A stretch of 64,000 nt of DNA from Ramlibacter pinisoli. Its GTDB lineage: Bacteria; Pseudomonadota; Gammaproteobacteria; Burkholderiales; Burkholderiaceae_C. The translations under genes were made by a program, and so were the position numbers. How positions within the stretch are numbered: the stretch's first letter is position 1; every line of letters starts with the position of its first letter. Shown in pieces: positions 1 to 64,000 of the stretch. The notes beneath the pieces were generated by a model, which was given only the letters and a program-made list of their open reading frames with translations, made no database searches and had not been told where the DNA came from. Location of the stretch: positions 1,612,001 through 1,676,000 of the forward strand of contig NZ_WSEL01000003.1 in assembly GCF_009758015.1 (NCBI RefSeq), in the 5' to 3' direction.

Positions 1-217
1 TCACGTTGCCCTTGCCGGGGAACGGCTCGTGGCCGACGATGGCGCCGGCACGGGCCGCCACCTCCGCCGTGCGGTCGGTGGAGGCGTTGTCGTAGACGTA
101 GATGCGTGCGCCCGGCAGCGCGCGACGGAAGTCCTCCACCACGCGCCCGATCGCGACCTCCTCGTTGAAGCAGGGGATCACGACGGCGACATCGACGGCA
201 TTCAAATCATTCAACAT
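1..217 (-). CDS. Family 2 glycosyltransferase, N-terminal part only
   Basis: The gene runs off the left edge, so only about 72 N-terminal residues are present. The start ATG at 217 is followed by a GT-A type beginning: VAVVIPCFNEE (nucleotide-sugar binding strand), a helix, then YVYDNASTDRT and GHEPFPGKGN. These are the standard first motifs of family 2 inverting glycosyltransferases of the dolichyl-phosphate mannose synthase/polyprenol-glycosyl type, which transfer a sugar from a nucleotide donor. The catalytic DXD and anything downstream lie outside the window, so the substrate cannot be told. It lies 137 bp downstream of the DUF429 gene on the same strand. I saw no further gene in that gap. 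Confidence 0.8.
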   Translation of the reverse strand, partial: MLNDLNAVDVAVVIPCFNEEVAIGRVVEDFRRALPGARIYVYDNASTDRTAEVAARAGAIVGHEPFPGKGNV

Positions 218-354
218 GGCTCACGGCTCCCTGGCGGCGACACCACCCTGCCGAGGGCGGTTGGTCGGCGTCCAGGGATGCTAGGCCGCGCAACCGTCCA
301 GCGGGCGTCGCATAGCCCGGTGGAGCCATGGCCCTAACGGTCGAGCCGGCGTGC

Positions 355-1200
355 TCAACCGTGGGACGGAACCGCGAGATCGGCGCTGACGATCCAGCCT
401 TCCAGCGGATCGAGCGCGGCCGGCAGGCCCCAGCGCGGCGGGCCCTGCAGGGCGGCCCAGCCGGCCTGCACCATGCACAGCACCGCGTCCAGCGCGTCGC
501 CGCTGGCATCGGCGACCAGGGCGTCGCGCTGCGCATGGCTGAGCTTCAGGCGCAGGCCCAGGCGGGTCTGGCCGGCCTCGAGCGCGGTGACGATGTCCTT
601 GCGCGCGATCAGGCGCTCGGGCGTGTGCTTGCCGCGGTCGTCGCTCTTGTAGCTGCGGCGGCCGATGAGCTCGCGCGCGAGCAGGCCGGGGTAGGCCTCC
701 AGCGCCACCCGGTCCGGATCGCCGACATGGACGCCCGGCAGGTCGACCCCGGCGGCCAGCAGCAGGGGAACGGCCGCATGCAGCATGTACGCGACCGGCG
801 GGTTGACCCACTTCATCGACGGGCTGGAGCCGGCCAGGCGGTCGAAGGCGCGGTGGGCGAACTTGTTGCCGGCCGGCCGCGCATCACAGAACGCCGCGAA
901 GGTGGCACGGATCTGCTCGCGCGTCAGGCCGGCGTAGTGGCGCATGCACGCCTCCCACCCGGTCGGCCAGCCGAGCTGCTCGACGAGTTCGCGCGGCAGG
1001 CCGAACGGCACGTCGAAGCCGCCGACCCAGGAACCCGGCTCGCCCAGCCAGTGGCCGAAGGCCGGCAGGGTGTCCAGGTGCTGCAGCCGGTCGAGCACCA
1101 CCCGGCCCTGGCGCTCGTGGCCCAGGGCCAGCACGATGGGCTTGCGGCGGCTCGGGCTGCTGGAGAAGTCGCAGCCGACCAGGGTCGCTGGGGCGCTCAC
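355..1200 (-). CDS. DUF429 domain protein (predicted RNase H-like nuclease)
   Basis: About 281 residues. The reading frame is open further upstream, but the GTG at 1200 overlaps the stop of the thioesterase gene (GTGA) and gives the expected N-terminus, SAPATLVGCDFSSSPSRRKP. The GCDFS start, the GGFDVPFGLP segment and a C-terminal DALDAVLCMVQAGWA helix carrying acidic residues match the DUF429 family, whose fold is predicted to be RNase H-like with clustered carboxylates. The substrate is unknown. Translational coupling with the upstream thioesterase suggests co-expression, but I know of no shared pathway. Confidence 0.75.
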   Translation of the reverse strand: MSAPATLVGCDFSSSPSRRKPIVLALGHERQGRVVLDRLQHLDTLPAFGHWLGEPGSWVGGFDVPFGLPRELVEQLGWPTGWEACMRHYAGLTREQIRATFAAFCDARPAGNKFAHRAFDRLAGSSPSMKWVNPPVAYMLHAAVPLLLAAGVDLPGVHVGDPDRVALEAYPGLLARELIGRRSYKSDDRGKHTPERLIARKDIVTALEAGQTRLGLRLKLSHAQRDALVADASGDALDAVLCMVQAGWAALQGPPRWGLPAALDPLEGWIVSADLAVPSHG

Positions 1201-1625
1201 GCCGGCGGGCCGCCGAGCGCCGCCCGCACCTCGTCGGGAACGGGCGCGCTGCGCAGGGCGCTGCCCGGGCCGTCCGCGTAGCGGCACCACACGCGCGACT
1301 CGCTGCCGCGCGCCAGCAGCGTGCCATCGCCTGCCAGCACGAACTCGTGGCCGATGCTGAACGAGCTGCGCCCCCAGCGCGTGACCTGCGAGCGGATCTC
1401 GACCAGGTCGCCGAAGGTGGGCGAACGCAGGAAGTCGCAGGCGGCGTGCACCAGCGGCAGGGTGTAGTGCTCGGCGCGCATGCGCGCGGCCGGATAGCCC
1501 GCCTGGGCGGCCAGCCCCCAGGTGGCCGCGTCCATCCAGCGGTAGTAGGTCGGGTAGAAGACGATGCCGGCGGGGTCGCAGTCGCCCCAGGCCAGCTCGC
1601 GCTGCAGGCGCACGACGACGGTCAT
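1197..1625 (-). CDS. Acyl-CoA thioesterase, 4-hydroxybenzoyl-CoA thioesterase family
   Basis: 142 residues, the normal size for a single hot-dog domain. The motif GDCDPAGIVFYPTYYRW near the N-terminus places an Asp at residue 17, the position of the catalytic Asp in the Pseudomonas CBS-3 type 4-hydroxybenzoyl-CoA thioesterase. The WGRSSFSIGHEF segment is the second typical block. It should hydrolyse an acyl- or aroyl-CoA thioester in the cytoplasm, but the acyl group cannot be read from sequence. It starts 17 bp after the BLUF gene stop and ends overlapping the DUF429 start, so these genes probably share a transcript. Confidence 0.85.
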   Translation of the reverse strand: MTVVVRLQRELAWGDCDPAGIVFYPTYYRWMDAATWGLAAQAGYPAARMRAEHYTLPLVHAACDFLRSPTFGDLVEIRSQVTRWGRSSFSIGHEFVLAGDGTLLARGSESRVWCRYADGPGSALRSAPVPDEVRAALGGPPA

Positions 1626-1642
1626 CGGCGCGGCCGCGCGGG

Positions 1643-2065
1643 TCAGGTCCGGCCGCAGATGGCGGCGGTGGCCATCAGGTCCTCCAGCAGCGCCAGCGAC
1701 ACCTTGCCGGACACGGCATAGGGATCGAGCTCGGGCTTCTCGGAGTACTTCAGCAGGATCGTGTGGTTGAGCTTGGACAGGTTGACCTGCCCCATGGTCC
1801 AGCCGCCGAAGCGACGCTCGAAGATTTCCTCGTAGTGCAGCAGCGCGACGTCCTTGTGGCGCGGATCCTTCTGGATGTGGCCGAACAGGTCGGACACCTG
1901 CAGCCGGCCGCCCTCGATGGCCTGCAGGAAGATGCCGCCGCCGTAGCAGAGGATGCCGGTGATGCCGCTGACCGGGTTGTGCTGGCGCGCCTGCGCCAGG
2001 ATGGCTTCGATGCCGTCGGGGCGCGTGTCGACCGCGCGGCTGCAGTAGAGGAGACGAACCAGCAT
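1643..2065 (-). CDS. BLUF-domain blue-light sensor protein
   Basis: 140 residues, essentially one BLUF (FAD blue-light sensor) domain with a short tail and no attached output domain. Visible landmarks are the N-terminal LVRLLYCSRA with the conserved Tyr (about residue 7), the HNPVSGITGILCYGGG stretch with the flavin-contacting Asn, and the FLQAIEG motif containing the photocycle Gln. The RRFGGWTMG segment carries a Trp at the expected place. Stand-alone BLUF proteins act through protein partners. The start ATG lies only 2 bp after the folE stop, so translation is probably coupled to GTP cyclohydrolase. That pairing is discussed in the findings. Confidence 0.88.
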   Translation of the reverse strand: MLVRLLYCSRAVDTRPDGIEAILAQARQHNPVSGITGILCYGGGIFLQAIEGGRLQVSDLFGHIQKDPRHKDVALLHYEEIFERRFGGWTMGQVNLSKLNHTILLKYSEKPELDPYAVSGKVSLALLEDLMATAAICGRT

Positions 2066-2067
2066 GC

Positions 2068-2805
2068 TCAGTTGCCCCCGTTCCGCTTGGGGATCAGCGC
2101 CAGGAATTCGCGCCGCAGCGCCGCGTCCTTGAGGAACACGCCGCGCATGACCGAGTTGATCATCTTGCTGTCCATGTCCTTCACGCCGCGCCAGGCCATG
2201 CAGTAGTGGCTGGCCTCCATGACGATGGCCAGGCCGTCCGGCTGCGTCTTGTCCATGATCAGGTCGGCCAGCTGCACCACCGCCTCCTCCTGGATCTGCG
2301 GCCGCCCCATCACCCATTCGGCCAGCCGGGCGTACTTGGACAACCCGATGACGTTGGTGTGCTCGTTGGGCAGCACGCCGATCCAGATCTTGCCGATGAC
2401 GGGACAGAAGTGGTGGCTGCAGGCCGAGCGCACGGTGATCGGGCCGACGATCATCAGCTCGTTCAGGTGCTCGGCGTTCGGGAACTCGGTGATGGTGGGC
2501 GGGCGCACGTAGCGGCCGCGGAACACCTCGTTCAGGTACATCTTGGCCACGCGGCGCGCGGTGTCGACGGTGTTGTGGTCGCTGGACGTGTCGATGACCA
2601 TGCTGTCGAGCACGCCCTGCATCTTCGACTCGACCTCGTCGAGCAGCGCTTCGAGCTCGCCGGGCTGCACGTAGTCGGCGATGTTGTCGTTGGCGTGGAA
2701 GCGCCTGCGGGCGGCCAGCAGCCGCTCGCGGATCTTGACCGACACGGGCGTACCCTCGTCGGCGGCCTGCAGGGCTTGCTGGTTCGGTTCGGCTTTCATG
2801 AGCAT
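2068..2805 (-). CDS. folE: GTP cyclohydrolase I
   Basis: About 245 residues (start ATG at 2805; an ATG two codons later is possible, and neither has a clear Shine-Dalgarno sequence). GTP cyclohydrolase I turns GTP into 7,8-dihydroneopterin triphosphate, the first step towards folate and other pterins. The zinc site is recognisable as SACSHHFCPVIG and, further on, ASHYCMAWRG. NVIGLSKYARLAEW is the GLSK substrate/allosteric block. The CSHH form, in place of CEHH, belongs to a variant FolE group. nudB, acting on the FolE product, lies 5 kb upstream on the same strand. The gene sits 75 bp after the DNA ligase and 2 bp before the BLUF gene. Confidence 0.9.
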   Translation of the reverse strand: MLMKAEPNQQALQAADEGTPVSVKIRERLLAARRRFHANDNIADYVQPGELEALLDEVESKMQGVLDSMVIDTSSDHNTVDTARRVAKMYLNEVFRGRYVRPPTITEFPNAEHLNELMIVGPITVRSACSHHFCPVIGKIWIGVLPNEHTNVIGLSKYARLAEWVMGRPQIQEEAVVQLADLIMDKTQPDGLAIVMEASHYCMAWRGVKDMDSKMINSVMRGVFLKDAALRREFLALIPKRNGGN

Positions 2806-2880
2806 TGAGTATGCTAACAAACGTCCGGTGGCGGGCGCTTGGCGTTGAGCGAGTGCCCCCTTCGGATGCTGCCCATCCAT

Positions 2881-4641
2881 TCAACCCGGCAGCAGCGCTT
2901 CCAGCGCCTGCAGGGTATCGGCCTCGTGCAGCGGCTTGTCGTGGCGGATGCGCAGCATGCGCGGAAAGCGCACCGCGATGCCGCTCTTGTGCCGCGAGCT
3001 GCGGTTGATGCCCTCGAAGCCGAGTTCGAACACCAGCGACGGCCTGACGCTGCGCACCGGGCCGAACTTCTCGATGGTGGTGCGGCGGATGATGGCGTCG
3101 ACCTGCCGGAACTCCTCGTCGGTGAGCCCCGAATAGGCCTTGGCAAATGCCACCAGCTGCAAGGCGCCCGGCTGCGCCGGCTCCTTGCCCGCGATGGCCT
3201 CCAGGACTGCGTCGGCCTCGTGCCGGTCCCGCGGCGGCCGGTTCCAGACCGCGAAGGTGTAGTCGGTGTAGACCGAGGCGCGCCGGCCATGACCGGCCTG
3301 GGCATAGACCAGCACGCAATCGATGGTCATGGGGTCGATCTTCCACTTCCACCACAGCCCGTCGGCCTTGGTGCGGCCGGTGCCGTAGGCAGCGTCCAGG
3401 CGCTTGAGCATGAAGCCTTCGACCCCCAGCTCGCGCGAGCGGGCGCGCCGCTGGGCGAAGTCGAGCCAGGAGGTGGCCGTCTCGACCGGCGACAGCTTCA
3501 GGCGCGTGCGGGCCAGTAGCGCCTCCAGCCGGGCGCGCCGTTCGCCTTGCGGCCGCTCGCGCAGGTCCTGCCCGTCCTGCTCCAGCAGGTCATAGGCCAT
3601 GAAGGTGACGGGAGCGTCGGCCAGCACCTTGCGCGTGAGCGTCTTGCGGCCGATGCGCTGCTGCAGCAGCGCGAACGGCGCGGGCCGGCCAGCGAGCGTG
3701 CCGGCCAGGCCCGCGGCCGGTTCGCTGCCGGACGCGAGCTCGGCACCGGGTTCCGGGTCCTGCCAGACCAGGATCTCGCCGTCCAGCACGGTACCGTCCG
3801 GCAGCTCCTGCGCCAGCGCGACGATCTCGGGAAAGCCCTCGGTGACCAGTTCCTCGCCGCGCGACCACACCCAGACCCGGCCGCCGCGCTTGACGACCTG
3901 GCCCCGGATGCCGTCGTACTTCCACTCGACCTGCCAGTCCTGCACCGGGCCCAGCCGCGGCGTGAAGGTCTCGGCCGTGCCATCGAGCTGGTGGGCCAGG
4001 AAGAAGGGATAGGGCTGGCCCTCGTCGGCGCGCTCGGGGGCGCCCTCCTCCACCGTCGCCACCAGCGCCGCGAAGCGCTCGGCCGAGGGCACCACCTTGC
4101 CGTCGGTGTAGCCCATCATGCGCTGCGCGACCCGCTTGGCGTCGACGCCGCCGTGCGCGGCCAGGGCCCGCTGCACCAGCAGCTTGCTCACGCCGACCCG
4201 GAAGCCCCCGCCCACCAGCTTGGTGAGCAGGAAGCGTCCCTGGTCGTCGAGCTCGCGCCACCAGCCGCGCACGCGCGCCGCGCTCTCGGCCGGCGGCAGG
4301 CCGCGCAGCGGCAGCAGGCGCTGCTCGACCCACTCGGCCAGGCCCACCTTCGAGGTCTGGCTGGCGCGCGGCAGCACATGGGCGATGGTCTCGGCCAGGT
4401 CACCCACCGCCTGGTAGCACTCGTCGAACAGCCAGGGTGCAATGCCGGCCTCCTCGCAGGCCAGCTGCGCCAGCAGGGCCATGGGCACGACCTGGCGCGG
4501 CTTGCCCCCGGCCAGGAAGTAGACCGCCCAGGCCGCGTCGGCCGGCGCCGCGGCCGCGAAGTAGCGCTGCAGGGCCTCGACCTTGGCGTTGGTGGAGGTC
4601 GTCGCATCCAGTTCGGCGAACAGCTGCGAGAACTGCCTCAT
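2881..4641 (-). CDS. ATP-dependent DNA ligase of the ligase/exonuclease repair pair
   Basis: 586 residues with the full-length layout: an N-terminal DNA-binding domain (about 1-200), the adenylation domain and an OB-fold C-terminus. The nucleotidyl-transfer motif is VEWKYDGIRG with the nucleophilic Lys near residue 241; VLDGEILVW is a later ligase motif, and MLKRLDAAYGTGR and WWKWKIDP follow. It seals nicks using ATP, independently of the essential NAD ligase. There is no polymerase or Ku-type domain, so it is not a LigD fusion. The start ATG overlaps the stop of the SNM1-like exonuclease gene (ATGA), the usual arrangement of the ligase-associated DNA damage response set. Confidence 0.9.
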   Translation of the reverse strand: MRQFSQLFAELDATTSTNAKVEALQRYFAAAAPADAAWAVYFLAGGKPRQVVPMALLAQLACEEAGIAPWLFDECYQAVGDLAETIAHVLPRASQTSKVGLAEWVEQRLLPLRGLPPAESAARVRGWWRELDDQGRFLLTKLVGGGFRVGVSKLLVQRALAAHGGVDAKRVAQRMMGYTDGKVVPSAERFAALVATVEEGAPERADEGQPYPFFLAHQLDGTAETFTPRLGPVQDWQVEWKYDGIRGQVVKRGGRVWVWSRGEELVTEGFPEIVALAQELPDGTVLDGEILVWQDPEPGAELASGSEPAAGLAGTLAGRPAPFALLQQRIGRKTLTRKVLADAPVTFMAYDLLEQDGQDLRERPQGERRARLEALLARTRLKLSPVETATSWLDFAQRRARSRELGVEGFMLKRLDAAYGTGRTKADGLWWKWKIDPMTIDCVLVYAQAGHGRRASVYTDYTFAVWNRPPRDRHEADAVLEAIAGKEPAQPGALQLVAFAKAYSGLTDEEFRQVDAIIRRTTIEKFGPVRSVRPSLVFELGFEGINRSSRHKSGIAVRFPRMLRIRHDKPLHEADTLQALEALLPG

Positions 4642-5726
4642 GCGCCGGCGCCGCCCTCACCCGCCGCGCCGCCCGGTCCGGCCTCGGCCGCCGGACCATC
4701 TGGGCCGGCCTCGCCGTTGCCCGCCGCCGCGTCGGCCTCGACCACGTCGTCGCCGTATTCGGTGTCGAAGCCCTCGGCCTGCAGGCCCTGGTCCTGCAGG
4801 TAGCGCACCATCACCGGCACGCTGCCATGGGTGACGATGATGCGGTGGGCGCCGGTGGCGCCGATGGCGGACAGCAGCCCGGGCCAGTCGGCGTGGTCGG
4901 ACAGGACGAAGCCGCGGTCGTAGCCGCCGCGCCGGCGCGCGCCGCGCAGCTGCATCCAGCCGCTGGCGAAGGCGGTGCTGGTCTCGCCGAAGCGCCGCAG
5001 CCAGGTGCTGGCCACGGCGCTGGGCGGGCACAGCACCAGCGCCCGGCGCAGCTCCGCCCGGTCGCCGACTTCGGTGACCAGCCGGGTGTCGGGCAGCGCC
5101 ACGCCGGCGGCGCGGTAGGCGTCGTTGAGCGGACGCACCGCGCCGTGCACGATGACCGGCCCGATCGTCGGGTCGATGCCGCTGAGGATGCGCTGGGCCT
5201 TGCCGAAGCTGTAGCAGGCCAGCACGCTGGCCTGTCCGGCCGCGGCATTGCGCCCCCACCAGCCGTTGAGGTCGGCGAACAGCTCGTCGTCCGGCCGCCA
5301 GCGGTAGATCGGCAGGCCGAAGGTGGACTCGGTGATGAAGACGTCGCACGCCACCGGCTCGAACGGGTCGCAGGTGCGGTCGGGTGCCACCTTGTAGTCG
5401 CCGCTGGCCACCCAGACCTGGCCGCCGTGCTCCAGCCGCACCTGGGCCGAGCCGAGCACGTGGCCGGCCGGGTGCAGCGAGATGCGCACGCCGTGGTGCA
5501 CCGCGGCCTCCCCGTAGGCCAGCGTCTGCAGGTCGATCGCGCCCAGGCGCGACCGCAGCACGCCCTCGGACGGCGCCGCCGCCAGGTAGTGGCCATTGCC
5601 CACGCGCGCATGGTCGGCGTGCGCGTGCGTGATGACGGCGCGGGCCACCGGCCGCCAGGGATCGATGTAGAAGTCGCCGGGCGGGCACCACAGCCCCTCG
5701 GGGCGCTGCACGACCAGGTCGGCCAC
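4638..5726 (-). CDS. Ligase-associated DNA damage response exonuclease (SNM1/Pso2-like)
   Basis: About 362 residues with a GTG start at 5726, preceded by GGAGGT about 10 nt upstream and 2 bp after the ClsB-like gene stop. The metallo-beta-lactamase/beta-CASP core is visible: THAHADHAR as the HxHxDH zinc motif, HPAGHVLGSAQ, SGDYK, ITESTFGLP and, near the C-terminus, LSDHADW and THGS. This fits the DNA-processing branch related to SNM1/Pso2 nucleases. The last 30 or so residues are a low-complexity Gly/Ala/Glu tail. It overlaps the ATP-dependent ligase by 4 bp. The helicase and endonuclease often found with this pair are not in the window. Confidence 0.88.
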   Translation of the reverse strand: MADLVVQRPEGLWCPPGDFYIDPWRPVARAVITHAHADHARVGNGHYLAAAPSEGVLRSRLGAIDLQTLAYGEAAVHHGVRISLHPAGHVLGSAQVRLEHGGQVWVASGDYKVAPDRTCDPFEPVACDVFITESTFGLPIYRWRPDDELFADLNGWWGRNAAAGQASVLACYSFGKAQRILSGIDPTIGPVIVHGAVRPLNDAYRAAGVALPDTRLVTEVGDRAELRRALVLCPPSAVASTWLRRFGETSTAFASGWMQLRGARRRGGYDRGFVLSDHADWPGLLSAIGATGAHRIIVTHGSVPVMVRYLQDQGLQAEGFDTEYGDDVVEADAAAGNGEAGPDGPAAEAGPGGAAGEGGAGA

Positions 5727-5728
5727 GG

Positions 5729-6946
5729 CTACCAGTACCTCCGCTTGCCCTGCACCGCCAGCGCCAGCCGCATGACACCGAGCGCGATGTACTCGAACAC
5801 GCGTTCGCGCAGCGGTCGCCGCTCGTAGTGGGCGGCGAGCATCGGGTGGCCCTCGTGCTGCACCGCATCCAGCAGGCGCGTGCGCAGCCCGGCGGCGAAG
5901 GCCGCGTCGTCGACCAGCAGGTTGGCCTCGCGCGCCAGCAGCAGGCTCAGCGGATCGAGGTTGGACGAGCCGACCGTGGCCCAGCGGCCGTCGATGACGG
6001 CCACCTTGGCGTGCAGGAAACTGGGCGAGTACTCGTGGATGTCCACGCCGGCGCGCAGCAGCGCCCCGTAGATCGGCCGCGCCGCGTAGTACTGCATGAA
6101 GTACTCGTAGCGCCCCTGCAGCAGCAGCACCACCCGCACGCCGCGCCGTGCCGCCGTGACCAGGGCCTGGCGCATCTTGCGGCCCGGCACGAAGTAGGCG
6201 TTGGCGATGATGATCTCCTCGCGCGCGCGCCCGATGGCGCGCCGGTAGGAGCGCTCGATGGCGCCGCGGAAGCGCAGGTTGTCGCGCAGCACCAGCGCGG
6301 CCCGCGCCCCCGGCAGGCTGGACGGGCGCGGCGGCGGTTGCTCGCGCGCCGCCCGCGTGCCGCGGATGGTGGCCAGCGCGCCGCCGAGGTCGCCGTGGCG
6401 CAGGTCCTGGAAGGTCCGCATGCGCTGCCACAGCGTCAGCATGGTGGTGCGCATCTCCTGCACCAGCGGCCCGGTGACGCGCACCGCGAAATCGAAGCGC
6501 GGCGCCGGCAAGGCGCCGTGGTTGGGATCGTGCAGGTCGTCCAGCACGTTGACCCCGCCGCAGAAGCCCGTCTCGCCGTCGACCACGCACAGCTTGCGGT
6601 GCAGCCGCCGCCAGCTGCTGGGCGACAGCACGGACAGCGGCCCGGTCGGCGCGAAGGTGCGCCAGCGGACCCCGGCGCCCAGCAGCCGCAGCCGCCACTC
6701 GGGCGGCACCGCCGGCGTGCCGAAGCCGTCGACCACCACCCGCACGTCCAGGCCGCGCCGCGCCGCCCGCTCCAGCGCCCAGGCGACCTCGGCGCTGGCG
6801 CCGGTGAAGTCGAAGATGTAGGTCTCGAGCCAGACTTCCCCGTGGGCGGCATCAATGGCATCCACCAACGCAGGGAAGTAGTCGCGGCTGCCCTGCAGCA
6901 GGTCCAGCACATGGCCGCTGCGCAGCGGAGGGATGCGGTGCGCCAT
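5729..6946 (-). CDS. clsB: Phospholipase D-family cardiolipin synthase, ClsB-like
   Basis: 405 residues with two HKD motifs: HRKLCVVDGETGFCGGVN in the first half and HAKVAVIDGRWATVGSSN in the second. Each has the HxKxxxxDx6G(G/S)xN pattern of phospholipase D-fold phosphatidyl transferases. The absence of N-terminal membrane helices and the length fit ClsB (YbhO type) better than ClsA. ClsB makes cardiolipin from phosphatidyl donors at the inner membrane. It lies between an EEP-family gene (13 bp upstream) and the SNM1-like exonuclease (2 bp downstream). ClsB/EEP neighbours are common, whereas the link to DNA repair genes may be only positional. Confidence 0.85.
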   Translation of the reverse strand: MAHRIPPLRSGHVLDLLQGSRDYFPALVDAIDAAHGEVWLETYIFDFTGASAEVAWALERAARRGLDVRVVVDGFGTPAVPPEWRLRLLGAGVRWRTFAPTGPLSVLSPSSWRRLHRKLCVVDGETGFCGGVNVLDDLHDPNHGALPAPRFDFAVRVTGPLVQEMRTTMLTLWQRMRTFQDLRHGDLGGALATIRGTRAAREQPPPRPSSLPGARAALVLRDNLRFRGAIERSYRRAIGRAREEIIIANAYFVPGRKMRQALVTAARRGVRVVLLLQGRYEYFMQYYAARPIYGALLRAGVDIHEYSPSFLHAKVAVIDGRWATVGSSNLDPLSLLLAREANLLVDDAAFAAGLRTRLLDAVQHEGHPMLAAHYERRPLRERVFEYIALGVMRLALAVQGKRRYW

Positions 6947-6959
6947 GGCCGCCGGGTCC

Positions 6960-7688
6960 TCAGAGCCTGAACGTGGCGATCAGGGGCAGGTGGTCCGACA
7001 TGCGGCCCCACACCGAGCCGCGCGGGATCTCGATGCCCACCGGCTTGAGGCCGCGCGCGTAGACATAGTCGAGCTGGGCCAGCGGCAGCCGCGAGGGATA
7101 GGTGGCGGCCTTGGGCTGGATGCAATCGTTCAGCCCGATGGCACGCATGGCGGGACGCAGCTTGGCGCCCCAGTCGTTGAGGTCGCCGCCGACCAGCAGC
7201 GGTGCGGTGCGCGGCACCTCGCGCTGGATGTAGCGCCCCAGCTGCTCCACCTGGCGCAGGCGGCTGCCGGCGATCAGGCCCAGGTGCAGCACGATGACAT
7301 GGACCTCGCGCCGGCCCATCTCGACCTGCACGTGCAGCAGGCCGCGCTGCTCGAAGCGGTGGTCGGACATGTCCTCGTGGCCGTGCGACATCACCGGCCA
7401 GCGCGACAGCAGCGCGTTGCCGTGCTCGCCGTGCCGGGTCGTGGCATTGGTCTGGTAGACCGCGCTAAAGCCCTCGGGGCACAGGAATTCCGCCTGCGGC
7501 AGTTCCGGCCAGCGGGTGAAGTAGCGCTCCTCGCGGCGGTGCAGCTTGCGCACCTCCTGCAGCAGCACCAGGTCGGCGTCGAGCTGTTCGACCGCATGGC
7601 CGATGTTGTGGATCTCCAGGCGCCGAGCGGGACCGATTCCCTGGACGCCCTTGTGGATGTTGTAGGTGGCGACCCGGATCACCGTCAT
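6960..7688 (-). CDS. Endonuclease/exonuclease/phosphatase family protein
   Basis: 242 residues starting MTVIRVATYNIHKG; the start ATG overlaps the nudB stop (ATGA). Typical EEP blocks appear in order: TYNIHKG, LQEVRKL with the metal-binding Glu, HLGLIAGSR, VGGDLNDWG and the C-terminal MSDHLPLIATF. The family covers DNase I-like nucleases, inositol phosphatases and sphingomyelinases, so the substrate is open. It has no signal peptide, which argues for a cytoplasmic enzyme. It directly precedes the ClsB-like gene, a neighbourhood also known from YbhP-YbhO of enterobacteria, and YbhP is of this same family. Confidence 0.82.
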   Translation of the reverse strand: MTVIRVATYNIHKGVQGIGPARRLEIHNIGHAVEQLDADLVLLQEVRKLHRREERYFTRWPELPQAEFLCPEGFSAVYQTNATTRHGEHGNALLSRWPVMSHGHEDMSDHRFEQRGLLHVQVEMGRREVHVIVLHLGLIAGSRLRQVEQLGRYIQREVPRTAPLLVGGDLNDWGAKLRPAMRAIGLNDCIQPKAATYPSRLPLAQLDYVYARGLKPVGIEIPRGSVWGRMSDHLPLIATFRL

Positions 7689-8134
7689 CGCTGAAATTGT
7701 GGCAGCAAGAGGATGGCTTCGGCGTTCGACGGCGAGAAGCAGGCATCGGCCGCCGCCCGCCAGCCGAGCCATTGCCAGGCGGTGTGCTCGCGCGGGTTCA
7801 GCGTTACCGGCGTGCCGTGCGCCACCTGCAGGCCGAACACGTGCTCGGTGTTGTGGGTCACCCCGGGCGCGTAGCGGTGGCGCCAGCGCGGGTAGATCTC
7901 GTAGATGTTCTCCAGTCCCCAGTCGCGCAGCAGCCCGGCGCGCGCGTCGATGCCGGTCTCCTCCAGCACCTCCCGGATGGCGGTGGTCTCGAGCGGCTCG
8001 TCGGGATGGTCCTTGCTGCCGGTGACCGACTGCCAGAAGGACGGCGCATCGGCCCTGTTGATGAGCAGCACGTCCAGCTCGGGCGTGTGGATCACGACCA
8101 GGACCGACTGCGGGATCTTGTAGGGGCGCTGCAT
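7685..8134 (-). CDS. nudB: Dihydroneopterin triphosphate diphosphatase (Nudix)
   Basis: 149 residues. The Nudix box is spread over GSKDHPDEPLETTAIREVLEETGID (the core REVLEETG lies near residues 53-60). The preceding FWQSVTGS and the later HNTEHVFGL are typical of NudB. The enzyme removes pyrophosphate from 7,8-dihydroneopterin triphosphate, the second step of folate synthesis after FolE. It follows aspS on the same strand with a 47-bp gap. That gap contains a strong hairpin and T-run ending one base before the ATG, so the start has no room for a Shine-Dalgarno sequence. The stop overlaps the EEP gene start. Confidence 0.88.
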   Translation of the reverse strand: MQRPYKIPQSVLVVIHTPELDVLLINRADAPSFWQSVTGSKDHPDEPLETTAIREVLEETGIDARAGLLRDWGLENIYEIYPRWRHRYAPGVTHNTEHVFGLQVAHGTPVTLNPREHTAWQWLGWRAAADACFSPSNAEAILLLPQFQR

Positions 8135-8135
8135 G

Positions 8136-8157
8136 AAAAAAGGGCACCGGAGTGCCC
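8136..8157 (-). terminator. Intrinsic terminator-like hairpin after aspS, abutting nudB
   Basis: Read on the minus strand, GGGCAC-TCCG-GTGCCC is followed at once by six T. It lies 25 bp beyond the aspS stop, a good place for an intrinsic terminator. The T-run ends one base before the nudB ATG at 8134. It may therefore also control read-through into nudB. Confidence 0.75.
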
Positions 8158-8181
8158 TTCCATTTTGCCGCGCGGCCCGCC

Positions 8182-9981
8182 TCAGGCGGCCGGGACGTTG
8201 CGCAGCCGGATGTGCAGCTCGCGCAGCTGCTTCTCGTCGACCGGGCCGGGGGCCTGGGTCAGCAGGTCCTGGGCACGCTGGGTCTTGGGGAAGGCGATGA
8301 CATCGCGCAGGCTCTCGGCGCCGGTCATCAGCATGACGAAGCGGTCGAGGCCGATGGCGATGCCGCCGTGCGGGGGCGCGCCGTACTGCAGCGCGTCGAG
8401 CAGGAAGCCGAACTTCAGCTGGGCTTCCTCGGGGCCGATCTTGAGCGCACGGAAGACCTTGCTCTGCACGTCCTCGCGGTGGATCCGGACCGAGCCGCCC
8501 CCCAGCTCGATGCCGTTGAGCACCGCGTCGTAGGCCTTGGCCACGCAGCGCCCGGGGTCGGTCTCGAGCCAGTCCTCGTGGCCGTCCTTGGGCGAGGTGA
8601 ACGGGTGGTGCACGGCGTTCCAGCGCTGCGCGTCGTCGTCGAACTCGAACATCGGGAAGTCGACCACCCACAGCGGCTTCCATTCGCCGTCGCGCAGGCC
8701 GTGGGACTTGCCGAACTCGCTGTGGCCCACCTTCACGCGCAGCGCGCCGATGGCGTCATTGACGACCTTGGCCTTGTCGGCACCGAAGAACAGCAGGTCG
8801 CCGTCCTTCGCGCCGGTGCGCTCCAGGATGCGGGCGATCGCCTGGTCGTGCAGGTTCTTGACGATGGGCGACTGCAGGCCGTCACGGCCCTTGGCGACCT
8901 CGTTGACCTTGACCCAGGCCAGCCCCTTGGCGCCGTAGATCTTGACGAACTCGGTGTAGCCGTCGATCTCGCCGCGGCTCATCTCGGCGCCGCCGGGCAC
9001 GCGCAGGCCCACCACGCGGCCGTCCTCCTGGTTGGCCGGGCCCGAGAACACCTTGAAGTCGACGTCCTTCATCACGTCGGTGAGCTCGGTGAACTCGAGC
9101 TTGATGCGCAGGTCGGGCTTGTCGGAGCCGTACAGCCGCATCGCGTCGGCGTGCTTCATGACCGGGAAGGCGCCGAGGTCGACGCCGATCACGTTCTGAA
9201 ACGTGCTGCGGATCATGCCCTCGAACATGGTGCGGATCTCCTCCTCCTTCATGAAGGAGGTCTCGACGTCGATCTGCGTGAACTCGGGCTGGCGATCGGC
9301 GCGCAGGTCCTCGTCGCGGAAGCACTTGGTGATCTGGTAGTAGCGGTCGAAGCCCGACACCATGAGCAGCTGCTTGAACAGCTGGGGCGACTGCGGCAGC
9401 GCGAAGAACATGCCGTCGTGCACGCGGCTGGGCACCAGGTAGTCGCGCGCGCCCTCGGGCGTGCTCTTGGTGAGCATCGGCGTCTCGATGTCGATGAAGC
9501 CGTTGGCGTCGAGGAACTTGCGCACCTCCATCGACACCTTGTAGCGCAGCATCAGGTTCTTCTGCATGTACGGCCGGCGCAGGTCGAGCACCCGGTGCAC
9601 CAGCCGCGTGGTCTCCGACAGGTTCTCGTCGTCGAGCTGGAACGGAGGCGTGACCGAGGGGTTGAGCACCGCCAGCTCGTGGCACAGGACCTCGACCTTG
9701 CCGCTGCGCAGGCTGTCGTTGGTGGTGCCGGCCGGGCGCGCCCGCACCACGCCCTTGATCTGGACGCAGAACTCATTGCGCAGGCCCTCGGCGGCCTTGA
9801 ACATCTCGGGGCGGTCGGGGTCGCACACGACCTGGACGTAGCCTTCGCGGTCACGCAGGTCGACGAAGATGACGCCGCCGTGGTCGCGCCGGCGGTTCAC
9901 CCAGCCGCACAGGGTGACGGCCTGCCCGAGCAGCGACTCGTCGACGAGGCCGCAATAGGTGGAGCGCATTTGTTGGGACAT
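8182..9981 (-). CDS. aspS: Aspartyl-tRNA synthetase
   Basis: 599 residues, the usual size of bacterial AspRS. The order is an N-terminal OB anticodon-binding domain ([21 protein letters not shown]), the class II catalytic core with [21 protein letters not shown] and [20 protein letters not shown], an inserted GAD domain, and the class II motif 3 [15 protein letters not shown] near the C-terminus. It charges tRNA-Asp with aspartate in the cytoplasm. In lineages without AsnRS such enzymes are often non-discriminating, but that cannot be decided from this window. It follows the DUF502 gene with a 43-bp gap and probably shares the fmdB transcript. Confidence 0.97.
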
Positions 9982-10024
9982 GGGAGTACCTCGACAAGCA
10001 GGACGGGCCGCGCGCGGCGACCCG

Positions 10025-10651
10025 TCACCGCGGATGGGGAACGGGAACGGGAGCGGGCGGCACGACCACCCCCATCGAGATCACGTAGCGCAGGGCTTCG
10101 TCGACGCTCATGCGCAGCTCGATGCAGTCGGCGCGGCGCAGCAGGACGAAGTAGCCGCCCGTGGGGTTGGGCGTGGTGGGCACGTAGACACTGACGAAAT
10201 CGCCCGCCGGCAGGTGCGTGGCGACGTCGCCCCCGGGCGAGCCGGTGACGAAGGCGATGGTCCAGACGCCCGGCCGGGGCCACTCGACCAGCACCGCGGT
10301 GCGGAACGCGTTGCCCGAGGGCGAGAACAGCGTGTCGGAGACCTGCTTGACGCTGGAATAGATGGACCGCACCACCGGGATGCGGTTGACGATGGCGTCG
10401 CCCCACGACACCAGCTTGCGGCCGACGAAGTTGCTGGTGATGGCCCCCACCACCAGCAGGATGGCCAGCGCCAGCAGCACGCCCAGGCCGGGGATGCGGT
10501 AGCCGGTCAGCCGCTCGGGCTGCCAGGCCTGCGGCAGGATCAGCAGCGTCTGGTCGAGGGTGCCGACGATCCACTGCAGCACCCACAGGGTGATGCCCAG
10601 GGGCGCGAGGACGAGCAGGCCGGCAAACAGCCAACGGCGGAGTGCGACCAT
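10025..10651 (-). CDS. DUF502 family inner-membrane protein
   Basis: 208 residues. The N-terminus has two membrane helices (about [20 protein letters not shown] and [16 protein letters not shown]), followed by [20 protein letters not shown] and WTIAFVTG, the conserved blocks of DUF502. A Pro-rich tail ends the protein. The molecular function is not known. The fmdB-DUF502-aspS order is a recurrent beta-proteobacterial arrangement. The gene begins 11 bp after the fmdB stop and should be co-transcribed with it. Confidence 0.88.
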
Positions 10652-10662
10652 GGTGCGCGGCG

Positions 10663-11028
10663 TCAGGAGGACGTACCGGCGGAAGCCGCGGGCGTGTCGG
10701 TCTTGGTGGTGGCGCTGACCGAGGGCTTGGCATCGCCCGCCGGGGCGGCCGCTGCATCGCCGGGCTTGGCGGCCTCGGCCGGCTTGGCGTCGCCCGACTT
10801 GGCATCGCCCGACTTGGACTCCGGGGTCGCCGACGACGACCCGTTGCCGCCACGGAAATCGGTGACGTACCAGCCGGATCCCTTGAGCTGGAACCCGGCG
10901 GCGGTGACCTGCTTGCTGAAGGCCTCGGCGCCGCAGGCCGGGCACGTGGTCAGCGGGGCGTCGGACACCTTCTGCAGCGCGTCCTTGGCATGGCCACAGG
11001 AGCCGCACTTGTAGGCGTAGATGGGCAT
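10663..11028 (-). CDS. FmdB-family zinc ribbon protein
   Basis: 121 residues. The N-terminal 55 or so form the FmdB zinc ribbon with the pairs CGSC (Cys 8 and 11) and CPAC (about Cys 29 and 32), then GSGWYVTDFR. The remaining half is low-complexity Ala/Lys/Gly/Ser, including repeated SGDAK units, as often seen in beta-proteobacterial members. The function is unproven; the family was named as a regulator but acts through a small zinc fold. It is first in the proposed fmdB-DUF502-aspS operon, with a TATAAT box 41 bp upstream of the ATG. Confidence 0.88.
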   Translation of the reverse strand: MPIYAYKCGSCGHAKDALQKVSDAPLTTCPACGAEAFSKQVTAAGFQLKGSGWYVTDFRGGNGSSSATPESKSGDAKSGDAKPAEAAKPGDAAAAPAGDAKPSVSATTKTDTPAASAGTSS

Positions 11029-11068
11029 GGCGAGGATGGGAGGGTTGGGCCCGAAGGCAAAGCCCGCA

Positions 11069-11074
11069 ATTATA
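11069..11074 (-). promoter_or_regulatory. TATAAT -10 box upstream of fmdB
   Basis: A perfect minus-strand TATAAT hexamer sits about 41 bp before the fmdB start, in an otherwise GC-rich gap. No convincing -35 hexamer lies at 16-18 bp, so the assignment rests on the -10 box and position. It would drive fmdB-DUF502-aspS. Confidence 0.5.
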
Positions 11075-11081
11075 GGCGGCG

Positions 11082-11102
11082 GGCCGGGTTGCCAGCCCGG
11101 CC
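11082..11102 (-). terminator. GC-rich hairpin after the symporter gene
   Basis: A perfect 7-bp inverted repeat (GGCCGGG / CCCGGCC, 7-nt loop) lies 9 bp beyond the symporter stop. No T-run follows, so it may be a weak or Rho-assisted terminator or an mRNA-end stabiliser. It also overlaps the region where the fmdB -35 element would be. Confidence 0.4.
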
Positions 11103-11111
11103 TGCCGCCGG

Positions 11112-12569
11112 TCAGGCGGGCACGTGGGTCCGCGGTTCCTTGCGGTTGCGCAGCAGCTGCGGTAGGAGCGATCCGGCCACCATGCCCGCCAGCGCCGCCA
11201 GCAGGCCGGCCAGCTGGCCCGGGAAGGCCTTGCTCAGCCCCTCGTTGACCTGCGGGAAGAACAGCACCCAGACGAAGACGCCCGCGGCGATGGAGGTGAT
11301 GGCGCCCTGGGTGGTGGCCCGCTTCCAGTACAGGCCCATGACCAGCGGCACGAAGGCGGCCACCAGCGTGACCTGGTAGGCGGCCGAGACCAGGTCGTAG
11401 ATGGGGGTGCCCTTCATCGCGATGGCGTACGACAGCACGATGGCGGTGAACACGATGATGGTCATGCGCATGGCCAGCAGCTGCTGGCGGTCGCTCATGT
11501 GGGGGCGCAGGTTCTTCAGGATGTTCTCCACGAAGCTGGTCGACGGCGCCAGCAGCGTGGCCGAGGAGGTGCTCTTGATCGCCGAGAGCAACGCGCCGAA
11601 GAACAGGATCTGCATCACCAGCGGCATCCGGGTGAGGATGAAGGTCGGCAGCAGGCGCTGGTAGTCGTTGCGGGCCAGTTCGACGGCCTGGTCGCCCATC
11701 ACGACCACCGCGCTGGCGACGATGAACATGGGCACGAAGGCGAACAGGATGTAGCTCACCCCGCCGATCACCGCGCCGTTGCGGGCCGTGTCGACGTCGC
11801 GGGCCGACATCACGCGCTGGAACACGTCCTGCTGCGGGATGCTGCCCAGCATCATGGTCAGGCCGGCGCCGATGAAGAAGGCGATGTCGGTGAAGGTGGG
11901 CGGCGGGAAGAAGGCCCACAGGTTCTGCTGCGTGGCCAGGTCCAGCACGTGGTGCGCGCCACCGGCCAGGTCGCTCGCGAACACGGCGATGATGGACAGG
12001 CCGACCACCAGCACGATCATCTGGATGAAGTCGGTCCAGGCAATGGCCAGGAAGCCGCCGATCACCACGTACACCAGCACCGCCAGCGTGCCGACGACCA
12101 TGCCGGCGGTCTCGGACATGGCGCCGTTGGTGAGCACCGAGAACACCAGGCCCAGGGCCGTGATCTGCGCCGCCACCCAGCCCAGGTAGCTCAGGATGAT
12201 GGCGCAGGAGCAGAACACCTCGACCCCGCGGCCGTAGCGCGCACGGTAGAAGTCGCCGATGGTCAGCAGGTTCTGCCGGTACAGCCTGGTGGCGAAGAAG
12301 GCGCCGACCAGGATCAGGCAGGTGCCGGCGCCGAACGGGTCTTCCACGATGGCGTTGAGCCCGCCCTGCACGAACTTGGCCGGGATGCCCATCACCGTCT
12401 CGGCCCCGAACCAGGTGGCGAAGGTGGTGGTGACCACCATCGCCAGCGGCAGGCTGCGGCCGGCGATGGCGAAGTCGGCGGTGTTCTTGATGCGCGTGCC
12501 CGCCCAGGCGCCGATGGCCAGCGTGCCCAGCAGGTACAGGACGACGAACGTGATCAGGGTGGGGTTCAC
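11112..12569 (-). CDS. Sodium:solute symporter family protein
   Basis: 485 residues, almost wholly hydrophobic, with about 13 predicted membrane helices, starting with TLITFVVLYLLGTLAIGAWAG. Family landmarks are the N-terminal ADFAIAGRSLPLAMV, the GDFYRARYGRG loop and the helix LLSAIKSTSSATLLAPS, where the Na+-coordinating Ser/Thr of this family lie. It belongs to the SSS (PutP/SGLT) superfamily; the substrate cannot be told from sequence. It lies 19 bp downstream of ubiB on the same strand and may be read from that transcript. Confidence 0.88.
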   Translation of the reverse strand: MNPTLITFVVLYLLGTLAIGAWAGTRIKNTADFAIAGRSLPLAMVVTTTFATWFGAETVMGIPAKFVQGGLNAIVEDPFGAGTCLILVGAFFATRLYRQNLLTIGDFYRARYGRGVEVFCSCAIILSYLGWVAAQITALGLVFSVLTNGAMSETAGMVVGTLAVLVYVVIGGFLAIAWTDFIQMIVLVVGLSIIAVFASDLAGGAHHVLDLATQQNLWAFFPPPTFTDIAFFIGAGLTMMLGSIPQQDVFQRVMSARDVDTARNGAVIGGVSYILFAFVPMFIVASAVVVMGDQAVELARNDYQRLLPTFILTRMPLVMQILFFGALLSAIKSTSSATLLAPSTSFVENILKNLRPHMSDRQQLLAMRMTIIVFTAIVLSYAIAMKGTPIYDLVSAAYQVTLVAAFVPLVMGLYWKRATTQGAITSIAAGVFVWVLFFPQVNEGLSKAFPGQLAGLLAALAGMVAGSLLPQLLRNRKEPRTHVPA

Positions 12570-12588
12570 CGGCGGCTTCCTCCAGTCT

Positions 12589-14160
12589 CTAGTAGACCCG
12601 CACCCAGTGCGCCAGCTGGGTCAGGGCCAGTCCGATGGCAAATCCCAGGCCGATCGCCACGGCGGTCTGCAGCAACCGGTTGGTGCGGCGCTGCTCCGCG
12701 ATCAGCAGCTCGACCTGGCGCTCCTGGCGCTGCGCGTCGGGGCGCTGCTGCAGGAAATCATGCAGCAGGCGGGGCAGTTCGGGCAGCAGCTTGGCATAGC
12801 GCGGCGCCTGGTCGCGCAGTTCGTCCATCAGGCGTTGCGGGCCGACCTGCTCCAGCATCCAGCGCTCCAGGAACGGCTTGGCCGTGCTCCACAGGTCCAG
12901 GTCGGGGTCGAGCTGGCGGCCCAGCCCCTCGATGTTCAGCAGCGTCTTCTGCAGCAGCACCAGCTGCGGCTGGATCTCGACCTGGAACCGGCGCGAGGTC
13001 TGGAACAGGCGCATCAGCACCATGCCCAGCGACAGCTCCTTGAGCGGGCGGTCGAAGTAGGGCTCGCAGACGGCGCGGATCGCCGACTCCAGCTCGTCGA
13101 CGCGGGTGTCCCGCGGCACCCAGCCGGACTCGATGTGCAGTTCCGCGACCCGCTTGTAGTCGCGCCGGAAGAAGGCGTTGAAGTTCTGCGCCAGGTAGTC
13201 CTTGTCGAACTCGGTGAGCGTCCCGATGATCCCGAAGTCGAGCGAGATGTAGCGCCCGAAGGTGGCCGGATCCAGGCTCACCTGAATGTTGCCCGGGTGC
13301 ATGTCGGCGTGGAAGAAGCCGTCGCGGAACACCTGGGTGAAGAAGATGGTCACGCCGTCGCGGGCCAGCTGGCGCATGTCGACGCCGGCCTGAACCAGCC
13401 GTTCGCCCTGGTTGATCGGCACGCCGTACATGCGCTCCATGACGATCACCTCGGGATGGCAGCAGTCCCAGAACATCTCCGGGATCAGCACCAGGTCGAG
13501 GCCGGTCATGTTGCGCCGCAACTGGGCCGCGTTGGCCGCCTCGCGCAGCAGGTCGAGCTCGTCGTGCAGGTACTTGTCGAACTCGGCGACCACCTCGCGC
13601 GGCTTCAGCCGCTTGCCGTCGGCCGACAGGCTCTCCACCCAGCCGGCCATCATGCGCATCAGCGCCAGGTCGTTCTCGATGACCGGCAGCATGCCCGGGC
13701 GCAGCACCTTGACGGCCACCTCGCGGGTGCGGCCCTGCTTGTCCAGCAGGGTCGCGAAATGGACCTGCGCGATCGACGCGCTGGCCACCGGCTCGCGCTC
13801 GAAGCTGGCGAAGAGGTTGCCGACCGGGCGGCGGAAGGCGCGCTCGATCGTCTCGATGGCGATGGCCGGGTCGAACGGCGGCACCCGGTCCTGCAGGCGG
13901 GCCAGTTCGTCGGCGATGTCGGCCGGCAGCAGGTCGCGCCGGGTCGACAGCACCTGGCCGAACTTGACGAAGATCGGCCCCAGCCGCTCCAGCGCCATCC
14001 GCAGCCGCTGGCCGCGTGGCGCATCGAGCCGGCGCCCGAACGCCAGGACCCGCGCCAGCCGGTGCAGCCAGGGCCGGCGGAAGCTGTTGAGGACGAGTTC
14101 GTCGAGCCCGTAGCGCAGGGCGACCAAGACGATGTAGGCGCCCCGAAAGTACCGCTTCAT
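12589..14160 (-). CDS. ubiB: UbiB, ubiquinone biosynthesis kinase-like protein
   Basis: 523 residues, the normal length. The ABC1/ADCK/UbiB signature is present: [16 protein letters not shown] (KxGQ motif), VAVKVLRPG with the ATP-binding Lys, HADMHPGNI as the catalytic loop and DFGIIGTL as the metal-binding DFG. A C-terminal hydrophobic segment ([18 protein letters not shown]) anchors it to the membrane. UbiB is an atypical kinase/ATPase needed for coenzyme Q synthesis. The start ATG overlaps the ubiJ stop (ATGA), and ubiE lies 1.7 kb upstream on the same strand, forming a ubiquinone gene group. Confidence 0.95.
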
Positions 14161-14741
14161 GCGGCGCCCGGGCCGGCCGGGGTGGCACCGGCGCCGTCCG
14201 CCGGCGCAGCCGGGGACGCGGCCGCCGGGCCGGGCACGAAGCGGCGCAGCGCGTCGACCATGGCGCGCGCGGCCTGGGCGACCGCATGGGCCGGCGCGTC
14301 GCCGACCACCCGGGCCAGGTCCTCCTCGAGGTCCCAGCGCACGTGGTCGACCAGCCAGTTCACTTCGGCGGCGAACTGCACGTCGCCGGCGATGCGCACC
14401 GGCGGCTTCTCGGCGCGCAGGGCGGCGCGGGTGAGCGACCACGGCGAGTCGTCGGTGACCGTCAGCGTGAGGTCGGGCGCGGCCGCGGGGCTGGCCAGGT
14501 CGAGCAGGCCGGCGGGGGTGGCGACCAGGCGGACGTTGAAGGTGCGCCAGCGGCCCTCGACGATGCGGCCGGACTGGCGGCGCAGGCGCTCCATGGCCTG
14601 CGGCTCCTGCATCAGGACGTGATTGAGCAGCAGCACCAGCCGGTGCTGGGCCTCGTGCACGGCCCAGGGCGGAGGCTGGAGCCGCTCGGCCACGGCGTCG
14701 AAGATGCCGTCCAGGAAAGGAAAAGGGGACCGTGTCGCCAT
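14157..14741 (-). CDS. ubiJ: UbiJ, ubiquinone biosynthesis accessory factor (SCP2-like domain)
   Basis: 194 residues. The body fits the SCP2-like/UbiJ family: an N-terminal helix region ending in [21 protein letters not shown], a lipid-binding SCP2 beta region with [21 protein letters not shown], and a helical end before an Ala/Pro/Gly-rich low-complexity tail. UbiJ binds ubiquinone intermediates and, with UbiK, organises the aerobic Ubi complex. Its location directly before ubiB with a 4-bp overlap supports the call. Sequence conservation in this family is low, so the name rests partly on context. Confidence 0.85.
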
Positions 14742-14794
14742 GGTCCCCCATTATTCAATACGCGCGCCGGTCGGCCGCGCCGGCCGTGCCGGTA

Positions 14795-15787
14795 TCAGGC
14801 CAGGGCCTGCACCCCCGCGACCAGCCAGCCACTGGCACCGCTCTTGGGCTTGGTCATGTTCCAGACCTCGCGGAACGGGCTGGGCCCCGCCGAGGGCTGC
14901 TCGCGGATCATCCCCGAGTACTCCACGCTGGCCATGTAGTCGCCGCCCAGGTCCTCGATGCCCAGCAGCTGCGCCTCGAGCATCACCACTTCGGTCTTGT
15001 TCGGCTGGCCGTCCAGGTGCTTTTCGCGCTCGGCCAGCTGCGAACGGATCTCGGCCAGCATCTCGTCGGTCATCATCGAGCGCAGGGTGGCGATGTCGGA
15101 GCAGTCCCAGGCCTCCTGCAGCGTCATGAAGTTGCGCTTGGCGGCATCGACGAAGCCGGGCACGTCGAACCCCTGCGGGATGCCCCAGCCCTGCGGGCCG
15201 GTGAGGCCGGAGCCGATCTGGACGCCGCTGCCGTTGTACTTGCCGGCATCGAACGCCATGCTGCTGCGCTCCCAGGGGCGGGCCGAGGCGTCGTTGCCAA
15301 CCTTGTCCGGGCTGTACTGGCGCGGGGGCTGGGCCGTGTCGGCCGGGGCCGGCCCCCAGGCGCCCGGGGCGCCCGCCATGGCCGGCCGGCGGCCGCGCAG
15401 GATGTAGCCGACGATGGCCAGCGCCGCGAACGCGAACAGCGCGATCAGGAGCGCGTTGGCCAGCGCCGGGCCGAAGCCGAGCGCGTTGGCCAGCCAGGCC
15501 AGGCCCAGGCCGGCGGCCAGGCCGCCGAGCATGGCGCCCCAGGGCTTGCGCGGGGCGGCGGCCGGCGCGGCGGGTGCCGGCTGGGCGGGACGGGCCTGTT
15601 GCGCGGCGGCCGACTGCTGCGCGGGCGCGGCACCGGGTGCGGCGGGCGCCGCCGGCGCGGCCTCCCGCTGGGTGACATTGCCCGATTGCTTGCCGATCGA
15701 GCGGCCGCCTCCCAGGCGGCGCGCGGCGTCGGCGTCCATCGCGCCGAGCGCAAGGGCGGAGGCGAAAACAGCGGTCCACAACTTCAT
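14795..15787 (-). CDS. Tim44-like domain membrane/secreted protein
   Basis: 330 residues from the ATG at 15787, which gives a good signal peptide (MKLWTAVFASALALGAMDADA). A mature N-terminus RRLGGGRSIGKQSGNVTQR, an Ala/Pro/Gln-rich linker and a hydrophobic helix pair (about PWGAMLGGLAAGLGLAWLAN and ALLIALFAFAALAIVGYIL) follow. The C-terminal 150 residues are the Tim44-like lipid/peptide-binding domain (FMTLQEAWDCSDIATLRSMM onward). This is the common beta-proteobacterial type of unknown role, probably facing the periplasm. It lies between ubiE and ubiJ on the same strand. Confidence 0.85.
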   Translation of the reverse strand: MKLWTAVFASALALGAMDADAARRLGGGRSIGKQSGNVTQREAAPAAPAAPGAAPAQQSAAAQQARPAQPAPAAPAAAPRKPWGAMLGGLAAGLGLAWLANALGFGPALANALLIALFAFAALAIVGYILRGRRPAMAGAPGAWGPAPADTAQPPRQYSPDKVGNDASARPWERSSMAFDAGKYNGSGVQIGSGLTGPQGWGIPQGFDVPGFVDAAKRNFMTLQEAWDCSDIATLRSMMTDEMLAEIRSQLAEREKHLDGQPNKTEVVMLEAQLLGIEDLGGDYMASVEYSGMIREQPSAGPSPFREVWNMTKPKSGASGWLVAGVQALA

Positions 15788-15815
15788 GGTCGATCCTTCT
15801 TGCTGGTGCCTGTCG

Positions 15816-16547
15816 TCAACATTTGATTCCAACATGCAGGGCGACGACGCCGCCCGTCAGGTTGTGGTAGTCCACGTGCCCGAAACCCGCTTTGTGCAGC
15901 AGGGTCTTGAGTTCCTCCTGGCCGGGATGCATGCGGATGGATTCGGCCAGGTAGCGGTAGCTGGCGCCGTCGCCGGCGACCGCCTGGCCCAGGCGCGGGA
16001 GGATGTTGAACGAGTACCAGTCGTAGACCTTGGACAGGGGCCGGGCCACGCGCGAGAACTCCAGCACCAGCAGCTTGCCGCCGGGCTTGAGCACCCGCTG
16101 CATCTCGGCCAGCGCCTCCTCCTTGCGGGTCATGTTGCGCAGGCCGAAGGCGACCGTCACCAGGTCGAAGTGGTTGCCGGGGAACGGCAGCTTCTCGGCG
16201 TCGCAGACGACGGTGGGCAGCGCCAGGCCGGCATCGAGCAGCCGGTCGCGGCCGGTGCGCAGCATGGCCTCGTTGATGTCGGTGTGCACCACCCGGCCGC
16301 TCGGGCCGACCTTGGGCGCGAAGGCCAGCGCCAGGTCGCCCGTGCCGCCCGCGATGTCCAGCACCTGCTGGCCCGGCTGCACGTTGGCCACCAGCACGGT
16401 GTACGCCTTCCAGGCCCGGTGCAGCCCCAGCGACATCAGGTCGTTCATCAGGTCGTAGCGCGGGGCGACCGAGTCGAAGACGCCGCGCACGCGCCGGGCC
16501 TTGTCACGCTCCTCGACCGTTTCGAAGCCGAAATGGGTACTGCTCAT
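15816..16547 (-). CDS. ubiE: Bifunctional demethylmenaquinone/2-methoxy-benzoquinol methyltransferase
   Basis: 243 residues from ATG 16547 ([11 protein letters not shown], the family's usual start; an ATG three codons upstream is possible). The SAM-binding motif is [12 protein letters not shown], then [11 protein letters not shown] and [25 protein letters not shown]. These are the signatures of UbiE, which C-methylates the ubiquinone (and menaquinone) ring. UbiE is a soluble, membrane-associated enzyme. The gene stands 28 bp before the Tim44-like gene and about 90 bp after the DUF971 gene. Confidence 0.96.
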
Positions 16548-16642
16548 CCCCGGCATCGTAGGCGCATTCGGCGCACGCGCAGGGCCCGGCGGGGTCTCCG
16601 CGGGGTCTTCCGGGGGCCGGACGTCGCCCGGATGCGACGCGG

Positions 16643-17053
16643 TCAGTGGCCGCAGGCGTGGCCGGACTTGCCGGCCATGGGGGCGTCGCGGTCGACGCCG
16701 GCCTCGGCGAGCCGGCGTTCGTAGTCGGCCCACAGCTGCTCCTGGCGCGACCCCAGGAAGTAGAGGTAGTCCCAGGAGAAGATGCCGCTGTCGTGGCCGT
16801 CGGTAAAGCGCGGCTGGACGGCGTAGTTGCCCACCGGGTCGAGAGCCAGCAGTGCCACCTCGCGCTTGCCGGTCTGCAGCACCTCCTGGCCGGGGCCGTG
16901 CCCCTGCACCTCGGCCGACGGCGAGTAGACCCGCATCAGCTCGAACGGGATGCGGAAGACGGCGCCGTCGGAAAACCCGACTTCGAGGACGCGCGACTGC
17001 TCGTGGACGGTGATCGACTGCGGCACCGCGCCGCCTTGTTGCAGGCCTGCCAT
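16643..17053 (-). CDS. DUF971 domain protein
   Basis: 136 residues of the gamma-butyrobetaine hydroxylase-like N-terminal family (DUF971). Landmarks are [29 protein letters not shown] and the C-terminal [28 protein letters not shown] short HACGH end could bind metal. The function is not established. In many beta-proteobacteria this gene directly precedes ubiE, as here, and the link to quinone synthesis is only positional. Confidence 0.85.
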
Positions 17054-17063
17054 GGGGTTGGGA

Positions 17064-18734
17064 TCAGAAGCGGACGGAGAGGTTCACGTAAACGCGCTCG
17101 TTGCCGCGCTGCGGCGAGGCGCTGTTGACGGTGAGCGGCACGTTGCTGCTGTTGAGCAGGCGGCCATAGTCGACCGTGAAGGCGAACGGGCCGGAGCCAT
17201 AGCGCAGCCCCACGCCCGCGCTGGACAGCCGGTCGGATGCCGGCTTGGTGCTGCCGTTCGGCTGGTTGTTGGTGACCCAGCCGGCATCCAGGAAGCCGAG
17301 CAGCCGCAGGCCCGGCGCCAGTTCCGGCGTGGTGATCTCGGCCGAGGCGCTGATGCCCTTGTCGGCCGACAGCGGCCGCTCGACCTCGGTGCCGCGCACC
17401 GACCCCGTGCCGCCGAGGCCGAACTGCTCGCCGGCGATCAGCACGTCGGGGCTGTACTGGAACTGCGTGCGCAGGCCCAGCAGCCAGTTGCCGGCGAACG
17501 GCGACACGTAGTTGGCACCGCCGCGCAGCGCCGTCCAGTGCAACTTGCTGATGCGGGGGTCCTCGCTCTGGTAGGAGCGCAGGTCGTTGCCGTAGCCGGT
17601 GCCGGTGTTGGCGACGACGCTCGCCTCCCAGCCCCAGACCGCGGTCTCGGTCTCGGTGCGCGCGTTGTAGCCCACCACCACCGGGCGGCTGCGGCGGTCG
17701 AACGCGCCCGGCACCACGGCGCCGTTGATCTGCGCGGCGTCGAACACCTTGTCGTCCAGGCCGGCCACCACGTAGCTGCGGCGCCCGCCTTCCGGCGGCA
17801 GGTAGAAGGTGTAGTTGAGGCCGAAGGTGCGGCCGGCGCCGGTGCTGGTGAAGCTGCCGAAGTTGCCGACCACGTTGGAGTCGGTGAAGGTGGCGCCGAC
17901 CACGCCACCCAGTTCGTACAGCGGCACCCGGTAGGTCAGGCCGAACTGCTTGACGCTGCCCGGCTTCTCGATCGAGGTGGTGTAGGCCGCATTGAAGCTG
18001 TGGTCGCGGTCGAACAGGTTGGTGTGGCCGCCGGTGAGGGTGAGGCGGTCGCGGCCGGACGACGCGCTGCCCAGGTTGGAGGCGGCGACCGCGAAGGTCC
18101 AGGGGCGGGCTTCCTTGACCGTGATGGCGGCGTTGATCTTGTCCGCCTCGTCGCCCTCGCGGATGCCGACCTGGATCTGCTTGTTGGGGTTCTCGTTGGC
18201 GATCGCCGTCTGCACCGCCAGTGTCTTGAAGTTGGGCGTGCGGCCCTCCTTCAGCTCGGGCAGGGTGCGGCGGATGTTGTCCTCGCTGTAGAGGCTGCGG
18301 CCGTCGATGTCGACCCGGCTGATGCGGAAGGTGACGATCTCCAGCTTGATGGTGGCGCCCACTTCCTGGGGCGGCAGCGCCACCCGGTGCAGGCCGTAGC
18401 CCTTGTCGCGCAGCGCCTTTTCCAGGGCGCCGGTGGCGTCCTGCAGGGTCGACATGGTTGCGTCGTTGCGCAGGTACGGGGCCAGCACGGCGGCGGTCTC
18501 GGCTTCGCCCAGCGGGTTCTCGCCGCCGACCTGGAAGCCCCGGATTGCGAACACCGGGTCGGGTGCCGGCGTGAGCGGGACCTGCGTGCCCCGGGGCGGC
18601 TGGGCAGGAGTCGGCTGTGCGGCCGGGGCCGGCGCCGCCTGCTGCGCCAGCGCCGGCATGGCCGCGGCCAGTGCCAGTGCCAGCCCCGCCCGCAGGCCGA
18701 TGCGCTCAGGCGCGCGATACCCCTTGACCATCAT
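17064..18734 (-). CDS. TpsB-type outer-membrane secretion porin (ShlB/FhaC/HecB family)
   Basis: 556 residues. It has a signal peptide (RIGLRAGLALALAAAMPALAQQ), a Pro/Ala/Gln-rich linker, a POTRA domain (FAIRGFQVGGENPLGEAE...), a second POTRA (RISRVDIDGRSLYSEDNIRRTLPEL) and a long beta-barrel region. The barrel contains RGTEVERPLSADKG, related to the VRGY/F motif of Omp85/TpsB proteins, and ends in YVNLSVRF with the C-terminal Phe needed for outer-membrane assembly. TpsB proteins export a TpsA exoprotein across the outer membrane. No TpsA is encoded in the window. It follows a FecR-domain gene by 80 bp on the same strand. Confidence 0.87.
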   Translation of the reverse strand: MMVKGYRAPERIGLRAGLALALAAAMPALAQQAAPAPAAQPTPAQPPRGTQVPLTPAPDPVFAIRGFQVGGENPLGEAETAAVLAPYLRNDATMSTLQDATGALEKALRDKGYGLHRVALPPQEVGATIKLEIVTFRISRVDIDGRSLYSEDNIRRTLPELKEGRTPNFKTLAVQTAIANENPNKQIQVGIREGDEADKINAAITVKEARPWTFAVAASNLGSASSGRDRLTLTGGHTNLFDRDHSFNAAYTTSIEKPGSVKQFGLTYRVPLYELGGVVGATFTDSNVVGNFGSFTSTGAGRTFGLNYTFYLPPEGGRRSYVVAGLDDKVFDAAQINGAVVPGAFDRRSRPVVVGYNARTETETAVWGWEASVVANTGTGYGNDLRSYQSEDPRISKLHWTALRGGANYVSPFAGNWLLGLRTQFQYSPDVLIAGEQFGLGGTGSVRGTEVERPLSADKGISASAEITTPELAPGLRLLGFLDAGWVTNNQPNGSTKPASDRLSSAGVGLRYGSGPFAFTVDYGRLLNSSNVPLTVNSASPQRGNERVYVNLSVRF

Positions 18735-18814
18735 TCCTCTCGCCCCTCTTGTTGTTCCCCGGACCAGCGGTCGATTGTCTCATCCGGCGTAACCGATTGT
18801 CACGCCGGGCCCGG

Positions 18815-20164
18815 TCACTTGCAGACGCGGGGCACGTCGCTCAGCACGGAGACGAGCAGCGGGTTCCTGGCGGTGGGCAGGGGCAGCTTGTCGAAGTCGA
18901 TGAACTTGGGGATGTTGGTCGGGCGCGCCGTGTCGCCGGCGGAGTTGGCGAAGCCGGCTTCGCCCTTGCCCAGGTGCAGCACCTGGCTGGCGGTGGCCAC
19001 TTCGATGTGGCCGTCGCGCACGAACACGAACAGGCCCTCCTGGGCGTCGGAGACCTGCTGGGTCGAGAAGGTGTTCGGCGGCACCGGCACGTCGCCGGGC
19101 GGCACGACGTCGGGCGACGTCAGCTGCTGCTGGGGAGTGCTGATCGGCACCACGCCGCTGGGGGAGATGAACAGGCCCTGGCCGGCCTGCAGCAGCTCCA
19201 GGGCCGACTGGCCGGTCTGCTGCACCGCGATGGCCCCCAGGAAGGTCCACAGGTTCAGGTTGCTGCAGTCCGGCTCGCAGCCGATGCCCAGCTCGGTGCC
19301 CCGGATGCCGATCGTGGCGGTCGAGGTGGAGAAGGACACGTTGCGGTTGTTGGCCTTGCCGATCAGGCCGGTGATGGCGCGCACCGTGCCGCGCACCAGC
19401 GACACCAGGAACCGGCCCTCGGCCGCGTTCTTCTCGTCGAAGACGAAGTTGTCGACCCGGAAGCGGGTGTTGCTGCCCAGCGAGATGCGGCTGTCGTCGC
19501 GGAACGCCAGCACGGCGCGCGCGCCCGGCATGGTCTCGACCACGTCGCCGGGATAGACGCTGCCGCCGTCGACCAGGCGGCGGCGCTGGTTGTTGGCATC
19601 GACGGCATAGAGCTCGCCAGCGGACTGCACGACCTTGGCGCTGGCCAGCACGGCGTTGGGGCGGGCGGATTCGGCGACCTGGGCCGATTCCGCGCCGCAG
19701 TCGCGGGTGCACAGGCGGGCGTCGAAGTCGGTGCCCCGGATGCCGATGGTGGCGGTGCTGGTCTGCACCCTGGCGGCATTCGGCGAGCCCTTGGAGATGA
19801 GGCCGGTGACGGCCCGGAAGCCGCCCCGCACCATCTGCAGCAGCATGCTGTTGTCGCTGCCGTTCTCCCGGAACTGGTACTGCTGCAGCACGATCTCGGA
19901 GTTCGGCCGCACGGTCATCCGGGTGCCGTCCTGCAGCTTGACGATGGCGGAGGAGCCCTCGGCGGTGGTCAGGCGGTCGCCCTCGCGCAGTTCCAGGCCC
20001 TTGCCCAGCGTCCGTGGCGCCTGTCCGGGCGTCTGGGCGAAGCCCACGCCGCGCGCGAACTCCACCTCGCCCGCGACCTGGGCCGAGGCCAGGGAACCCG
20101 CCAGGGCCAGGCACAGGCCGGCGGCGAGCTGGAGGAACGTTCGTGATTGGACGGGCCCGAGCAT
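18815..20164 (-). CDS. Secreted protein with two tandem FecR domains
   Basis: 449 residues with a signal peptide (FLQLAAGLCLALAGSLASAQ). It contains two copies of a FecR-like beta module: the first with GDRLTTAEGSSAIVKLQDG, QMVRGGFRAVTGLI and STATIGIRGTDFDA; the second with GDVVETMPGARAVLAFRDD, SLVRGTVRAITGLIG and STATIGIRGTELGIG. After each TIGIRGT there is a short insert with two Cys (LCTRDC and GCEPDC), suggesting a disulfide in each copy. It is not the iron-citrate anti-sigma factor, as it has no membrane helix beyond the signal and no sigma gene nearby. FecR-domain/TpsB pairs recur in Burkholderiales, but their role is unknown. Confidence 0.85.
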   Translation of the reverse strand: MLGPVQSRTFLQLAAGLCLALAGSLASAQVAGEVEFARGVGFAQTPGQAPRTLGKGLELREGDRLTTAEGSSAIVKLQDGTRMTVRPNSEIVLQQYQFRENGSDNSMLLQMVRGGFRAVTGLISKGSPNAARVQTSTATIGIRGTDFDARLCTRDCGAESAQVAESARPNAVLASAKVVQSAGELYAVDANNQRRRLVDGGSVYPGDVVETMPGARAVLAFRDDSRISLGSNTRFRVDNFVFDEKNAAEGRFLVSLVRGTVRAITGLIGKANNRNVSFSTSTATIGIRGTELGIGCEPDCSNLNLWTFLGAIAVQQTGQSALELLQAGQGLFISPSGVVPISTPQQQLTSPDVVPPGDVPVPPNTFSTQQVSDAQEGLFVFVRDGHIEVATASQVLHLGKGEAGFANSAGDTARPTNIPKFIDFDKLPLPTARNPLLVSVLSDVPRVCK

Positions 20165-20175
20165 GGCAACCTCCG

Positions 20176-20191
20176 GAAACCGGTCGGTTTC
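20176..20191 (-). promoter_or_regulatory. Inverted repeat over the FecR-gene ribosome-binding region
   Basis: GAAACCG-GT-CGGTTTC, a perfect 7-bp dyad, lies 12 bp upstream of the start codon and beside its GGAGG. It could be a repressor operator or an RNA hairpin masking the start. Further upstream a GTGTATAAC stretch on the minus strand resembles an extended -10 box. Nothing else was seen in the gap to 20401. Confidence 0.4.
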
Positions 20192-20401
20192 TCAGATTCG
20201 TGAAAAAGTGTTGCAAGGTTATACACGCTGTCGGGCTCGGCCCCGTCCACCGTCGGGCTCGGCGGCGGTAGTCAGCGTGCGGATTTCACGTCCGGCGGCC
20301 GCTTGCGCATCCGTGCGACGGCCGCGCCGGCGTTGGCTGGCGGCGTGGGGAAGCCCCCGCTGCCCGGACGGGCCGCGGGGTGCCGGCCAAGGCGGCCGGA
20401 C

Positions 20402-23400
20402 TCAGACCAGGACGCGTTCGATGCCGCCGCTGTTGGCGGCCTGGACGTACTGGGGCATCCAGTCGGCGCCGAGGATCTTGTTGGCCATCTCGACCACGAT
20501 GTAGTCGGCCTCGAGCAGGCCGTTCTGCAGGTCGTGGCCGTAACGCGACAGGCCCTGCAGGCAGCTTGGGCAGCTGGTCAGCACCTTCAGGTCGTCCTTG
20601 GGGCCCACCTCACCCGTCGCCCGCAGTGCCGCCTCGTCCTTGCGCAGCTCTTCCTCCTTGCGGAAGCGCACCTGGGTCGAGATGTCCGGCCGCGTGATGC
20701 CGAAGGTGCCCGACTCGCCGCAGCAGCGCTCGGACTTGCGCACCTTGTCGCCGAGCAGGGCCTTCACGGTCTTCATCGGTTCCTGCAGCTTCATGGGCGT
20801 GTGGCAGGGGTCGTGGTACAGGTAGGCGCCGCCCCCGGGCAGGGTGATGCCCTTTTCCAGCAGGTACTCGTGGATGTCGATGATCCGGCAGCCGGGGAAG
20901 ATCTTGTCGAACTCGTAGCCCTGCAGCTGGTCGTAGCAGGTGCCGCAGCTGACCACTACGGTCTTGATGTCCAGGTAGTTCAGCGTGTTGGCCACGCGGT
21001 GGAACAGCACCCGGTTGTCGGTGATGATCTTTTCCGCCTTGTCGTACTGTCCGCTGCCGCGCTGCGGGTAGCCGCAGCACAGGTAGCCCGGCGGCAGCAC
21101 GGTCTGCACCCCGGCGTGCCACAGCATCGCCTGGGTGGCCAGGCCGACCTGCGAGAACAGCCGCTCCGAGCCGCAGCCCGGGAAATAGAACACCGCCTCG
21201 GTCTCGCTGGTGGTCGCCTGCGGGTTGCGGATGATGGGGACGTAGTCCTTGTCCTCGATGTCCAGCAACGCCCGCGCCGTCTTCTTCGGCAGCCCGCCGG
21301 GCAGCTTCTTGTTGACGAAGTGGATCACCTGCTCCTTGACCGGCGCGCGGTCGTGCGTCGAGGGCGGCCGGGTCACCTGCTTGCGGGCGAAGCCGCGCAG
21401 CAGGTCGTTGGCCAGCCGCTGGGCCTTGAAGCCGACGCCGACCATGGCGCCGCGCACGAGCTTGATCGTCTGCGGGTTGGTGGCGTTGAGCATGAACATC
21501 GCGGCCGCGTTGGCGGGCCGGAAGCTCTTCTGACCCATCTTGCGCAGCAGGTTGCGCATGTTCATCGACACGTCGCCGAAGTCGATCTTCACCGGGCACG
21601 GGTTGGCGCACTTGTGGCACACGGTGCAGTGGTCGGAGACGTCCTCGAACTCCTCCCAGTGCTTGATCGACACGCCGCGGCGCGTCTGCTCCTCGTACAG
21701 GAACGCCTCCACCAGCAGCGAGGTGGCCAGGATCTTGTTGCGCGGGCTGTACAGCAGGTTGGCGCGCGGCACGTGGGTGGCGCACACCGGCTTGCACTTG
21801 CCGCAGCGCAGGCAGTCCTTGATGCTGTCGGCGATGGCGCCGATGTCCGACTGCTGCATGATCAGCGACTCGTGCCCCATCAGCCCGAAGCTGGGCGTGT
21901 AGGCATTGGTCAGGTCGGCATACACCGACATCGGGCCCTGCTGGGTCGACGGGCGCAGCAGCTTGCCCTTGTTGAACCGCCCCTCGGGGTCGACCCGCTG
22001 CTTGTAGTCGGCGAACGGCCCGATCTCGTCGTCGGTCAGGAATTCCAGCTTGGTGATGCCGATGCCGTGCTCGCCCGAGATCACGCCGTCCAGCGAGCGC
22101 GCCAGCGCCATGATGCGCTTCACCGCCGCGTGCGCGGCCTGCAGCATCTCGTAGTCGTCGCTGTTGACGGGGATGTTGGTGTGCACGTTGCCGTCGCCGG
22201 CGTGCATGTGCAGCGCCACCCACACCCGGCCCTTGAGCACGCGCTGGTGGATGGCCTGCACCTCCTCCAGCAGCGGCCGGAACGGCGCGCCCGAGAAGAT
22301 CTGCTGCAGCGGCGCCCGCAGCTGCGTCTTCCAGCTGGCCCGCAGGCTGTGGTCCTGCAGCTGCGGGAACAGCGGGTCGACCCGCGCCAGCCAGTCCTGC
22401 CACTGGGCGCGCACCTCGCGCACCAGGGCCAGGGCCTGGGCCACGCGGTCCTCGAGCAGCTCGGCCGACGGGATCTCGCTGGCGTCGTCGAGCTTGCCCA
22501 GCGGCAGGTTGCCGCGTTCGAAGAACGCGACCAGCTCGTCGGCCAGCCGGATCTTGTTGGCCAGCGACAGCTCGATATTGATGCGCTCGATGCCGTCCGT
22601 GTACTCCGCCATCCGGGGCAGCGGGATGACCACGTCCTCGTTGATCTTGAAGGCGTTGGTGTGCTTGCTGATGGCGGCCGTGCGCTTGCGGTCGAGCCAG
22701 AACTTCTTGCGCGCCTCGGGGCTCACGGCGATGAATCCCTCGCCGCTGCGCGAGTTGGCGATGCGCACCACCTCGGAGGTGGCGCGCGCCACCGCGTCGG
22801 GGTCGTCGCCGACGATGTCGCCCACCAGCACCATCTTGGGCAGTCCGCCGCGCTTGCTCTTGGTGGAGTAGCCCACCGCCTTGAGGTAGCGGTCGTCCAG
22901 GTGCTCCAGGCCGGCCAGCAGGACGCCGGAGCGCTCCTTCTCGGCGAACATGAAGTCCTTGATCTCCACGATGCTGGGCACCGCGTCCTTCGCGTTGCCG
23001 AAGAACTCCAGGCAGACGGTGCGGGTGTGCGCCGGCAGCCGGTGCACCACCCAGCGCGCGCTGGTGATCAGGCCGTCGCAGCCTTCCTTCTGGATGCCCG
23101 GCAGCCCGGACAGGAACTTGTCGGTGACGTCCTTGCCCAGGCCTTCCTTGCGGAAGGTGCGGCCCGGGATGGCCAGCGTCTCGCGCCGCAGTTCATGGCG
23201 GCCGTCCGGCCCGAAGTAGCGCAGCTCGAACGTGGCGACCTCGGCGTCGTGGATCTTGCCCAGGTTGTGGTCCAGCCGGGTGACCTCCAGCCACTCGGCC
23301 TGCGGGGTGACCATGCGCCAGGACACCAGGTTGTCCAGCGCCGTCCCCCACAGCACGGCCTTCTTGCCACCGGCGTTCATCGCGATGTTGCCGCCGATGC

Positions 23401-24277
23401 ACGACGCCTCGGCCGAGGTGGGGTCGACGGCGAAGACGAAGCCGCCCCGTTCGGCGGCGTCGGCCACCCGCTGGGTCACCACGCCGGCCTCGGTCCAGAT
23501 GGTGGGCAGCGGCTGCGCGTGGCCGGGGACGGCGACTAGTTCCACCTCGGTCATCGCCTCGAGCTTCTCGGTGTTGATGACCACGCTCTTCCACGTGAGC
23601 GGGATCGCGCCGCCGGTGTAGCCGGTGCCGCCGCCGCGCGGGATGATGGTCAGGCCCAGCGTGATGCAGCCCTTGACGAGCGCGGCCATCTCGGCCTCGG
23701 TGTCGGGCGTGAGGACCACGAAGGGGTACTCGACGCGCCAGTCGGTGGCGTCGGTGACGTGCGAGACCCGCGACAGGCCGTCGAACTTGATGTTGTCGCG
23801 CGCCGTGTGGCGCCGCAGTTCCTTCTGCGCGCGCCGGCGCAGCTCCGCGGTCTCCTGGAAGGACGCATCGAAGGCCTGCACCGCGGCGCGCGCGGCCACC
23901 AGCAGTTCGGCCACCAGCTTGTCGCGCTCGGCGTCGTCGCCCGGCGTGCGGCGCTTCTCGATCTCTCCCAGGCGGTGGTGCAGGGCCTCGACCAGCTGGC
24001 GCTGGCGGCGCGGGTTGTCCAGGAGGTCGTCCTGCAGGTACGGGTTGCGCTGCACCACCCAGATGTCGCCCAGCACCTCGTAGAGCATGCGCGCCGAGCG
24101 GCCCGTGTGGCGCTCGGCCCGCAGCCGGCCCAGCACTTCCCAGGCGCGCGGCCCGAGCAGGCGGATGACGATCTCGCGGTCGGAGAACGACGTGTAGTTG
24201 TACGGGATTTCGCGCAGCCGCGGAGCCTCGTCCGAGGCGGCGGCCAGGAGCTGGTCGAGCGTGGTGGGTGCGTTCAT
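20402..24277 (-). CDS. Giant FAD-linked oxidase / Fe-S oxidoreductase (DUF3683 protein)
   Basis: 1291 residues. In order: an N-terminal DUF3683 region ([22 protein letters not shown]); a PCMH-type FAD-binding domain with [17 protein letters not shown] and [24 protein letters not shown]; an FAD-oxidase C domain ending near [16 protein letters not shown] and [13 protein letters not shown]; a ferredoxin-like segment with [11 protein letters not shown] and [13 protein letters not shown]; and two CCG modules ([27 protein letters not shown]). This is a one-chain version of a GlcDF/Dld-type 2-hydroxyacid dehydrogenase, passing electrons from FAD to 4Fe-4S centres. The substrate is not known. It is monocistronic, with 248 bp to the divergent ugp operon. 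Confidence 0.9.
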
Positions 24278-24526
24278 CGTTCCGGTGCTGCCCCAGCCAT
24301 CGGAGGGGCTCGGTCTTCAGCCGGACAAGAATGCGCGCAGCGGCTGAAGGAGGATGTTACCGCAGCGCAACATGACCCGTGCCCGCGTCGGGGATGACCC
24401 GCCCCCGGGCGGCCGTCCCTCATGGTTAGCCCCGTGTCCCGCGACCGCCTGCCGCCGGTCTAATCGCTTGACACAAATCGCCGGTAGAGTCACGCCCCTC
24501 GTGACCGACCTTCTCCAGGAGCATCC
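24278..24526 (+). promoter_or_regulatory. Divergent intergenic region upstream of ugpB
   Basis: No gene is seen here. A perfect TTGACA (24468-24473) precedes ugpB, but no matching -10 lies at the usual spacing. AGGAG is placed 8 nt before the ugpB ATG. A Pho box was looked for by eye and not recognised. Confidence 0.4.
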
Positions 24527-25831
24527 ATGAAGCTGAAGTTGTCCGCCCTCGTTCTCGCGGCCACCTGTTCGATCGCCGCGCAGGCGCAGACCGAGATCCA
24601 ATGGTGGCACTCGATGACCGCCGTGAACAACGAGTGGGTCAACGACCTCGCCAAGGACTTCAACGCCAAGCAGAAGGACTACAAGGTCGTGCCGGTGTTC
24701 AAGGGCACCTACGACGAGTCCATGACGGCCGCCATCGCCGCCTACCGCGCCGGCAACGCGCCGCACATCCTGCAGGTGTTCGAAGTCGGCACCGCCACCA
24801 TGATGGCCAGCAAGGGCGCCGTGGTGCCGGTGACCAAGCTGATGGCCGACGCCGGCAAGAAATTCGACCCGGGCGCCTACATCCCCGCGGTGGCCAGCTA
24901 CTACACGGCGCCGAACGGTCAGATGATGAGCTTCCCGTTCAACAGCTCCACGACGGTGTTCTACATCAACAAGGACGCGTTCGCGGCCGCCGGCCTGGAC
25001 ACCAACGAGCTGCCCAAGACCTGGCCCGAGGTGGCGCTCGCCGCCGGCAAGCTCAAGGCGAGCGGCCACAAGTGCCCCATCACCCTCGGCTGGCAGGGCT
25101 GGACGCAGCTGGAGAGCTTCTCCACCTGGCACAACACGCTGCTGGCCACCAAGCGCAACGGGCTGGACGGCCCCGACGCGCGGCTGGTGGCCAACTCGCC
25201 GCTGCACGTGCGCCACATCGAGAACCTGGGCAACATGGCCAAGCAGGGCCTGTTCGTCTACAAGGGCCGCGGCAACGTGCCCGAAGCCAGCTTCGTCTCG
25301 GGCGAGTGCGCCATGATCACGACCTCGTCGGGCTTCTACGGCAACGTGGCCAAGAACGCCAAGTTCAAGTACGCCGTCTCCACCCTGCCCTACTACCCCG
25401 ACGTGCCCGGTGCGCCGCAGAACACCGTCATCGGCGGCGCCAGCCTGTGGGTGATGGCCGGCAAGAAGCCCGCCGAATACAAGGGCGTCGCGACCTTCTT
25501 CGAGTACCTGTCCAACCCGGACGTGCAGTCGGCGAGCCACAAGCGCACCGGCTACCTGCCGATCACCATGGCCTCGTTCAAGCTGACCGAGCAGTCCGGG
25601 TTCTACAAGCAGAACCCCGGCACCGATACCGCCGTCAACCAGATGGTGCGCAAGACCACCGACAAGTCGCGCGGCATCCGCCTGGGCAACTACGTGCAGG
25701 TGCGCGCCATCGAGGACGAGGAGCTCGAGCAGGTCTGGGCCGGCAAGAAGTCGGCCAAGGAAGCGCTCGACGCCATCGTCAAGCGCGGCAACGAGCAGCT
25801 GGAGCGCTTCCAGAAGGCCAACAAGGGCTGA
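24527..25831 (+). CDS. ugpB: sn-Glycerol-3-phosphate ABC transporter substrate-binding protein
   Basis: 434 residues with a signal peptide (MKLKLSALVLAATCSIAAQAQ). The mature start TEIQWWHSMTAVNNEWVNDLAKDFN and the PFNSSTTVFYINKDAF and CPITLGWQGWTQLESFSTWHN blocks are typical of UgpB. It binds glycerol-3-phosphate and glycerophosphodiesters in the periplasm and hands them to UgpAE. It is first in a ugpBAEC-ugpQ operon on the plus strand. A 150-bp gap with a stem-loop separates it from ugpA, as is usual where the binding protein is made in excess over the membrane parts. Confidence 0.95.
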   Translation: MKLKLSALVLAATCSIAAQAQTEIQWWHSMTAVNNEWVNDLAKDFNAKQKDYKVVPVFKGTYDESMTAAIAAYRAGNAPHILQVFEVGTATMMASKGAVVPVTKLMADAGKKFDPGAYIPAVASYYTAPNGQMMSFPFNSSTTVFYINKDAFAAAGLDTNELPKTWPEVALAAGKLKASGHKCPITLGWQGWTQLESFSTWHNTLLATKRNGLDGPDARLVANSPLHVRHIENLGNMAKQGLFVYKGRGNVPEASFVSGECAMITTSSGFYGNVAKNAKFKYAVSTLPYYPDVPGAPQNTVIGGASLWVMAGKKPAEYKGVATFFEYLSNPDVQSASHKRTGYLPITMASFKLTEQSGFYKQNPGTDTAVNQMVRKTTDKSRGIRLGNYVQVRAIEDEELEQVWAGKKSAKEALDAIVKRGNEQLERFQKANKG

Positions 25832-25873
25832 CACCCGCCTTCCTCGCCGCCGCGCCGGCGGCGCCCCCTGGCC

Positions 25874-25902
25874 ACCCTCCCCCCGTCCTGCGAGGGGAGG
25901 GT
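25874..25902 (+). repeat. Stem-loop between ugpB and ugpA
   Basis: ACCCTCCCC and GGGGAGGGT form a perfect 9-bp stem with an 11-nt loop, 42 bp after the ugpB stop. There is only a short TCCGTTT after it, so it is probably a partial terminator or an mRNA-stabilising hairpin that raises ugpB over ugpAEC. Confidence 0.6.
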
Positions 25903-25981
25903 TCCGTTTGTCCGGGGGCCGGGTCGAGAACAATTCGCCGCGTCCGCTCCGGACGCCGCCTGATGAGGTGAGAATCGCGCG

Positions 25982-26863
25982 ATGGAGAAGAGGGTCTGGT
26001 TCAGGTCGACATGGCTGCCGTGGCTGCTGCTGGCACCGCAGGTCGCCATCATCAGCGTGTTCTTCTTCTGGCCGGCCGGGCAGGCGCTGCTGCAGTCGCT
26101 GCAGCAGCAGGACGCCTTCGGCACCTCCGTGGAATGGGTCGGCCTGGAGAACTTCCACAACCTCTGGAACGACGAGTCCTACCTGGCCTCGTTCAAGACC
26201 ACGGCCGTGTTCTCGCTGCTGGTCGCCTTCTTCGGCATCACCCTGTCGCTGCTGCTGGCGGTGTTCGCCGACCGGGTGGTGCGGGGCGTGCTCGCCTACC
26301 GCACGCTGCTGATCTGGCCCTACGCGGTCGCTCCCGCCGTCGCCGGCGTCGTGTGGCTGTTCCTCTTCTCCCCCAGCATCGGCGTGCTGGCGTACTGGCT
26401 GCGCAGCGTCGGCTTCGAGTGGAACTCGCTGCTCGATAGCGACCACGCGATGGCGCTGATCGTGATGGCCGCGGTCTGGAAGCAGTTCTCGTACAACTTC
26501 CTGTTCTTCGTGGCCGGGCTGCAGAGCGTTCCCAAGTCGCTGATCGAGGCGGCCGCGATCGACGGCGCCGGCGCCTGGCGCCGCTTCTGGACCATCCAGT
26601 TCCCGCTGCTGTCGCCCACCACGTTCTTCCTGCTGGTCATCAACGTCGTCTACGCGTTCTTCGACACCTTCGCGATCGTCGACGCCGCGACCAAGGGCGG
26701 CCCGGGCAAGGACACCGCCATCCTGGTCTACAAGGTCTATTTCGACGGCTTCAAGGCGCTGGACCTGGGCGGCTCGGCGGCGCAGTCGGTGGTCCTGATG
26801 GCCATCGTGATCGCCCTGACGGTGATCCAGTTCCGCTTCGTCGAGAAGAAGGTGACCTACTGA
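25982..26863 (+). CDS. ugpA: sn-Glycerol-3-phosphate ABC transporter permease
   Basis: 293 residues with about six membrane helices ([22 protein letters not shown] first). The EAAxxDGA-type loop that docks to the ATPase is [20 protein letters not shown]. It pairs with UgpE to form the channel. The stop and the ugpE start share one base (TGATG), indicating translational coupling. Confidence 0.94.
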
Positions 26864-27714
26864 TGGTCGAGCGCAACCGCTTCCTGTCCGTGCTCACCCA
26901 CGTGGTGCTGCTGCTGGGCGTCCTGGTGGTCGCCTTCCCGGTCTACGTGACCTTCGTGGCCTCCACCCACACGATGGATGCGGTGGTGCAGGTGCCGATG
27001 CCGCTCACGCCGGGCTCGAACCTGGTGGAGAACTACCGCAGCGCCCTGCTCGGCGAGCGCACCGGCACCGGCACCCACGCCGCCGTCGGCCGCATGATGC
27101 TGGTCAGCCTGGTCACGGCGCTGGGCATCGCGCTGGGCAAGATCGCGATCTCGCTGCTGTCGGCCTTCGCCATCGTCTATTTCCGCTTCCCGCTGCGCAA
27201 GTTCTTCTTCTGGGCCATCTTCGTCACGCTGATGCTGCCGGTGGAGGTGCGCATCGGCCCGACCTACAAGGTGGTGGCCGACCTGGGCATGCTCAACACC
27301 TTCCCCGGCCTGACGGTGCCGCTCATCGCGTCGGCGACGGCCACCTTCCTGTTCCGGCAGTTCTTCCTCACCGTCCCCGACGAACTGGTGGAGGCCGCGC
27401 GCATGGACGGCGCCGGGCCGCTGCGCTTCTTCAAGGACGTGCTGCTGCCGCTGTCGACCACCAGCATGGCGGCGCTGTTCGTCATCCAGTTCATCTACGG
27501 CTGGAACCAGTACCTGTGGCCGCTGCTCGTGACCACGCAGGAGGACATGTACCCGGTGGTGGTGGGCATCAAGCAGATGATCTCCGGCGGTGATGCCCAG
27601 ACCGAATGGAACGTCGTGATGGCCACCGCCATGCTGGCGATGCTCCCGCCGGCCGTGGTCGTGATCCTGATGCAGAAGTGGTTCGTCAAGGGCCTGGTCG
27701 ACGCGGAAAAGTAA
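26863..27714 (+). CDS. ugpE: sn-Glycerol-3-phosphate ABC transporter permease
   Basis: 283 residues, six predicted membrane helices, with the ATPase-docking loop [41 protein letters not shown] near the end is typical of UgpE and related MalG-like permeases. It starts on the last base of the ugpA stop and ends 4 bp before ugpC. Confidence 0.94.
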
Positions 27715-27718
27715 ACAC

Positions 27719-28723
27719 ATGGCAGCCATCTCCCTTCGCAACGTCGTCAAGCGCTACGGCAAGGCCAAGCAGGAACTGCAGGTCATCCACGGCATCGATG
27801 CCGAGGTGTCCGACCGCGAGTTCATCGTCATCGTCGGGCCCTCCGGCTGCGGCAAGTCGACGCTGCTGCGCATGGTGGCCGGCCTGGAGGAGATCTCCGG
27901 CGGCGAGATCGCCATCGGCGACCGGGTCGTCAACGACCTCGAGCCGGCCGAGCGCGACATCGCGATGGTGTTCCAGAACTACGCCCTGTACCCGCACATG
28001 AGCGTGTTCGACAACATGGCCTACGGCCTGAAGATCCGCAAGATGCCGCCGGCGGAGATCAGGACCCGGGTCGACAAGGCCGCGGCCATCCTGGAGCTGG
28101 GGCACCTGCTCGATCGCAAGCCGCGCCAGCTGTCGGGCGGCCAGCGCCAGCGCGTCGCCATGGGCCGCGCCATCGTGCGCCAGCCGCAGGTGTTCCTGTT
28201 CGACGAACCGCTGTCCAACCTGGATGCCAAGCTGCGCGCCCAGACCCGGCTGGAGATCCAGAAGCTGCACCGCGAACTGGGCATCACCTCGCTGTTCGTC
28301 ACCCACGACCAGGTCGAGGCCATGACGCTGGCGCAGCGCATGATCGTGATGAACGCCGGCCGCATGGAGCAGTTCGGCACGCCGGAGCAGGTCTACCAGC
28401 AGCCGGCCTCCACCTTCGTCGCCAGCTTCATCGGCTCGCCGCCCATGAACCTGCTGAAGGCGGCGCCCGGCGGCCGCCCGGGCACCATCCTGGGCATCCG
28501 CCCGGAGCACCTGGACATCGGCGCCGACGGCTGGGAAGCCCGGGTCGAGACGGTGGAGCTGCTGGGCGCCGAGCGCCTGGTCTACGCCCGCGTGGGCGGC
28601 GAGCAGGTCATCGTGCGCACCGAGGAGCAGCACGCCGCCCCGGCAGCCGACAGCACCATCCGCATCAAGCCGCGCGAGGACCGGCTGCACTGGTTCGACG
28701 CCGCGTCGGGCAAGCGGCTGTGA
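27719..28723 (+). CDS. ugpC: sn-Glycerol-3-phosphate ABC transporter ATPase
   Basis: 334 residues. Walker A is [11 protein letters not shown], the ABC signature [15 protein letters not shown] and Walker [13 protein letters not shown], followed by the His switch VTHDQ. A C-terminal MalK-type TOBE/regulatory domain (from about residue 240) contains [11 protein letters not shown]. It energises uptake by UgpAE. At 334 residues it is a little shorter than E. coli UgpC, the difference lying in the C-terminal domain. The stop overlaps the GTG start of ugpQ. Confidence 0.95.
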
Positions 28724-29460
28724 CCGCGCAGCCCTGGCCCTACCCCCGCTGGATCGCCCACCGCGGCGCCGGCAAGCTGGCGCCCGAGAACACCCTGGCG
28801 GCCTTCCGCCTGGGCGCGCAGCACGGCTACCGGATGGCCGAATGCGACGCCAAGCTGTCGGCCGACGAGGTCGTGTTCCTGCTGCACGACGCGACCCTGG
28901 AGCGCACCACCGACGGCCACGGCGCCGCCGGCGCGCTGGCCTGGTCCGAGCTGTCACGGCTCGATGCCGGCGGCTGGCTGGGGCGCGCCTGGGCCGGCGA
29001 GCCGCCGGCCACGCTGGCCGGGCTGGCGGCGTTCTGCCACGCCAACCGGCTGCTGCTGAACATCGAGATCAAGCCCACGCCGGGCGTCGAGGGGCGCACC
29101 GGCGAGGTGGTCGCGGCCGAGGCCGCCCGCCTGTGGGCCGGGGCCGACGTACCGCCCCTGCTCACGTCGTTCCAGCCCGAGGCCCTGCGCGGGGCGCAAC
29201 GCAGCGCACCGCAGCTGCCGCGCGGCCTGCTGCTGGACACCTGGATCGATGGCTGGTTCGAGACGGCGCATATCCTCGGCTGCGTGGCGGTGGTCTGCAA
29301 CCACACCCTCTGGGACGCGGCCAGCGTGCACCGGGTGCACGCCGCCGGCATGCGCTGCCTGAGCTACACCGTCAACGATTCCCGGGCCGCGCAGCGCCTC
29401 TGGGACCTGGGCACCGACGCCATCATCACCGACCGGGTGGACCTCTTCGCACCGGATTGA
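28720..29460 (+). CDS. ugpQ: Glycerophosphodiester phosphodiesterase
   Basis: 246 residues with a GTG start that overlaps the ugpC stop (GTGA). The catalytic blocks are [38 protein letters not shown] (metal-binding Glu/Asp and the general His) and NIEIKPTP. It lacks a signal peptide, so it acts in the cytoplasm. There it splits glycerophosphodiesters brought in by Ugp into an alcohol and glycerol-3-phosphate. It is the last gene of the operon. Confidence 0.95.
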
Positions 29461-29483
29461 GGCGTCCGCGCCCCGGGAGCTTT

Positions 29484-29501
29484 CCCCGCTGCGCTGCGGG
29501 G
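29484..29501 (+). terminator. Hairpin after ugpQ
   Basis: CCCCGC-TGCGCT-GCGGGG forms a stable 6-bp stem 24 bp after the ugpQ stop. No T-run follows, so termination would be partial or Rho-aided. Confidence 0.45.
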
Positions 29502-29548
29502 GAGCCGGTGGCATCATCGCGCTCCTCGCATCGCCCGCCGGGGGATCC

Positions 29549-30508
29549 ATGCAGCGCCGAGCCCTGCTCCTGTTCGCGTCACTGGCCGCCTCGGCTGCGC
29601 GCGCGCAGTCCGCCTATCCGGCACGGCCGGTGCGCGTCATCGCCCCCCAGGCCCCAGGCGGCGGGGTGGACCTGGTGGGCCGCATCGTCGCCGACCGGCT
29701 CGGCAAGGCACTGGGCCAGGGCTTCGTCATCGACAACCAGGCCGGCGCCGGCGGCTCCATCGCGGCGCAGCAGGCGGCCCGCGCGGCCCCGGACGGCTAC
29801 ACCCTGATGATCGGGTACGTCGCCACCCATGCCACCAACCCGGCGGTGCGCAAGGTGCCGTACGACGCGCTGCGCGACTTCACGCCCATCGCCATGATCG
29901 GCGGCACCCCCAACCTGCTGGTCTGCCGGCCCTCGCTGCCCGTCGGCAACCTGGCGGAGTTCGTGGCCTATGCCAAGGCGCAGCCGGAGAAGGTCAACTA
30001 CGGCACCTCGGGCAAGGGCACGCTCAACCACCTGGTGATGGAGCAGTTCAAGAACGCCGCCGGCTTCCAGAGCCTGTCCGTGCCGTACCGCAGCATCGGC
30101 CAGGCCTTCACCGACCTGATCGGCGGCCAGGTGCAGGCGATCTTCCCCGGCCTGGCCGCCGGCCTGCCCCACGTGCGCAGCGGCGCGGTGCGGCCGCTGG
30201 CGGTCACGGGAGCACGCCGCCATCCCCTGCTGCCCGACGTGCCCACTTTCAACGAATCCGGCTATGCCGGCTTCGAGGGCGTCACCTGGTACGGCATCGT
30301 CGGCCCGGCGCGCCTGCCCGCTGCCGTCACCAGGCTGCTCAACGAGGAGATCAACCGCCTGCTGGCGCAGCCGGACTTCCGCGAGCGGCTCTCCAGCGAG
30401 GCACTGGAGCCCATGCCCATGAGCCCGGCGCAGTTCGGCGACTACATGGCCGCCGAGATCGCCCACTGGACGGCGGTGGCCCAGGCCAACAACGTCACCG
30501 GCGACTGA
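29549..30508 (+). CDS. Bug/TctC-family extracytoplasmic binding protein
   Basis: 319 residues with a signal peptide (MQRRALLLFASLAASAARAQ). The mature start YPARPVRVIAPQAPGGGVDLVGR and the later NYGTSGKGTLNHLVMEQFK and VPYRSIGQAFTDLIGGQV are typical of the Bug family, which binds small carboxylates or aromatic acids. No TctA/TctB membrane partners are encoded in the window, which is normal for the hugely expanded orphan Bug proteins of Burkholderiales. The ligand is unknown. It follows ugpQ by 88 bp with a hairpin between, so it is probably a separate unit. Confidence 0.9.
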   Translation: MQRRALLLFASLAASAARAQSAYPARPVRVIAPQAPGGGVDLVGRIVADRLGKALGQGFVIDNQAGAGGSIAAQQAARAAPDGYTLMIGYVATHATNPAVRKVPYDALRDFTPIAMIGGTPNLLVCRPSLPVGNLAEFVAYAKAQPEKVNYGTSGKGTLNHLVMEQFKNAAGFQSLSVPYRSIGQAFTDLIGGQVQAIFPGLAAGLPHVRSGAVRPLAVTGARRHPLLPDVPTFNESGYAGFEGVTWYGIVGPARLPAAVTRLLNEEINRLLAQPDFRERLSSEALEPMPMSPAQFGDYMAAEIAHWTAVAQANNVTGD

Positions 30509-30549
30509 CCCACGAACCGCACGTCAACGGCGGGACCTGCCCAAGGCAG

Positions 30550-31140
30550 CTAGCGCAGGTCGCCGGCCAGCGAGGCCAGCGTCTCGGCCCCGATACCCAC
30601 GTGCGCCGGGTAGTTGCGGTGGTCGCAGCCCAGCTTGACGGCGGCGCCGGCCTGGATGGCCTGCACCTGCGCCGGCGTGAACTCGAAGCGCACGAAGTGC
30701 ACGGCCGAGGTCTTCTCGTCGTTCTCGCGGTCCAGGTCCTCGTCGGCGATGGCGTACACGCGCTCGTGTCCTTCCACCTCGACGAACATGCGGTCCTCGA
30801 CGCCGATCAGCCGGCCGAGTTCGCGGCGCCGCTCGTTCACGTCGGGGTACTCCAGCAGCATCGTCGCCTTCCAGTTGGTGCCGTCCGGCGCCAGCGGGGC
30901 GTAGGCCTCGATCTCCGCGGCGATGCCCTCGTCCTCGAAGATCTTCTCGATGCGCAGCATCTCCTGCACCTGGTAGCGCACCGTCATCTCGCTCTCGAAC
31001 TGCAGCGTGATGTGCTCGCCCAGGTGCACGCTGCGCAGCTTGCGGTGCGCGATGACCTCGGCCTTGTGGGCCTTGCGCCAGCGCGCGTACGCCTCCAGCG
31101 TCATGAGGCTGTCGGGGGTGATCCTGCCGGTGAGCTGCAT
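30550..31140 (-). CDS. DUF3501 family protein
   Basis: 196 residues. The body fits DUF3501: MTLEAYARWRKAHKAEVIAHR, the LGEHITLQFESEMTVRYQVQEMLRIE stretch and the C-terminal HFVRFEFTPAQVQAI. The function is not known. Its start shares a base with the stop of the HdrD-like Fe-S protein gene (TGATG), and rubrerythrin is next upstream. This three-gene set recurs in proteobacteria, which suggests a joint redox or peroxide-stress role, though that is inference. Confidence 0.85.
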   Translation of the reverse strand: MQLTGRITPDSLMTLEAYARWRKAHKAEVIAHRKLRSVHLGEHITLQFESEMTVRYQVQEMLRIEKIFEDEGIAAEIEAYAPLAPDGTNWKATMLLEYPDVNERRRELGRLIGVEDRMFVEVEGHERVYAIADEDLDRENDEKTSAVHFVRFEFTPAQVQAIQAGAAVKLGCDHRNYPAHVGIGAETLASLAGDLR

Positions 31141-32492
31141 CACTCGAGGCCGTAGGCTTCGCGCACCAGGCTGAGCGGGTGCTTCAGGGCCGGCGTGCCC
31201 AGTCCGTTGCGCTCGAAGCCCTGCGCGATGTGGTGCCCGCCGAGGGGGCAATCGGAACTGATGACGTCAGGCGCGCCGCCGGCTGGATGGTCGGCCATCT
31301 TCTTGAACAGCGGCTTGCCGATCTTCATGGCCATCGCGTGGTAGCCCTTCTTCACGCCGTAGGTGCCGGCGTGGCCCGAGCAGCGCTCGTGCGTGGCGAC
31401 CTGCGTGCCGGGAATGGACTTGAGCAACTCCTCGGTGCGCTTGCCGATGTTCTGCACCCGCCCGTGGCAGGGCGTGTGGTAGCTCACCTTGCCCAGCGGC
31501 TTGCTGAAGTCGGTGCGCAGGAGGCCGTCGCGCCGGCGCTGGGTCAGGTACTCGAAGGGGTCCCACATGGCCTCCTTCACCAGCTGCACGTCCTCGTCGT
31601 GCGGGTACATCAGCGGCAGCTCCTGCTTGAACATGAGCGTGCAGCTGGGCACCGCCGACAGGATGGCGTAGCCCTCGCGGGCGTAGCGCGCCAGCACCGG
31701 GATGTTCACCTGCTTGAGGGCGTCCACGCCGTCCAGGTCACCCAGCTCCAGCTTGGGCATGCCGCAGCACTTCTCCTTCTCGACCAGCAGGTACGGCACG
31801 GCGTTGTGGTCCAGGATCTTCAGCAGGTCGTGGCCGATGCCCGGCTCGTTGTAGTTGACGTAGCAGGTCGCGTACACCGCCACCTTGCCCGGCGTCTTGG
31901 CCCCGTCGCGCACCGGGTGGTCGGCCGACGGCGCGGCACCGGAGCGGAACTTGCGCGTCGCCAGGTCGGGCAGCCAGGCGGTGCGGTCGACGTTCAGCAC
32001 CTTCTCCAGCGCGGCGCGCCCCAGGCTGCTGTGGTTGGCCGCGTTGGCCACCTGCACCACGACCGGGATGCCCGCGAAGCTGCCGTGCGTGTCGGTCGAG
32101 GCCAGGAACCGCTCGGCCGCCTTCACTTCGCCCTTGCGGTGCTTGATCGCCTTGGCGCGCAGCATGGTGTGCGGGAAGTCCAGGTTCCACTGGTGCGGAG
32201 GCACGTAGGGGCACTTGGTCATGTAGCACAGGTCGCACAGGTAGCACTGGTCGACGACCTTCCAGTAGTCCTGCTTGTCGACCCCGTCGACCTCGCCGGT
32301 CTTTCCCTCGTCGACCAGGTCGAACAGGGTGGGAAACGATCCGCACAGGCTCACGCAGCGGCGGCAGCCGTGGCAGATGTCGAAGATGCGCTCCAGTTCC
32401 TGGAACGCGGCGCCCTCGTCGTAGAACTCGGGGTTCTTCCAGTCCAGCGGGTGCCGGGTCGGAGCTTCCAGGCTGCCTTCGCGTGCGCCCAT
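31140..32492 (-). CDS. HdrD/GlpC-like Fe-S oxidoreductase (CCG domains)
   Basis: About 450 residues from ATG 32492. Two 4Fe-4S motifs lie near the N-terminus: CHGCRRCVSLC and CYLCDLCYMTKCP. They are followed by two CCG-type modules (CYVNYNEPGIG and CCGMPKLELGD; HTPCHGRVQNIG and CSGHAGTYG), the layout of heterodisulfide reductase D and GlpC subunits. It has no flavin domain, so it should act as an electron-transfer subunit with a partner. The neighbours are rubrerythrin (92 bp upstream) and DUF3501 (coupled). Confidence 0.88.
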   Translation of the reverse strand: MGAREGSLEAPTRHPLDWKNPEFYDEGAAFQELERIFDICHGCRRCVSLCGSFPTLFDLVDEGKTGEVDGVDKQDYWKVVDQCYLCDLCYMTKCPYVPPHQWNLDFPHTMLRAKAIKHRKGEVKAAERFLASTDTHGSFAGIPVVVQVANAANHSSLGRAALEKVLNVDRTAWLPDLATRKFRSGAAPSADHPVRDGAKTPGKVAVYATCYVNYNEPGIGHDLLKILDHNAVPYLLVEKEKCCGMPKLELGDLDGVDALKQVNIPVLARYAREGYAILSAVPSCTLMFKQELPLMYPHDEDVQLVKEAMWDPFEYLTQRRRDGLLRTDFSKPLGKVSYHTPCHGRVQNIGKRTEELLKSIPGTQVATHERCSGHAGTYGVKKGYHAMAMKIGKPLFKKMADHPAGGAPDVISSDCPLGGHHIAQGFERNGLGTPALKHPLSLVREAYGLE

Positions 32493-32584
32493 GGGAAGTT
32501 CAGCGTTGAGCGTGGGGGCCGGGCGCCTGTGCCCGGCGCGACGGTCAGGCCGACCGCCGGCGCCGGACGCCCGGCCGCTTGTCT

Positions 32585-33007
32585 TCAGTCGACCAGCTCG
32601 TTCAGGGCGCGCGTGTAGCGGTTGGCGTGTGAGCGCTCCGCCTTGGCCAGCGTCTCGAACCAGTCGGCGACCTCGTCGAAGCCTTCGTCGCGCGCCGTTT
32701 TGGCCATGCCGGGGTACATGTCCGTGTACTCGTGGGTCTCGCCGGCCACGGCCGCCTGCAGGTTCAGCCGCGTGCTGCCGATCGGCAGCCCGGTGGCGGG
32801 ATCGCCCGATTGCTCCAGCCACTCGAGGTGGCCATGCGCGTGGCCGGTCTCGCCCTCGGCGGTCGAGCGGAACAGCGCCGCGACGTCGTTCTGGCCTTCC
32901 ACGTCGGCCTTGTTCGCGAAGTACAGGTAGCGCCGGTTGGCCTGCGATTCGCCCGCGAAAGCGGCCTTGAGGTTCTCTTCCGTCTTGGAGCCCTTGAGGG
33001 TTGCCAT
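32585..33007 (-). CDS. Rubrerythrin
   Basis: 140 residues with an AGGAGA ribosome-binding site 7 nt before the ATG at 33007. The ferritin-like di-iron domain has [21 protein letters not shown] and a second EETH/ExxH-type stretch, [20 protein letters not shown]. Unlike classical rubrerythrin there is no C-terminal CxxC rubredoxin domain, so an external electron donor is needed; the HdrD-like neighbour is a candidate. Rubrerythrins reduce hydrogen peroxide. A good promoter lies upstream. Confidence 0.92.
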
Positions 33008-33079
33008 GGAATTCTCCTGTGTGGGTTGATCGGATCGATCGGGCCCCGGGAGGCAGGTGCGCTGCCCGAGGACCCGTCG

Positions 33080-33108
33080 ACTGTAACTGTGCGGTTTTGC
33101 GCAGCCAA
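33080..33108 (-). promoter_or_regulatory. Sigma-70 type promoter for the rubrerythrin group
   Basis: On the minus strand TTGGCT (33108-33103) and TACAGT (33085-33080) are separated by exactly 17 bp, about 75 bp before the rubrerythrin ATG. It should drive rubrerythrin, and perhaps the HdrD-like and DUF3501 genes. Confidence 0.6.
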
Positions 33109-33218
33109 CCGGGCAGCACCCGGGATTCCGATTGAATCGCGCTAAGGCCCCGATAGCCCGCGGCACAGCGGTGGACGCCAGCCCGGCAACGGTCGCGTTC
33201 GCAGGCACAGCGTTACGT

Positions 33219-33235
33219 TATAGTAAATGCATTAC
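33219..33235 (+). promoter_or_regulatory. Candidate -10 box and palindromic operator before the VOC gene
   Basis: TATAGT (33219-33224) runs into GTAAATGCATTAC (33223-33235), which has GTAA/TTAC arms and a central AATGCATT palindrome. The AT-rich patch stands out in the GC-rich background. A repressor of the GntR/MarR/IclR kind could bind here. The -35 is weak. Confidence 0.4.
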
Positions 33236-33261
33236 GCATAGTTGAATGCCGGAGAGATGCC

Positions 33262-33879
33262 ATGGCCGCCGTCCTGAAGCCCCCGAGCCCCCTGCCCGCC
33301 CCCGCTCCCATCCGCCAGCTGCACCACTACGCCTACCGCGCCCGCGACGCCGAGGAGACCCGGCAGTTCTACGAGGACATCCTGGGGCTGCCGCTGTACC
33401 ACATCATCCAGAGCGACCACGTGCCCAGCACGGGCGAGTACTGCCCGTACACGCACTTCTTCTTCCGCCTGCAGGACGGCTCCTTCATCGCCTTCTTCGA
33501 CCTCGGCGACGACCAGGCCTGCGAACCCTCGCCCAACACGCCGCAGTGGGTCAACCACATCTCGTTCCGGGTCGACTCCGTCCAGGCGCTGGAGGACATG
33601 AAGGCGCGCCTGCAGGCGCACGGCGTCGAGGTGCTCGGCGTGACCGACCACCACATCTTCCACAGCATCTACTTCTTCGACCCCAACGGCGTGCGGCTGG
33701 AACTCACGGCCCAGCAGGCCGACGAATTCCAGATGCTGCAAGAGAGCAAGACCGCCCATGCACGGCTGGCCGAGTGGACGGCCCGCAAGGACCAGTGGCG
33801 CCGCGACCGTGCCGCCGGCCGGGCGACGGCGCCGCTCAAGCCCCAGCGGAACGACCGCCCGGAGTTCTCCGGCAGCTGA
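33262..33879 (+). CDS. VOC family (glyoxalase/dioxygenase-like) protein
   Basis: 205 residues. A single vicinal-oxygen-chelate fold can be read: LHHYAYRARDAEETRQFYEDILGLPLYH at the front and HGVEVLGVTDHHIFHSIYFFDPNGVRLELTA at the back. The His and Glu metal ligands are in the usual places. An approximately 45-residue basic tail follows. It is coupled in position with an FAD monooxygenase and DUF2783, a recurrent set in Burkholderiales that looks like catabolism of an aromatic compound; the substrate is not known. GGAGAG precedes the ATG. Confidence 0.85.
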   Translation: MAAVLKPPSPLPAPAPIRQLHHYAYRARDAEETRQFYEDILGLPLYHIIQSDHVPSTGEYCPYTHFFFRLQDGSFIAFFDLGDDQACEPSPNTPQWVNHISFRVDSVQALEDMKARLQAHGVEVLGVTDHHIFHSIYFFDPNGVRLELTAQQADEFQMLQESKTAHARLAEWTARKDQWRRDRAAGRATAPLKPQRNDRPEFSGS

Positions 33880-33890
33880 GGAGGACGGGA

Positions 33891-35615
33891 ATGGACGAGC
33901 TGCGCACCGGCTGGGCCGACACCACCTTCCGCAACGGCTACGAGTTCACCCAGGGCAGCGGCTACCAGCTGCCCGAATACCCGTTCGTCGCGCCCGCCGA
34001 GCTGCGGACCGGGCAATCCGCCCACCACCCGGTGGTCATCGTCGGCGCCGGCCTGGCCGGCCTGACGCTGGCGTGCGCCCTGGCCCGCTACGGGGTGGCC
34101 GCCGTGCTGCTGGACGAGGACAACACGGTCGGCGTCAAGGGCGCCGCCTCGCGGGGCATCTGCTACACGCAGAAGTCGCTCGAGATCTTCCACCGGCTGG
34201 GCGTGTACGAGCGCATCGCGCGCAAGGGCATCCAGTGGAGCGTGGGCCGCACCTTCGCCGGCCACGACGAGGTGTACTCGTTCGACCTGCGGCAGCAGGC
34301 CGGCTACAACCTGTCGAGCCAGCCGCCCTTCATCAACATCCAGCAGTTCTACATCGAGGGCTACCTGGTCGAGCGCATCCAGGACCTGGGCGGCATCGAC
34401 CTGCGCTGGCAGAACCGGGTCACCGCCTTCGAGCAGGACGAGCGGCGCGCCACGCTGTCGGTCACCACGCCGGCCGGCGACTACCGCCTGACGGCCGACC
34501 ACGTGATCGACGCCACCGGCTCGCACAGCCCGTTCCGCCGCTGGGTCGGAGCCTCCGTCACCGCCCGTAAGGGCGACGACCGCTGGTGCATCGCCGACGT
34601 GCGCTTCACCCGGCACCCGCCGGTGGAACGCCACACCTGGATCGAGGCCCCGTTCAACGAGAACCGGGCCGTCTGGCAGCACCTGATGGGCGACGACGTC
34701 TGGCGCATCGACTACCAGATGCCGCCCGACGCCGACCCCGAGCAGGTCAGCCGCGAGGACGTGGTGCGCGAGCGGCTGGCGCGCCAGTTCGGCGCCGACT
34801 GCGAGGTCGAGATCGTCTGGGTGGGCCCGTATGCCTACCGCAGCGAGTGCGTCGACGCCATGCGGCACGGCCGGCTGTTCTTCATGGGCGACGCGGCCAA
34901 GGTGGTGAGCCCCTTCGGTGCCCGCGGCGGCAACACGGGCATCGCCGACGCCGACAACCTGGCCTGGAAGCTGGCGGCGGTGCTGCAGGGCCGCGCGCCG
35001 CCGCGCCTGCTGGACAGCTACCACGACGAGCGCCACGAGGCCGCCTGCCAGAACGTGCTGGTGACCAACCGCACGGCGCGCTTCCTGCGGCCGGCCGACG
35101 GGATGGAGCGGGTGTTCCGCACCGCCGCGCTCGGGCTGGCGCGGCAGTACCCCTTCGCCCGCCAGCTGGTCAACACCGGCCGCATGGCGGTGGCCAATAC
35201 CTACACCCGGTCCTGCGCCTGCGACCCGACGGGAGGCCAGTCGGTGCAAAACGTGTCGTTCCACTGGTCCGACGGCACGACCGGGCTGGTCAACGACCTG
35301 CTGCTGTGGGCCGAGGGCCGGCTGCTGCTGCTGGTGTTCGGCGACCCCGGCCGGGCCGGGCTGGCGCGCGTGCGCGAACTGGTCCAGGCCGCCCCGCTGC
35401 GCTGCGTGCAGGTGCTCGGCGCGACCGACGCGCCCGGCGCCCTGGAACACGTGCGCGACCCGAAGGGCCACCTGCAGGGCGCCTGCCATGTGTTCGGCCA
35501 CGCCTGGGCGCTGCTGCGGCCGGACGCCTACGTCGCCGCCACCGGCGAGGCCATCAATGCCGGCGTCGTCGACGCCGTTGCCTGCGCCCTGGGCGCCCGG
35601 GAGGAAGCCGCATGA
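33891..35615 (+). CDS. FAD-dependent aromatic hydroxylase-like monooxygenase
   Basis: 574 residues from ATG 33891, preceded by GGAGG at 8 nt. Flavin-monooxygenase signatures are VVIVGAGLAGLTLACALARYG (dinucleotide binding, about residues 47-67), DHVIDATGSHSPFRR (DG-like motif) and FFMGDAAKVVSPFGARGGNTG. In the last, the usual GDAAH His is a Lys. The size and order fit the PHBH/MhpA class, including a thioredoxin-like C-terminal domain. It probably hydroxylates a phenolic acid with NAD(P)H. It lies 11 bp after the VOC gene and overlaps DUF2783. Confidence 0.85.
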   Translation: MDELRTGWADTTFRNGYEFTQGSGYQLPEYPFVAPAELRTGQSAHHPVVIVGAGLAGLTLACALARYGVAAVLLDEDNTVGVKGAASRGICYTQKSLEIFHRLGVYERIARKGIQWSVGRTFAGHDEVYSFDLRQQAGYNLSSQPPFINIQQFYIEGYLVERIQDLGGIDLRWQNRVTAFEQDERRATLSVTTPAGDYRLTADHVIDATGSHSPFRRWVGASVTARKGDDRWCIADVRFTRHPPVERHTWIEAPFNENRAVWQHLMGDDVWRIDYQMPPDADPEQVSREDVVRERLARQFGADCEVEIVWVGPYAYRSECVDAMRHGRLFFMGDAAKVVSPFGARGGNTGIADADNLAWKLAAVLQGRAPPRLLDSYHDERHEAACQNVLVTNRTARFLRPADGMERVFRTAALGLARQYPFARQLVNTGRMAVANTYTRSCACDPTGGQSVQNVSFHWSDGTTGLVNDLLLWAEGRLLLLVFGDPGRAGLARVRELVQAAPLRCVQVLGATDAPGALEHVRDPKGHLQGACHVFGHAWALLRPDAYVAATGEAINAGVVDAVACALGAREEAA

Positions 35616-35818
35616 AGACCACGCTGCATTTCGAGGATGCCGACGGCTTCTACGAGCACCTGCTCGACGCCCACGCCGGGCTCGACCGGGACCAGTCGGA
35701 ACTGCTCAATGCCCGGCTCATCCTGCTGCTGGCCAACCAGGTCGGCGATGCCCGGGTCCTGCGCGCCTGCGTGGATGCGGCCGCGCAGGGCCCCGGGGTG
35801 ACCGCGCGGCCTGCCTGA
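35612..35818 (+). CDS. DUF2783 small protein
   Basis: 68 residues; the ATG overlaps the stop of the monooxygenase gene. The sequence (FEDADGFYEHLLDAHAGLD, LNARLILLLANQVGD) fits DUF2783, a family known almost only next to this FAD monooxygenase and VOC protein. A role as an accessory or chaperone subunit of the monooxygenase is plausible but not shown. Confidence 0.8.
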   Translation: MKTTLHFEDADGFYEHLLDAHAGLDRDQSELLNARLILLLANQVGDARVLRACVDAAAQGPGVTARPA

Positions 35819-35832
35819 ACTGGCCCGCCCGA

Positions 35833-35888
35833 TAAAATCGGGGCTTCTTCCTCCAACGGCGGCATCCTCGCGGTGCCGCTTTCGTTTT
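35833..35888 (+). promoter_or_regulatory. valS leader: TAAAAT box and terminator-like hairpin
   Basis: TAAAAT (35833-35838), a common Burkholderiales -10 form, is followed by GCGGCA (35859-35864) and TGCCGC (35874-35879) and then TTTCGTTTT (35880-35888). The hairpin and T-rich run end 10 bp before the valS ATG. It may terminate the upstream operon, or act as a leader attenuator of valS. Confidence 0.5.
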
Positions 35889-35898
35889 CCGCCCCACC

Positions 35899-38766
35899 AT
35901 GAGCGATTCGCCCGCCCAACCTGGCCTCGCCAGCCTGTCCAAGTCCTTCGAACCGGCCGCCATCGAGGCGCGCTGGGGTCCCACCTGGGAACAGAAGGGT
36001 CTCGCGCGGGCCGGCTACCGCGGCACCGGCGAGCCCCGGGACGGCGAGCCCTCGTTCGCCATCCAGCTGCCGCCGCCCAACGTGACCGGCACGCTGCACA
36101 TGGGCCACGCGTTCAACCAGACCATCATGGACAGCCTGGCGCGCTACCACCGGATGCGCGGCTTCAACACGCTGTGGGTGCCGGGCACCGACCATGCGGG
36201 CATCGCCACCCAGATCGTGGTCGAGCGCCAGCTGCAGGAGCAGGGCACCAGCCGCCACGACCTGGGGCGCAAGAACTTCGTCGCCCGGGTCTGGGACTGG
36301 AAGGAGAAGTCGGGCAACACCATCACCACGCAGATGCGCCGCATGGGCGACAGCGTGGACTGGTCGCACGAGTACTTCACCATGGACGAGGGCCTGTCGA
36401 CCATCGTCACCGAGACCTTCGTGCGCCTGTACGAGCAGGGCCTCATCTACCGCGGCAAGCGGCTGGTCAACTGGGACCCCGAGCTCAAGACCGCCGTGAG
36501 CGACCTGGAGGTCGAGAGCGAGGAGGAGGACGGGTTCCTCTGGCACATCCGCTACCCGCTGAGCGACGGGAGCGGCTCGCTGACGGTGGCCACCACGCGT
36601 CCCGAGACCATGCTCGGCGACGTGGCCGTGATGGTCCACCCCGAGGACGAGCGCTACGCCGGGCTGGTCGGCAAGACCGTGCGCCTGCCGCTGGTCGGCC
36701 GCGACATCCCCGTGATCGCCGACGCCTACGTCGACCGCGCCTTCGGCACCGGCGTGGTCAAGGTGACGCCGGCGCACGACCCGAACGACTACACGGTCGG
36801 CCAGCGCCATGGCCTGCCCCTCGTCGGCGTGCTCACGCTGGACGCCAAGATCAACGAGAACGCACCGGCCGCCTACCAGGGCCTGGACCGGTTCGTGGCA
36901 CGCAAGCAGGTCGTGGCCGACCTGGAGGCCCAGGGCCTGCTGGTCGAAACGAAGAAGCACAAGCTGATGGTGCCGCGCTGCGGCCGCACCGGCCAGGTGG
37001 TCGAGCCCATGCTCACCGACCAGTGGTTCGTCGCCATGACCAAGGTCAGCGAGCAGGACCCCACCGGCAAGTCGATCGCGCAGAAGGCCATCGACGCGGT
37101 GCAGGGCGGGCAGGTGCGCTTCGTGCCGGAGAACTGGGTCAACACCTACAACCAGTGGATGAACAACATCCAGGACTGGTGCATCTCGCGCCAGCTCTGG
37201 TGGGGCCACCAGATCCCGGCCTGGTACGACGAGGACGGCACCGTCTACGTCGCCCGCAGCGAGGCCGAGGCGCAGGCGCGGGCCCCGGGCAAGCAGCTGC
37301 GCCGCGACGAGGACGTGCTGGACACCTGGTACTCGTCGGCGCTGGTGCCCTTCTCGACCCTGGGCTGGCCCGACAGCACGAAGGACCTGGCGCTGTACCT
37401 GCCCTCCACGGTGCTGGTCACCGGCTACGACATCATCTTTTTCTGGGTCGCCCGGATGATCATGATGACGACGCACTTCACCGGCCAGGTGCCGTTCCGC
37501 GACGTCTACATCCACGGCCTGGTGCGCGACTCGCACGGCAAGAAGATGAGCAAGTCCGAGGGCAACGTGCTCGACCCGGTGGACCTGATCGACGGCATCT
37601 CGCTGGCGCCGCTGCTGGACAAGCGCACCACCGGCCTGCGCAAGCCCGAGACCGCGCCCCAGGTGCGCAAGAACACCGAGAAGGAGTTCCCCGAGGGCAT
37701 CCCGGCCTATGGCGCCGACGCGCTGCGCTTCACCTTCGCCTCGCTGGCCTCGCTGGGCCGCAGCATCAACTTCGACGCCAAGCGCTGCGAGGGCTACCGC
37801 AACTTCTGCAACAAGCTCTGGAACGCCTCGCTGTTCGTGCTGATGAACTGCGAGGGCCAGGACTGCGGCCTGAAGGAGCACACCAAGGCCGACTGCCAGC
37901 CGGGCGGGCCGGCGCACGGGTACCTGCGCTTCTCGCAGGCCGACCGCTGGATCGCGTCGCTGCTGCAGCAGGTCGAGGCCGAGGTCGCCAAGGGCTTTGC
38001 CGAGTACCGGCTGGACAACGTCGCCAACGCCGTCTACGACTTCGTCTGGAACCAGTACTGCGACTGGTATCTCGAGATCGCCAAGGTGCAGATCCGCAAC
38101 GGCGACGAAGCGCAGCAGCGCGCCACCCGCCGCACCCTGATCCGCACGCTGGAAGCCATCCTTCGCCTGGCCCATCCGGTCATCCCCTTCATCACCGAGG
38201 AGCTGTGGCAGAAGGTCGCGCCCGTCGCCGGCATCGCCGGCGAATCGGTCAGCATCGCCCGCTATCCGCAGGCGCAGCCCGAGAAGATCGACCCGCAGGC
38301 CATCGCCTGGGTCGACCGCCTGCGCGCCGTGGTCGACAGCTGCCGGCAGCTGCGCGGCGAGATGAACGTGTCGCCGTCGACCCGCCTGCCGCTCTATGCG
38401 GTGGGCGACCAGGCCTTCCTGCGCGAGGCGGCGCCGGTGCTGCAGGCGCTGGCCAAGCTGAGCGAGGTGCAGGTGTTCGACGACGAGGCGGCCTGGGCCA
38501 GCGCGGCCAAGGCGGCGCCGGTGGCCGTGGTCGGCGACGCCCACCTGTGCCTGTACATGGAGATCGACGTCGGCGCCGAGAAGGCCCGCCTGGCCAAGGA
38601 GATCGCGCGCCTGGACGGCGAGGTCGGCAAGGCGAACGGCAAGCTGGCCAACCAGGCGTTCGTCGCCAAGGCACCGCCGGCGGTCATCGAGCAGGAACGC
38701 AAGCGCATCGCCGACTTCGGCGCCGCCCTGGCCAAGCTGCGCGACCAGCTCGCCCGCCTGGGCTGA
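35899..38766 (+). CDS. valS: Valyl-tRNA synthetase
   Basis: 955 residues, full length. The class I HIGH motif is GTLHMGHAF, the KMSKS motif is KKMSKSEGN, and [17 protein letters not shown] and [15 protein letters not shown] belong to the editing (CP1) domain. A C-terminal coiled coil ([20 protein letters not shown] onward) is typical of ValRS. It charges tRNA-Val in the cytoplasm. A C-rich 18-bp stretch between the T-run and the ATG shows no clear Shine-Dalgarno sequence. Confidence 0.98.
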
Positions 38767-38825
38767 CGGGGCGGCGGCGCGGGGCCGCCGGGGGTGTCCG
38801 CGCGGGTGCCGCACAATCGCGGCCC

Positions 38826-39788
38826 ATGAAGCGCAGACACCTCCTCCTCTCCGGCATGGCCGCGGCCGCGGCACTGCCCACATTCGCCCAGCAACGCCCG
38901 ATCCGGCTGATCGTCCCCTACGCCGCCGGCGGCCCCATCGACGTCACGGCCCGCGTGCTGGCCGAGCGGGTCAAGGACTCGCTGGGCACGGTGATCATCG
39001 AGAACCGGCCGGGTGGCGGCGGCAACATCGGTGCCGATGCGGTGGCCAAGGCCGCGCCGGACGGGCTGACGATCGGCATTTCGGCGGTCGCGACGCACGC
39101 CATCAATCCCTGGCTGTTCAGCAGGATGCCCTACGACGCGGTGAAGGACTTCGCCGCGATCACGCAGATGGTCCGCGTGCCCAACGTGCTGGTGGTCAAC
39201 GCCGAGACCGCCGCGCGGCTGAAGATCAACACCCTCGCAGACCTCATCGCCTACGCCAAGGCCAACCCCGCCAAGCTGAACTACGGCAGCGGCGGCAACG
39301 GCAGCGCCGGCCACCTGGCGGGCGAGATGTTCAAGCGCGACGCCGGCATCTTCGCCGTGCACATCCCCTACAACGGCGGCAACCCGGCGCAGCTGGCCCT
39401 GCTGTCGGGCCAGGTCGACTTCAATTTCGACAACCTGGCCACCGCGGCCCCGAACATCCGCGCCGGCAAGCTGAAGGCGCTGGCCGTCACCACGCTGCAT
39501 GCCTCGCCCAGCCTGCCGGGCGTGCCGCCGGTCGCCGACACGCTCAAGGGCTTCGCCATCGACACCTGGTGGGGCCTGGTCGCGCCGGCGGCGACGCCCA
39601 GGGAGACCATCGCGCGCCTGAACCAGGCCTTCGTGGCGGCCCTGCGCACCGACGAGTCGAAGACGCGATTCGCCGGCCTCATGGCCGAGCCGGTGGCCAC
39701 CACCCCCGAGGAATTCCAGGCTTTCATGCGCTCGGAACTGGCCAAGTACGAGAAGGTGGTCAAGGCTTCCGGCGCCAAGGTCGATTGA
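38826..39788 (+). CDS. Bug/TctC-family extracytoplasmic binding protein
   Basis: 320 residues with a twin-Arg-like start (MKRRHLLLSGMAAAAALPTFAQQ) that may be a Tat or Sec signal. The mature IRLIVPYAAGGPIDVTARVLAER and NYGSGGNGSAGHLAGEMFKR segments identify the family. It is the second orphan Bug protein in the window and shares the family plan, not close identity, with the one at 29549. No TctAB genes are near. The ligand is unknown. It lies 60 bp after valS. Confidence 0.9.
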   Translation: MKRRHLLLSGMAAAAALPTFAQQRPIRLIVPYAAGGPIDVTARVLAERVKDSLGTVIIENRPGGGGNIGADAVAKAAPDGLTIGISAVATHAINPWLFSRMPYDAVKDFAAITQMVRVPNVLVVNAETAARLKINTLADLIAYAKANPAKLNYGSGGNGSAGHLAGEMFKRDAGIFAVHIPYNGGNPAQLALLSGQVDFNFDNLATAAPNIRAGKLKALAVTTLHASPSLPGVPPVADTLKGFAIDTWWGLVAPAATPRETIARLNQAFVAALRTDESKTRFAGLMAEPVATTPEEFQAFMRSELAKYEKVVKASGAKVD

Positions 39789-39898
39789 CCCGGGGCCGCA
39801 GCCCCGGCCAGATGCGCCGGGGCCACGCAGACTGCAAGCAAACGCAAAAATCCCACTTGCTCATCTGTAGAGTCTTCCGCAACGATTTAGCGCGGCAG

Positions 39899-40025
39899 CC
39901 AATCCGATATTGGAGATAGCGCTCCTTTTTCCGTAGCGTCGGGCGATCAAGCCTCGCCGCTAGCTGTGCGGTTTGTCCGACAAGCGTCGAGCTACAAGCG
40001 GCGTACATTGTTCCGAACGGAAACA
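39899..40025 (+). promoter_or_regulatory. Palindrome-rich leader of the small outer-membrane protein gene
   Basis: This gap contains CCAAT-CCGAT-ATTGG (39899-39913) and TTCCG-AA-CGGAA (40011-40022), two separate dyads, the second only 17 bp before the ATG. The stretch is more AT-rich than its neighbours. No gene is seen between 39789 and 40038. GAGGAG precedes the ATG. Confidence 0.35.
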
Positions 40026-40038
40026 GCGAGGAGCGGCG

Positions 40039-40638
40039 ATGTCAGTCAGCCAACTGCGGATTCCTCCAACCCTCTGGGCGGTGCTCGGCGCCTGTGCGCT
40101 GGCCAGTACACCAGCCCTCGCGCAGGACGCGGCGCCCGGGTCGCTGCGACCTCCCACCACCAGCGTGGGCTTGAACGCCAACCGGGTTTCCATGCCGATC
40201 GGCTGCGGCGCCTCGCTGCTGCCCTGCGGCCAGGAACAGGCCTCGCTGGCCGCGCTGCGGCAGCCCCGCAGCCTCAACTGGGCGGTCGAGGTGGGCAGCC
40301 TCAACCTCGCCTCGGCGCCGCGCCCCGGCTGGTGGACCGGCCGCCAAGGCATGAGCCTGAGCGTGGTCGGCCGCCAGCCCCTGTTCGGCAGCAGCTTCTC
40401 GCTCTATGGGCGCCTCGGCACCGCGACCACCACCGCTCTGGGGGACACCGGTGCGGCCATGGCGGCGCCCGTCCCCCTGGGCGAGGGCAGCTACGGGATG
40501 GCGTTCGGGGCCGGCGTGAGCATGGACGTCACGCAGCGCCTGTCGGCCACGTTCGGCGTCGACAGCTACGACCTGCGCGGCCCCGCCAACGGTGGCCCGG
40601 TGCGCTCGACCAGCCTGGGCCTGCAGTACCGCTACTAG
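40039..40638 (+). CDS. Putative small outer-membrane beta-barrel protein
   Basis: 199 residues from the ATG with GAGGAG upstream. A signal peptide (ending CALASTPALAQ) is followed by alternating polar/hydrophobic strands (LNWAVEVGSLNL, MSLSVVGRQPLF, FSLYGRLG, SYGMAFGAGVSMDV, LSATFGVDSYDL). The terminal LGLQYRY ends in an aromatic residue, as outer-membrane barrels do. This suggests an eight-strand OmpA/OmpW-like barrel of unknown role. Two Cys (SMPIGCG, LLPCG) near the mature N-terminus could pair. It is convergent with livF with a 4-bp gap. Confidence 0.65.
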   Translation: MSVSQLRIPPTLWAVLGACALASTPALAQDAAPGSLRPPTTSVGLNANRVSMPIGCGASLLPCGQEQASLAALRQPRSLNWAVEVGSLNLASAPRPGWWTGRQGMSLSVVGRQPLFGSSFSLYGRLGTATTTALGDTGAAMAAPVPLGEGSYGMAFGAGVSMDVTQRLSATFGVDSYDLRGPANGGPVRSTSLGLQYRY

Positions 40639-40642
40639 GCGT

Positions 40643-41359
40643 TCACTCGCCCAGGTAGGCGGCCCGCACCTTGGGGTCGCTGAGCATCTGCCGGGCCTCG
40701 CCGGCCATGGTGATGAGGCCCGACTCCATGACGTAGCCGCGGTCGGCGATCTGCAGCGCGCGGCTGGCGTTCTGCTCCACCAGCAGCACGGTGACGCCTT
40801 GCGCGTACACCTCGCGCACCACCTCGAAGATCTTGTCGACCATGATGGGCGACAGGCCCATCGACGGTTCGTCGAGCAGCAGCACGCGCGGGCGGCTCAT
40901 GAGCGCACGGCCCATCGCCAGCATCTGCTGCTCGCCGCCGGACATGGTGCCGGCCAGCTGGTCGCGCCTTTCCTTCAGGCGCGGGAAGATGGTGAACACC
41001 TTGTCGAGGTCGCTCGCCACCTCGGCGCGGTCGTTGCGGATGTGCGCGCCCATCTGCAGGTTCTCGGTGATGGTCATGCGCGTGAACACGCCGCGGCCCT
41101 CGGGCACCATGGCCAGGCCTTCCTTCACCAGGTCCCAGGCGCCGCGGCCGCGGATGCTGCGACCGAGGTACTGGATGTCGCCGTCGTTCATCGGCAGCAG
41201 GCCGGTGATGGCCTTCATGGTGGTGGTCTTGCCGGCGCCGTTGGAGCCGATCAGCGTGACCAGCTCGCCCGCGTGGACCTCGAAATCCACCCCCTTGACC
41301 GCCTGGATGCCGCCGTACGCGACCTTCAGGCCACTGACCTTCAGCAGGACGTCCGCCAT
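40643..41359 (-). CDS. livF: Branched-chain amino acid ABC transporter ATPase LivF
   Basis: 238 residues. Walker A is GSNGAGKTTTM, the signature MSGGEQQMLAMGRAL and Walker B LLLDEPSMGLSP, with the His switch replaced by LLVEQN as usual for LivF. It hydrolyses ATP for uptake of branched-chain or related amino acids. It is the last gene of livHMGF and starts 1 bp after livG. Confidence 0.95.
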   Translation of the reverse strand: MADVLLKVSGLKVAYGGIQAVKGVDFEVHAGELVTLIGSNGAGKTTTMKAITGLLPMNDGDIQYLGRSIRGRGAWDLVKEGLAMVPEGRGVFTRMTITENLQMGAHIRNDRAEVASDLDKVFTIFPRLKERRDQLAGTMSGGEQQMLAMGRALMSRPRVLLLDEPSMGLSPIMVDKIFEVVREVYAQGVTVLLVEQNASRALQIADRGYVMESGLITMAGEARQMLSDPKVRAAYLGE

Positions 41360-41360
41360 C

Positions 41361-42131
<771 letters not shown>

Positions 42132-42142
42132 GGCCCTCTCCC

Positions 42143-43231
42143 TCACTTGCCCGCCGGCGTCGGCAGCGACTTGCCGTGCTCGGGGGTGGGCCACAGCCCG
42201 CGCGGGCGCAGCAGCATGACGATGATCATGGCCAGCGCGATGAGCAGCTGGCGCAGGATGGACGCATCGAGGCGGCCGTCGGTGAGCCGCTGCAGGTCGA
42301 ACACGCCCGACACCCAGCGCAGCACCTCGGGCATGGCCGACAGCAGCACCGCGCCGAGGATCACCCCCGGCAGGTGGCCGATGCCGCCCAGCACCACCAT
42401 GGCGACGATCATCACCGACTCCATCAGGCTGAACGACTCGGGCGAGACGAAACCCTGGAAGGCCGCGAACATCGCGCCCGACACGCCGCCGAAGGTGGCG
42501 CCCATGCCGAACGCCATCAGCTTCATGTTGCGGGTGTTGATGCCCATGGCCTTGGCGGCGATCTCGTCCTCGCGGATGGCCATCCAGGCGCGGCCGATGC
42601 GCGAGAGCTCGAGCCGGTGGCAGATGACCACCGACAGCACCACCAGGATGAGGAAGAAGTAGTAGTAGAGCGTCACCGCCGACAGCGTGTAGTCGCCGAT
42701 CTCCAGCGGGCGGCCCAGGTTCAGGCCCAGGATGCGGATCGAGTCGATCTGGTTCAGGCCCTTGGGACCGTTGGTGATGTTCACCGGGTGGTCCAGGTTG
42801 TTCAGGAACACCCGGATGATCTCGCCGAAGCCGAGCGTGACGATGGCCAGGTAGTCGCCGCGCAGCTTCAGGGTCGGCGCGCCCAGCAGGATGCCCAGCA
42901 CGCCCGCGATGAAGGCGCCCAGTGGCACCACCAGCCAGATCGACGTGTGCAACCCGGTGGGAAACAGGCGCGCGAACCAGGCGAAGGTCTCGGACAGGTG
43001 GGGCGACGCCATCAGGCCGTACATGTAGGCGCCGATGGCGAAGAAGGCCACGAAGCCCAGGTCGAGCAGGCCGGCAAAGCCCACCACGATGTTCAGGCCC
43101 AGCGCGAGCAGCACGTACAGCAGCGCCACGTCGGCGATGCGCACCCAGAAGTTGCCCATGTACTGCAGCAGCAGTGGCAGCAGGACGAGCGCGGCGCCGA
43201 AAGCGATCCAGCCGGTGCGGGTGGTCTTCAT
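42143..43231 (-). CDS. livM: Branched-chain amino acid ABC transporter permease LivM
   Basis: 362 residues with about ten hydrophobic segments. ALGLNIVVGFAGLLDLG, LRGDYLAIVTLGFGEIIRV and the ATPase-docking region around RAWMAIREDEIAAKAMGIN are the LivM hallmarks. It follows livH by 15 bp. Confidence 0.95.
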   Translation of the reverse strand: MKTTRTGWIAFGAALVLLPLLLQYMGNFWVRIADVALLYVLLALGLNIVVGFAGLLDLGFVAFFAIGAYMYGLMASPHLSETFAWFARLFPTGLHTSIWLVVPLGAFIAGVLGILLGAPTLKLRGDYLAIVTLGFGEIIRVFLNNLDHPVNITNGPKGLNQIDSIRILGLNLGRPLEIGDYTLSAVTLYYYFFLILVVLSVVICHRLELSRIGRAWMAIREDEIAAKAMGINTRNMKLMAFGMGATFGGVSGAMFAAFQGFVSPESFSLMESVMIVAMVVLGGIGHLPGVILGAVLLSAMPEVLRWVSGVFDLQRLTDGRLDASILRQLLIALAMIIVMLLRPRGLWPTPEHGKSLPTPAGK

Positions 43232-43246
43232 GGTGTCGCTCCCACG

Positions 43247-44176
43247 TCAGGCCCGGTCCGCCACCCGCTCGCCGAGCAGGCCCGAGGGCCGCAGCGTGAG
43301 CATGATGATCAGGACGATGAAGGCGAAGATGTCGCTGTAGTGGCTGCCCAGCACGCCGCCGGTGAGCACGCCGATGTAGCCCGAGCCGATGGACTCGATG
43401 AGGCCCAGCAGGATGCCGCCGACCACCGCGCCGGCCAGGTTGCCGATGCCGCCGAACACCGCCGCCGTGAAGGCCTTGAGCCCGGGCAGGAAGCCCATGG
43501 TGTGCTGCACCGTGCCGTAGTTGGACGCGTACATGATGCCGGCGATGGTGGCCAGCACGGCGCCGATGATGAAGGTGGCCGAGATCACCATGTCGGGCCG
43601 CACCCCCATCAGCGCCGCGACCCGCGGGTTCTCGGCCGTGGCGCGCATGGCGCGTCCCAGCTTGGTGTAGTTCACCAGGTACATCAGCACCGCCAGCGAG
43701 ACCGCGGTCAGGCCCAGGATCATGATCTGCGTGGGCGTGATGACGGCGCCGCCGAACTGGATGGGGGCCGCCGGCAGCAGCGTGGGATAGGGCTTGTAGT
43801 TCGGCTTGAAGATGATCATCGCCAGCGTCTGCAGCAGGATCGACATGCCGATGGCGGTGATCAGGGGCGCCAGCTTCGGGCTGTTGCGCAGCGGCCGGTA
43901 GGCGACCTTCTCGATCACGAAGTTCAGCGCCGCCGCGACCACGCAGGAGATGATCATCGCGACCAGCAGGATGATCCAGCCGGGCACGCCGGGCATGGCT
44001 TCCTGCATCTGCACGATGATGGCCCAGCTCGTGAGCGCCCCCACCATCAGCACCTCGCCGTGCGCGAAGTTGATCAGGTTGATGATGCCGTACACCATGG
44101 TGTAGCCAAGGGCCACCAGGGCATACATGCTGCCCAGGACCAGACCGTTGATGATCTGCTGCAGCAGGATTTCCAT
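43247..44176 (-). CDS. livH: Branched-chain amino acid ABC transporter permease LivH
   Basis: 309 residues from ATG 44176. The start MEILLQQIINGLVLGSMYAL, then YGIINLINFAHGEVLMVGA, and RAMRATAENPRVAALMGV (ATPase docking) are typical of LivH. It is first in the cassette. No substrate-binding LivK/LivJ gene is adjacent; the upstream neighbour is the truncated rarA. Confidence 0.95.
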   Translation of the reverse strand: MEILLQQIINGLVLGSMYALVALGYTMVYGIINLINFAHGEVLMVGALTSWAIIVQMQEAMPGVPGWIILLVAMIISCVVAAALNFVIEKVAYRPLRNSPKLAPLITAIGMSILLQTLAMIIFKPNYKPYPTLLPAAPIQFGGAVITPTQIMILGLTAVSLAVLMYLVNYTKLGRAMRATAENPRVAALMGVRPDMVISATFIIGAVLATIAGIMYASNYGTVQHTMGFLPGLKAFTAAVFGGIGNLAGAVVGGILLGLIESIGSGYIGVLTGGVLGSHYSDIFAFIVLIIMLTLRPSGLLGERVADRA

Positions 44177-44289
44177 AGACTGGTTCTCTCTCCGTTTCCT
44201 GGCCGGTCGCCTGGCGCCGTCGGGCCCTTCCGGTGGTCGGGCCGCATCGCGCGACCCGTGCGGTCTCGTGGACCTCGGGGCCATCTAGC

Positions 44290-44320
44290 AAAAAACCCGC
44301 CATGCATGCAGGACGGGTTT
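44290..44320 (-). terminator. Intrinsic terminator between rarA and livH
   Basis: On the minus strand AAACCCG ... CGGGTTT is followed by three more T, 60 bp after the rarA stop. It fits a terminator for rarA. A second dyad, CCAAGCG/CGCTTGG, lies at 44341-44369 right after the rarA stop. Confidence 0.7.
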
Positions 44321-44333
44321 GATTCTGGCGCGG

Positions 44334-44339
44334 ATTGTA
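44334..44339 (-). promoter_or_regulatory. Candidate -10 box for livHMGF
   Basis: TACAAT on the minus strand lies just upstream of the terminator hairpin. If it is a promoter, the liv transcript would carry that hairpin in its leader. No good -35 was found. Confidence 0.3.
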
Positions 44340-44378
44340 GCCAAGCGACTCAGCCGGACAGCCGCTTGGCGGCGGGGT

Positions 44379-45299
44379 TTACCCTTCCTGCCGGCCGTCG
44401 CCGTCGTCCGGGCGCGCGTTCATGTTCTGCAGCTCGCGCAGCTTCTCGCCGATGCGGATCTCGAGCCCGCGTCCGACCGGACGGTAGAACGCCGGCGGCT
44501 CCACGCCTTCGGGGAAATAGGTCTCGCCCGCCGCGAAGCCGCCTTCTTCGTCGTGGGCGTAACGGTAGCCCTTGCCGTACGCCAGGTCCTTCATCAGCTG
44601 CGTCGGCGCGTTGCGCAGGTGCAGCGGCACGGGCCGGGTGCCGTCCTGGCGCACGAAGGCCTTGGCCTCGTTGAAGGCCTTGTAGACCGCGTTCGACTTG
44701 GGCGCGACGGCGAGGTAGACCACGCATTGCGCCAGCGCCAGCTCGCCCTCCGGCGAGCCGAGCCGCTCGTAGGTGTCGGCCGCGTCCAGCGCCAGCCGCA
44801 GCGCGCGCGGGTCGGCCAGGCCGATGTCCTCGCTGGCCATGCGCACCAGCCGGCGTGCCATGTAGCGCGGGTCGGCGCCACCATCGAGCATGCGCACGAA
44901 CCAGTACAGCGAGGCGTCGGGATCGGAGCCGCGCACCGACTTGTGCAGCGCGCTGATGGTGTCGTAGAACTGCTCGCCGCCCTTGTCGTAGCGGCGCATG
45001 CGCTCGCCCAGCACCTTGAGCAGCCAGGCGTCGCCAATCGCCTCGAGCTTCTCGTTGGCCGCCGCCACCGCCAGCGTCTCCAGCGTGTTGAGCAGCCGGC
45101 GCGCATCGCCGTCGGCATAGGCGACCAGCCGGGCGAGCGCGGCCTCCTCCACCGCCGGCACCGCGCCCAGCGCCTGCGCCTTGCCGACGATGGTGCGCAG
45201 GTCGTCCTCGGTGAGCGGCTGCAGGACGTACACCGCCGCCCGCGACAGCAGCGCCGAGTTCACCTCGAACGAGGGGTTCTTCGTGGGAGTCGCCCCCAT
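44379..45299 (-). pseudogene. rarA: rarA (mgsA), 3' part only, cut by the island
   Basis: The 306-residue frame matches RarA/MgsA, a DNA-repair AAA+ ATPase acting at stalled forks, from the sensor-1 region onward (NPSFEVNSALLSRAAVYVLQPL, then GDARRLLNTLE, the SVRGSDPDASLYWFVRML block and YGKGYRYAHDEEGG). Normal RarA has about 430-450 residues; the missing roughly 130 hold Walker A and Walker B. The usual GATTENPSFEV is here GATPTKNPSFEV, so the break lies inside this motif. The 5' part should lie to the right of the island, outside the window. The remnant cannot be an active ATPase. Confidence 0.88.
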
Positions 45300-45302
45300 A
45301 AC

Positions 45303-45388
45303 CTACATAGTTGGTGAGTGAGTGAGTAACTCCCCTCTGGCTTTGCTATGTATCACAACTATGTAGAACGAGCTTCCAGCACATAGTT
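45303..45388. repeat. Repeats at the island end: 11-bp inverted repeat and extra CTATGT motifs
   Basis: CTACATAGTTG (45303-45313) and CAACTATGTAG (45356-45366) are perfect inverted copies. A third ACATAGTT (45381-45388) and a partial CTATGTA (45347-45353) share the core. Several copies of a short motif within 90 bp of an insertion end resemble recombinase or transposase binding sites. Confidence 0.6.
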
Positions 45389-45396
45389 CTGGCAGT

Positions 45397-45510
45397 TCAC
45401 GAGAAGAGTTCGGCCACGGCAATCCCCAGGCCCTTGGCCAACCTTTCGAATACGTCGAGCGACACAGTCCGGCCCTGTGCAGCGCTGGTCGTGCAGACGA
45501 GCGGAGACGT
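45397..45510 (-). pseudogene. C-terminal remnant of an XRE/Cro-type regulator
   Basis: The frame directly after the copA stop reads TSAAQGRTVSLDVFERLAKGLGIAVAELFS and then stops. This is the end of a helix-turn-helix XRE domain (the SLDxLERLAKALGVxxAELF pattern). There is no start codon and no first helix-turn-helix; the part before it is replaced by copA. It looks like a leftover of a regulator lost when copA was joined here. Confidence 0.6.
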
Positions 45511-48060
45511 TCAGTCGACGCTCACCGTCCGCAGGCGAAGCGCGTTTGCGATGACGCTTACCGACGAAAGCGCCATCGCAGCTGCAGCCACCACGGGCGA
45601 GAGCAGCAGCCCGAAGAGAGGGTACAGCACGCCCGCGGCGAGCGGAATGCCCGCTACGTTGTAGGCGAAGCTGAGGAAGAGGTTTTGCCGGATGTTCCGC
45701 ATCGTCGCCTGCGACAGCTTGCGGGCGCGGACGATGCCCATCAGGTCGCCCTTCAGGAGCGTCACGCCGGAGCTCTCCATCGCCACGTCCGTCCCAGTCC
45801 CCATCGCGATGCCCACTTCGGCCGCAGCCAGCGCCGGGGCATCGTTCACGCCGTCGCCGGCCATGGCGACTACGCGGCCTTCACCGCGCAGGCGCTGCAC
45901 GATGTTCGCCTTGTCTTCCGGGAAGACCTCTGCGACCACTTCGTCGATGCCCAGCTCCTTGCCGACAGCTTCGGCGGTCGTCTTGCCGTCACCGGTGAGC
46001 ATCACGATTCGCACGCCGGCTTCCCGCAGAGCCTTCAGAGCAGCAGGCGTGGTCTCCTTGATGGGGTCTGCGATGGCGACGAAGCCTGCGAGCCTGCCGG
46101 CCAGGGCTACGAAGATGACGGTCGCAGAACGTGCACGCTGCTTTTCCGCCGCGGCCTGCAGCGACGCAACGTCGACACCGCGCTCGCCGAGGAACTTGCC
46201 CGCACCACTGACGACGTCCATACCGCCGACCCTGCCGACTACTCCTTTGCCCACAGGCGAGTCGAAGTCGGTGACCTCCGAGAGCTGCAGCCTGCGTTCT
46301 TGTGCCGCCGCCACAACCGCCATCGCCAGGGGGTGTTCGCTCGCGCGCTCGACGCTGGCGAGCTTCTGGAGCAGGTCGTCGGACTGAAAGCCCGCTGCCG
46401 CCTCAATGTGAACCACTTTTGGCCGGCCCTCTGTCAATGTGCCCGTCTTATCGACCACCAAGGTATCCACCTTCTCCATGCGCTCGAGCGCCTCGGCATC
46501 CCGAATTAGGACGCCGTGCTGGGCGCCGCGCCCAACTCCGACCATGATGGACATGGGCGTGGCGAGGCCCAGCGCGCAGGGGCAGGCGATGATGAGGACA
46601 GCCACGGAGGTGATGAGTGCATACGAAAACGCCGGGCTGGGGCCCCAGAGCAGCCAAGCTCCGAATGTGACGAGGGCGACCACGATGACGACCGGCACGA
46701 ACCACGCGGCAACCTGGTCGGCCATTCGCTGGATGGGAGCGCGGCTGCGCTGAGCGGCCGCCACCATGTGGACGATCTGCGATAGGAGGGTGTCGGCCCC
46801 GACCTTTTCCGCCTTCATCACGAAGCCCCCGGTCTGGTTGATGGTGCCGGCCGTGACCTTCGACCCTGGCGCCTTGGCCACCGGCATTGGCTCCCCCGTC
46901 ACCATGGACTCGTCGACCGTTCCCTTGCCCTCGATGAGCTCTCCATCCACGGGCACCTTCTCGCCTGGTCGCACCCGCAGGTGTTCGCCAACCTGGATGG
47001 TGTCAATCTGCACCGTCTCGTCGGAGCCGTCGGAGCCCACGCGAACGGCTGTCTTAGGTGCCAAGTCGAGGAGGGCCTTGATGGCGCCTGAGGTCTTCTC
47101 GCGAGCGCGCAGCTCGAGGACCTGGCCAAGGAGCACCAGCACCGTGATGACGGCCGCCGCCTCGAAGTAGATGGCCACCGCTCCCTCATGTCCGCGCAGC
47201 TCCGGCGGGAATAGGCCCGGAGCGAGCGTGCCGACCATGCTGTACAGCCAGGCCGCGCCTGTGCCGAGCGCGATCAGGGTGAACATGTTCAGGCTGCGGT
47301 TCAACAATGACTGCCAGCCCCGAACAAAGAAGGGCCAGCCGGCCCAAAGCACCACCGGCGTTCCGAACAGCATTTGTATCCAGTTCGAGGTCTGTGGTCG
47401 CACCAGATGGCCGATGTCGAACAGGTGCCCGCCCATCTCCAAGAACAACACCGGCAAGGTCAGCACCAGGCCAATCCAGAACCTGCGGGTCATATCCCGC
47501 AGCTCCGGGCTCTCACCGGTCTCGCCAGTGGCAATCACCGGCTCGAGGGCCATTCCGCAAATGGGACAGTTGCCTGGGCCCATCTGACGGATTTCCGGGT
47601 GCATCGGACACGTGTACTCGACGTCCTTCCCGCCCGTCACCGCCGCTGGTGCAGCGCCGGACCCCTTCGCCGGCGCAGCGTGGTGATGATGGTGGTCGTG
47701 GTGCTTTTGGGCCTGGCTGTGGCCGTGGCCGTGCGCATGGGTCGACGGAGCGCCGACCGGCTCCAGGAACATGCCGCACTTAGGACACTTTCCAGGCCCT
47801 GCCTGGCGCACCTCCGGGTGCATGGGGCAGGTGTACTCGGCGTCGCCTGACGTTACGGCCTGGTCACCATGGGCATCGTGCGCATGGTGCGCATGGTGCG
47901 CATGGTGCGCATGGTCGGCGTGGTCGGCGTGGTCGGCGTGGTCGGCGTGGTCGGCGTGGTCGGCGTGGTCGGCGTGGTCGGCGTGGTCGGCGTGGTCATG
48001 ATGATGGTCGTGCGGGTGCTCAGCACCGCGCTCTCCATGGGAGGAGTTTTCCCGTTGCAT
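45511..48060 (-). CDS. copA: Copper-exporting P1B-type ATPase with His-rich repeat N-terminus
   Basis: 849 residues. The first 65 or so are His-rich, with nine HAD and four HAH triplets in a row. Two heavy-metal-binding domains follow, each YTCPMHPE(V/I)RQ.GPG.CP.CGM.LEP. The rest is a P1B-1 ATPase: [14 protein letters not shown] (CPC metal site), [11 protein letters not shown] (phosphorylated Asp), [17 protein letters not shown] and [13 protein letters not shown]. The protein pumps Cu(I) to the periplasm. Unusually it has no CxxC HMA domain of its own; the separate HMA protein upstream in the operon may serve as its chaperone. It is last in a four-gene minus-strand operon. Confidence 0.93.
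47878..47994 (-). repeat. 9-bp tandem repeats coding the CopA His-rich stretch
   Basis: Plus-strand GTGCGCATG occurs four times (47878-47913) and GTCGGCGTG nine times (47914-47994), without interruption. On the coding strand they give HAH and HAD. Being in frame, copy-number change would alter only the number of His. Confidence 0.95.
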
Positions 48061-48119
48061 GGCGTGCTCCAGTTTTCTTTAGTTTGGGGCCAGGCGAGCC
48101 GCTCGCGCAGCGCCCAGCC

Positions 48120-48437
48120 TCAGGTTGTGAACGGACGGACCAGCAACCAGATTGCCAACAGGGCCAAACACACCCAACACAACCAGAAGAGCACTCGCTC
48201 CCACCAACGGGGCTCTCGCTCGACTGCCTCCAGCCGGTGTTTCAGGCTCATCCCGACCCCGTGGATCAAGATGCCGGTCACGAGGATGGGGATCGCGTAT
48301 CCGCGAAGGGCATCTGGCACCAACAGGGCCAGTCCGGCGCCCAGGACGATTGCGCCCAGACCGGAGGCGACCTCCGCAGCTTTAGCTGCGCCGCGGGCCA
48401 TCGCCTTTCCGGCTGCCGCCGTGTGAGTGGCCCCCAT
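48120..48437 (-). CDS. Small membrane protein of the copper operon
   Basis: 105 residues if started at ATG 48437, which overlaps DUF2933 by 56 bp; ATG 48401 ([11 protein letters not shown]) gives a 20-bp overlap and is equally likely. Three hydrophobic helices can be read ([57 protein letters not shown]) around a charged loop [18 protein letters not shown] do not recognise the family. Its place between DUF2933 and copA suggests a role at the inner membrane in copper export. Confidence 0.7.
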
Positions 48438-48624
48438 GGCCGTGCCCCCGGTGCATGAACATGTGCATCACTGGGCAAGCGGCCAGGAAGGCGTAGGGCA
48501 GCAGCGCCAGGACATGGTCCTTGTGCACCAGGTACAGGTAGATGCTCGCGGCAACCGCGACCAAGGTCGCGACGATGCCGAAAGGCGTCTTCCAGAATGA
48601 AGGGCGGGCGTGCTGCTGGTCCAT
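48382..48624 (-). CDS. DUF2933 family membrane protein
   Basis: 80 residues. A helix pair ([39 protein letters not shown]) is followed by a His/Gly-rich tail, [12 protein letters not shown]. The [17 protein letters not shown] block is the DUF2933 signature, a family found in copper and heavy-metal clusters; its Cys/Met/His content suggests metal binding. It starts 14 bp after the HMA gene. Confidence 0.82.
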
Positions 48625-48638
48625 GCTGGGCTCCTATG

Positions 48639-48965
48639 TCAACTGCAGCATGAGCCGGCGGCGGTAGTGGCTTGTTGACGAGCGTCAACCGCGGTGGCGT
48701 TTGGGGTGCCGCAGCCGCAGCCACACCCGCCCGATCCCCGTAGCGCAGCAGCCTTGACTGAGTCATCCTGGACCTCCTGGGGTGTGTAGCCGGCGGCCTG
48801 GATGGCCTTGGCGAGTTCGGCGGCCGACGCGGTGCCGGTTACCCGCACAAGCTTCTGTTGAATGCGGATGTCCATGCGGGCGTTCTTGTCGACTGCCACG
48901 ACCGCGCGAGAGATAGCGCTCGCGCAGTGTCCGCAGATCATGTCATTGACTTGGAAGGTGACCAT
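48639..48965 (-). CDS. HMA-domain copper chaperone with Cys-rich tail
   Basis: 108 residues from ATG 48965 with AGGAGAAGC before it; the frame is open further upstream but the promoter and ribosome site fix this start. Residues 1-70 are an HMA domain, with the motif MICGHCASAISRAV (CxxC) and the usual ferredoxin-like end VQAAGYTPQEV-type helix. The tail holds GGCGCGCG and ends SCCS, adding about six Cys. First gene of the copA operon, it probably binds Cu(I) and delivers it to CopA, which lacks its own HMA domain. Confidence 0.85.
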   Translation of the reverse strand: MVTFQVNDMICGHCASAISRAVVAVDKNARMDIRIQQKLVRVTGTASAAELAKAIQAAGYTPQEVQDDSVKAAALRGSGGCGCGCGTPNATAVDARQQATTAAGSCCS

Positions 48966-48993
48966 TGCTTCTCCTTTCGGCGTTGGTGGAGCA

Positions 48994-49024
48994 ACTATCA
49001 ACCTTCCCATGATGTCAGGGTCAA
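48994..49024 (-). promoter_or_regulatory. CueR-like promoter of the HMA-DUF2933-copA operon
   Basis: On the minus strand TTGACC (49024-49019) and GATAGT (48999-48994) are 19 bp apart, the over-long spacer of MerR-family activated promoters. The spacer has the dyad-like ACCCTGA ... GGAAGGT, close to the E. coli copA CueR site (ACCTTCC/GGAAGGT). Confidence 0.75.
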
Positions 49025-49162
49025 GCGCTTTACTTTTTCAACGTGCCCGACCAACCTGGGCCCTGCTCGGCTCCGCCCATTGAGCTTGATGCAAGTCAAC
49101 GCGGAGGCCTCTGGGCCTCCTAAATTGATTCGGAGGCAATCCTTGCCGAATCGGAATCCGAC

Positions 49163-49465
49163 ATGACTACGCTCACCGCCCCCTTGCAGAGCGCCGGCTC
49201 TGCTGCAGGCTCGCTTCGTACCGGCGTCGCGCTTGCCATCACAGTGGCCGTTTTCTACACGTTGTGCACCTTGGCCTGGATGGCAGCCCCCGGCGCGTTC
49301 CTAGGCTTCATGAACAACCTGTTTCACGGCTTCGACTTCAGCCTGCTGCTGAAGCCGGCACCGTTCTCCTGGGGAGGGTTCATCGAGGCCCTGCTGGTGA
49401 TGTCCGTATGGGCGTTTCTGGCCGGCACCTTCTTCGCTTGGGTGCATCGCCGCATGGCACGGTGA
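49163..49465 (+). CDS. DUF5676 family membrane protein
   Basis: 100 residues with two helices (VALAITVAVFYTLCTLAWMA and WGGFIEALLVMSVWAFLAGTFFAWV) and the intervening FLGFMNNLFHGFDFSLLLKPAPF, typical of DUF5676. The family is common beside metal and stress genes and has no known function. It is divergent from the HMA-copA operon. Its own promoter is unclear, as the 152-bp gap carries the CueR-like site facing the other way. Confidence 0.8.
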   Translation: MTTLTAPLQSAGSAAGSLRTGVALAITVAVFYTLCTLAWMAAPGAFLGFMNNLFHGFDFSLLLKPAPFSWGGFIEALLVMSVWAFLAGTFFAWVHRRMAR

Positions 49466-49553
49466 TGCTCGATGCCCAGCTACGCGGAGCAGGAGCTACC
49501 TGTACTTGTAGCGGGAGGCTGAAGCTCAGCCTGAAAAAAACTCGCTCGATTCC

Positions 49554-49584
49554 TTGACCTTTCCATAGGGGCAAGGTCTAGGCT
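49554..49584 (+). promoter_or_regulatory. Second CueR-like promoter, for the plus-strand copper operon
   Basis: TTGACC (49554-49559) and TAGGCT (49579-49584) are 19 bp apart. The spacer ends GGGGCAAGGT and the dyad starts ACCTTTCC, again CueR-like. It precedes the CzcI-like/TolC/oxidase operon. Confidence 0.72.
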
Positions 49585-49651
49585 GTCTTCAGCAGGCTTG
49601 ACGCCAGTGCCTTTACGGTTGAACTTTCTGCCCCACGGTAAACTAACTCCT

Positions 49652-50062
49652 GTGAAGTCGTTTCGCGTTTGGCTCCTGGTGCTGCTTGCAGTGCTGCTCC
49701 CGCTTAGGGGCGCGCTGGCTGCTGCCATGATGTGCCCAGTCGCAGGCACGGGAGCGCAGACCGAAGTTCCGATGGCTGAGCAGGCGCACGACCACGGGCA
49801 TGCACACAACCACGAGGCGAGCGGGCAACAAGCCGGTCCCGCACTCGCGTCCGAGCATGCCGACCACCATGACTTCGCCAGCGCTGGCGACCCTGCCGAC
49901 AAGTGCAACCTGTGCTCAGCTTTCTGCTCGGTGACCGGCATGGTCAGCGGCACTGCGACTACTGCTGAGCCGCAGACTGTCGCCACTGTCTTCCCGCACC
50001 TCTACGCTCCGCCTCCGAGTTTTATTTCGGACGGCCAGGAGCGGCCACCTCGAACCATCTGA
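49652..50062 (+). CDS. CzcI-like small periplasmic metal-binding protein
   Basis: About 136 residues from GTG 49652; TTG starts at 49598 or 49619 are possible and no clear ribosome site decides. It begins with a signal peptide (SFRVWLLVLLAVLLPLRGALAA), followed by a His-rich stretch (AHDHGHAHNHEASG and EHADHHDF) and a Cys cluster, KCNLCSAFCS. The layout (LLPLxxAxAA signal, His segment, CxxC near the end) matches the CzcI family; a second member lies at 58609. It should sit in the periplasm and bind or sense metal. It is first gene after the CueR-like promoter. Confidence 0.65.
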   Translation: MKSFRVWLLVLLAVLLPLRGALAAAMMCPVAGTGAQTEVPMAEQAHDHGHAHNHEASGQQAGPALASEHADHHDFASAGDPADKCNLCSAFCSVTGMVSGTATTAEPQTVATVFPHLYAPPPSFISDGQERPPRTI

Positions 50063-50153
50063 CCCATTGAGGCCTCCGCGCGAGGCCTGATAGCGCTCGT
50101 GCGTCCGCACGGGCATCGGCCGACCAAGTCGGCGGTTCAGATGACTTCGGGTA

Positions 50154-50504
50154 ATGAAAAAGAAAACATCTCCCTGGGCGGCGATTGCCGTCCTCATGGG
50201 GCTCCCGCTCACGGCGGCGGCCCAGGCCAATCCGGCCGACGCTGAGGCAGGCGCACCCGCCCTGGGATACCAGTCCGCCTTCTCGGACTACAAGCCTTGG
50301 CAGGACATCAAGCCGGCCGACTGGCGCGCGGTCAACGACACGGTGCGCGGCGCGGCCGCCAAAGGCGGTGGTCACGGCGGCCATGGGGCTGCGCCCGGCA
50401 CGACATCAGCGCCTGCAGCCACTCCGCGGCAGGCCGCTCCCACCCCGGCGCCTGCGGCAGCACCTCAGGCGCCGGCCGGCCATCAGGGTCACGGGAGCCA
50501 CTAA
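50154..50504 (+). CDS. Short periplasmic protein of the copper operon
   Basis: 116 residues. A signal peptide (IAVLMGLPLTAAAQ) is followed by a conserved-looking core YQSAFSDYKPWQDIKPADWRAVNDTV and then a flexible Ala/Pro/Gly tail with His (GGHGGHG and HQGHGSH). I recall similar short proteins in front of TolC-like genes in copper clusters but know no named family. The stop overlaps the TolC-like gene start (TAATG). A role linked to the outer-membrane channel or copper binding is inference. Confidence 0.7.
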   Translation: MKKKTSPWAAIAVLMGLPLTAAAQANPADAEAGAPALGYQSAFSDYKPWQDIKPADWRAVNDTVRGAAAKGGGHGGHGAAPGTTSAPAATPRQAAPTPAPAAAPQAPAGHQGHGSH

Positions 50505-51907
50505 TGATTCGTCTGACCGTAACTGCCGCCGCGGCGGTGTTCCTGGCGGGCTGTGCCTCGTTCTCCACGGACGGCGGCTTCGACCGCGTCTCCGAGCTCA
50601 CCAAAGAGCGCACGGGTCAAGCGCCGGCGTACCAGCGCAGCGCTGAAGACACTGAGAACGCTCGGGCGCGAGTGGACGAGCTGCTCAAGCAGCCGCTCAC
50701 GGCCGAATCCGCCGTTGAAGTGGCATTCCTGAACAACCGGGGCCTGCAGGCGAACCTCCATTCCCTCGGCATCGCCGAGTCCGAGCTGGTGCGCGCTGGC
50801 CGGCTCGCGAACCCGCTCTTCAGTTTCGGCCGCCTGCGCGAGGGTGGTGGAGTAGTCGAAATCGAACGATCTGTGATGTTCAACGTGCTGGGCATGCTCA
50901 CCATGCCCGTGGCGCGGCAGGTGGAGCAGCGCAGGTTCGAGGAGACGCAGTTCCAGGCCGCCGGCGACGCCGTCGGTGTTGCCGTGGAAGCGCGTCGGGC
51001 CTTCTACAGCGCAGTGGCAGCCCAGGATCTTGTGAAGTTCCTGCAGCAGGTCAAAGAGGCCGCTGACGTGTCCAACGAGCTGGCCAAACGCATGGTTCAG
51101 GCGGGCAACTTCAACAAGCTTGCCCAGATGCGGGAGCAGGCGTTCTACGCGGACGCCACCTCCGAGCTAGCCCGTGCGCAGCATCAGGCAGTCGCTGAAC
51201 GCGAACGGCTGGCGCGGGCGCTGGGCCTGTGGGGGCAACAGCTCAATGTCATGCTGCCGGAGCGTTTGCCTGATCTGCCGAAGACATTGGTTGAGCCAAA
51301 GAACGCTGAGCAGACCGCGATGGAGAAGCGCCTTGACGTTCTGGCCGCACGCCGCAGCGCCGAATCGACGGCGCGCTCCCTCGGCCTGACGAAGACGACG
51401 CGCTTCATCAACGTGCTGGAGATCGGGTACCAGAACAAGAGCGTTTCCGGGGAACCCCGCGCCAACGGCTATGAGGTGGAGCTGGAGCTGCCGCTGTTTG
51501 ACTTCGGCTCGACTCGGCTCGCACGGGCGGAGGCAACTTACATGCAGGCGGTGCACCGCACGGCCGAAGTGGCTGTGAACGCGCGCTCGCAGGTCCGGGA
51601 GTCGTACTCCGCCTATCGGACGGCATATGACTTGGCCAAGCACTACCGAGATGAGGTCATCCCGCTCAGGAAGCGAATCTCGGAAGAGAATCTTCTTCGC
51701 TACAACGGCATGCTCATTGGTGTCTTCGAACTTCTCGCCGACTCGCGCGAGCAAGTCCGGAGCGTGAGCTCCTATGTCCAAGCTCTGCGGGACTTCTGGA
51801 TTGCCGACACCACCCTGAACACCGCGCTGACTGGCCGCTCGCCGGGAGCTGCGGCCGCTAGTGGCCCGTCGCCCGGCGCGGCCGCGCCCGCTGCTGCCGC
51901 GCACTGA
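50504..51907 (+). CDS. TolC-family outer-membrane lipoprotein (CusC/CopB-context)
   Basis: 467 residues from ATG 50504. The lipobox LAGC (Cys 17) makes it a lipoprotein. Two helical hairpin/barrel repeats follow (ESAVEVAFLNNRGLQANLHSLGIAESEL in the first; FGSTRLARAEATYMQAVHRTAE in the second), the TolC pattern. An Ala/Pro/Gly-rich tail ends the protein. It should form an outer-membrane exit duct. No RND pump or adaptor belongs to this operon; its neighbour is a multicopper oxidase. Confidence 0.85.
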   Translation: MIRLTVTAAAAVFLAGCASFSTDGGFDRVSELTKERTGQAPAYQRSAEDTENARARVDELLKQPLTAESAVEVAFLNNRGLQANLHSLGIAESELVRAGRLANPLFSFGRLREGGGVVEIERSVMFNVLGMLTMPVARQVEQRRFEETQFQAAGDAVGVAVEARRAFYSAVAAQDLVKFLQQVKEAADVSNELAKRMVQAGNFNKLAQMREQAFYADATSELARAQHQAVAERERLARALGLWGQQLNVMLPERLPDLPKTLVEPKNAEQTAMEKRLDVLAARRSAESTARSLGLTKTTRFINVLEIGYQNKSVSGEPRANGYEVELELPLFDFGSTRLARAEATYMQAVHRTAEVAVNARSQVRESYSAYRTAYDLAKHYRDEVIPLRKRISEENLLRYNGMLIGVFELLADSREQVRSVSSYVQALRDFWIADTTLNTALTGRSPGAAAASGPSPGAAAPAAAAH

Positions 51908-51920
51908 GAGAACCACCACC

Positions 51921-53300
51921 ATGTCCAATCGACGTAATTTCTTCAAGACGGCGGGCGCTGTTGCCTTGGGCGCGACTGCAGTGAGCCGAGTCGGCGCCGC
52001 CTCGTTGCCGGAAGCGGTCATCCAGACCTCTCCGACGATGCAGCCGCCGCTGATTCCGAACACCGGCCGCCCGTACAACCCTGTAGCGACGCTGAACGGG
52101 TGGTCGCTACCTTGGCGCATGAACAACGGCGTCAAGGAGTTCCACCTGGTCGCCGAGCCAGTCGTCCGAGAGTTCGCGCCTGGGATGAAGGCGAATCTGT
52201 GGGGCTACAACGGCTCCAGCCCTGGGCCGACCATCGAGGCGGTGGAGGGCGACCGGGTGCGCATCTTCTTGACGAACAAGTTGCCGGAGCACACCACTGT
52301 GCACTGGCACGGAATTCAGCTGCCCTCAGGAATGGACGGTGTAGGCGGCATGACCCAGCCGCACATTCCGCCAGGCAAGACCTTCGTCTATGAGTACACC
52401 TTGCTGCGGTCTGGTACCCACATGTACCACCCCCACGCCGACGAGATGGTTCAGATGGCAATGGGAATGATGGGCATGTTCATCATCCACCCGAAGGACC
52501 AGCGCCAGATGCGGGTGGACAGGGACTTCGTGTTCCTGCTCGCGGCCTACGACATTGAGCCCGGAAGTGCCACCCCGCGCACGGCGGAGATGACGGACTT
52601 CAACCTGTGGACCTTCAACAGCCGTACGTTCCCCGGCATCGATCCCATCGTTGCCCGAGCTGGTGACCGGGTCCGTGTTCGCGTGGGCAACCTGACCATG
52701 ACGAACCATCCCATTCACATGCATGGGCCGCACTTCACCGTGACCGGCACGGATGGAGGTTGGATTCCGCCGGCCGCTCGCTGGCCGGAAGTCACGACCG
52801 ATGTGGCGGTTGGGCAGATGCGCGCGTTCGAGTTTGACGCTGTCGCCGGGGACTGGGCCATCCACTGCCACAAGTCTCACCACACGATGGGTCCTATGGG
52901 CCACGCCGTCGAAAACATGATTGGGGTGGATCACCGCGGAGTGGCCGAACGCATCACGAAGCTCGTTCCGGACTACATGGCGATGGGTGACAAGGGGATG
53001 GCAGACATGGGCGCCATGGAGATGCCAATTCCCGACAACACGCTGCCAATGATGACCGGTCAGGGCCCCTTCGGACCCATGGAGATGGGCGGCATGTTCA
53101 CGGCCGTGAAGGTGCGGGACGACCTGAAGCGTGGCGACTACAAAGACCCTGGTTGGTACAAGCACCCGCAGGGCACCGTGGCCTATGAGTACGCCGGCGA
53201 GCTGACGCAGCCTTCCCGTGCGCCCGGCGCGACTGCCACACCGTCGCGCGACACCATGACGATGAATGTCCGCAAGCCTACCGCCCACACTGGGCATTGA
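51921..53300 (+). CDS. Multicopper oxidase, copper-detoxifying type
   Basis: 459 residues. The Tat signal SNRRNFFKTAGAVALG has the RRxFxK motif. All four copper motifs are visible: HWHG (128-131), HMYHPH (167-172), HPIHMHG (263-269) and HCHKSHHTMGPM (315-326), giving the type 1 Cys-His-Met and trinuclear ligands. The Met/Asp-rich stretch around residues 350-390 (MAMGDKGMADMGAMEMP) resembles the Met-rich regions of CueO and CopA oxidases that bind Cu(I). It should oxidise Cu(I) to Cu(II) in the periplasm. It lies 13 bp after the TolC-like gene. Confidence 0.92.
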   Translation: MSNRRNFFKTAGAVALGATAVSRVGAASLPEAVIQTSPTMQPPLIPNTGRPYNPVATLNGWSLPWRMNNGVKEFHLVAEPVVREFAPGMKANLWGYNGSSPGPTIEAVEGDRVRIFLTNKLPEHTTVHWHGIQLPSGMDGVGGMTQPHIPPGKTFVYEYTLLRSGTHMYHPHADEMVQMAMGMMGMFIIHPKDQRQMRVDRDFVFLLAAYDIEPGSATPRTAEMTDFNLWTFNSRTFPGIDPIVARAGDRVRVRVGNLTMTNHPIHMHGPHFTVTGTDGGWIPPAARWPEVTTDVAVGQMRAFEFDAVAGDWAIHCHKSHHTMGPMGHAVENMIGVDHRGVAERITKLVPDYMAMGDKGMADMGAMEMPIPDNTLPMMTGQGPFGPMEMGGMFTAVKVRDDLKRGDYKDPGWYKHPQGTVAYEYAGELTQPSRAPGATATPSRDTMTMNVRKPTAHTGH

Positions 53301-53328
53301 GCATCAAAACCTAGAGGAAAGACGAACG

Positions 53329-53826
53329 ATGAAATCCAAACAAATCCTCAGCCTTCTCGTGGCTGCCGCCGCCGTACTCGCCTCTAACGCGTATGCGCAT
53401 GGCGATGAGAAACATCCAACGGCGCAGAAGTACGACGCCAGCAAGGTGGAAGACACCCCATTTGGTCGGCAGGGCGATCCGAAGAACGCTTCTCGGACCA
53501 TCCGGGTCGGCATGAGCGACAAGATGCGCTTCAACCCTGAGAGCATCACGTTCAAAAAGGGAGAGACCGTCCGCATCGTCGTCGCGAACCAGGGGGCCGT
53601 GCTGCACGAGATGGTGCTCGGCACGCCCCAGGCTCTGAAAGAGCACGCCGAGCTGATGAAGAAGCACCCCGGCATGGAGCACGACGAGCCCAGCATGACG
53701 CACGTGAAGCCAGGCGCCACCGGCGAGATTGTGTGGCAGTTCACCAAGGCCGGCGAGTTCCAGTTCGCTTGCCTCATCCCGGGTCATTTTGAAGCCGGCA
53801 TGGTCGGCAACGTGAGCGTCAAGTGA
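53329..53826 (+). CDS. Cupredoxin (plastocyanin-like) copper protein
   Basis: 165 residues with signal peptide (ILSLLVAAAAVLASNAYA) and a new N-terminus HGDEKHP. The cupredoxin fold ends QFACLIPGHFEAGMVGNV, where Cys, His and Met give a type 1 site, with the first His probably in VLHEMVLG. An inserted Met/His-rich loop (ELMKKHPGMEHDEPSMTHV) is typical of copper-cluster cupredoxins. It may exchange electrons with the oxidase encoded 28 bp upstream. AGAGGAAAG precedes the ATG. Confidence 0.9.
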   Translation: MKSKQILSLLVAAAAVLASNAYAHGDEKHPTAQKYDASKVEDTPFGRQGDPKNASRTIRVGMSDKMRFNPESITFKKGETVRIVVANQGAVLHEMVLGTPQALKEHAELMKKHPGMEHDEPSMTHVKPGATGEIVWQFTKAGEFQFACLIPGHFEAGMVGNVSVK

Positions 53827-54278
53827 AGCGCAGACACCTTCTGACGGTCGCTGCTGCCGCAGCGGTGGCGACAATTCCGGCCTTGGCGGCAGCTTCTCTC
53901 CCGCGAGTCGAGGTCTTCAAGAACCCGGACTGCGGCTGCTGCGGCGCCTGGGTAGACCACCTGGAGGCCGCGGGATTCCCGGTGAAAGTCACCGAAGTCC
54001 CCGACACCGGTGCCGTTCGCAAGCGCTGGAGCATCCCGGACGAGTTCGGCAGCTGCCATACCGGGGTAGTCGCCGGCTATGCCATCGAGGGCCACGTGCC
54101 CGCCGAAGACATCAAGCGCCTGCTAGCAAGGAAACCGGATGCCGTCGGCCTGAGCGTGCCTGGCATGCCCGTCGGGTCGCCGGGAATGGAAGTGGGCTCT
54201 CGAAAGGACCCGTATCAGGTTCTTCTCATCGACAAGGCAGGGCGCTCCAGCGTCTTTGCCACCTATCCCAAAACCTAA
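53823..54278 (+). CDS. DUF411 periplasmic metal-binding protein
   Basis: 151 residues with a GTG start overlapping the cupredoxin stop (GTGA). The signal MKRRHLLTVAAAAAVATIPA may be Tat or Sec type. The DUF411 signature is VFKNPDCGCCGAWVDHL, with FGSCHTGVVAGYAIEGHVPAEDI and GLSVPGMPVGSPGME later. The CxCC and the SCHT motif suggest metal or thiol chemistry on a thioredoxin-like fold; the biochemical role is not settled. Confidence 0.9.
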   Translation: MKRRHLLTVAAAAAVATIPALAAASLPRVEVFKNPDCGCCGAWVDHLEAAGFPVKVTEVPDTGAVRKRWSIPDEFGSCHTGVVAGYAIEGHVPAEDIKRLLARKPDAVGLSVPGMPVGSPGMEVGSRKDPYQVLLIDKAGRSSVFATYPKT

Positions 54279-54288
54279 GGAGTTCTCC

Positions 54289-54633
54289 ATGAAAGCAATC
54301 CAAGCTCTCATCGCCGCTGCTCTGCTGGCTTCCGCCGGCGCCTACGCACAGCAAGCCCCCGAGTCGGGGGACCACGCCTCTCACCACTCGACGCAGGCCG
54401 CGGCTTCGGCTCCGCAATCCGAAGGCGAAGTGCGCAAGATTGACCTGGCCCAAGGAAAGGTCACGCTGCGCCACGGACCGCTGGTGAACCTCGACATGCC
54501 GGCCATGACGATGGTCTTCACCGTCCCCGACAAGAAGCTGCTGGATGGGCTCAAGGAAGGTGATAAGGTGAAGTTCACTGCCGAGAAGCAAAACGGCGCG
54601 TACATCGTGACGGTCCTCCAGGCGGCGAACTAA
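54289..54633 (+). CDS. CusF-like periplasmic copper-binding protein (copy 1)
   Basis: 114 residues with a signal peptide (LIAAALLASAGAYAQ). The OB-fold body reads EGEVRKIDLAQGKVTLRHGP then VNLDMPAMTMVFTVPDKKLLDGLKEGDKVKF. The His and the two Met (MTM) of the CusF site are present. The Trp that caps Cu(I) in E. coli CusF (VNWPEMTM) is not; Asp-Met stands there. CusF carries Cu(I) to CusCBA, but no CusAB is encoded nearby. AGGAG sits before the ATG. Confidence 0.87.
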   Translation: MKAIQALIAAALLASAGAYAQQAPESGDHASHHSTQAAASAPQSEGEVRKIDLAQGKVTLRHGPLVNLDMPAMTMVFTVPDKKLLDGLKEGDKVKFTAEKQNGAYIVTVLQAAN

Positions 54634-54785
54634 GCAGCGCGGATGAGCCCCTGCCGGCGCTTCCCAGGGCGACCCCTACACCTCCTGCGACGACGCCGTC
54701 GTCGTCGAGAGCCTGTTGCGGGGCGCGTGCATGATGGGGCCGCGCTTCCTACTCCCTCCTCTTAGCTAGTCCTCAGGAGTTTTCC

Positions 54786-55121
54786 ATGAACTTCCCGTCT
54801 CTGCTGTCAGCGGTTGTGCTTGTAGCTGTCGCTGGTGCCCGAGCTCAGGACTCCGCGGCGACGGAGAAGCCTCTACCGTCCGCATCCCATGCAGCGATGC
54901 CACTTGTGGACGGGGTCATTCGGCAGATCGACATCTCAAGCGGCCTTATCGTGATCGAGCACGGGGACCTTCCGAATCTCGCGATGGGTCCCATGACCAT
55001 GGGCTTCGATGTCGCTGACAAGAAGTTGCTGAAGGGCGTCAGTGTCGGGCAGAAAGTGAAATTCCAGGCCGAGATGATTCGGGGCAGTGCCACCGTTACG
55101 GAGTTGAAGCGCGCCCGCTAA
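54786..55121 (+). CDS. CusF-like periplasmic copper-binding protein (copy 2)
   Basis: 111 residues with signal peptide (LLSAVVLVAVAGARAQ). The core VDGVIRQIDISSGLIVIEHGDLPNLAMGPMTMGFDVADKKLLKGV is a diverged paralog of the protein at 54289. Again the CusF Trp is missing (NLAMGPMTM), replaced by Ala-Met. CTCAGGAG precedes the ATG. The 152-bp gap to copy 1 contains no clear gene or MerR-type site. Confidence 0.85.
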   Translation: MNFPSLLSAVVLVAVAGARAQDSAATEKPLPSASHAAMPLVDGVIRQIDISSGLIVIEHGDLPNLAMGPMTMGFDVADKKLLKGVSVGQKVKFQAEMIRGSATVTELKRAR

Positions 55122-55315
55122 GTCGTCCAGACTGCGTGCGGAGTACGAGCAAGGAAAATGCAGCGGTCCCTTGCCGCTGCTGCATCGCGGCACAAAATCT
55201 TGAGCCCGGATGAGTGGCCCGTCGTTGACGCACCTTCGCTTGAGGTGAGTCAATGGTTCCTTCCGAAATCAACTCTAGGCTCCGATTGTCACGGTTCAAT
55301 TTGGAAGGTCTATCA

Positions 55316-55585
55316 ATGAAGCTGATTTCACGCGTCGTGGCCCTGGTTTCATCGGCGCTACTGGCCGGCGCACTGGTTGGCTGCGCCGCAGCCCCTCAGA
55401 AGGGCTCCGACCATGCTCATGCCACGATGGATTCGATGGACATGCAAGCTCATTGCGAGATGCACAGGAAGATGATGAGCGGAAAGTCCGCTGCAGAGCA
55501 GCAAGCAATGATGCAAGAGCACATGAAATCCATGTCGCCGGAGATGCGTCAGCGGATGCAGGCGATGCACGAGCAGTGCAAGTAG
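55316..55585 (+). CDS. Met/His-rich small lipoprotein
   Basis: 89 residues. A lipoprotein signal ends LAGALVGC, then ATMDSMDMQAHCEMHRKMMSG and QQAMMQEHMKSMSPEMRQRMQAMHEQC. The mature part has about 15 Met and 7 His in under 70 residues, mostly helical and in MxxxM/MxxH spacing. No family name is known to me. It would fit a membrane-tethered Cu(I) sponge in the periplasm. GGAAGG precedes the start. Confidence 0.72.
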   Translation: MKLISRVVALVSSALLAGALVGCAAAPQKGSDHAHATMDSMDMQAHCEMHRKMMSGKSAAEQQAMMQEHMKSMSPEMRQRMQAMHEQCK

Positions 55586-55737
55586 GTGGTGCGCCGATAA
55601 ACGCGCATGCGCACCCAGCGGGGAGCCGCCGGAGGCGCCGGCCGGCTTGGGATCGAGAGCAGCTTCGGTCAGCCGCTCATTCCCTGATGATGGGTTGCAG
55701 TCGGTGGACGCGTGGAGGTAGAAGAATCGGCGCGCAG

Positions 55738-56199
55738 CTAACCAACCTTGGTGTGCGTGCCGTGGACATGGCCGCGTCCTTTCGACAGCTTGGACCTGAC
55801 CTGCCGAGACGCCTCATCCAGGCCGACCAGGATGCCGCAGGCCGCCGCCTCCCGCGCAGCGCCGCATTGTTCTCGCAATGCCTTCAGCTCTGTTTGCAAA
55901 CGGCGGAGTTCCTTGATGCGCGCGGCCACGTGCGCAATGTGCTCATCTAAGAGCCCGTTGACCTCCTCGCAGTTCTGCTCAGGTGCGTCTTTGAAGCGCA
56001 GCAGTTTCAGGATCTCCCCCAGCGTCATGTCGAGCGTACGGCAGTGGCGGATGAACGCCAGGCGTGCCACGTGCGCCTCACCATAGGCCCGGTAGTTTGA
56101 CTCGGTCCGCGCAGGCACGGGCAGCAACCCCTGAGCCTCGTAGTAGCGGATCGTCTCCGCCTGGGTGCCCGTGGCCTTGGCCAAGTCGCCGATCTTCAT
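55738..56199 (-). CDS. cadR: MerR-family Cd(II)/Pb(II)-responsive regulator, CadR/PbrR type
   Basis: 153 residues. The N-terminal winged helix reads MKIGDLAKATGTQAETIRYYEAQGLLP, then the dimer helix, and a metal site with Cys at CEEVNGLLDEH, CGAAREAAACGIL. These three Cys match those of PbrR/CadR (one before the long helix and two in the C-terminal loop). A His-bearing end (GHVHGTH) is also CadR-like. It lacks the CueR C-terminal CPGxxxxDC pattern, so it is not the copper regulator. Divergent from cadA with the operator between. Confidence 0.9.
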   Translation of the reverse strand: MKIGDLAKATGTQAETIRYYEAQGLLPVPARTESNYRAYGEAHVARLAFIRHCRTLDMTLGEILKLLRFKDAPEQNCEEVNGLLDEHIAHVAARIKELRRLQTELKALREQCGAAREAAACGILVGLDEASRQVRSKLSKGRGHVHGTHTKVG

Positions 56200-56248
56200 T
56201 GCGCCTCCGTGTCGGTTGTTGCCCAGATGAGCTGGCTCCGGTGTGGCC

Positions 56249-56279
56249 TTGACTCTGTAGCGGCTACAAGGTTCTTAAT
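56249..56279 (+). promoter_or_regulatory. CadR/PbrR-type promoter-operator of cadA
   Basis: TTGACT (56249-56254) and CTTAAT (56274-56279) are 19 bp apart, with CTCTGTAG-CGG-CTACAAGG between them. This is close to the pbrA promoter (TTGACTCTATAG...). cadA begins 6 bp after the -10, so the cadA message would be leaderless unless it starts at a later codon. Confidence 0.78.
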
Positions 56280-56285
56280 GGTGTC

Positions 56286-58598
56286 ATGAATGCGAAGACA
56301 TTGCCCGAAGTCCAGTCCGAATCCTGCTGCGTCGGCTCTTGCTCAACTGGGGCAGAGCCGGTGCTGGCCCAGTCTCCCGCCGACGATTGCGGCGCGGCGG
56401 CGTGCGCCGCGGACGGGCGCGTAGCAACTGCGGCCGCGTCGCGCTCGGCCACGGGCCAGCTGTATCGCATTTCCACGATGGATTGCAGCGCCGAGGAGTC
56501 CGAGATCCGCCGTGCACTGGAAAAGGTGCCAGGCGTCCGGTCACTTGGCTTCCAGCTCGGCGCCAGGCAATTGCGCATCGACGCAGAGGCCTCCGCCTTG
56601 GCGCCCGCTCTGGAGGCCATTCGCAGAGCCGGCTTCGACCCGCAGCCGGTGGAGGCCAACGCCAGGGTGGAGGGGGAACCCCACGGGGCCGACGACGAGC
56701 ACGACCACGACCATGCACCGGATGCTGGCCCAGCCCGCTTGGGGCTTGCGCTGGCTGTGGCGGTGGCCGCCGAAGTGATTTCGTATTTCGCGCCCGACTC
56801 GCTCGCATGGAAGGTAGCCGGCATGGCCATCGCGGGCTTTGCCATCTGGCTTGCCGGCCTCGACGTCTACAGGAAAGGCATCGCGGCATTGCTGCGGGGA
56901 AAGCTCAACATCAACGCCCTGATGTCGGTGGCGGTGACCGGCGCCTTCCTGATCGGAGAATGGCCCGAGGCCGCGATGGTCATGGCGCTTTACGCGATCG
57001 CGGAACTGATCGAGGCCAAGGCTGTCGACCGTGCGCGCAGCTCCATCAAGGGCCTACTGGACATGGCCCCCGAGAAAGCCCTGACACGCTCGCCTGACGG
57101 CTCATGGACTGAGGTTGCCGCTGAGCGGATCGCCATCGGCGCCATCATCCGCGTGAAGCCTGGAGAGCGCGTGCCCCTCGACGCTTTGGTGACGAAGGGC
57201 GAGAGTGCGGTGAACCAGGCACCCATCACCGGCGAGTCGATCCCGGTCGACAAGGCACCTGGGATGCCGATTTTCGCCGGTACCGTCAACCAGACGGCGG
57301 AGCTGGAAGCACGGGTGACGGCGGCGGCAGCCGACACTACGCTCGCTCGAATCATCCACGCCGTCGAAGAGGCGCAGGGCACGCGCGCGCCGACCCAACG
57401 CTTTGTTGACCGCTTCGCGGCCTTTTACACGCCGGCGATCTTCGCAATCGCGGTGGCCACAGCGTTCCTTTTGCCCTGGCTGGCCGACGCCACCTGGCTG
57501 GAGGCGCTGTACAAGGCCTTGGTGCTCCTCGTGATCGCCTGCCCGTGCGCGTTGGTGATTTCCACCCCGGTGACGGTGGTGAGCGGACTGTCGGCCGCGG
57601 CCCGGCGCGGCATCTTGATCAAGGGCGGAACGTTCCTGGAGCAGGCGCGCCTGATCAAGGCCGTCGCATTGGACAAGACCGGCACCATCACGGAAGGCAA
57701 GCCCAAGCTCGTCGACTTCCGGGCATGGGGCCGTGCCGACGAGTCGCGCTTCAGGCTCCTGGCCGCGGCCCTGGCCTCGCGCTCAGACCATCCGGTGTCG
57801 AAGGCCATTGCCACGGGCCTCGGGCTTCCCGCCCCCGAAGCCTCGGAGTTCAAGGCGCTGCCCGGCCGTGGGGTGCAAGCCATCGTCGAGGGCCAGGCGC
57901 TTTGGCTGGGCAACCACCGATTGATGCACGAGCGTGGCCTCTGCGACCCAGAGCTGGAAGCGGAACTCGCGCGCCACGAATCCCAGGGCCGCACCGTCAC
58001 CTTGCTCTCCGATGCGCACCATGTGCTGGCCCTCTTCGCCGTGGCCGACGTCATCAAGGAGAGTTCGAAGGCGGCCATCGCCGACCTGGCCAAGTTGGGG
58101 GTGACGTCGGTCATGCTCACCGGTGACAACCAGGCCACTGCCAAGACCATCGCCGACCAGGCGGGGATCTCCGACGCGCGAGGGGACCTTCTGCCGGAGG
58201 CAAAGCTGGGCGTCATCCAGGAGTTGCAGAAGCGATACGGCTCCGTGGGCATGACGGGGGACGGCATCAACGACGCTCCCGCCCTGGCTCAAGCCGACGT
58301 AGGCTTTGCGATGGGTGGCGCCGGCACCGACGCCGCGATGGAGGCGGCCGACGTCGTGATCATGAACGACGACCTTCGCCGTGTGGCCGAGACGGTCCAG
58401 CTATCTCGCAAGACGCGCTCCGTCTTGGTGCAGAACATCTCCATCGCGTTGGGGATCAAGGCCGTGTTCCTGATGCTGGCGATCTTCGGTTCCGCCAGCA
58501 TGTGGATGGCCGTCTTCGCCGACATGGGCGCCAGCCTGCTCGTCGTGGCGAACGGCCTGCGGCTGTTGCGCCATCGGCCCGAAGACACCGGACGATAA
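56286..58598 (+). CDS. cadA: Cd/Zn/Pb-exporting P1B-2 ATPase
   Basis: 770 residues. The Cys-rich start (ESCCVGSCS, DDCGAAAC) is followed by a degenerate HMA domain, ISTMDCSAEESEIRRAL (one Cys and acidic residues, as in ZntA/CadA). Then a His-rich loop (DDEHDHDHAPD) and the ATPase core: VIACPCALVISTP, ALDKTGTITEG, SDHPVSKA, MLTGDNQATAK, MTGDGINDAPAL. The cytoplasmic N-terminus binds divalent metals; the pump moves Cd, Zn or Pb to the periplasm. If the real start is further in, the Cys-rich N-terminus would be shortened. It is divergent from cadR. Confidence 0.93.
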   Translation: MNAKTLPEVQSESCCVGSCSTGAEPVLAQSPADDCGAAACAADGRVATAAASRSATGQLYRISTMDCSAEESEIRRALEKVPGVRSLGFQLGARQLRIDAEASALAPALEAIRRAGFDPQPVEANARVEGEPHGADDEHDHDHAPDAGPARLGLALAVAVAAEVISYFAPDSLAWKVAGMAIAGFAIWLAGLDVYRKGIAALLRGKLNINALMSVAVTGAFLIGEWPEAAMVMALYAIAELIEAKAVDRARSSIKGLLDMAPEKALTRSPDGSWTEVAAERIAIGAIIRVKPGERVPLDALVTKGESAVNQAPITGESIPVDKAPGMPIFAGTVNQTAELEARVTAAAADTTLARIIHAVEEAQGTRAPTQRFVDRFAAFYTPAIFAIAVATAFLLPWLADATWLEALYKALVLLVIACPCALVISTPVTVVSGLSAAARRGILIKGGTFLEQARLIKAVALDKTGTITEGKPKLVDFRAWGRADESRFRLLAAALASRSDHPVSKAIATGLGLPAPEASEFKALPGRGVQAIVEGQALWLGNHRLMHERGLCDPELEAELARHESQGRTVTLLSDAHHVLALFAVADVIKESSKAAIADLAKLGVTSVMLTGDNQATAKTIADQAGISDARGDLLPEAKLGVIQELQKRYGSVGMTGDGINDAPALAQADVGFAMGGAGTDAAMEAADVVIMNDDLRRVAETVQLSRKTRSVLVQNISIALGIKAVFLMLAIFGSASMWMAVFADMGASLLVVANGLRLLRHRPEDTGR

Positions 58599-58608
58599 TG
58601 CGGACTGC

Positions 58609-58956
58609 ATGCCGCGCCGACTCCTCCTGCTGTTGATTGCCGTCCTGCTGCCTCTCCAACTGGCGTGGGGCGCCTCGGCCAGCTATTGCCAGCACGAGAC
58701 TGGCGCCGCGAGCAAGCATTTCGGCCATCACGAGCATGTGCACAAGGCCGGCGGCAAGAAGGCTGTCGACCTGAAGGTGGCGCCGGACAACGATTGCGGT
58801 ACCTGCCACGGCGCCGGGGCGACCGCCGTTACCGCCCTGCGGCCAATACCCCTCGTGCCAAGGCTCGGCGAGGCGCCCGTGGCCCCGTCGGCCCAGGCTC
58901 CCCCCTCTCTCCCTCCGGACAGTCCCGACCGGCCCCAGTGGCCACGTCTCGCCTAG
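58609..58956 (+). CDS. czcI: CzcI-like small periplasmic protein
   Basis: 115 residues. Signal LLLLLIAVLLPLQLAWGAS, then YCQHETGAASKHFGHHEHVHK and a CxxC (NDCGTCHGAG). The YCQHE ... HFGHHEH block is the hallmark of CzcI, which stands before czcCBA in Cupriavidus; its role seems regulatory. The order here, 10 bp after cadA and 68 bp before czcC, agrees. Confidence 0.85.
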   Translation: MPRRLLLLLIAVLLPLQLAWGASASYCQHETGAASKHFGHHEHVHKAGGKKAVDLKVAPDNDCGTCHGAGATAVTALRPIPLVPRLGEAPVAPSAQAPPSLPPDSPDRPQWPRLA

Positions 58957-59024
58957 CCGGCGGGACGATCCGACCTCTCTGTCATTCCGTCTCGCCGAAT
59001 CCCGGTTCCAAACCATGAGATTCG

Positions 59025-60242
59025 ATGAGAAACCACCTCTTGCCGCTTGGGCTCGCGGCAGCATTGCTGAGCCCCCTGGCATCCTTCGCACAGGCGTCTG
59101 CTGGTCCGCTCACGCTGGACCAGGCGCTACAGCTCGCCACCGACCGTAACCCGACCCTCTCCGCTGCCCGCCGGGACGTCGACGCCGCCGACGGCGCACT
59201 GCACCAGGCCGGCGCCCTTCGCAATCCGACCCTAAACGCATCGGTCGAGGACATCCGGCGCGACACCCGAAGCACGACGGTGACGCTGGACTACCCGCTG
59301 GAACTGGGCGGCAAGCGCGTTGCGCGCGTGACGGCCGCCGAGCGCGCCCGTGACGTGGCCCAGGCCGGGTTATCGAACGCCCGTGCGCAGCTCAGGGCAA
59401 CAGTGATCGCCGCGTTCTTCCAGACACTTGTCGCGCAGGAACGCCTGAAGCTCGCTGCCAGCTCCGCCGATCTGGCCGGCCGTGCCGCGACAGCGGTCGG
59501 CAAACGCGTGACCGCGGGCAAGGTCTCGCCGGTGGAGGAAACGCGCGCGCGGGTTGATGCGGCGAACGCCCAACTGGAAGCTGCGGAAGCGCAAGCCGAG
59601 GTCGAGGTGTCGCGACAGGCGCTCGCGGCCGCGCTGGGCGAACCGGAACTCGGGTTCACGGAAGTCACCGCCGACGCCGCCGTGGTGCCCCAGCGACCGC
59701 CCTCCCCCCAGCTTCTCGCCAGTCTGGACGCTTCCCCTGCTCTTTTGCCCGGTCGATTCGAGGTCGAGCGCCGCCGCGCGCTCGTCGACGTGGAAAGAAC
59801 CCGGGCCCGCCCTGATGTCACCGTGAGCGTCGGCGCAAAGCGCGACAACGAGCTGGGCCGCACGCAGGCCCTGATCGGGATGTCCATCCCGCTGCCACTG
59901 GTGGACCGCAACCAAGGCGCGATCCAGGAGGCCATGAAGCTGGCCGACAAGGCCGCCGACGAACTGCAGGCCACCCGGCTGCGGCTTGGGGCGGAAGTAC
60001 AGCAGGCGTCGAGCCGCCTGGCAGTCGCCCGGACCTCGGCGGCGACGCTTCGGGACACCGTGCTTCCGGCCGCCCAGAGTGCCTACGAAGCAGCCACCAA
60101 GGGTTTCGAGGCCGGCAAGTTCGGGTTCATCGACGTTCTGGACGCGCAGCGCTCGCTGCTGGCTGCACGTTCGCGCTACCTCAATACCCTCGCGGCCGCT
60201 CACCAGGCCGCGACCGCCATCGACCGCGTCGTCGGTCCCTGA
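59025..60242 (+). CDS. czcC: CzcC, outer-membrane factor of the Co/Zn/Cd efflux system
   Basis: 405 residues with signal peptide (LGLAAALLSPLASFAQ). The TolC-type repeats read LDQALQLATDRNPTLSAARRDVDAADG and later IPLPLVDRNQGAIQEAMKLADKA and FGFIDVLDAQRSLLAARSRYL, as in CzcC. It is the outer-membrane channel for CzcA/CzcB. There is no lipobox, unlike the TolC-like protein at 50504. The ATG at 59025 has a weak ribosome site. Confidence 0.92.
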   Translation: MRNHLLPLGLAAALLSPLASFAQASAGPLTLDQALQLATDRNPTLSAARRDVDAADGALHQAGALRNPTLNASVEDIRRDTRSTTVTLDYPLELGGKRVARVTAAERARDVAQAGLSNARAQLRATVIAAFFQTLVAQERLKLAASSADLAGRAATAVGKRVTAGKVSPVEETRARVDAANAQLEAAEAQAEVEVSRQALAAALGEPELGFTEVTADAAVVPQRPPSPQLLASLDASPALLPGRFEVERRRALVDVERTRARPDVTVSVGAKRDNELGRTQALIGMSIPLPLVDRNQGAIQEAMKLADKAADELQATRLRLGAEVQQASSRLAVARTSAATLRDTVLPAAQSAYEAATKGFEAGKFGFIDVLDAQRSLLAARSRYLNTLAAAHQAATAIDRVVGP

Positions 60243-60252
60243 AGGAAGAGTC

Positions 60253-61491
60253 ATGCCCATCACCCAGAAGCAACGCATCGCGATGGCCGCCATCGTGGCC
60301 ATCGGCGTCGCCGCCGGCGCGGCCGTCCTGCTGGCCGGGAACCATGCCCCCGTGTCTTCGGACGCGCATGGCCATGAGGAAGAGCGCGGCCAAAAGGAAC
60401 CGAGTCGCAAGGAAGGGCAGGCGAAGGTCGGCGTCGCTGGCAAGGCTGATGCCAGGCCCGCCGAAGGCCTCGTCAAGCTCGATGAAGCGACAGCCAGCGC
60501 TGCCGGGATCGGGACGGCACCCGCCGGGCCCGCAAAGCTTCAGTCCGCCCAAGAATTCCCGGGTGAGATCCGATTCAATGAAGACCGGACCGCCCACGTC
60601 GTTCCCAGACTCAACGGCGTCGCCGAGAACGTGCCGGCCAACCTCGGGCAAGTCGTGCGCGAGGGGCAGCTGTTGGCCGTGATCGCCAGCCCCGCCCTGT
60701 CCGAGCAGCGCAGTGAGTTGCTGACCGCGCAGCGGCGCCTGGAGGCCGCCCGGGTGACGCATGATCGTGAGCGGAAGTTGTGGGAGGAGAAGATCTCGGC
60801 CGAGCAGGACTACCTGCAGGCCAAAACCGCCCTGCGCGAAGCCGAGATCGCAGTGGCCAATTCCGGCCAGAAGCTGGCGGCTGTCGGAGCGCCGCCCGCG
60901 TCAAGGGGCCTCAACCGGTTCGAGGCACGCGCGCCGTTCGACGGCACGATCGTCGAGAAGCACCTGACGCTGGGCGAAGCCGTCAAGGAGGACAGCCGCA
61001 TCTTCACGATCTCGGATCTGTCTTCGGTGTGGGCCGAGTTCGCCGTCGGACCCCGCGACCTGGACTTCGCGCGCGTCGGCCAGAAGGTTGTGGTGTCCTC
61101 GACGGCCTCCCAGACCAAGGTGCAAGGCGTCATCTCGTACGTGGGCGCCTTGCTGGGGGAACAGACGCGCACCGCCCGCGCACGCGTGACGCTGTCGAAT
61201 CCGCAGGGCGCCTGGCGGCCCGGGCTGTTCGTCACGGTGACCGTGCTGGGCAGCGACCAGGACGTCGCGCTGGCCGTGCCCGTTGATGCACTGCAGACGA
61301 TCGAGAACCGTCCGACCGTGTTCAAGGTGGTGCCCGGTGGATTCCAGGCCACCCCAGTCCAGCCCGGCCGATCCGACGGTCGAAACGTCGAGATTTTGGG
61401 CGGGCTGCAAGCGGGCGAGAAGGTCGCCACCAGCAACGCCTTCGTGCTGAAGGCCGAGCTGGGCAAGGCCGGCACGGCGCACACGCATTGA
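60253..61491 (+). CDS. czcB: CzcB, periplasmic adaptor of the Co/Zn/Cd efflux system
   Basis: 412 residues. An N-terminal helix (IAMAAIVAIGVAAGAAVLLAG) anchors it, then a His-bearing stretch (SDAHGHEEERGQ), a beta-barrel/lipoyl layout (PRLNGVAENVPANLGQVVREGQ ... FDGTIVEKHLTLGEAV) and a coiled-coil hairpin (ALSEQRSELLTAQRRLEAARVTHDRE). The His end GTAHTH is typical. It connects CzcA and CzcC. It follows czcC by 10 bp. Confidence 0.92.
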   Translation: MPITQKQRIAMAAIVAIGVAAGAAVLLAGNHAPVSSDAHGHEEERGQKEPSRKEGQAKVGVAGKADARPAEGLVKLDEATASAAGIGTAPAGPAKLQSAQEFPGEIRFNEDRTAHVVPRLNGVAENVPANLGQVVREGQLLAVIASPALSEQRSELLTAQRRLEAARVTHDRERKLWEEKISAEQDYLQAKTALREAEIAVANSGQKLAAVGAPPASRGLNRFEARAPFDGTIVEKHLTLGEAVKEDSRIFTISDLSSVWAEFAVGPRDLDFARVGQKVVVSSTASQTKVQGVISYVGALLGEQTRTARARVTLSNPQGAWRPGLFVTVTVLGSDQDVALAVPVDALQTIENRPTVFKVVPGGFQATPVQPGRSDGRNVEILGGLQAGEKVATSNAFVLKAELGKAGTAHTH

Positions 61492-61500
61492 GGAGCGGCG

Positions 61501-64000
61501 ATGTTCGAGAGACTCATCCGCTTTTGCGTCGAACAACGCTGGCTGGTCATGCTCATGGTCCTGGCCATGGCCGGCCTGGGCGTTTACAGCTACACGAAGC
61601 TGCCGGTCGACGCCGTCGCCGACATCACCAACGTGCAGGTGGTCATCAACACGGAGGCCGCCGGGTACTCGCCGCTCGAAGTTGAGCAGCGGGTCACCTA
61701 CCCGATCGAGACCGTGATGGCCGGGTTGCCAGGCCTGGAGCAGACCCGCTCCCTGTCCCGGTACGGGCTGTCCCAGGTCACCGTCATCTTCAGGGACGGC
61801 ACGGACATTCACTTCGCGCGGCAACTGGTGAACCAGCGCATCCAGGAAGCGCGCGACCGGTTGCCCGGTGGCGTGGCACCGAGCATGGGCCCGATCTCGA
61901 CTGGGCTCGGCGAGATCTACCTGTGGACCGTGGAAGCGGAGCCGACCGCACGCAAGCCTGACGACACACCCTACACCCCGACCGACCTGCGGGAACTCCA
62001 GGACTGGGTGATCAAACCCCAGCTCCGCAACGTGCCGGGCGTCACGGAGATCAACTCCATCGGCGGCTTCGAGAAGCAGTACGTCGTTGCGCCCAACATC
62101 GAGCGCATGTCCGCCTTCGGCCTGAGCCTGGCCGACGTGGTGACCGCGCTGGAGAAGAACAACTCCAACCAGGGCGCCGGCTACATCGAGCGGCGCGGCG
62201 AGCAGTACCTGGTGCGGGCACCGGGTCAGGTCCGGTCCATGGAAGACATCCGCGAGGTCATCATCGGCACCGCGCAGGGACAGCCGATCCGCGTGCGGGA
62301 CATCGCCGAGGTGGAGCTCGGCCGCGAGTTGCGCACCGGAGCGGCAACCGACAACGGCCAGGAGGTAGTCCTTGGGACAGTCTTCATGCTCATGGGCGAG
62401 AACAGCCGGACGGTGTCGCGAGCGGTCGACAGACAGATGAAGGCCGTGAACAGGAGCCTGCCGGCGGGCGTGAAGGCTGTGACCGTCTACGACCGGACGG
62501 TGCTGGTAGACAAGGCCATCCACACGGTTCAGAAGAACCTCCTGGAGGGCGCCGCTCTGGTCGTCGCGGTGCTCTTCGTGTTCCTTGGGAACATCCGCGC
62601 CGCGCTGATCACGGCCATGGTCATCCCGCTGTCGATGCTGTTCACGTTCTCGGGCATGGTGCGCACCGGGATCAGCGCCAACCTCATGAGCCTGGGCGCA
62701 CTGGACTTCGGGATCATCGTGGACGGCGCGGTCGTCATCGTAGAGAACTGCGTCAGGCGGCTTGCCCATGCCCAGGTCCGCCTCGGGCGGCCGCTGTCCC
62801 GTGCCGAGCGCTTTGAGGAGGTTTTCGCAGCAGCGCGCGAAGCACGTCGGCCCCTGCTGTTTGGCCAGCTCATCATCATGGTGGTCTACCTCCCCATCCT
62901 GGCGCTTACCGGCGTGGAGGGGAAGATGTTCCACCCCATGGCCTACACCGTGCTCCTGGCCCTTTTCGGCGCCATGGTGCTGTCGGTGACTTTCGTGCCG
63001 GCGGCCGTCGCCCTGTTCATGACGGATCGAGTCTCGACCAAGGAAAGTCGAGTCATGCAGTGGGCAGAACGCCGCTACCAGCCCCTGCTGCGATCGACCC
63101 TGGCCAATGCCCCGGTGGTCCTGACGTTCGCCGGTGTGCTGATCCTGTTCTGCGCGCTCCTGGGCACCCGCCTGGGCAGCGAGTTCGTGCCCAACCTGGA
63201 CGAGGGCGATTTCGCCATCCAGGCCTTGCGCATTCCCGGCACCAGCCTCACCCAGTCCGTCGAGATGCAAAAGCAGCTTGAGAAGCACCTGAAGGCTACC
63301 TTCCCGGAGATCGAGCGCGTGTTCGCCCGCACTGGCACAGCCGAAATCGCGTCGGACCCGATGCCGCCGAACATCTCGGACGGGTACGTCATGCTCAAGC
63401 CCATGGACGCGTGGCCGGAGCCCCGCAAGTCGCGCGATGGGTTACTGGCGGCCATCCGCGAGGAAGCCGCCAAACTCCCGGGCAACAACTACGAGTTTTC
63501 CCAGCCCATCCAGCTTCGCTTCAACGAGCTGATTTCCGGGGTGCGATCGGACGTGGCGGTGAAGGTGTTCGGCGACGACGAGGCGGTGTTGAACACGACC
63601 GCCACACGCGTGTCCGAGGTGCTGCGGGGCGTGGCCGGCGCGACGGAAGTTAAGGTGGAGCAGACCACCGGGCTACCGATGCTGACGGTCAACATCGACA
63701 GGGTGAAGGCGGCGCGGTACGGCCTGAACATGAGCGACGTCCAGGACGCGGTCGCTACGGCGGTCGGTGGCCGCCAGGCCGGCACCTTCTTCCAGGGCGA
63801 CCGACGGTTCGACGTCTTGGTGCGGCTGCCGGATGCCGTCCGGCAGGACCTCCAGGCGCTGGAGCGGCTGCCGATCGCTCTCCCGAAGGGCACCGACATT
63901 GCCAGGACCAGCTACATCCCGCTGTCCGAGGTGGCCCGCCTGGATCTGGCCCCCGGCCCCAACCAGGTGTCGCGGGAGAACGGCAAGCGACGGATCGTCG
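61501..64000 (+). CDS. czcA: CzcA, heavy-metal RND pump (C-terminus beyond window)
   Basis: Open to the window end: 833 of about 1040-1060 codons are present. GAGGAG precedes the ATG. The start MFERLIRFCVEQRWLVMLMV and KLPVDAVADITNVQVVINTEA are typical of heavy-metal RND proteins. The fourth helix reads LGALDFGIIVDGAVVIVENCV, with the two Asp and the Glu of the proton path (CzcA type). The proton-driven pump sends Co, Zn and Cd out through CzcB and CzcC. The next gene (often czcD or a two-component system) would be outside the window. Confidence 0.95.
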   Translation, partial: MFERLIRFCVEQRWLVMLMVLAMAGLGVYSYTKLPVDAVADITNVQVVINTEAAGYSPLEVEQRVTYPIETVMAGLPGLEQTRSLSRYGLSQVTVIFRDGTDIHFARQLVNQRIQEARDRLPGGVAPSMGPISTGLGEIYLWTVEAEPTARKPDDTPYTPTDLRELQDWVIKPQLRNVPGVTEINSIGGFEKQYVVAPNIERMSAFGLSLADVVTALEKNNSNQGAGYIERRGEQYLVRAPGQVRSMEDIREVIIGTAQGQPIRVRDIAEVELGRELRTGAATDNGQEVVLGTVFMLMGENSRTVSRAVDRQMKAVNRSLPAGVKAVTVYDRTVLVDKAIHTVQKNLLEGAALVVAVLFVFLGNIRAALITAMVIPLSMLFTFSGMVRTGISANLMSLGALDFGIIVDGAVVIVENCVRRLAHAQVRLGRPLSRAERFEEVFAAAREARRPLLFGQLIIMVVYLPILALTGVEGKMFHPMAYTVLLALFGAMVLSVTFVPAAVALFMTDRVSTKESRVMQWAERRYQPLLRSTLANAPVVLTFAGVLILFCALLGTRLGSEFVPNLDEGDFAIQALRIPGTSLTQSVEMQKQLEKHLKATFPEIERVFARTGTAEIASDPMPPNISDGYVMLKPMDAWPEPRKSRDGLLAAIREEAAKLPGNNYEFSQPIQLRFNELISGVRSDVAVKVFGDDEAVLNTTATRVSEVLRGVAGATEVKVEQTTGLPMLTVNIDRVKAARYGLNMSDVQDAVATAVGGRQAGTFFQGDRRFDVLVRLPDAVRQDLQALERLPIALPKGTDIARTSYIPLSEVARLDLAPGPNQVSRENGKRRIV

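Follow-up and report, generated by a model that had tools for sequence, protein, structure and literature searches.

A Gamma-Mobile-Trio island within rarA of Ramlibacter pinisoli carries a complete second rarA gene

Introduction

The usual view of integrating elements is that they spare their hosts by inserting at gene ends, in tRNA genes or between genes. The site of Tn554, att554, lies in radC, and some phages and ICEs restore the end of their target gene on integration. The accessible text on Tn554 and its relatives (PMC3414803) describes a pair of tyrosine recombinases (in the relatives, one of the pair is long) together with a small third protein and a unique target site. GInts, as presented in the accessible text of Bardaji et al. 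(2017; PMC5385486), carry cargo and an operon that encodes several putative integrases, insert with high site specificity and have imperfect flanking repeats; for one pair the site is the end of a ribonucleotide reductase gene described as 'duplicated', and the targets are described there as probably not fully inactivated (gene ends, intergenic positions, an outward promoter). Gamma-Mobile-Trio (GMT) islands (Mahata et al. 2024, Nat Microbiol) are cargo islands with gmtX, gmtY and gmtZ and a VPA1267-family gene.

Here we describe a GMT island that lies within the rarA gene of Ramlibacter pinisoli and that was reached from a 64,000-nucleotide stretch of its genome (the window; positions beyond its right end continue its numbering and are given as window-extended). 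Phages and ICEs that restore a target end likewise offset target damage with element-borne DNA, but they bring a partial end that is fused in frame, whereas the gene found here is whole, divergent and separately encoded. The island shares with GMT islands all of the components listed above, and its insertion inside a conserved housekeeping motif, with what appears to be a full replacement gene, may set it apart from them. It resembles GInts (PMC5385486) in its cargo, its multi-integrase operon and its site specificity, and Tn554 (PMC3414803) in having two tyrosine recombinases plus a third protein, both likenesses being drawn from published descriptions of the elements. Unlike the island described here, neither GInts nor Tn554 and its relatives are credited with a replacement or spare gene in the accessible texts. 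A literature search found no paper with a full replacement gene or with a rarA or radA target; most subscription papers lay outside its scope, so this is no proof of novelty.

Results

The host rarA is split at its sensor-1 codons

The reverse strand of the window carries at 44379-45299 a 306-aa ORF that starts with MGATPTKNPSFEVNSALLSR and has a normal RarA C-terminal end. RarA profiles matched this ORF only from the sensor-1 region onward, which bears out the preliminary description of a rarA fragment lacking everything before sensor 1. Profiles, a genome search and the RarA tree assigned 44379..45276 (reverse strand) to the 3' part of the host gene, from sensor 1 to the C-terminus. The same description had proposed that the start of rarA be sought to the right, beside a recombinase gene, and a search with the complete RarA protein indeed located residues 10-143 of the host 5' part on the same strand, outside the window, at C3:1693493-1693897 (window-extended 81493-81897). 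The two halves are thus 36.2 kb apart, with the 5' part to the right and an island with gmtXYZ between them. Two further matches of this search in the same genome were weak AAA relatives, and PF12002 matched twice in the genome, once in the rarA fragment and once in a complete gene 28 kb to its right. The host 5' frame stops two codons after the junction, ending in GLFTFIGATTVL.

A comparison with rarA of close relatives had also been proposed. None of the 19 same-genus loci that were read (L042-L060) has the gene interrupted at these codons, where the reading is GATTENPSFEVNSALLSR. GATTENP was kept in all 33 chromosomal loci, from genus and order together, that were used for the RarA tree, in which the R. 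pinisoli fragment nested inside its own genus. The first observation of a split rarA was confirmed by these comparisons. Mis-assembly at 45300, one of the doubts voiced about it, is unlikely as the source of the junction, because the contig is 2.45 Mb long and the same junction was found in an independent genome (L070, see below).

The insertion is a GMT island with metal-resistance cargo

The inserted DNA runs from 45284 to window-extended 81488 (36,205 bp, crossover uncertain by about 2 bp) and is a GMT island. Adjacent gmtX, gmtY and gmtZ scored above their NCBIfam cut-offs (NF040692, 209 bits against 40; NF040693, 475 against 340; NF047926, 907 against 600), and the 36,205 bp between the host halves form a discrete island with defined ends and variable cargo, the island of L070 having the same ends and less cargo. 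The metal-resistance element that had initially been left unnamed is therefore of a named type, whose genes lie outside the window. Profiles and ORFs place its in-window part at 45284..64000. Counted from the host 5' part, and all on the reverse strand in window-extended positions, the gene order is a VPA1267-family gene (80933-81361, profile match), a RecD-like helicase (78735-80936, Pfam AAA_30 and UvrD_C_2), gmtY (77327-78733), gmtZ (74160-77315), gmtX (73496-74230; all three by NCBIfam) and a second rarA (72165-73481, profile and ORF), followed by cargo up to the island end at window position 45284.

The cargo includes a copper-type heavy-metal P-type ATPase (45511..48060, reverse strand; TIGR01525 and TIGR01511 over cut-off) and, on the forward strand, a multicopper-oxidase-like protein (51861..53300; TIGR01480, below cut-off), a zinc/cadmium-type heavy-metal P-type ATPase (56286..58598; TIGR01525 and TIGR01512 over cut-off), a TolC-like outer-membrane protein (59025-60242; TolC and IhpA matches below cut-off), an RND adaptor protein (59986-61491; RND_mfp over cut-off) and a pump-like ORF that follows the adaptor (61501-64662, named by eye). 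Counted from the second rarA onward, the cargo comprises a large putative ATPase of 763 aa (L003:2976-5267, reverse strand) with weak NCBIfam matches, none of them clear, which is possibly a defence gene, then a CDF transporter, RND-type efflux genes, the multicopper-oxidase-like gene and the two heavy-metal P-type ATPases. At the N-terminus of the copper-type ATPase (47850-48020, reverse strand) about a dozen His-Ala-Asp/His-Ala-His repeats (HADHADHAD..) were seen, an unusual candidate metal-binding tail.

Two genomes share the target codons and the 5' element end

Comparison with the 19 empty sites placed the crossover stretch of the left junction at 45277..45283 (uncertain by about 2 bp), and junction comparison placed the right junction at window-extended 81489-81495. 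The sequence TACATAGTTG at 45304..45313 returns inverted as CAACTATGTA near the other island end (window-extended 81465-81474), and this pair is likely to be a recombinase-binding sequence, for which it is our candidate; TACATA/TATGTA also occurs close to the ends of other GMT islands.

In L070, a metagenome-assembled Burkholderiales genome, host rarA residues 4-142 are followed by an island of about 12 kb and then by residues 142-436. The gene order of this island is that of R. pinisoli (G000), with a full second rarA inside and much less cargo. Both genomes have the same rarA target codons and the same 5' element end, the 5' junctions reading ACCACC-GTTCTTTAGCCC. Their 3' junctions have CTATGTAGGTT and CCCAC in common, and the next bases are CGAGAACCCC in L070, as in the empty sites, versus GAAGAACCCC in R. 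pinisoli. Since a GMT island has entered rarA at identical codons in a second genome, entry is site-specific; the proposal of site-specific entry into conserved codons was upheld by the shared codons, the shared 5' element end and the recombinase genes of the element. A companion proposal, a near-copy of the target motif at the end of the element, was not supported beyond about 4 bp: the host match beside the crossover that is common to both genomes consists only of the bases CCAC, and the residues before KNPSFEV in L070 are VVGLSPTENPSFEV, the GAT-like residues not being kept there. As regards mobility, the sequence comparison shows a common target and common element ends in two genomes. Excision restoring the host rarA is plausible; with a 3' junction of GAAGAAC in R. 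pinisoli versus host-like CGAGAAC in L070, it may not be precise.

A third island, in L071 (Alcaligenaceae), has a second rarA after gmtX and no host half on its contig, and was left out of the count of insertions with both host halves given below. When the junction ACNACNGTTCTTTAGCCC was sought in 399 genomes of the order, it matched in R. pinisoli and G532. The match in G532 was rejected as a chance match: it lies outside rarA, tblastn over 39.8 kb found no GMT or rarA genes, and a reversed control pattern also gave one match in the 399 genomes, in G569. A rarA match in L133 was set aside, being a fragment that lies at the edge of its locus.

The island carries a complete and divergent rarA

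The second rarA is complete (438 aa), starts 14 bp behind gmtX and is probably expressed with it in one transcript. It follows gmtX directly in all three islands of its clade (R. pinisoli, L070, L071), which form a single clade in the GmtY tree as well (85 rows, with the short L128 left out; support 100/99). Full-length AAA+ and C-terminal domains are present, with PF12002 over cut-off and with GPPGVGKTT and VDEIHR, and the protein aligns across residues 10-431 with the solved RarA structure 3pvs, which we take to be E. coli RarA. The sensor-1 motif GATTENP, which 3pvs and 8g28 have, is absent from the carried rarA, and GGTTEHPG stands in its place in three of three copies.

The carried gene is 54-55% identical to the host rarA and 76% identical to its counterpart in L070. 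An intact rarA elsewhere, with the fragment as an old duplicate, had been named in the preliminary description as a finding against the split. A complete copy does exist, but it belongs to the island and did not give rise to the fragment (54% identity, separate clades): in the RarA tree the three carried copies group together (100/100), outside the host genus. Few amino-acid changes separate these copies from each other (pairwise pN 0.10-0.19, pS 0.74-0.79), and dN/dS, which was finite in one pair only, was 0.061 (dS 3.07) with synonymous sites saturated. Most likely, the second rarA takes over RarA function.

Other GMT islands split a gene and carry its homologue

A GmtY alignment used as query gave 194 relatives, of which the best 80 were kept, while a single GmtY query gave no match. 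Self-comparison was then run on 89 loci, comprising the best 80 of the 194 and nine from the same family, four of which were also among the 80. In total, 11 insertions had both host halves and a full-length divergent copy of the split gene: two in rarA, two in radA, three in srkA, two in tdk and two in a radical SAM gene. For radA, the halves in G162 lie at C1:219210-219962 and 264751-265338 with the full copy at 258634-259968 and GAGATC at both junctions, and those in G339 (L113) lie at C31:23991-24062 and 49173-50459 with the copy at 32445-33821. The NCBIfam PRK11768 gene, presumably srkA, was split at HGDCH in G343, G345 and G346, with an identical 5' element end in all three. The tdk gene was split just before MNAGK in G258 and G338, the halves in G338 being on two contigs, and a PA0069-type radical SAM gene was split at NPYR/GCEHGC in G347 and G348, with the copy directly before the host 3' part. 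We take the cut motifs to be sensor 1 in rarA, KNRFG and the zinc finger in radA, the catalytic loop in srkA, the P-loop in tdk and the cluster motif in the radical SAM gene.

The position of the spare gene varied. It was found after gmtX (rarA, three islands), between gmtZ and gmtX (radA, G162), after the helicase gene (radA, G339), before gmtY (tdk), beside the host 5' part at the far end (srkA) and beside the host 3' part (radical SAM). Because placement differs in this way and the two radA islands fall into separate lineages of the GmtY tree, in which there is a single clade each for the islands in rarA, in srkA and in tdk, the comparison points to several independent captures of spare genes.

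The self-comparison gave homology matches in L093 and L136 as well. In L093 an SDR oxidoreductase gene is found twice beside the GMT island (923-2496 and 8431-9559, 87% identical over 220 aa), and the island seems to truncate, near its start, the gene that follows the second copy. In a collection of 72,556 plasmid records, GmtY relatives were found on 142 (E limit 1e-20). Of these, 86 are predicted to be conjugative, and such plasmids may be a travel route of GMT islands.

Not every in-gene insertion has a copy

A copy was present in 11 of 16 tested in-gene GMT insertions, a fraction that is biased because most of the positives were found through the copy itself, by self-comparison or by a search with it. 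Among the listed insertions that were chosen by a broken end alone (L112, L115, L116, L118, L119, L120, L124 and L126), three of the eight tested had a copy (L119, L120 and L124). For four in-gene insertions (L112, L115, L116 and L118), namely in umuC (G340), in a TIGR02453 gene (G341 and G342) and in a sulfate-binding protein gene (G344), no second copy was found by one bait search at E 1e-4, one host half being known for each. The radical SAM gene of G720 yielded neither a 3' part nor a copy by bait search or by a motif search of the 60 kb downstream of its host 5' part. In G340, G341, G342 and G720 such absence is weak, because these are metagenome-assembled genomes. With no copy found in five insertions, a copy is not required for the GMT element type. 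Outside the set of eight, L110 has an in-gene GMT insertion on a 7.2-kb contig, in a gene read as DUF72 that has no NCBIfam match.

The target within the carried copy

For the radA gene of G162, amino-acid identity at the target was 0.45 versus 0.74-0.77 for the whole gene, with one codon deleted; at the nucleotide level 8-22% of windows were as divergent as the target. For rarA, the target had an amino-acid identity of 0.64 versus 0.58-0.62 overall, and its nucleotides were not more divergent than elsewhere. Because local identity is not lower, the case for a special change at the rarA target consists in the loss of otherwise fixed residues. In srkA and in the other radA (G339) the target motif was no more divergent than the rest of the gene. 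A general rule of a specially recoded target in the spare gene held only in part, being clear at the protein level for the G162 radA and partly so for rarA. Special recoding is suggested in these two cases, and general divergence may be enough to protect a spare.

GMT islands that break no gene

A large GMT group (L072-L103, L132, L081 and L084) begins TTATTC(C/A)CCCCAA..ATACATA. In 13 of 21 loci AAAA occurs within the 32-bp host flank, whereas 2000 draws of upstream windows gave 1.05 on average and 5 at most. Part of this excess reflects intergenic position only, because the comparison windows are mostly coding. By eye, these flanks resemble intrinsic terminators, as do those of L139, L140, L145, L130 and L144, and the large group seems to insert into intrinsic terminators. 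In L135, L138 and L142 (Acinetobacter, Wohlfahrtiimonas), GMT islands were seen just behind a gene read as glmS, the neighbourhood of which is used by Tn7; the same grouping was rejected for L133, which other genes adjoin. Sites of the terminator or glmS type would need no spare.

Discussion

We consider it highly probable that a GMT island cut the host rarA of R. pinisoli at conserved codons and brought a full replacement gene with it. The tyrosine recombinases GmtY and GmtZ, together with GmtX, would insert the island at a short stretch that they recognise among the sensor-1 codons of rarA, and the RecD-like and VPA1267-family proteins would probably take part. Strand exchange would most likely occur inside a short core, with GTTCTTT at the 5' junction and host-like bases at the 3' junction. 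Insertion breaks the host gene, leaving a 5' half that ends two codons after the junction and a 3' half without a start, and the divergent full-length rarA of the island would keep the cell supplied with RarA. This spare would probably be immune to cutting by its own island, because its sensor-1 residues are GGTTEHPG and those of the target GATTENPS. The sensor-1 codons hardly vary among the relatives examined, so many hosts would offer the site.

Alternatively, carried rarA and radA genes could act in the recombination or replication of the island itself, in which case their resemblance to the broken gene would be secondary. RarA and RadA are recombination proteins, and the location of the second rarA in the recombinase operon and of the G162 radA between gmtZ and gmtX agrees with such a role. 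We regard it as improbable, however, in view of the three srkA, two tdk and two radical SAM islands, which carry the gene that they split and no rarA or radA in the loci read; the products of these three genes are not recombination proteins. It is very unlikely that the second rarA is chance cargo and that the host gene was broken independently: while GMT cargo is varied and five of the 16 tested insertions were found without a matching copy, the carried gene is homologous to exactly the split gene in 11 insertions and five gene types, and in the clades of the rarA, srkA and tdk islands it persists while the rest varies. Two rarA copies in one genome could also go back to an ancient duplication in tandem, or to faulty assembly, with no insertion at all, but with copies that are 54-55% identical and in separate clades, the same junction in L070 and the 5' half of the fragment's gene on the far side of the island, this can be practically dismissed.

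For the element type as a whole, the best reading is that GMT islands aim at highly conserved codons and that several lineages bring a replacement for the broken gene. We lean towards regarding this as a recurrent GMT strategy, in which separate lineages cut the conserved motif codons of different genes and each captured a full-length, target-proof copy, opening otherwise harmful sites across wide host ranges. GMT islands cut highly conserved codons within genes, with several lineages bringing a whole spare, and such a spare would let an element use a site that is present in a very wide host range. The same reading would account for cases in which a truncated housekeeping gene has a divergent second copy next to it. 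It predicts that the carried gene can name the target of an island, and the target choice of GMT islands becomes directly testable.
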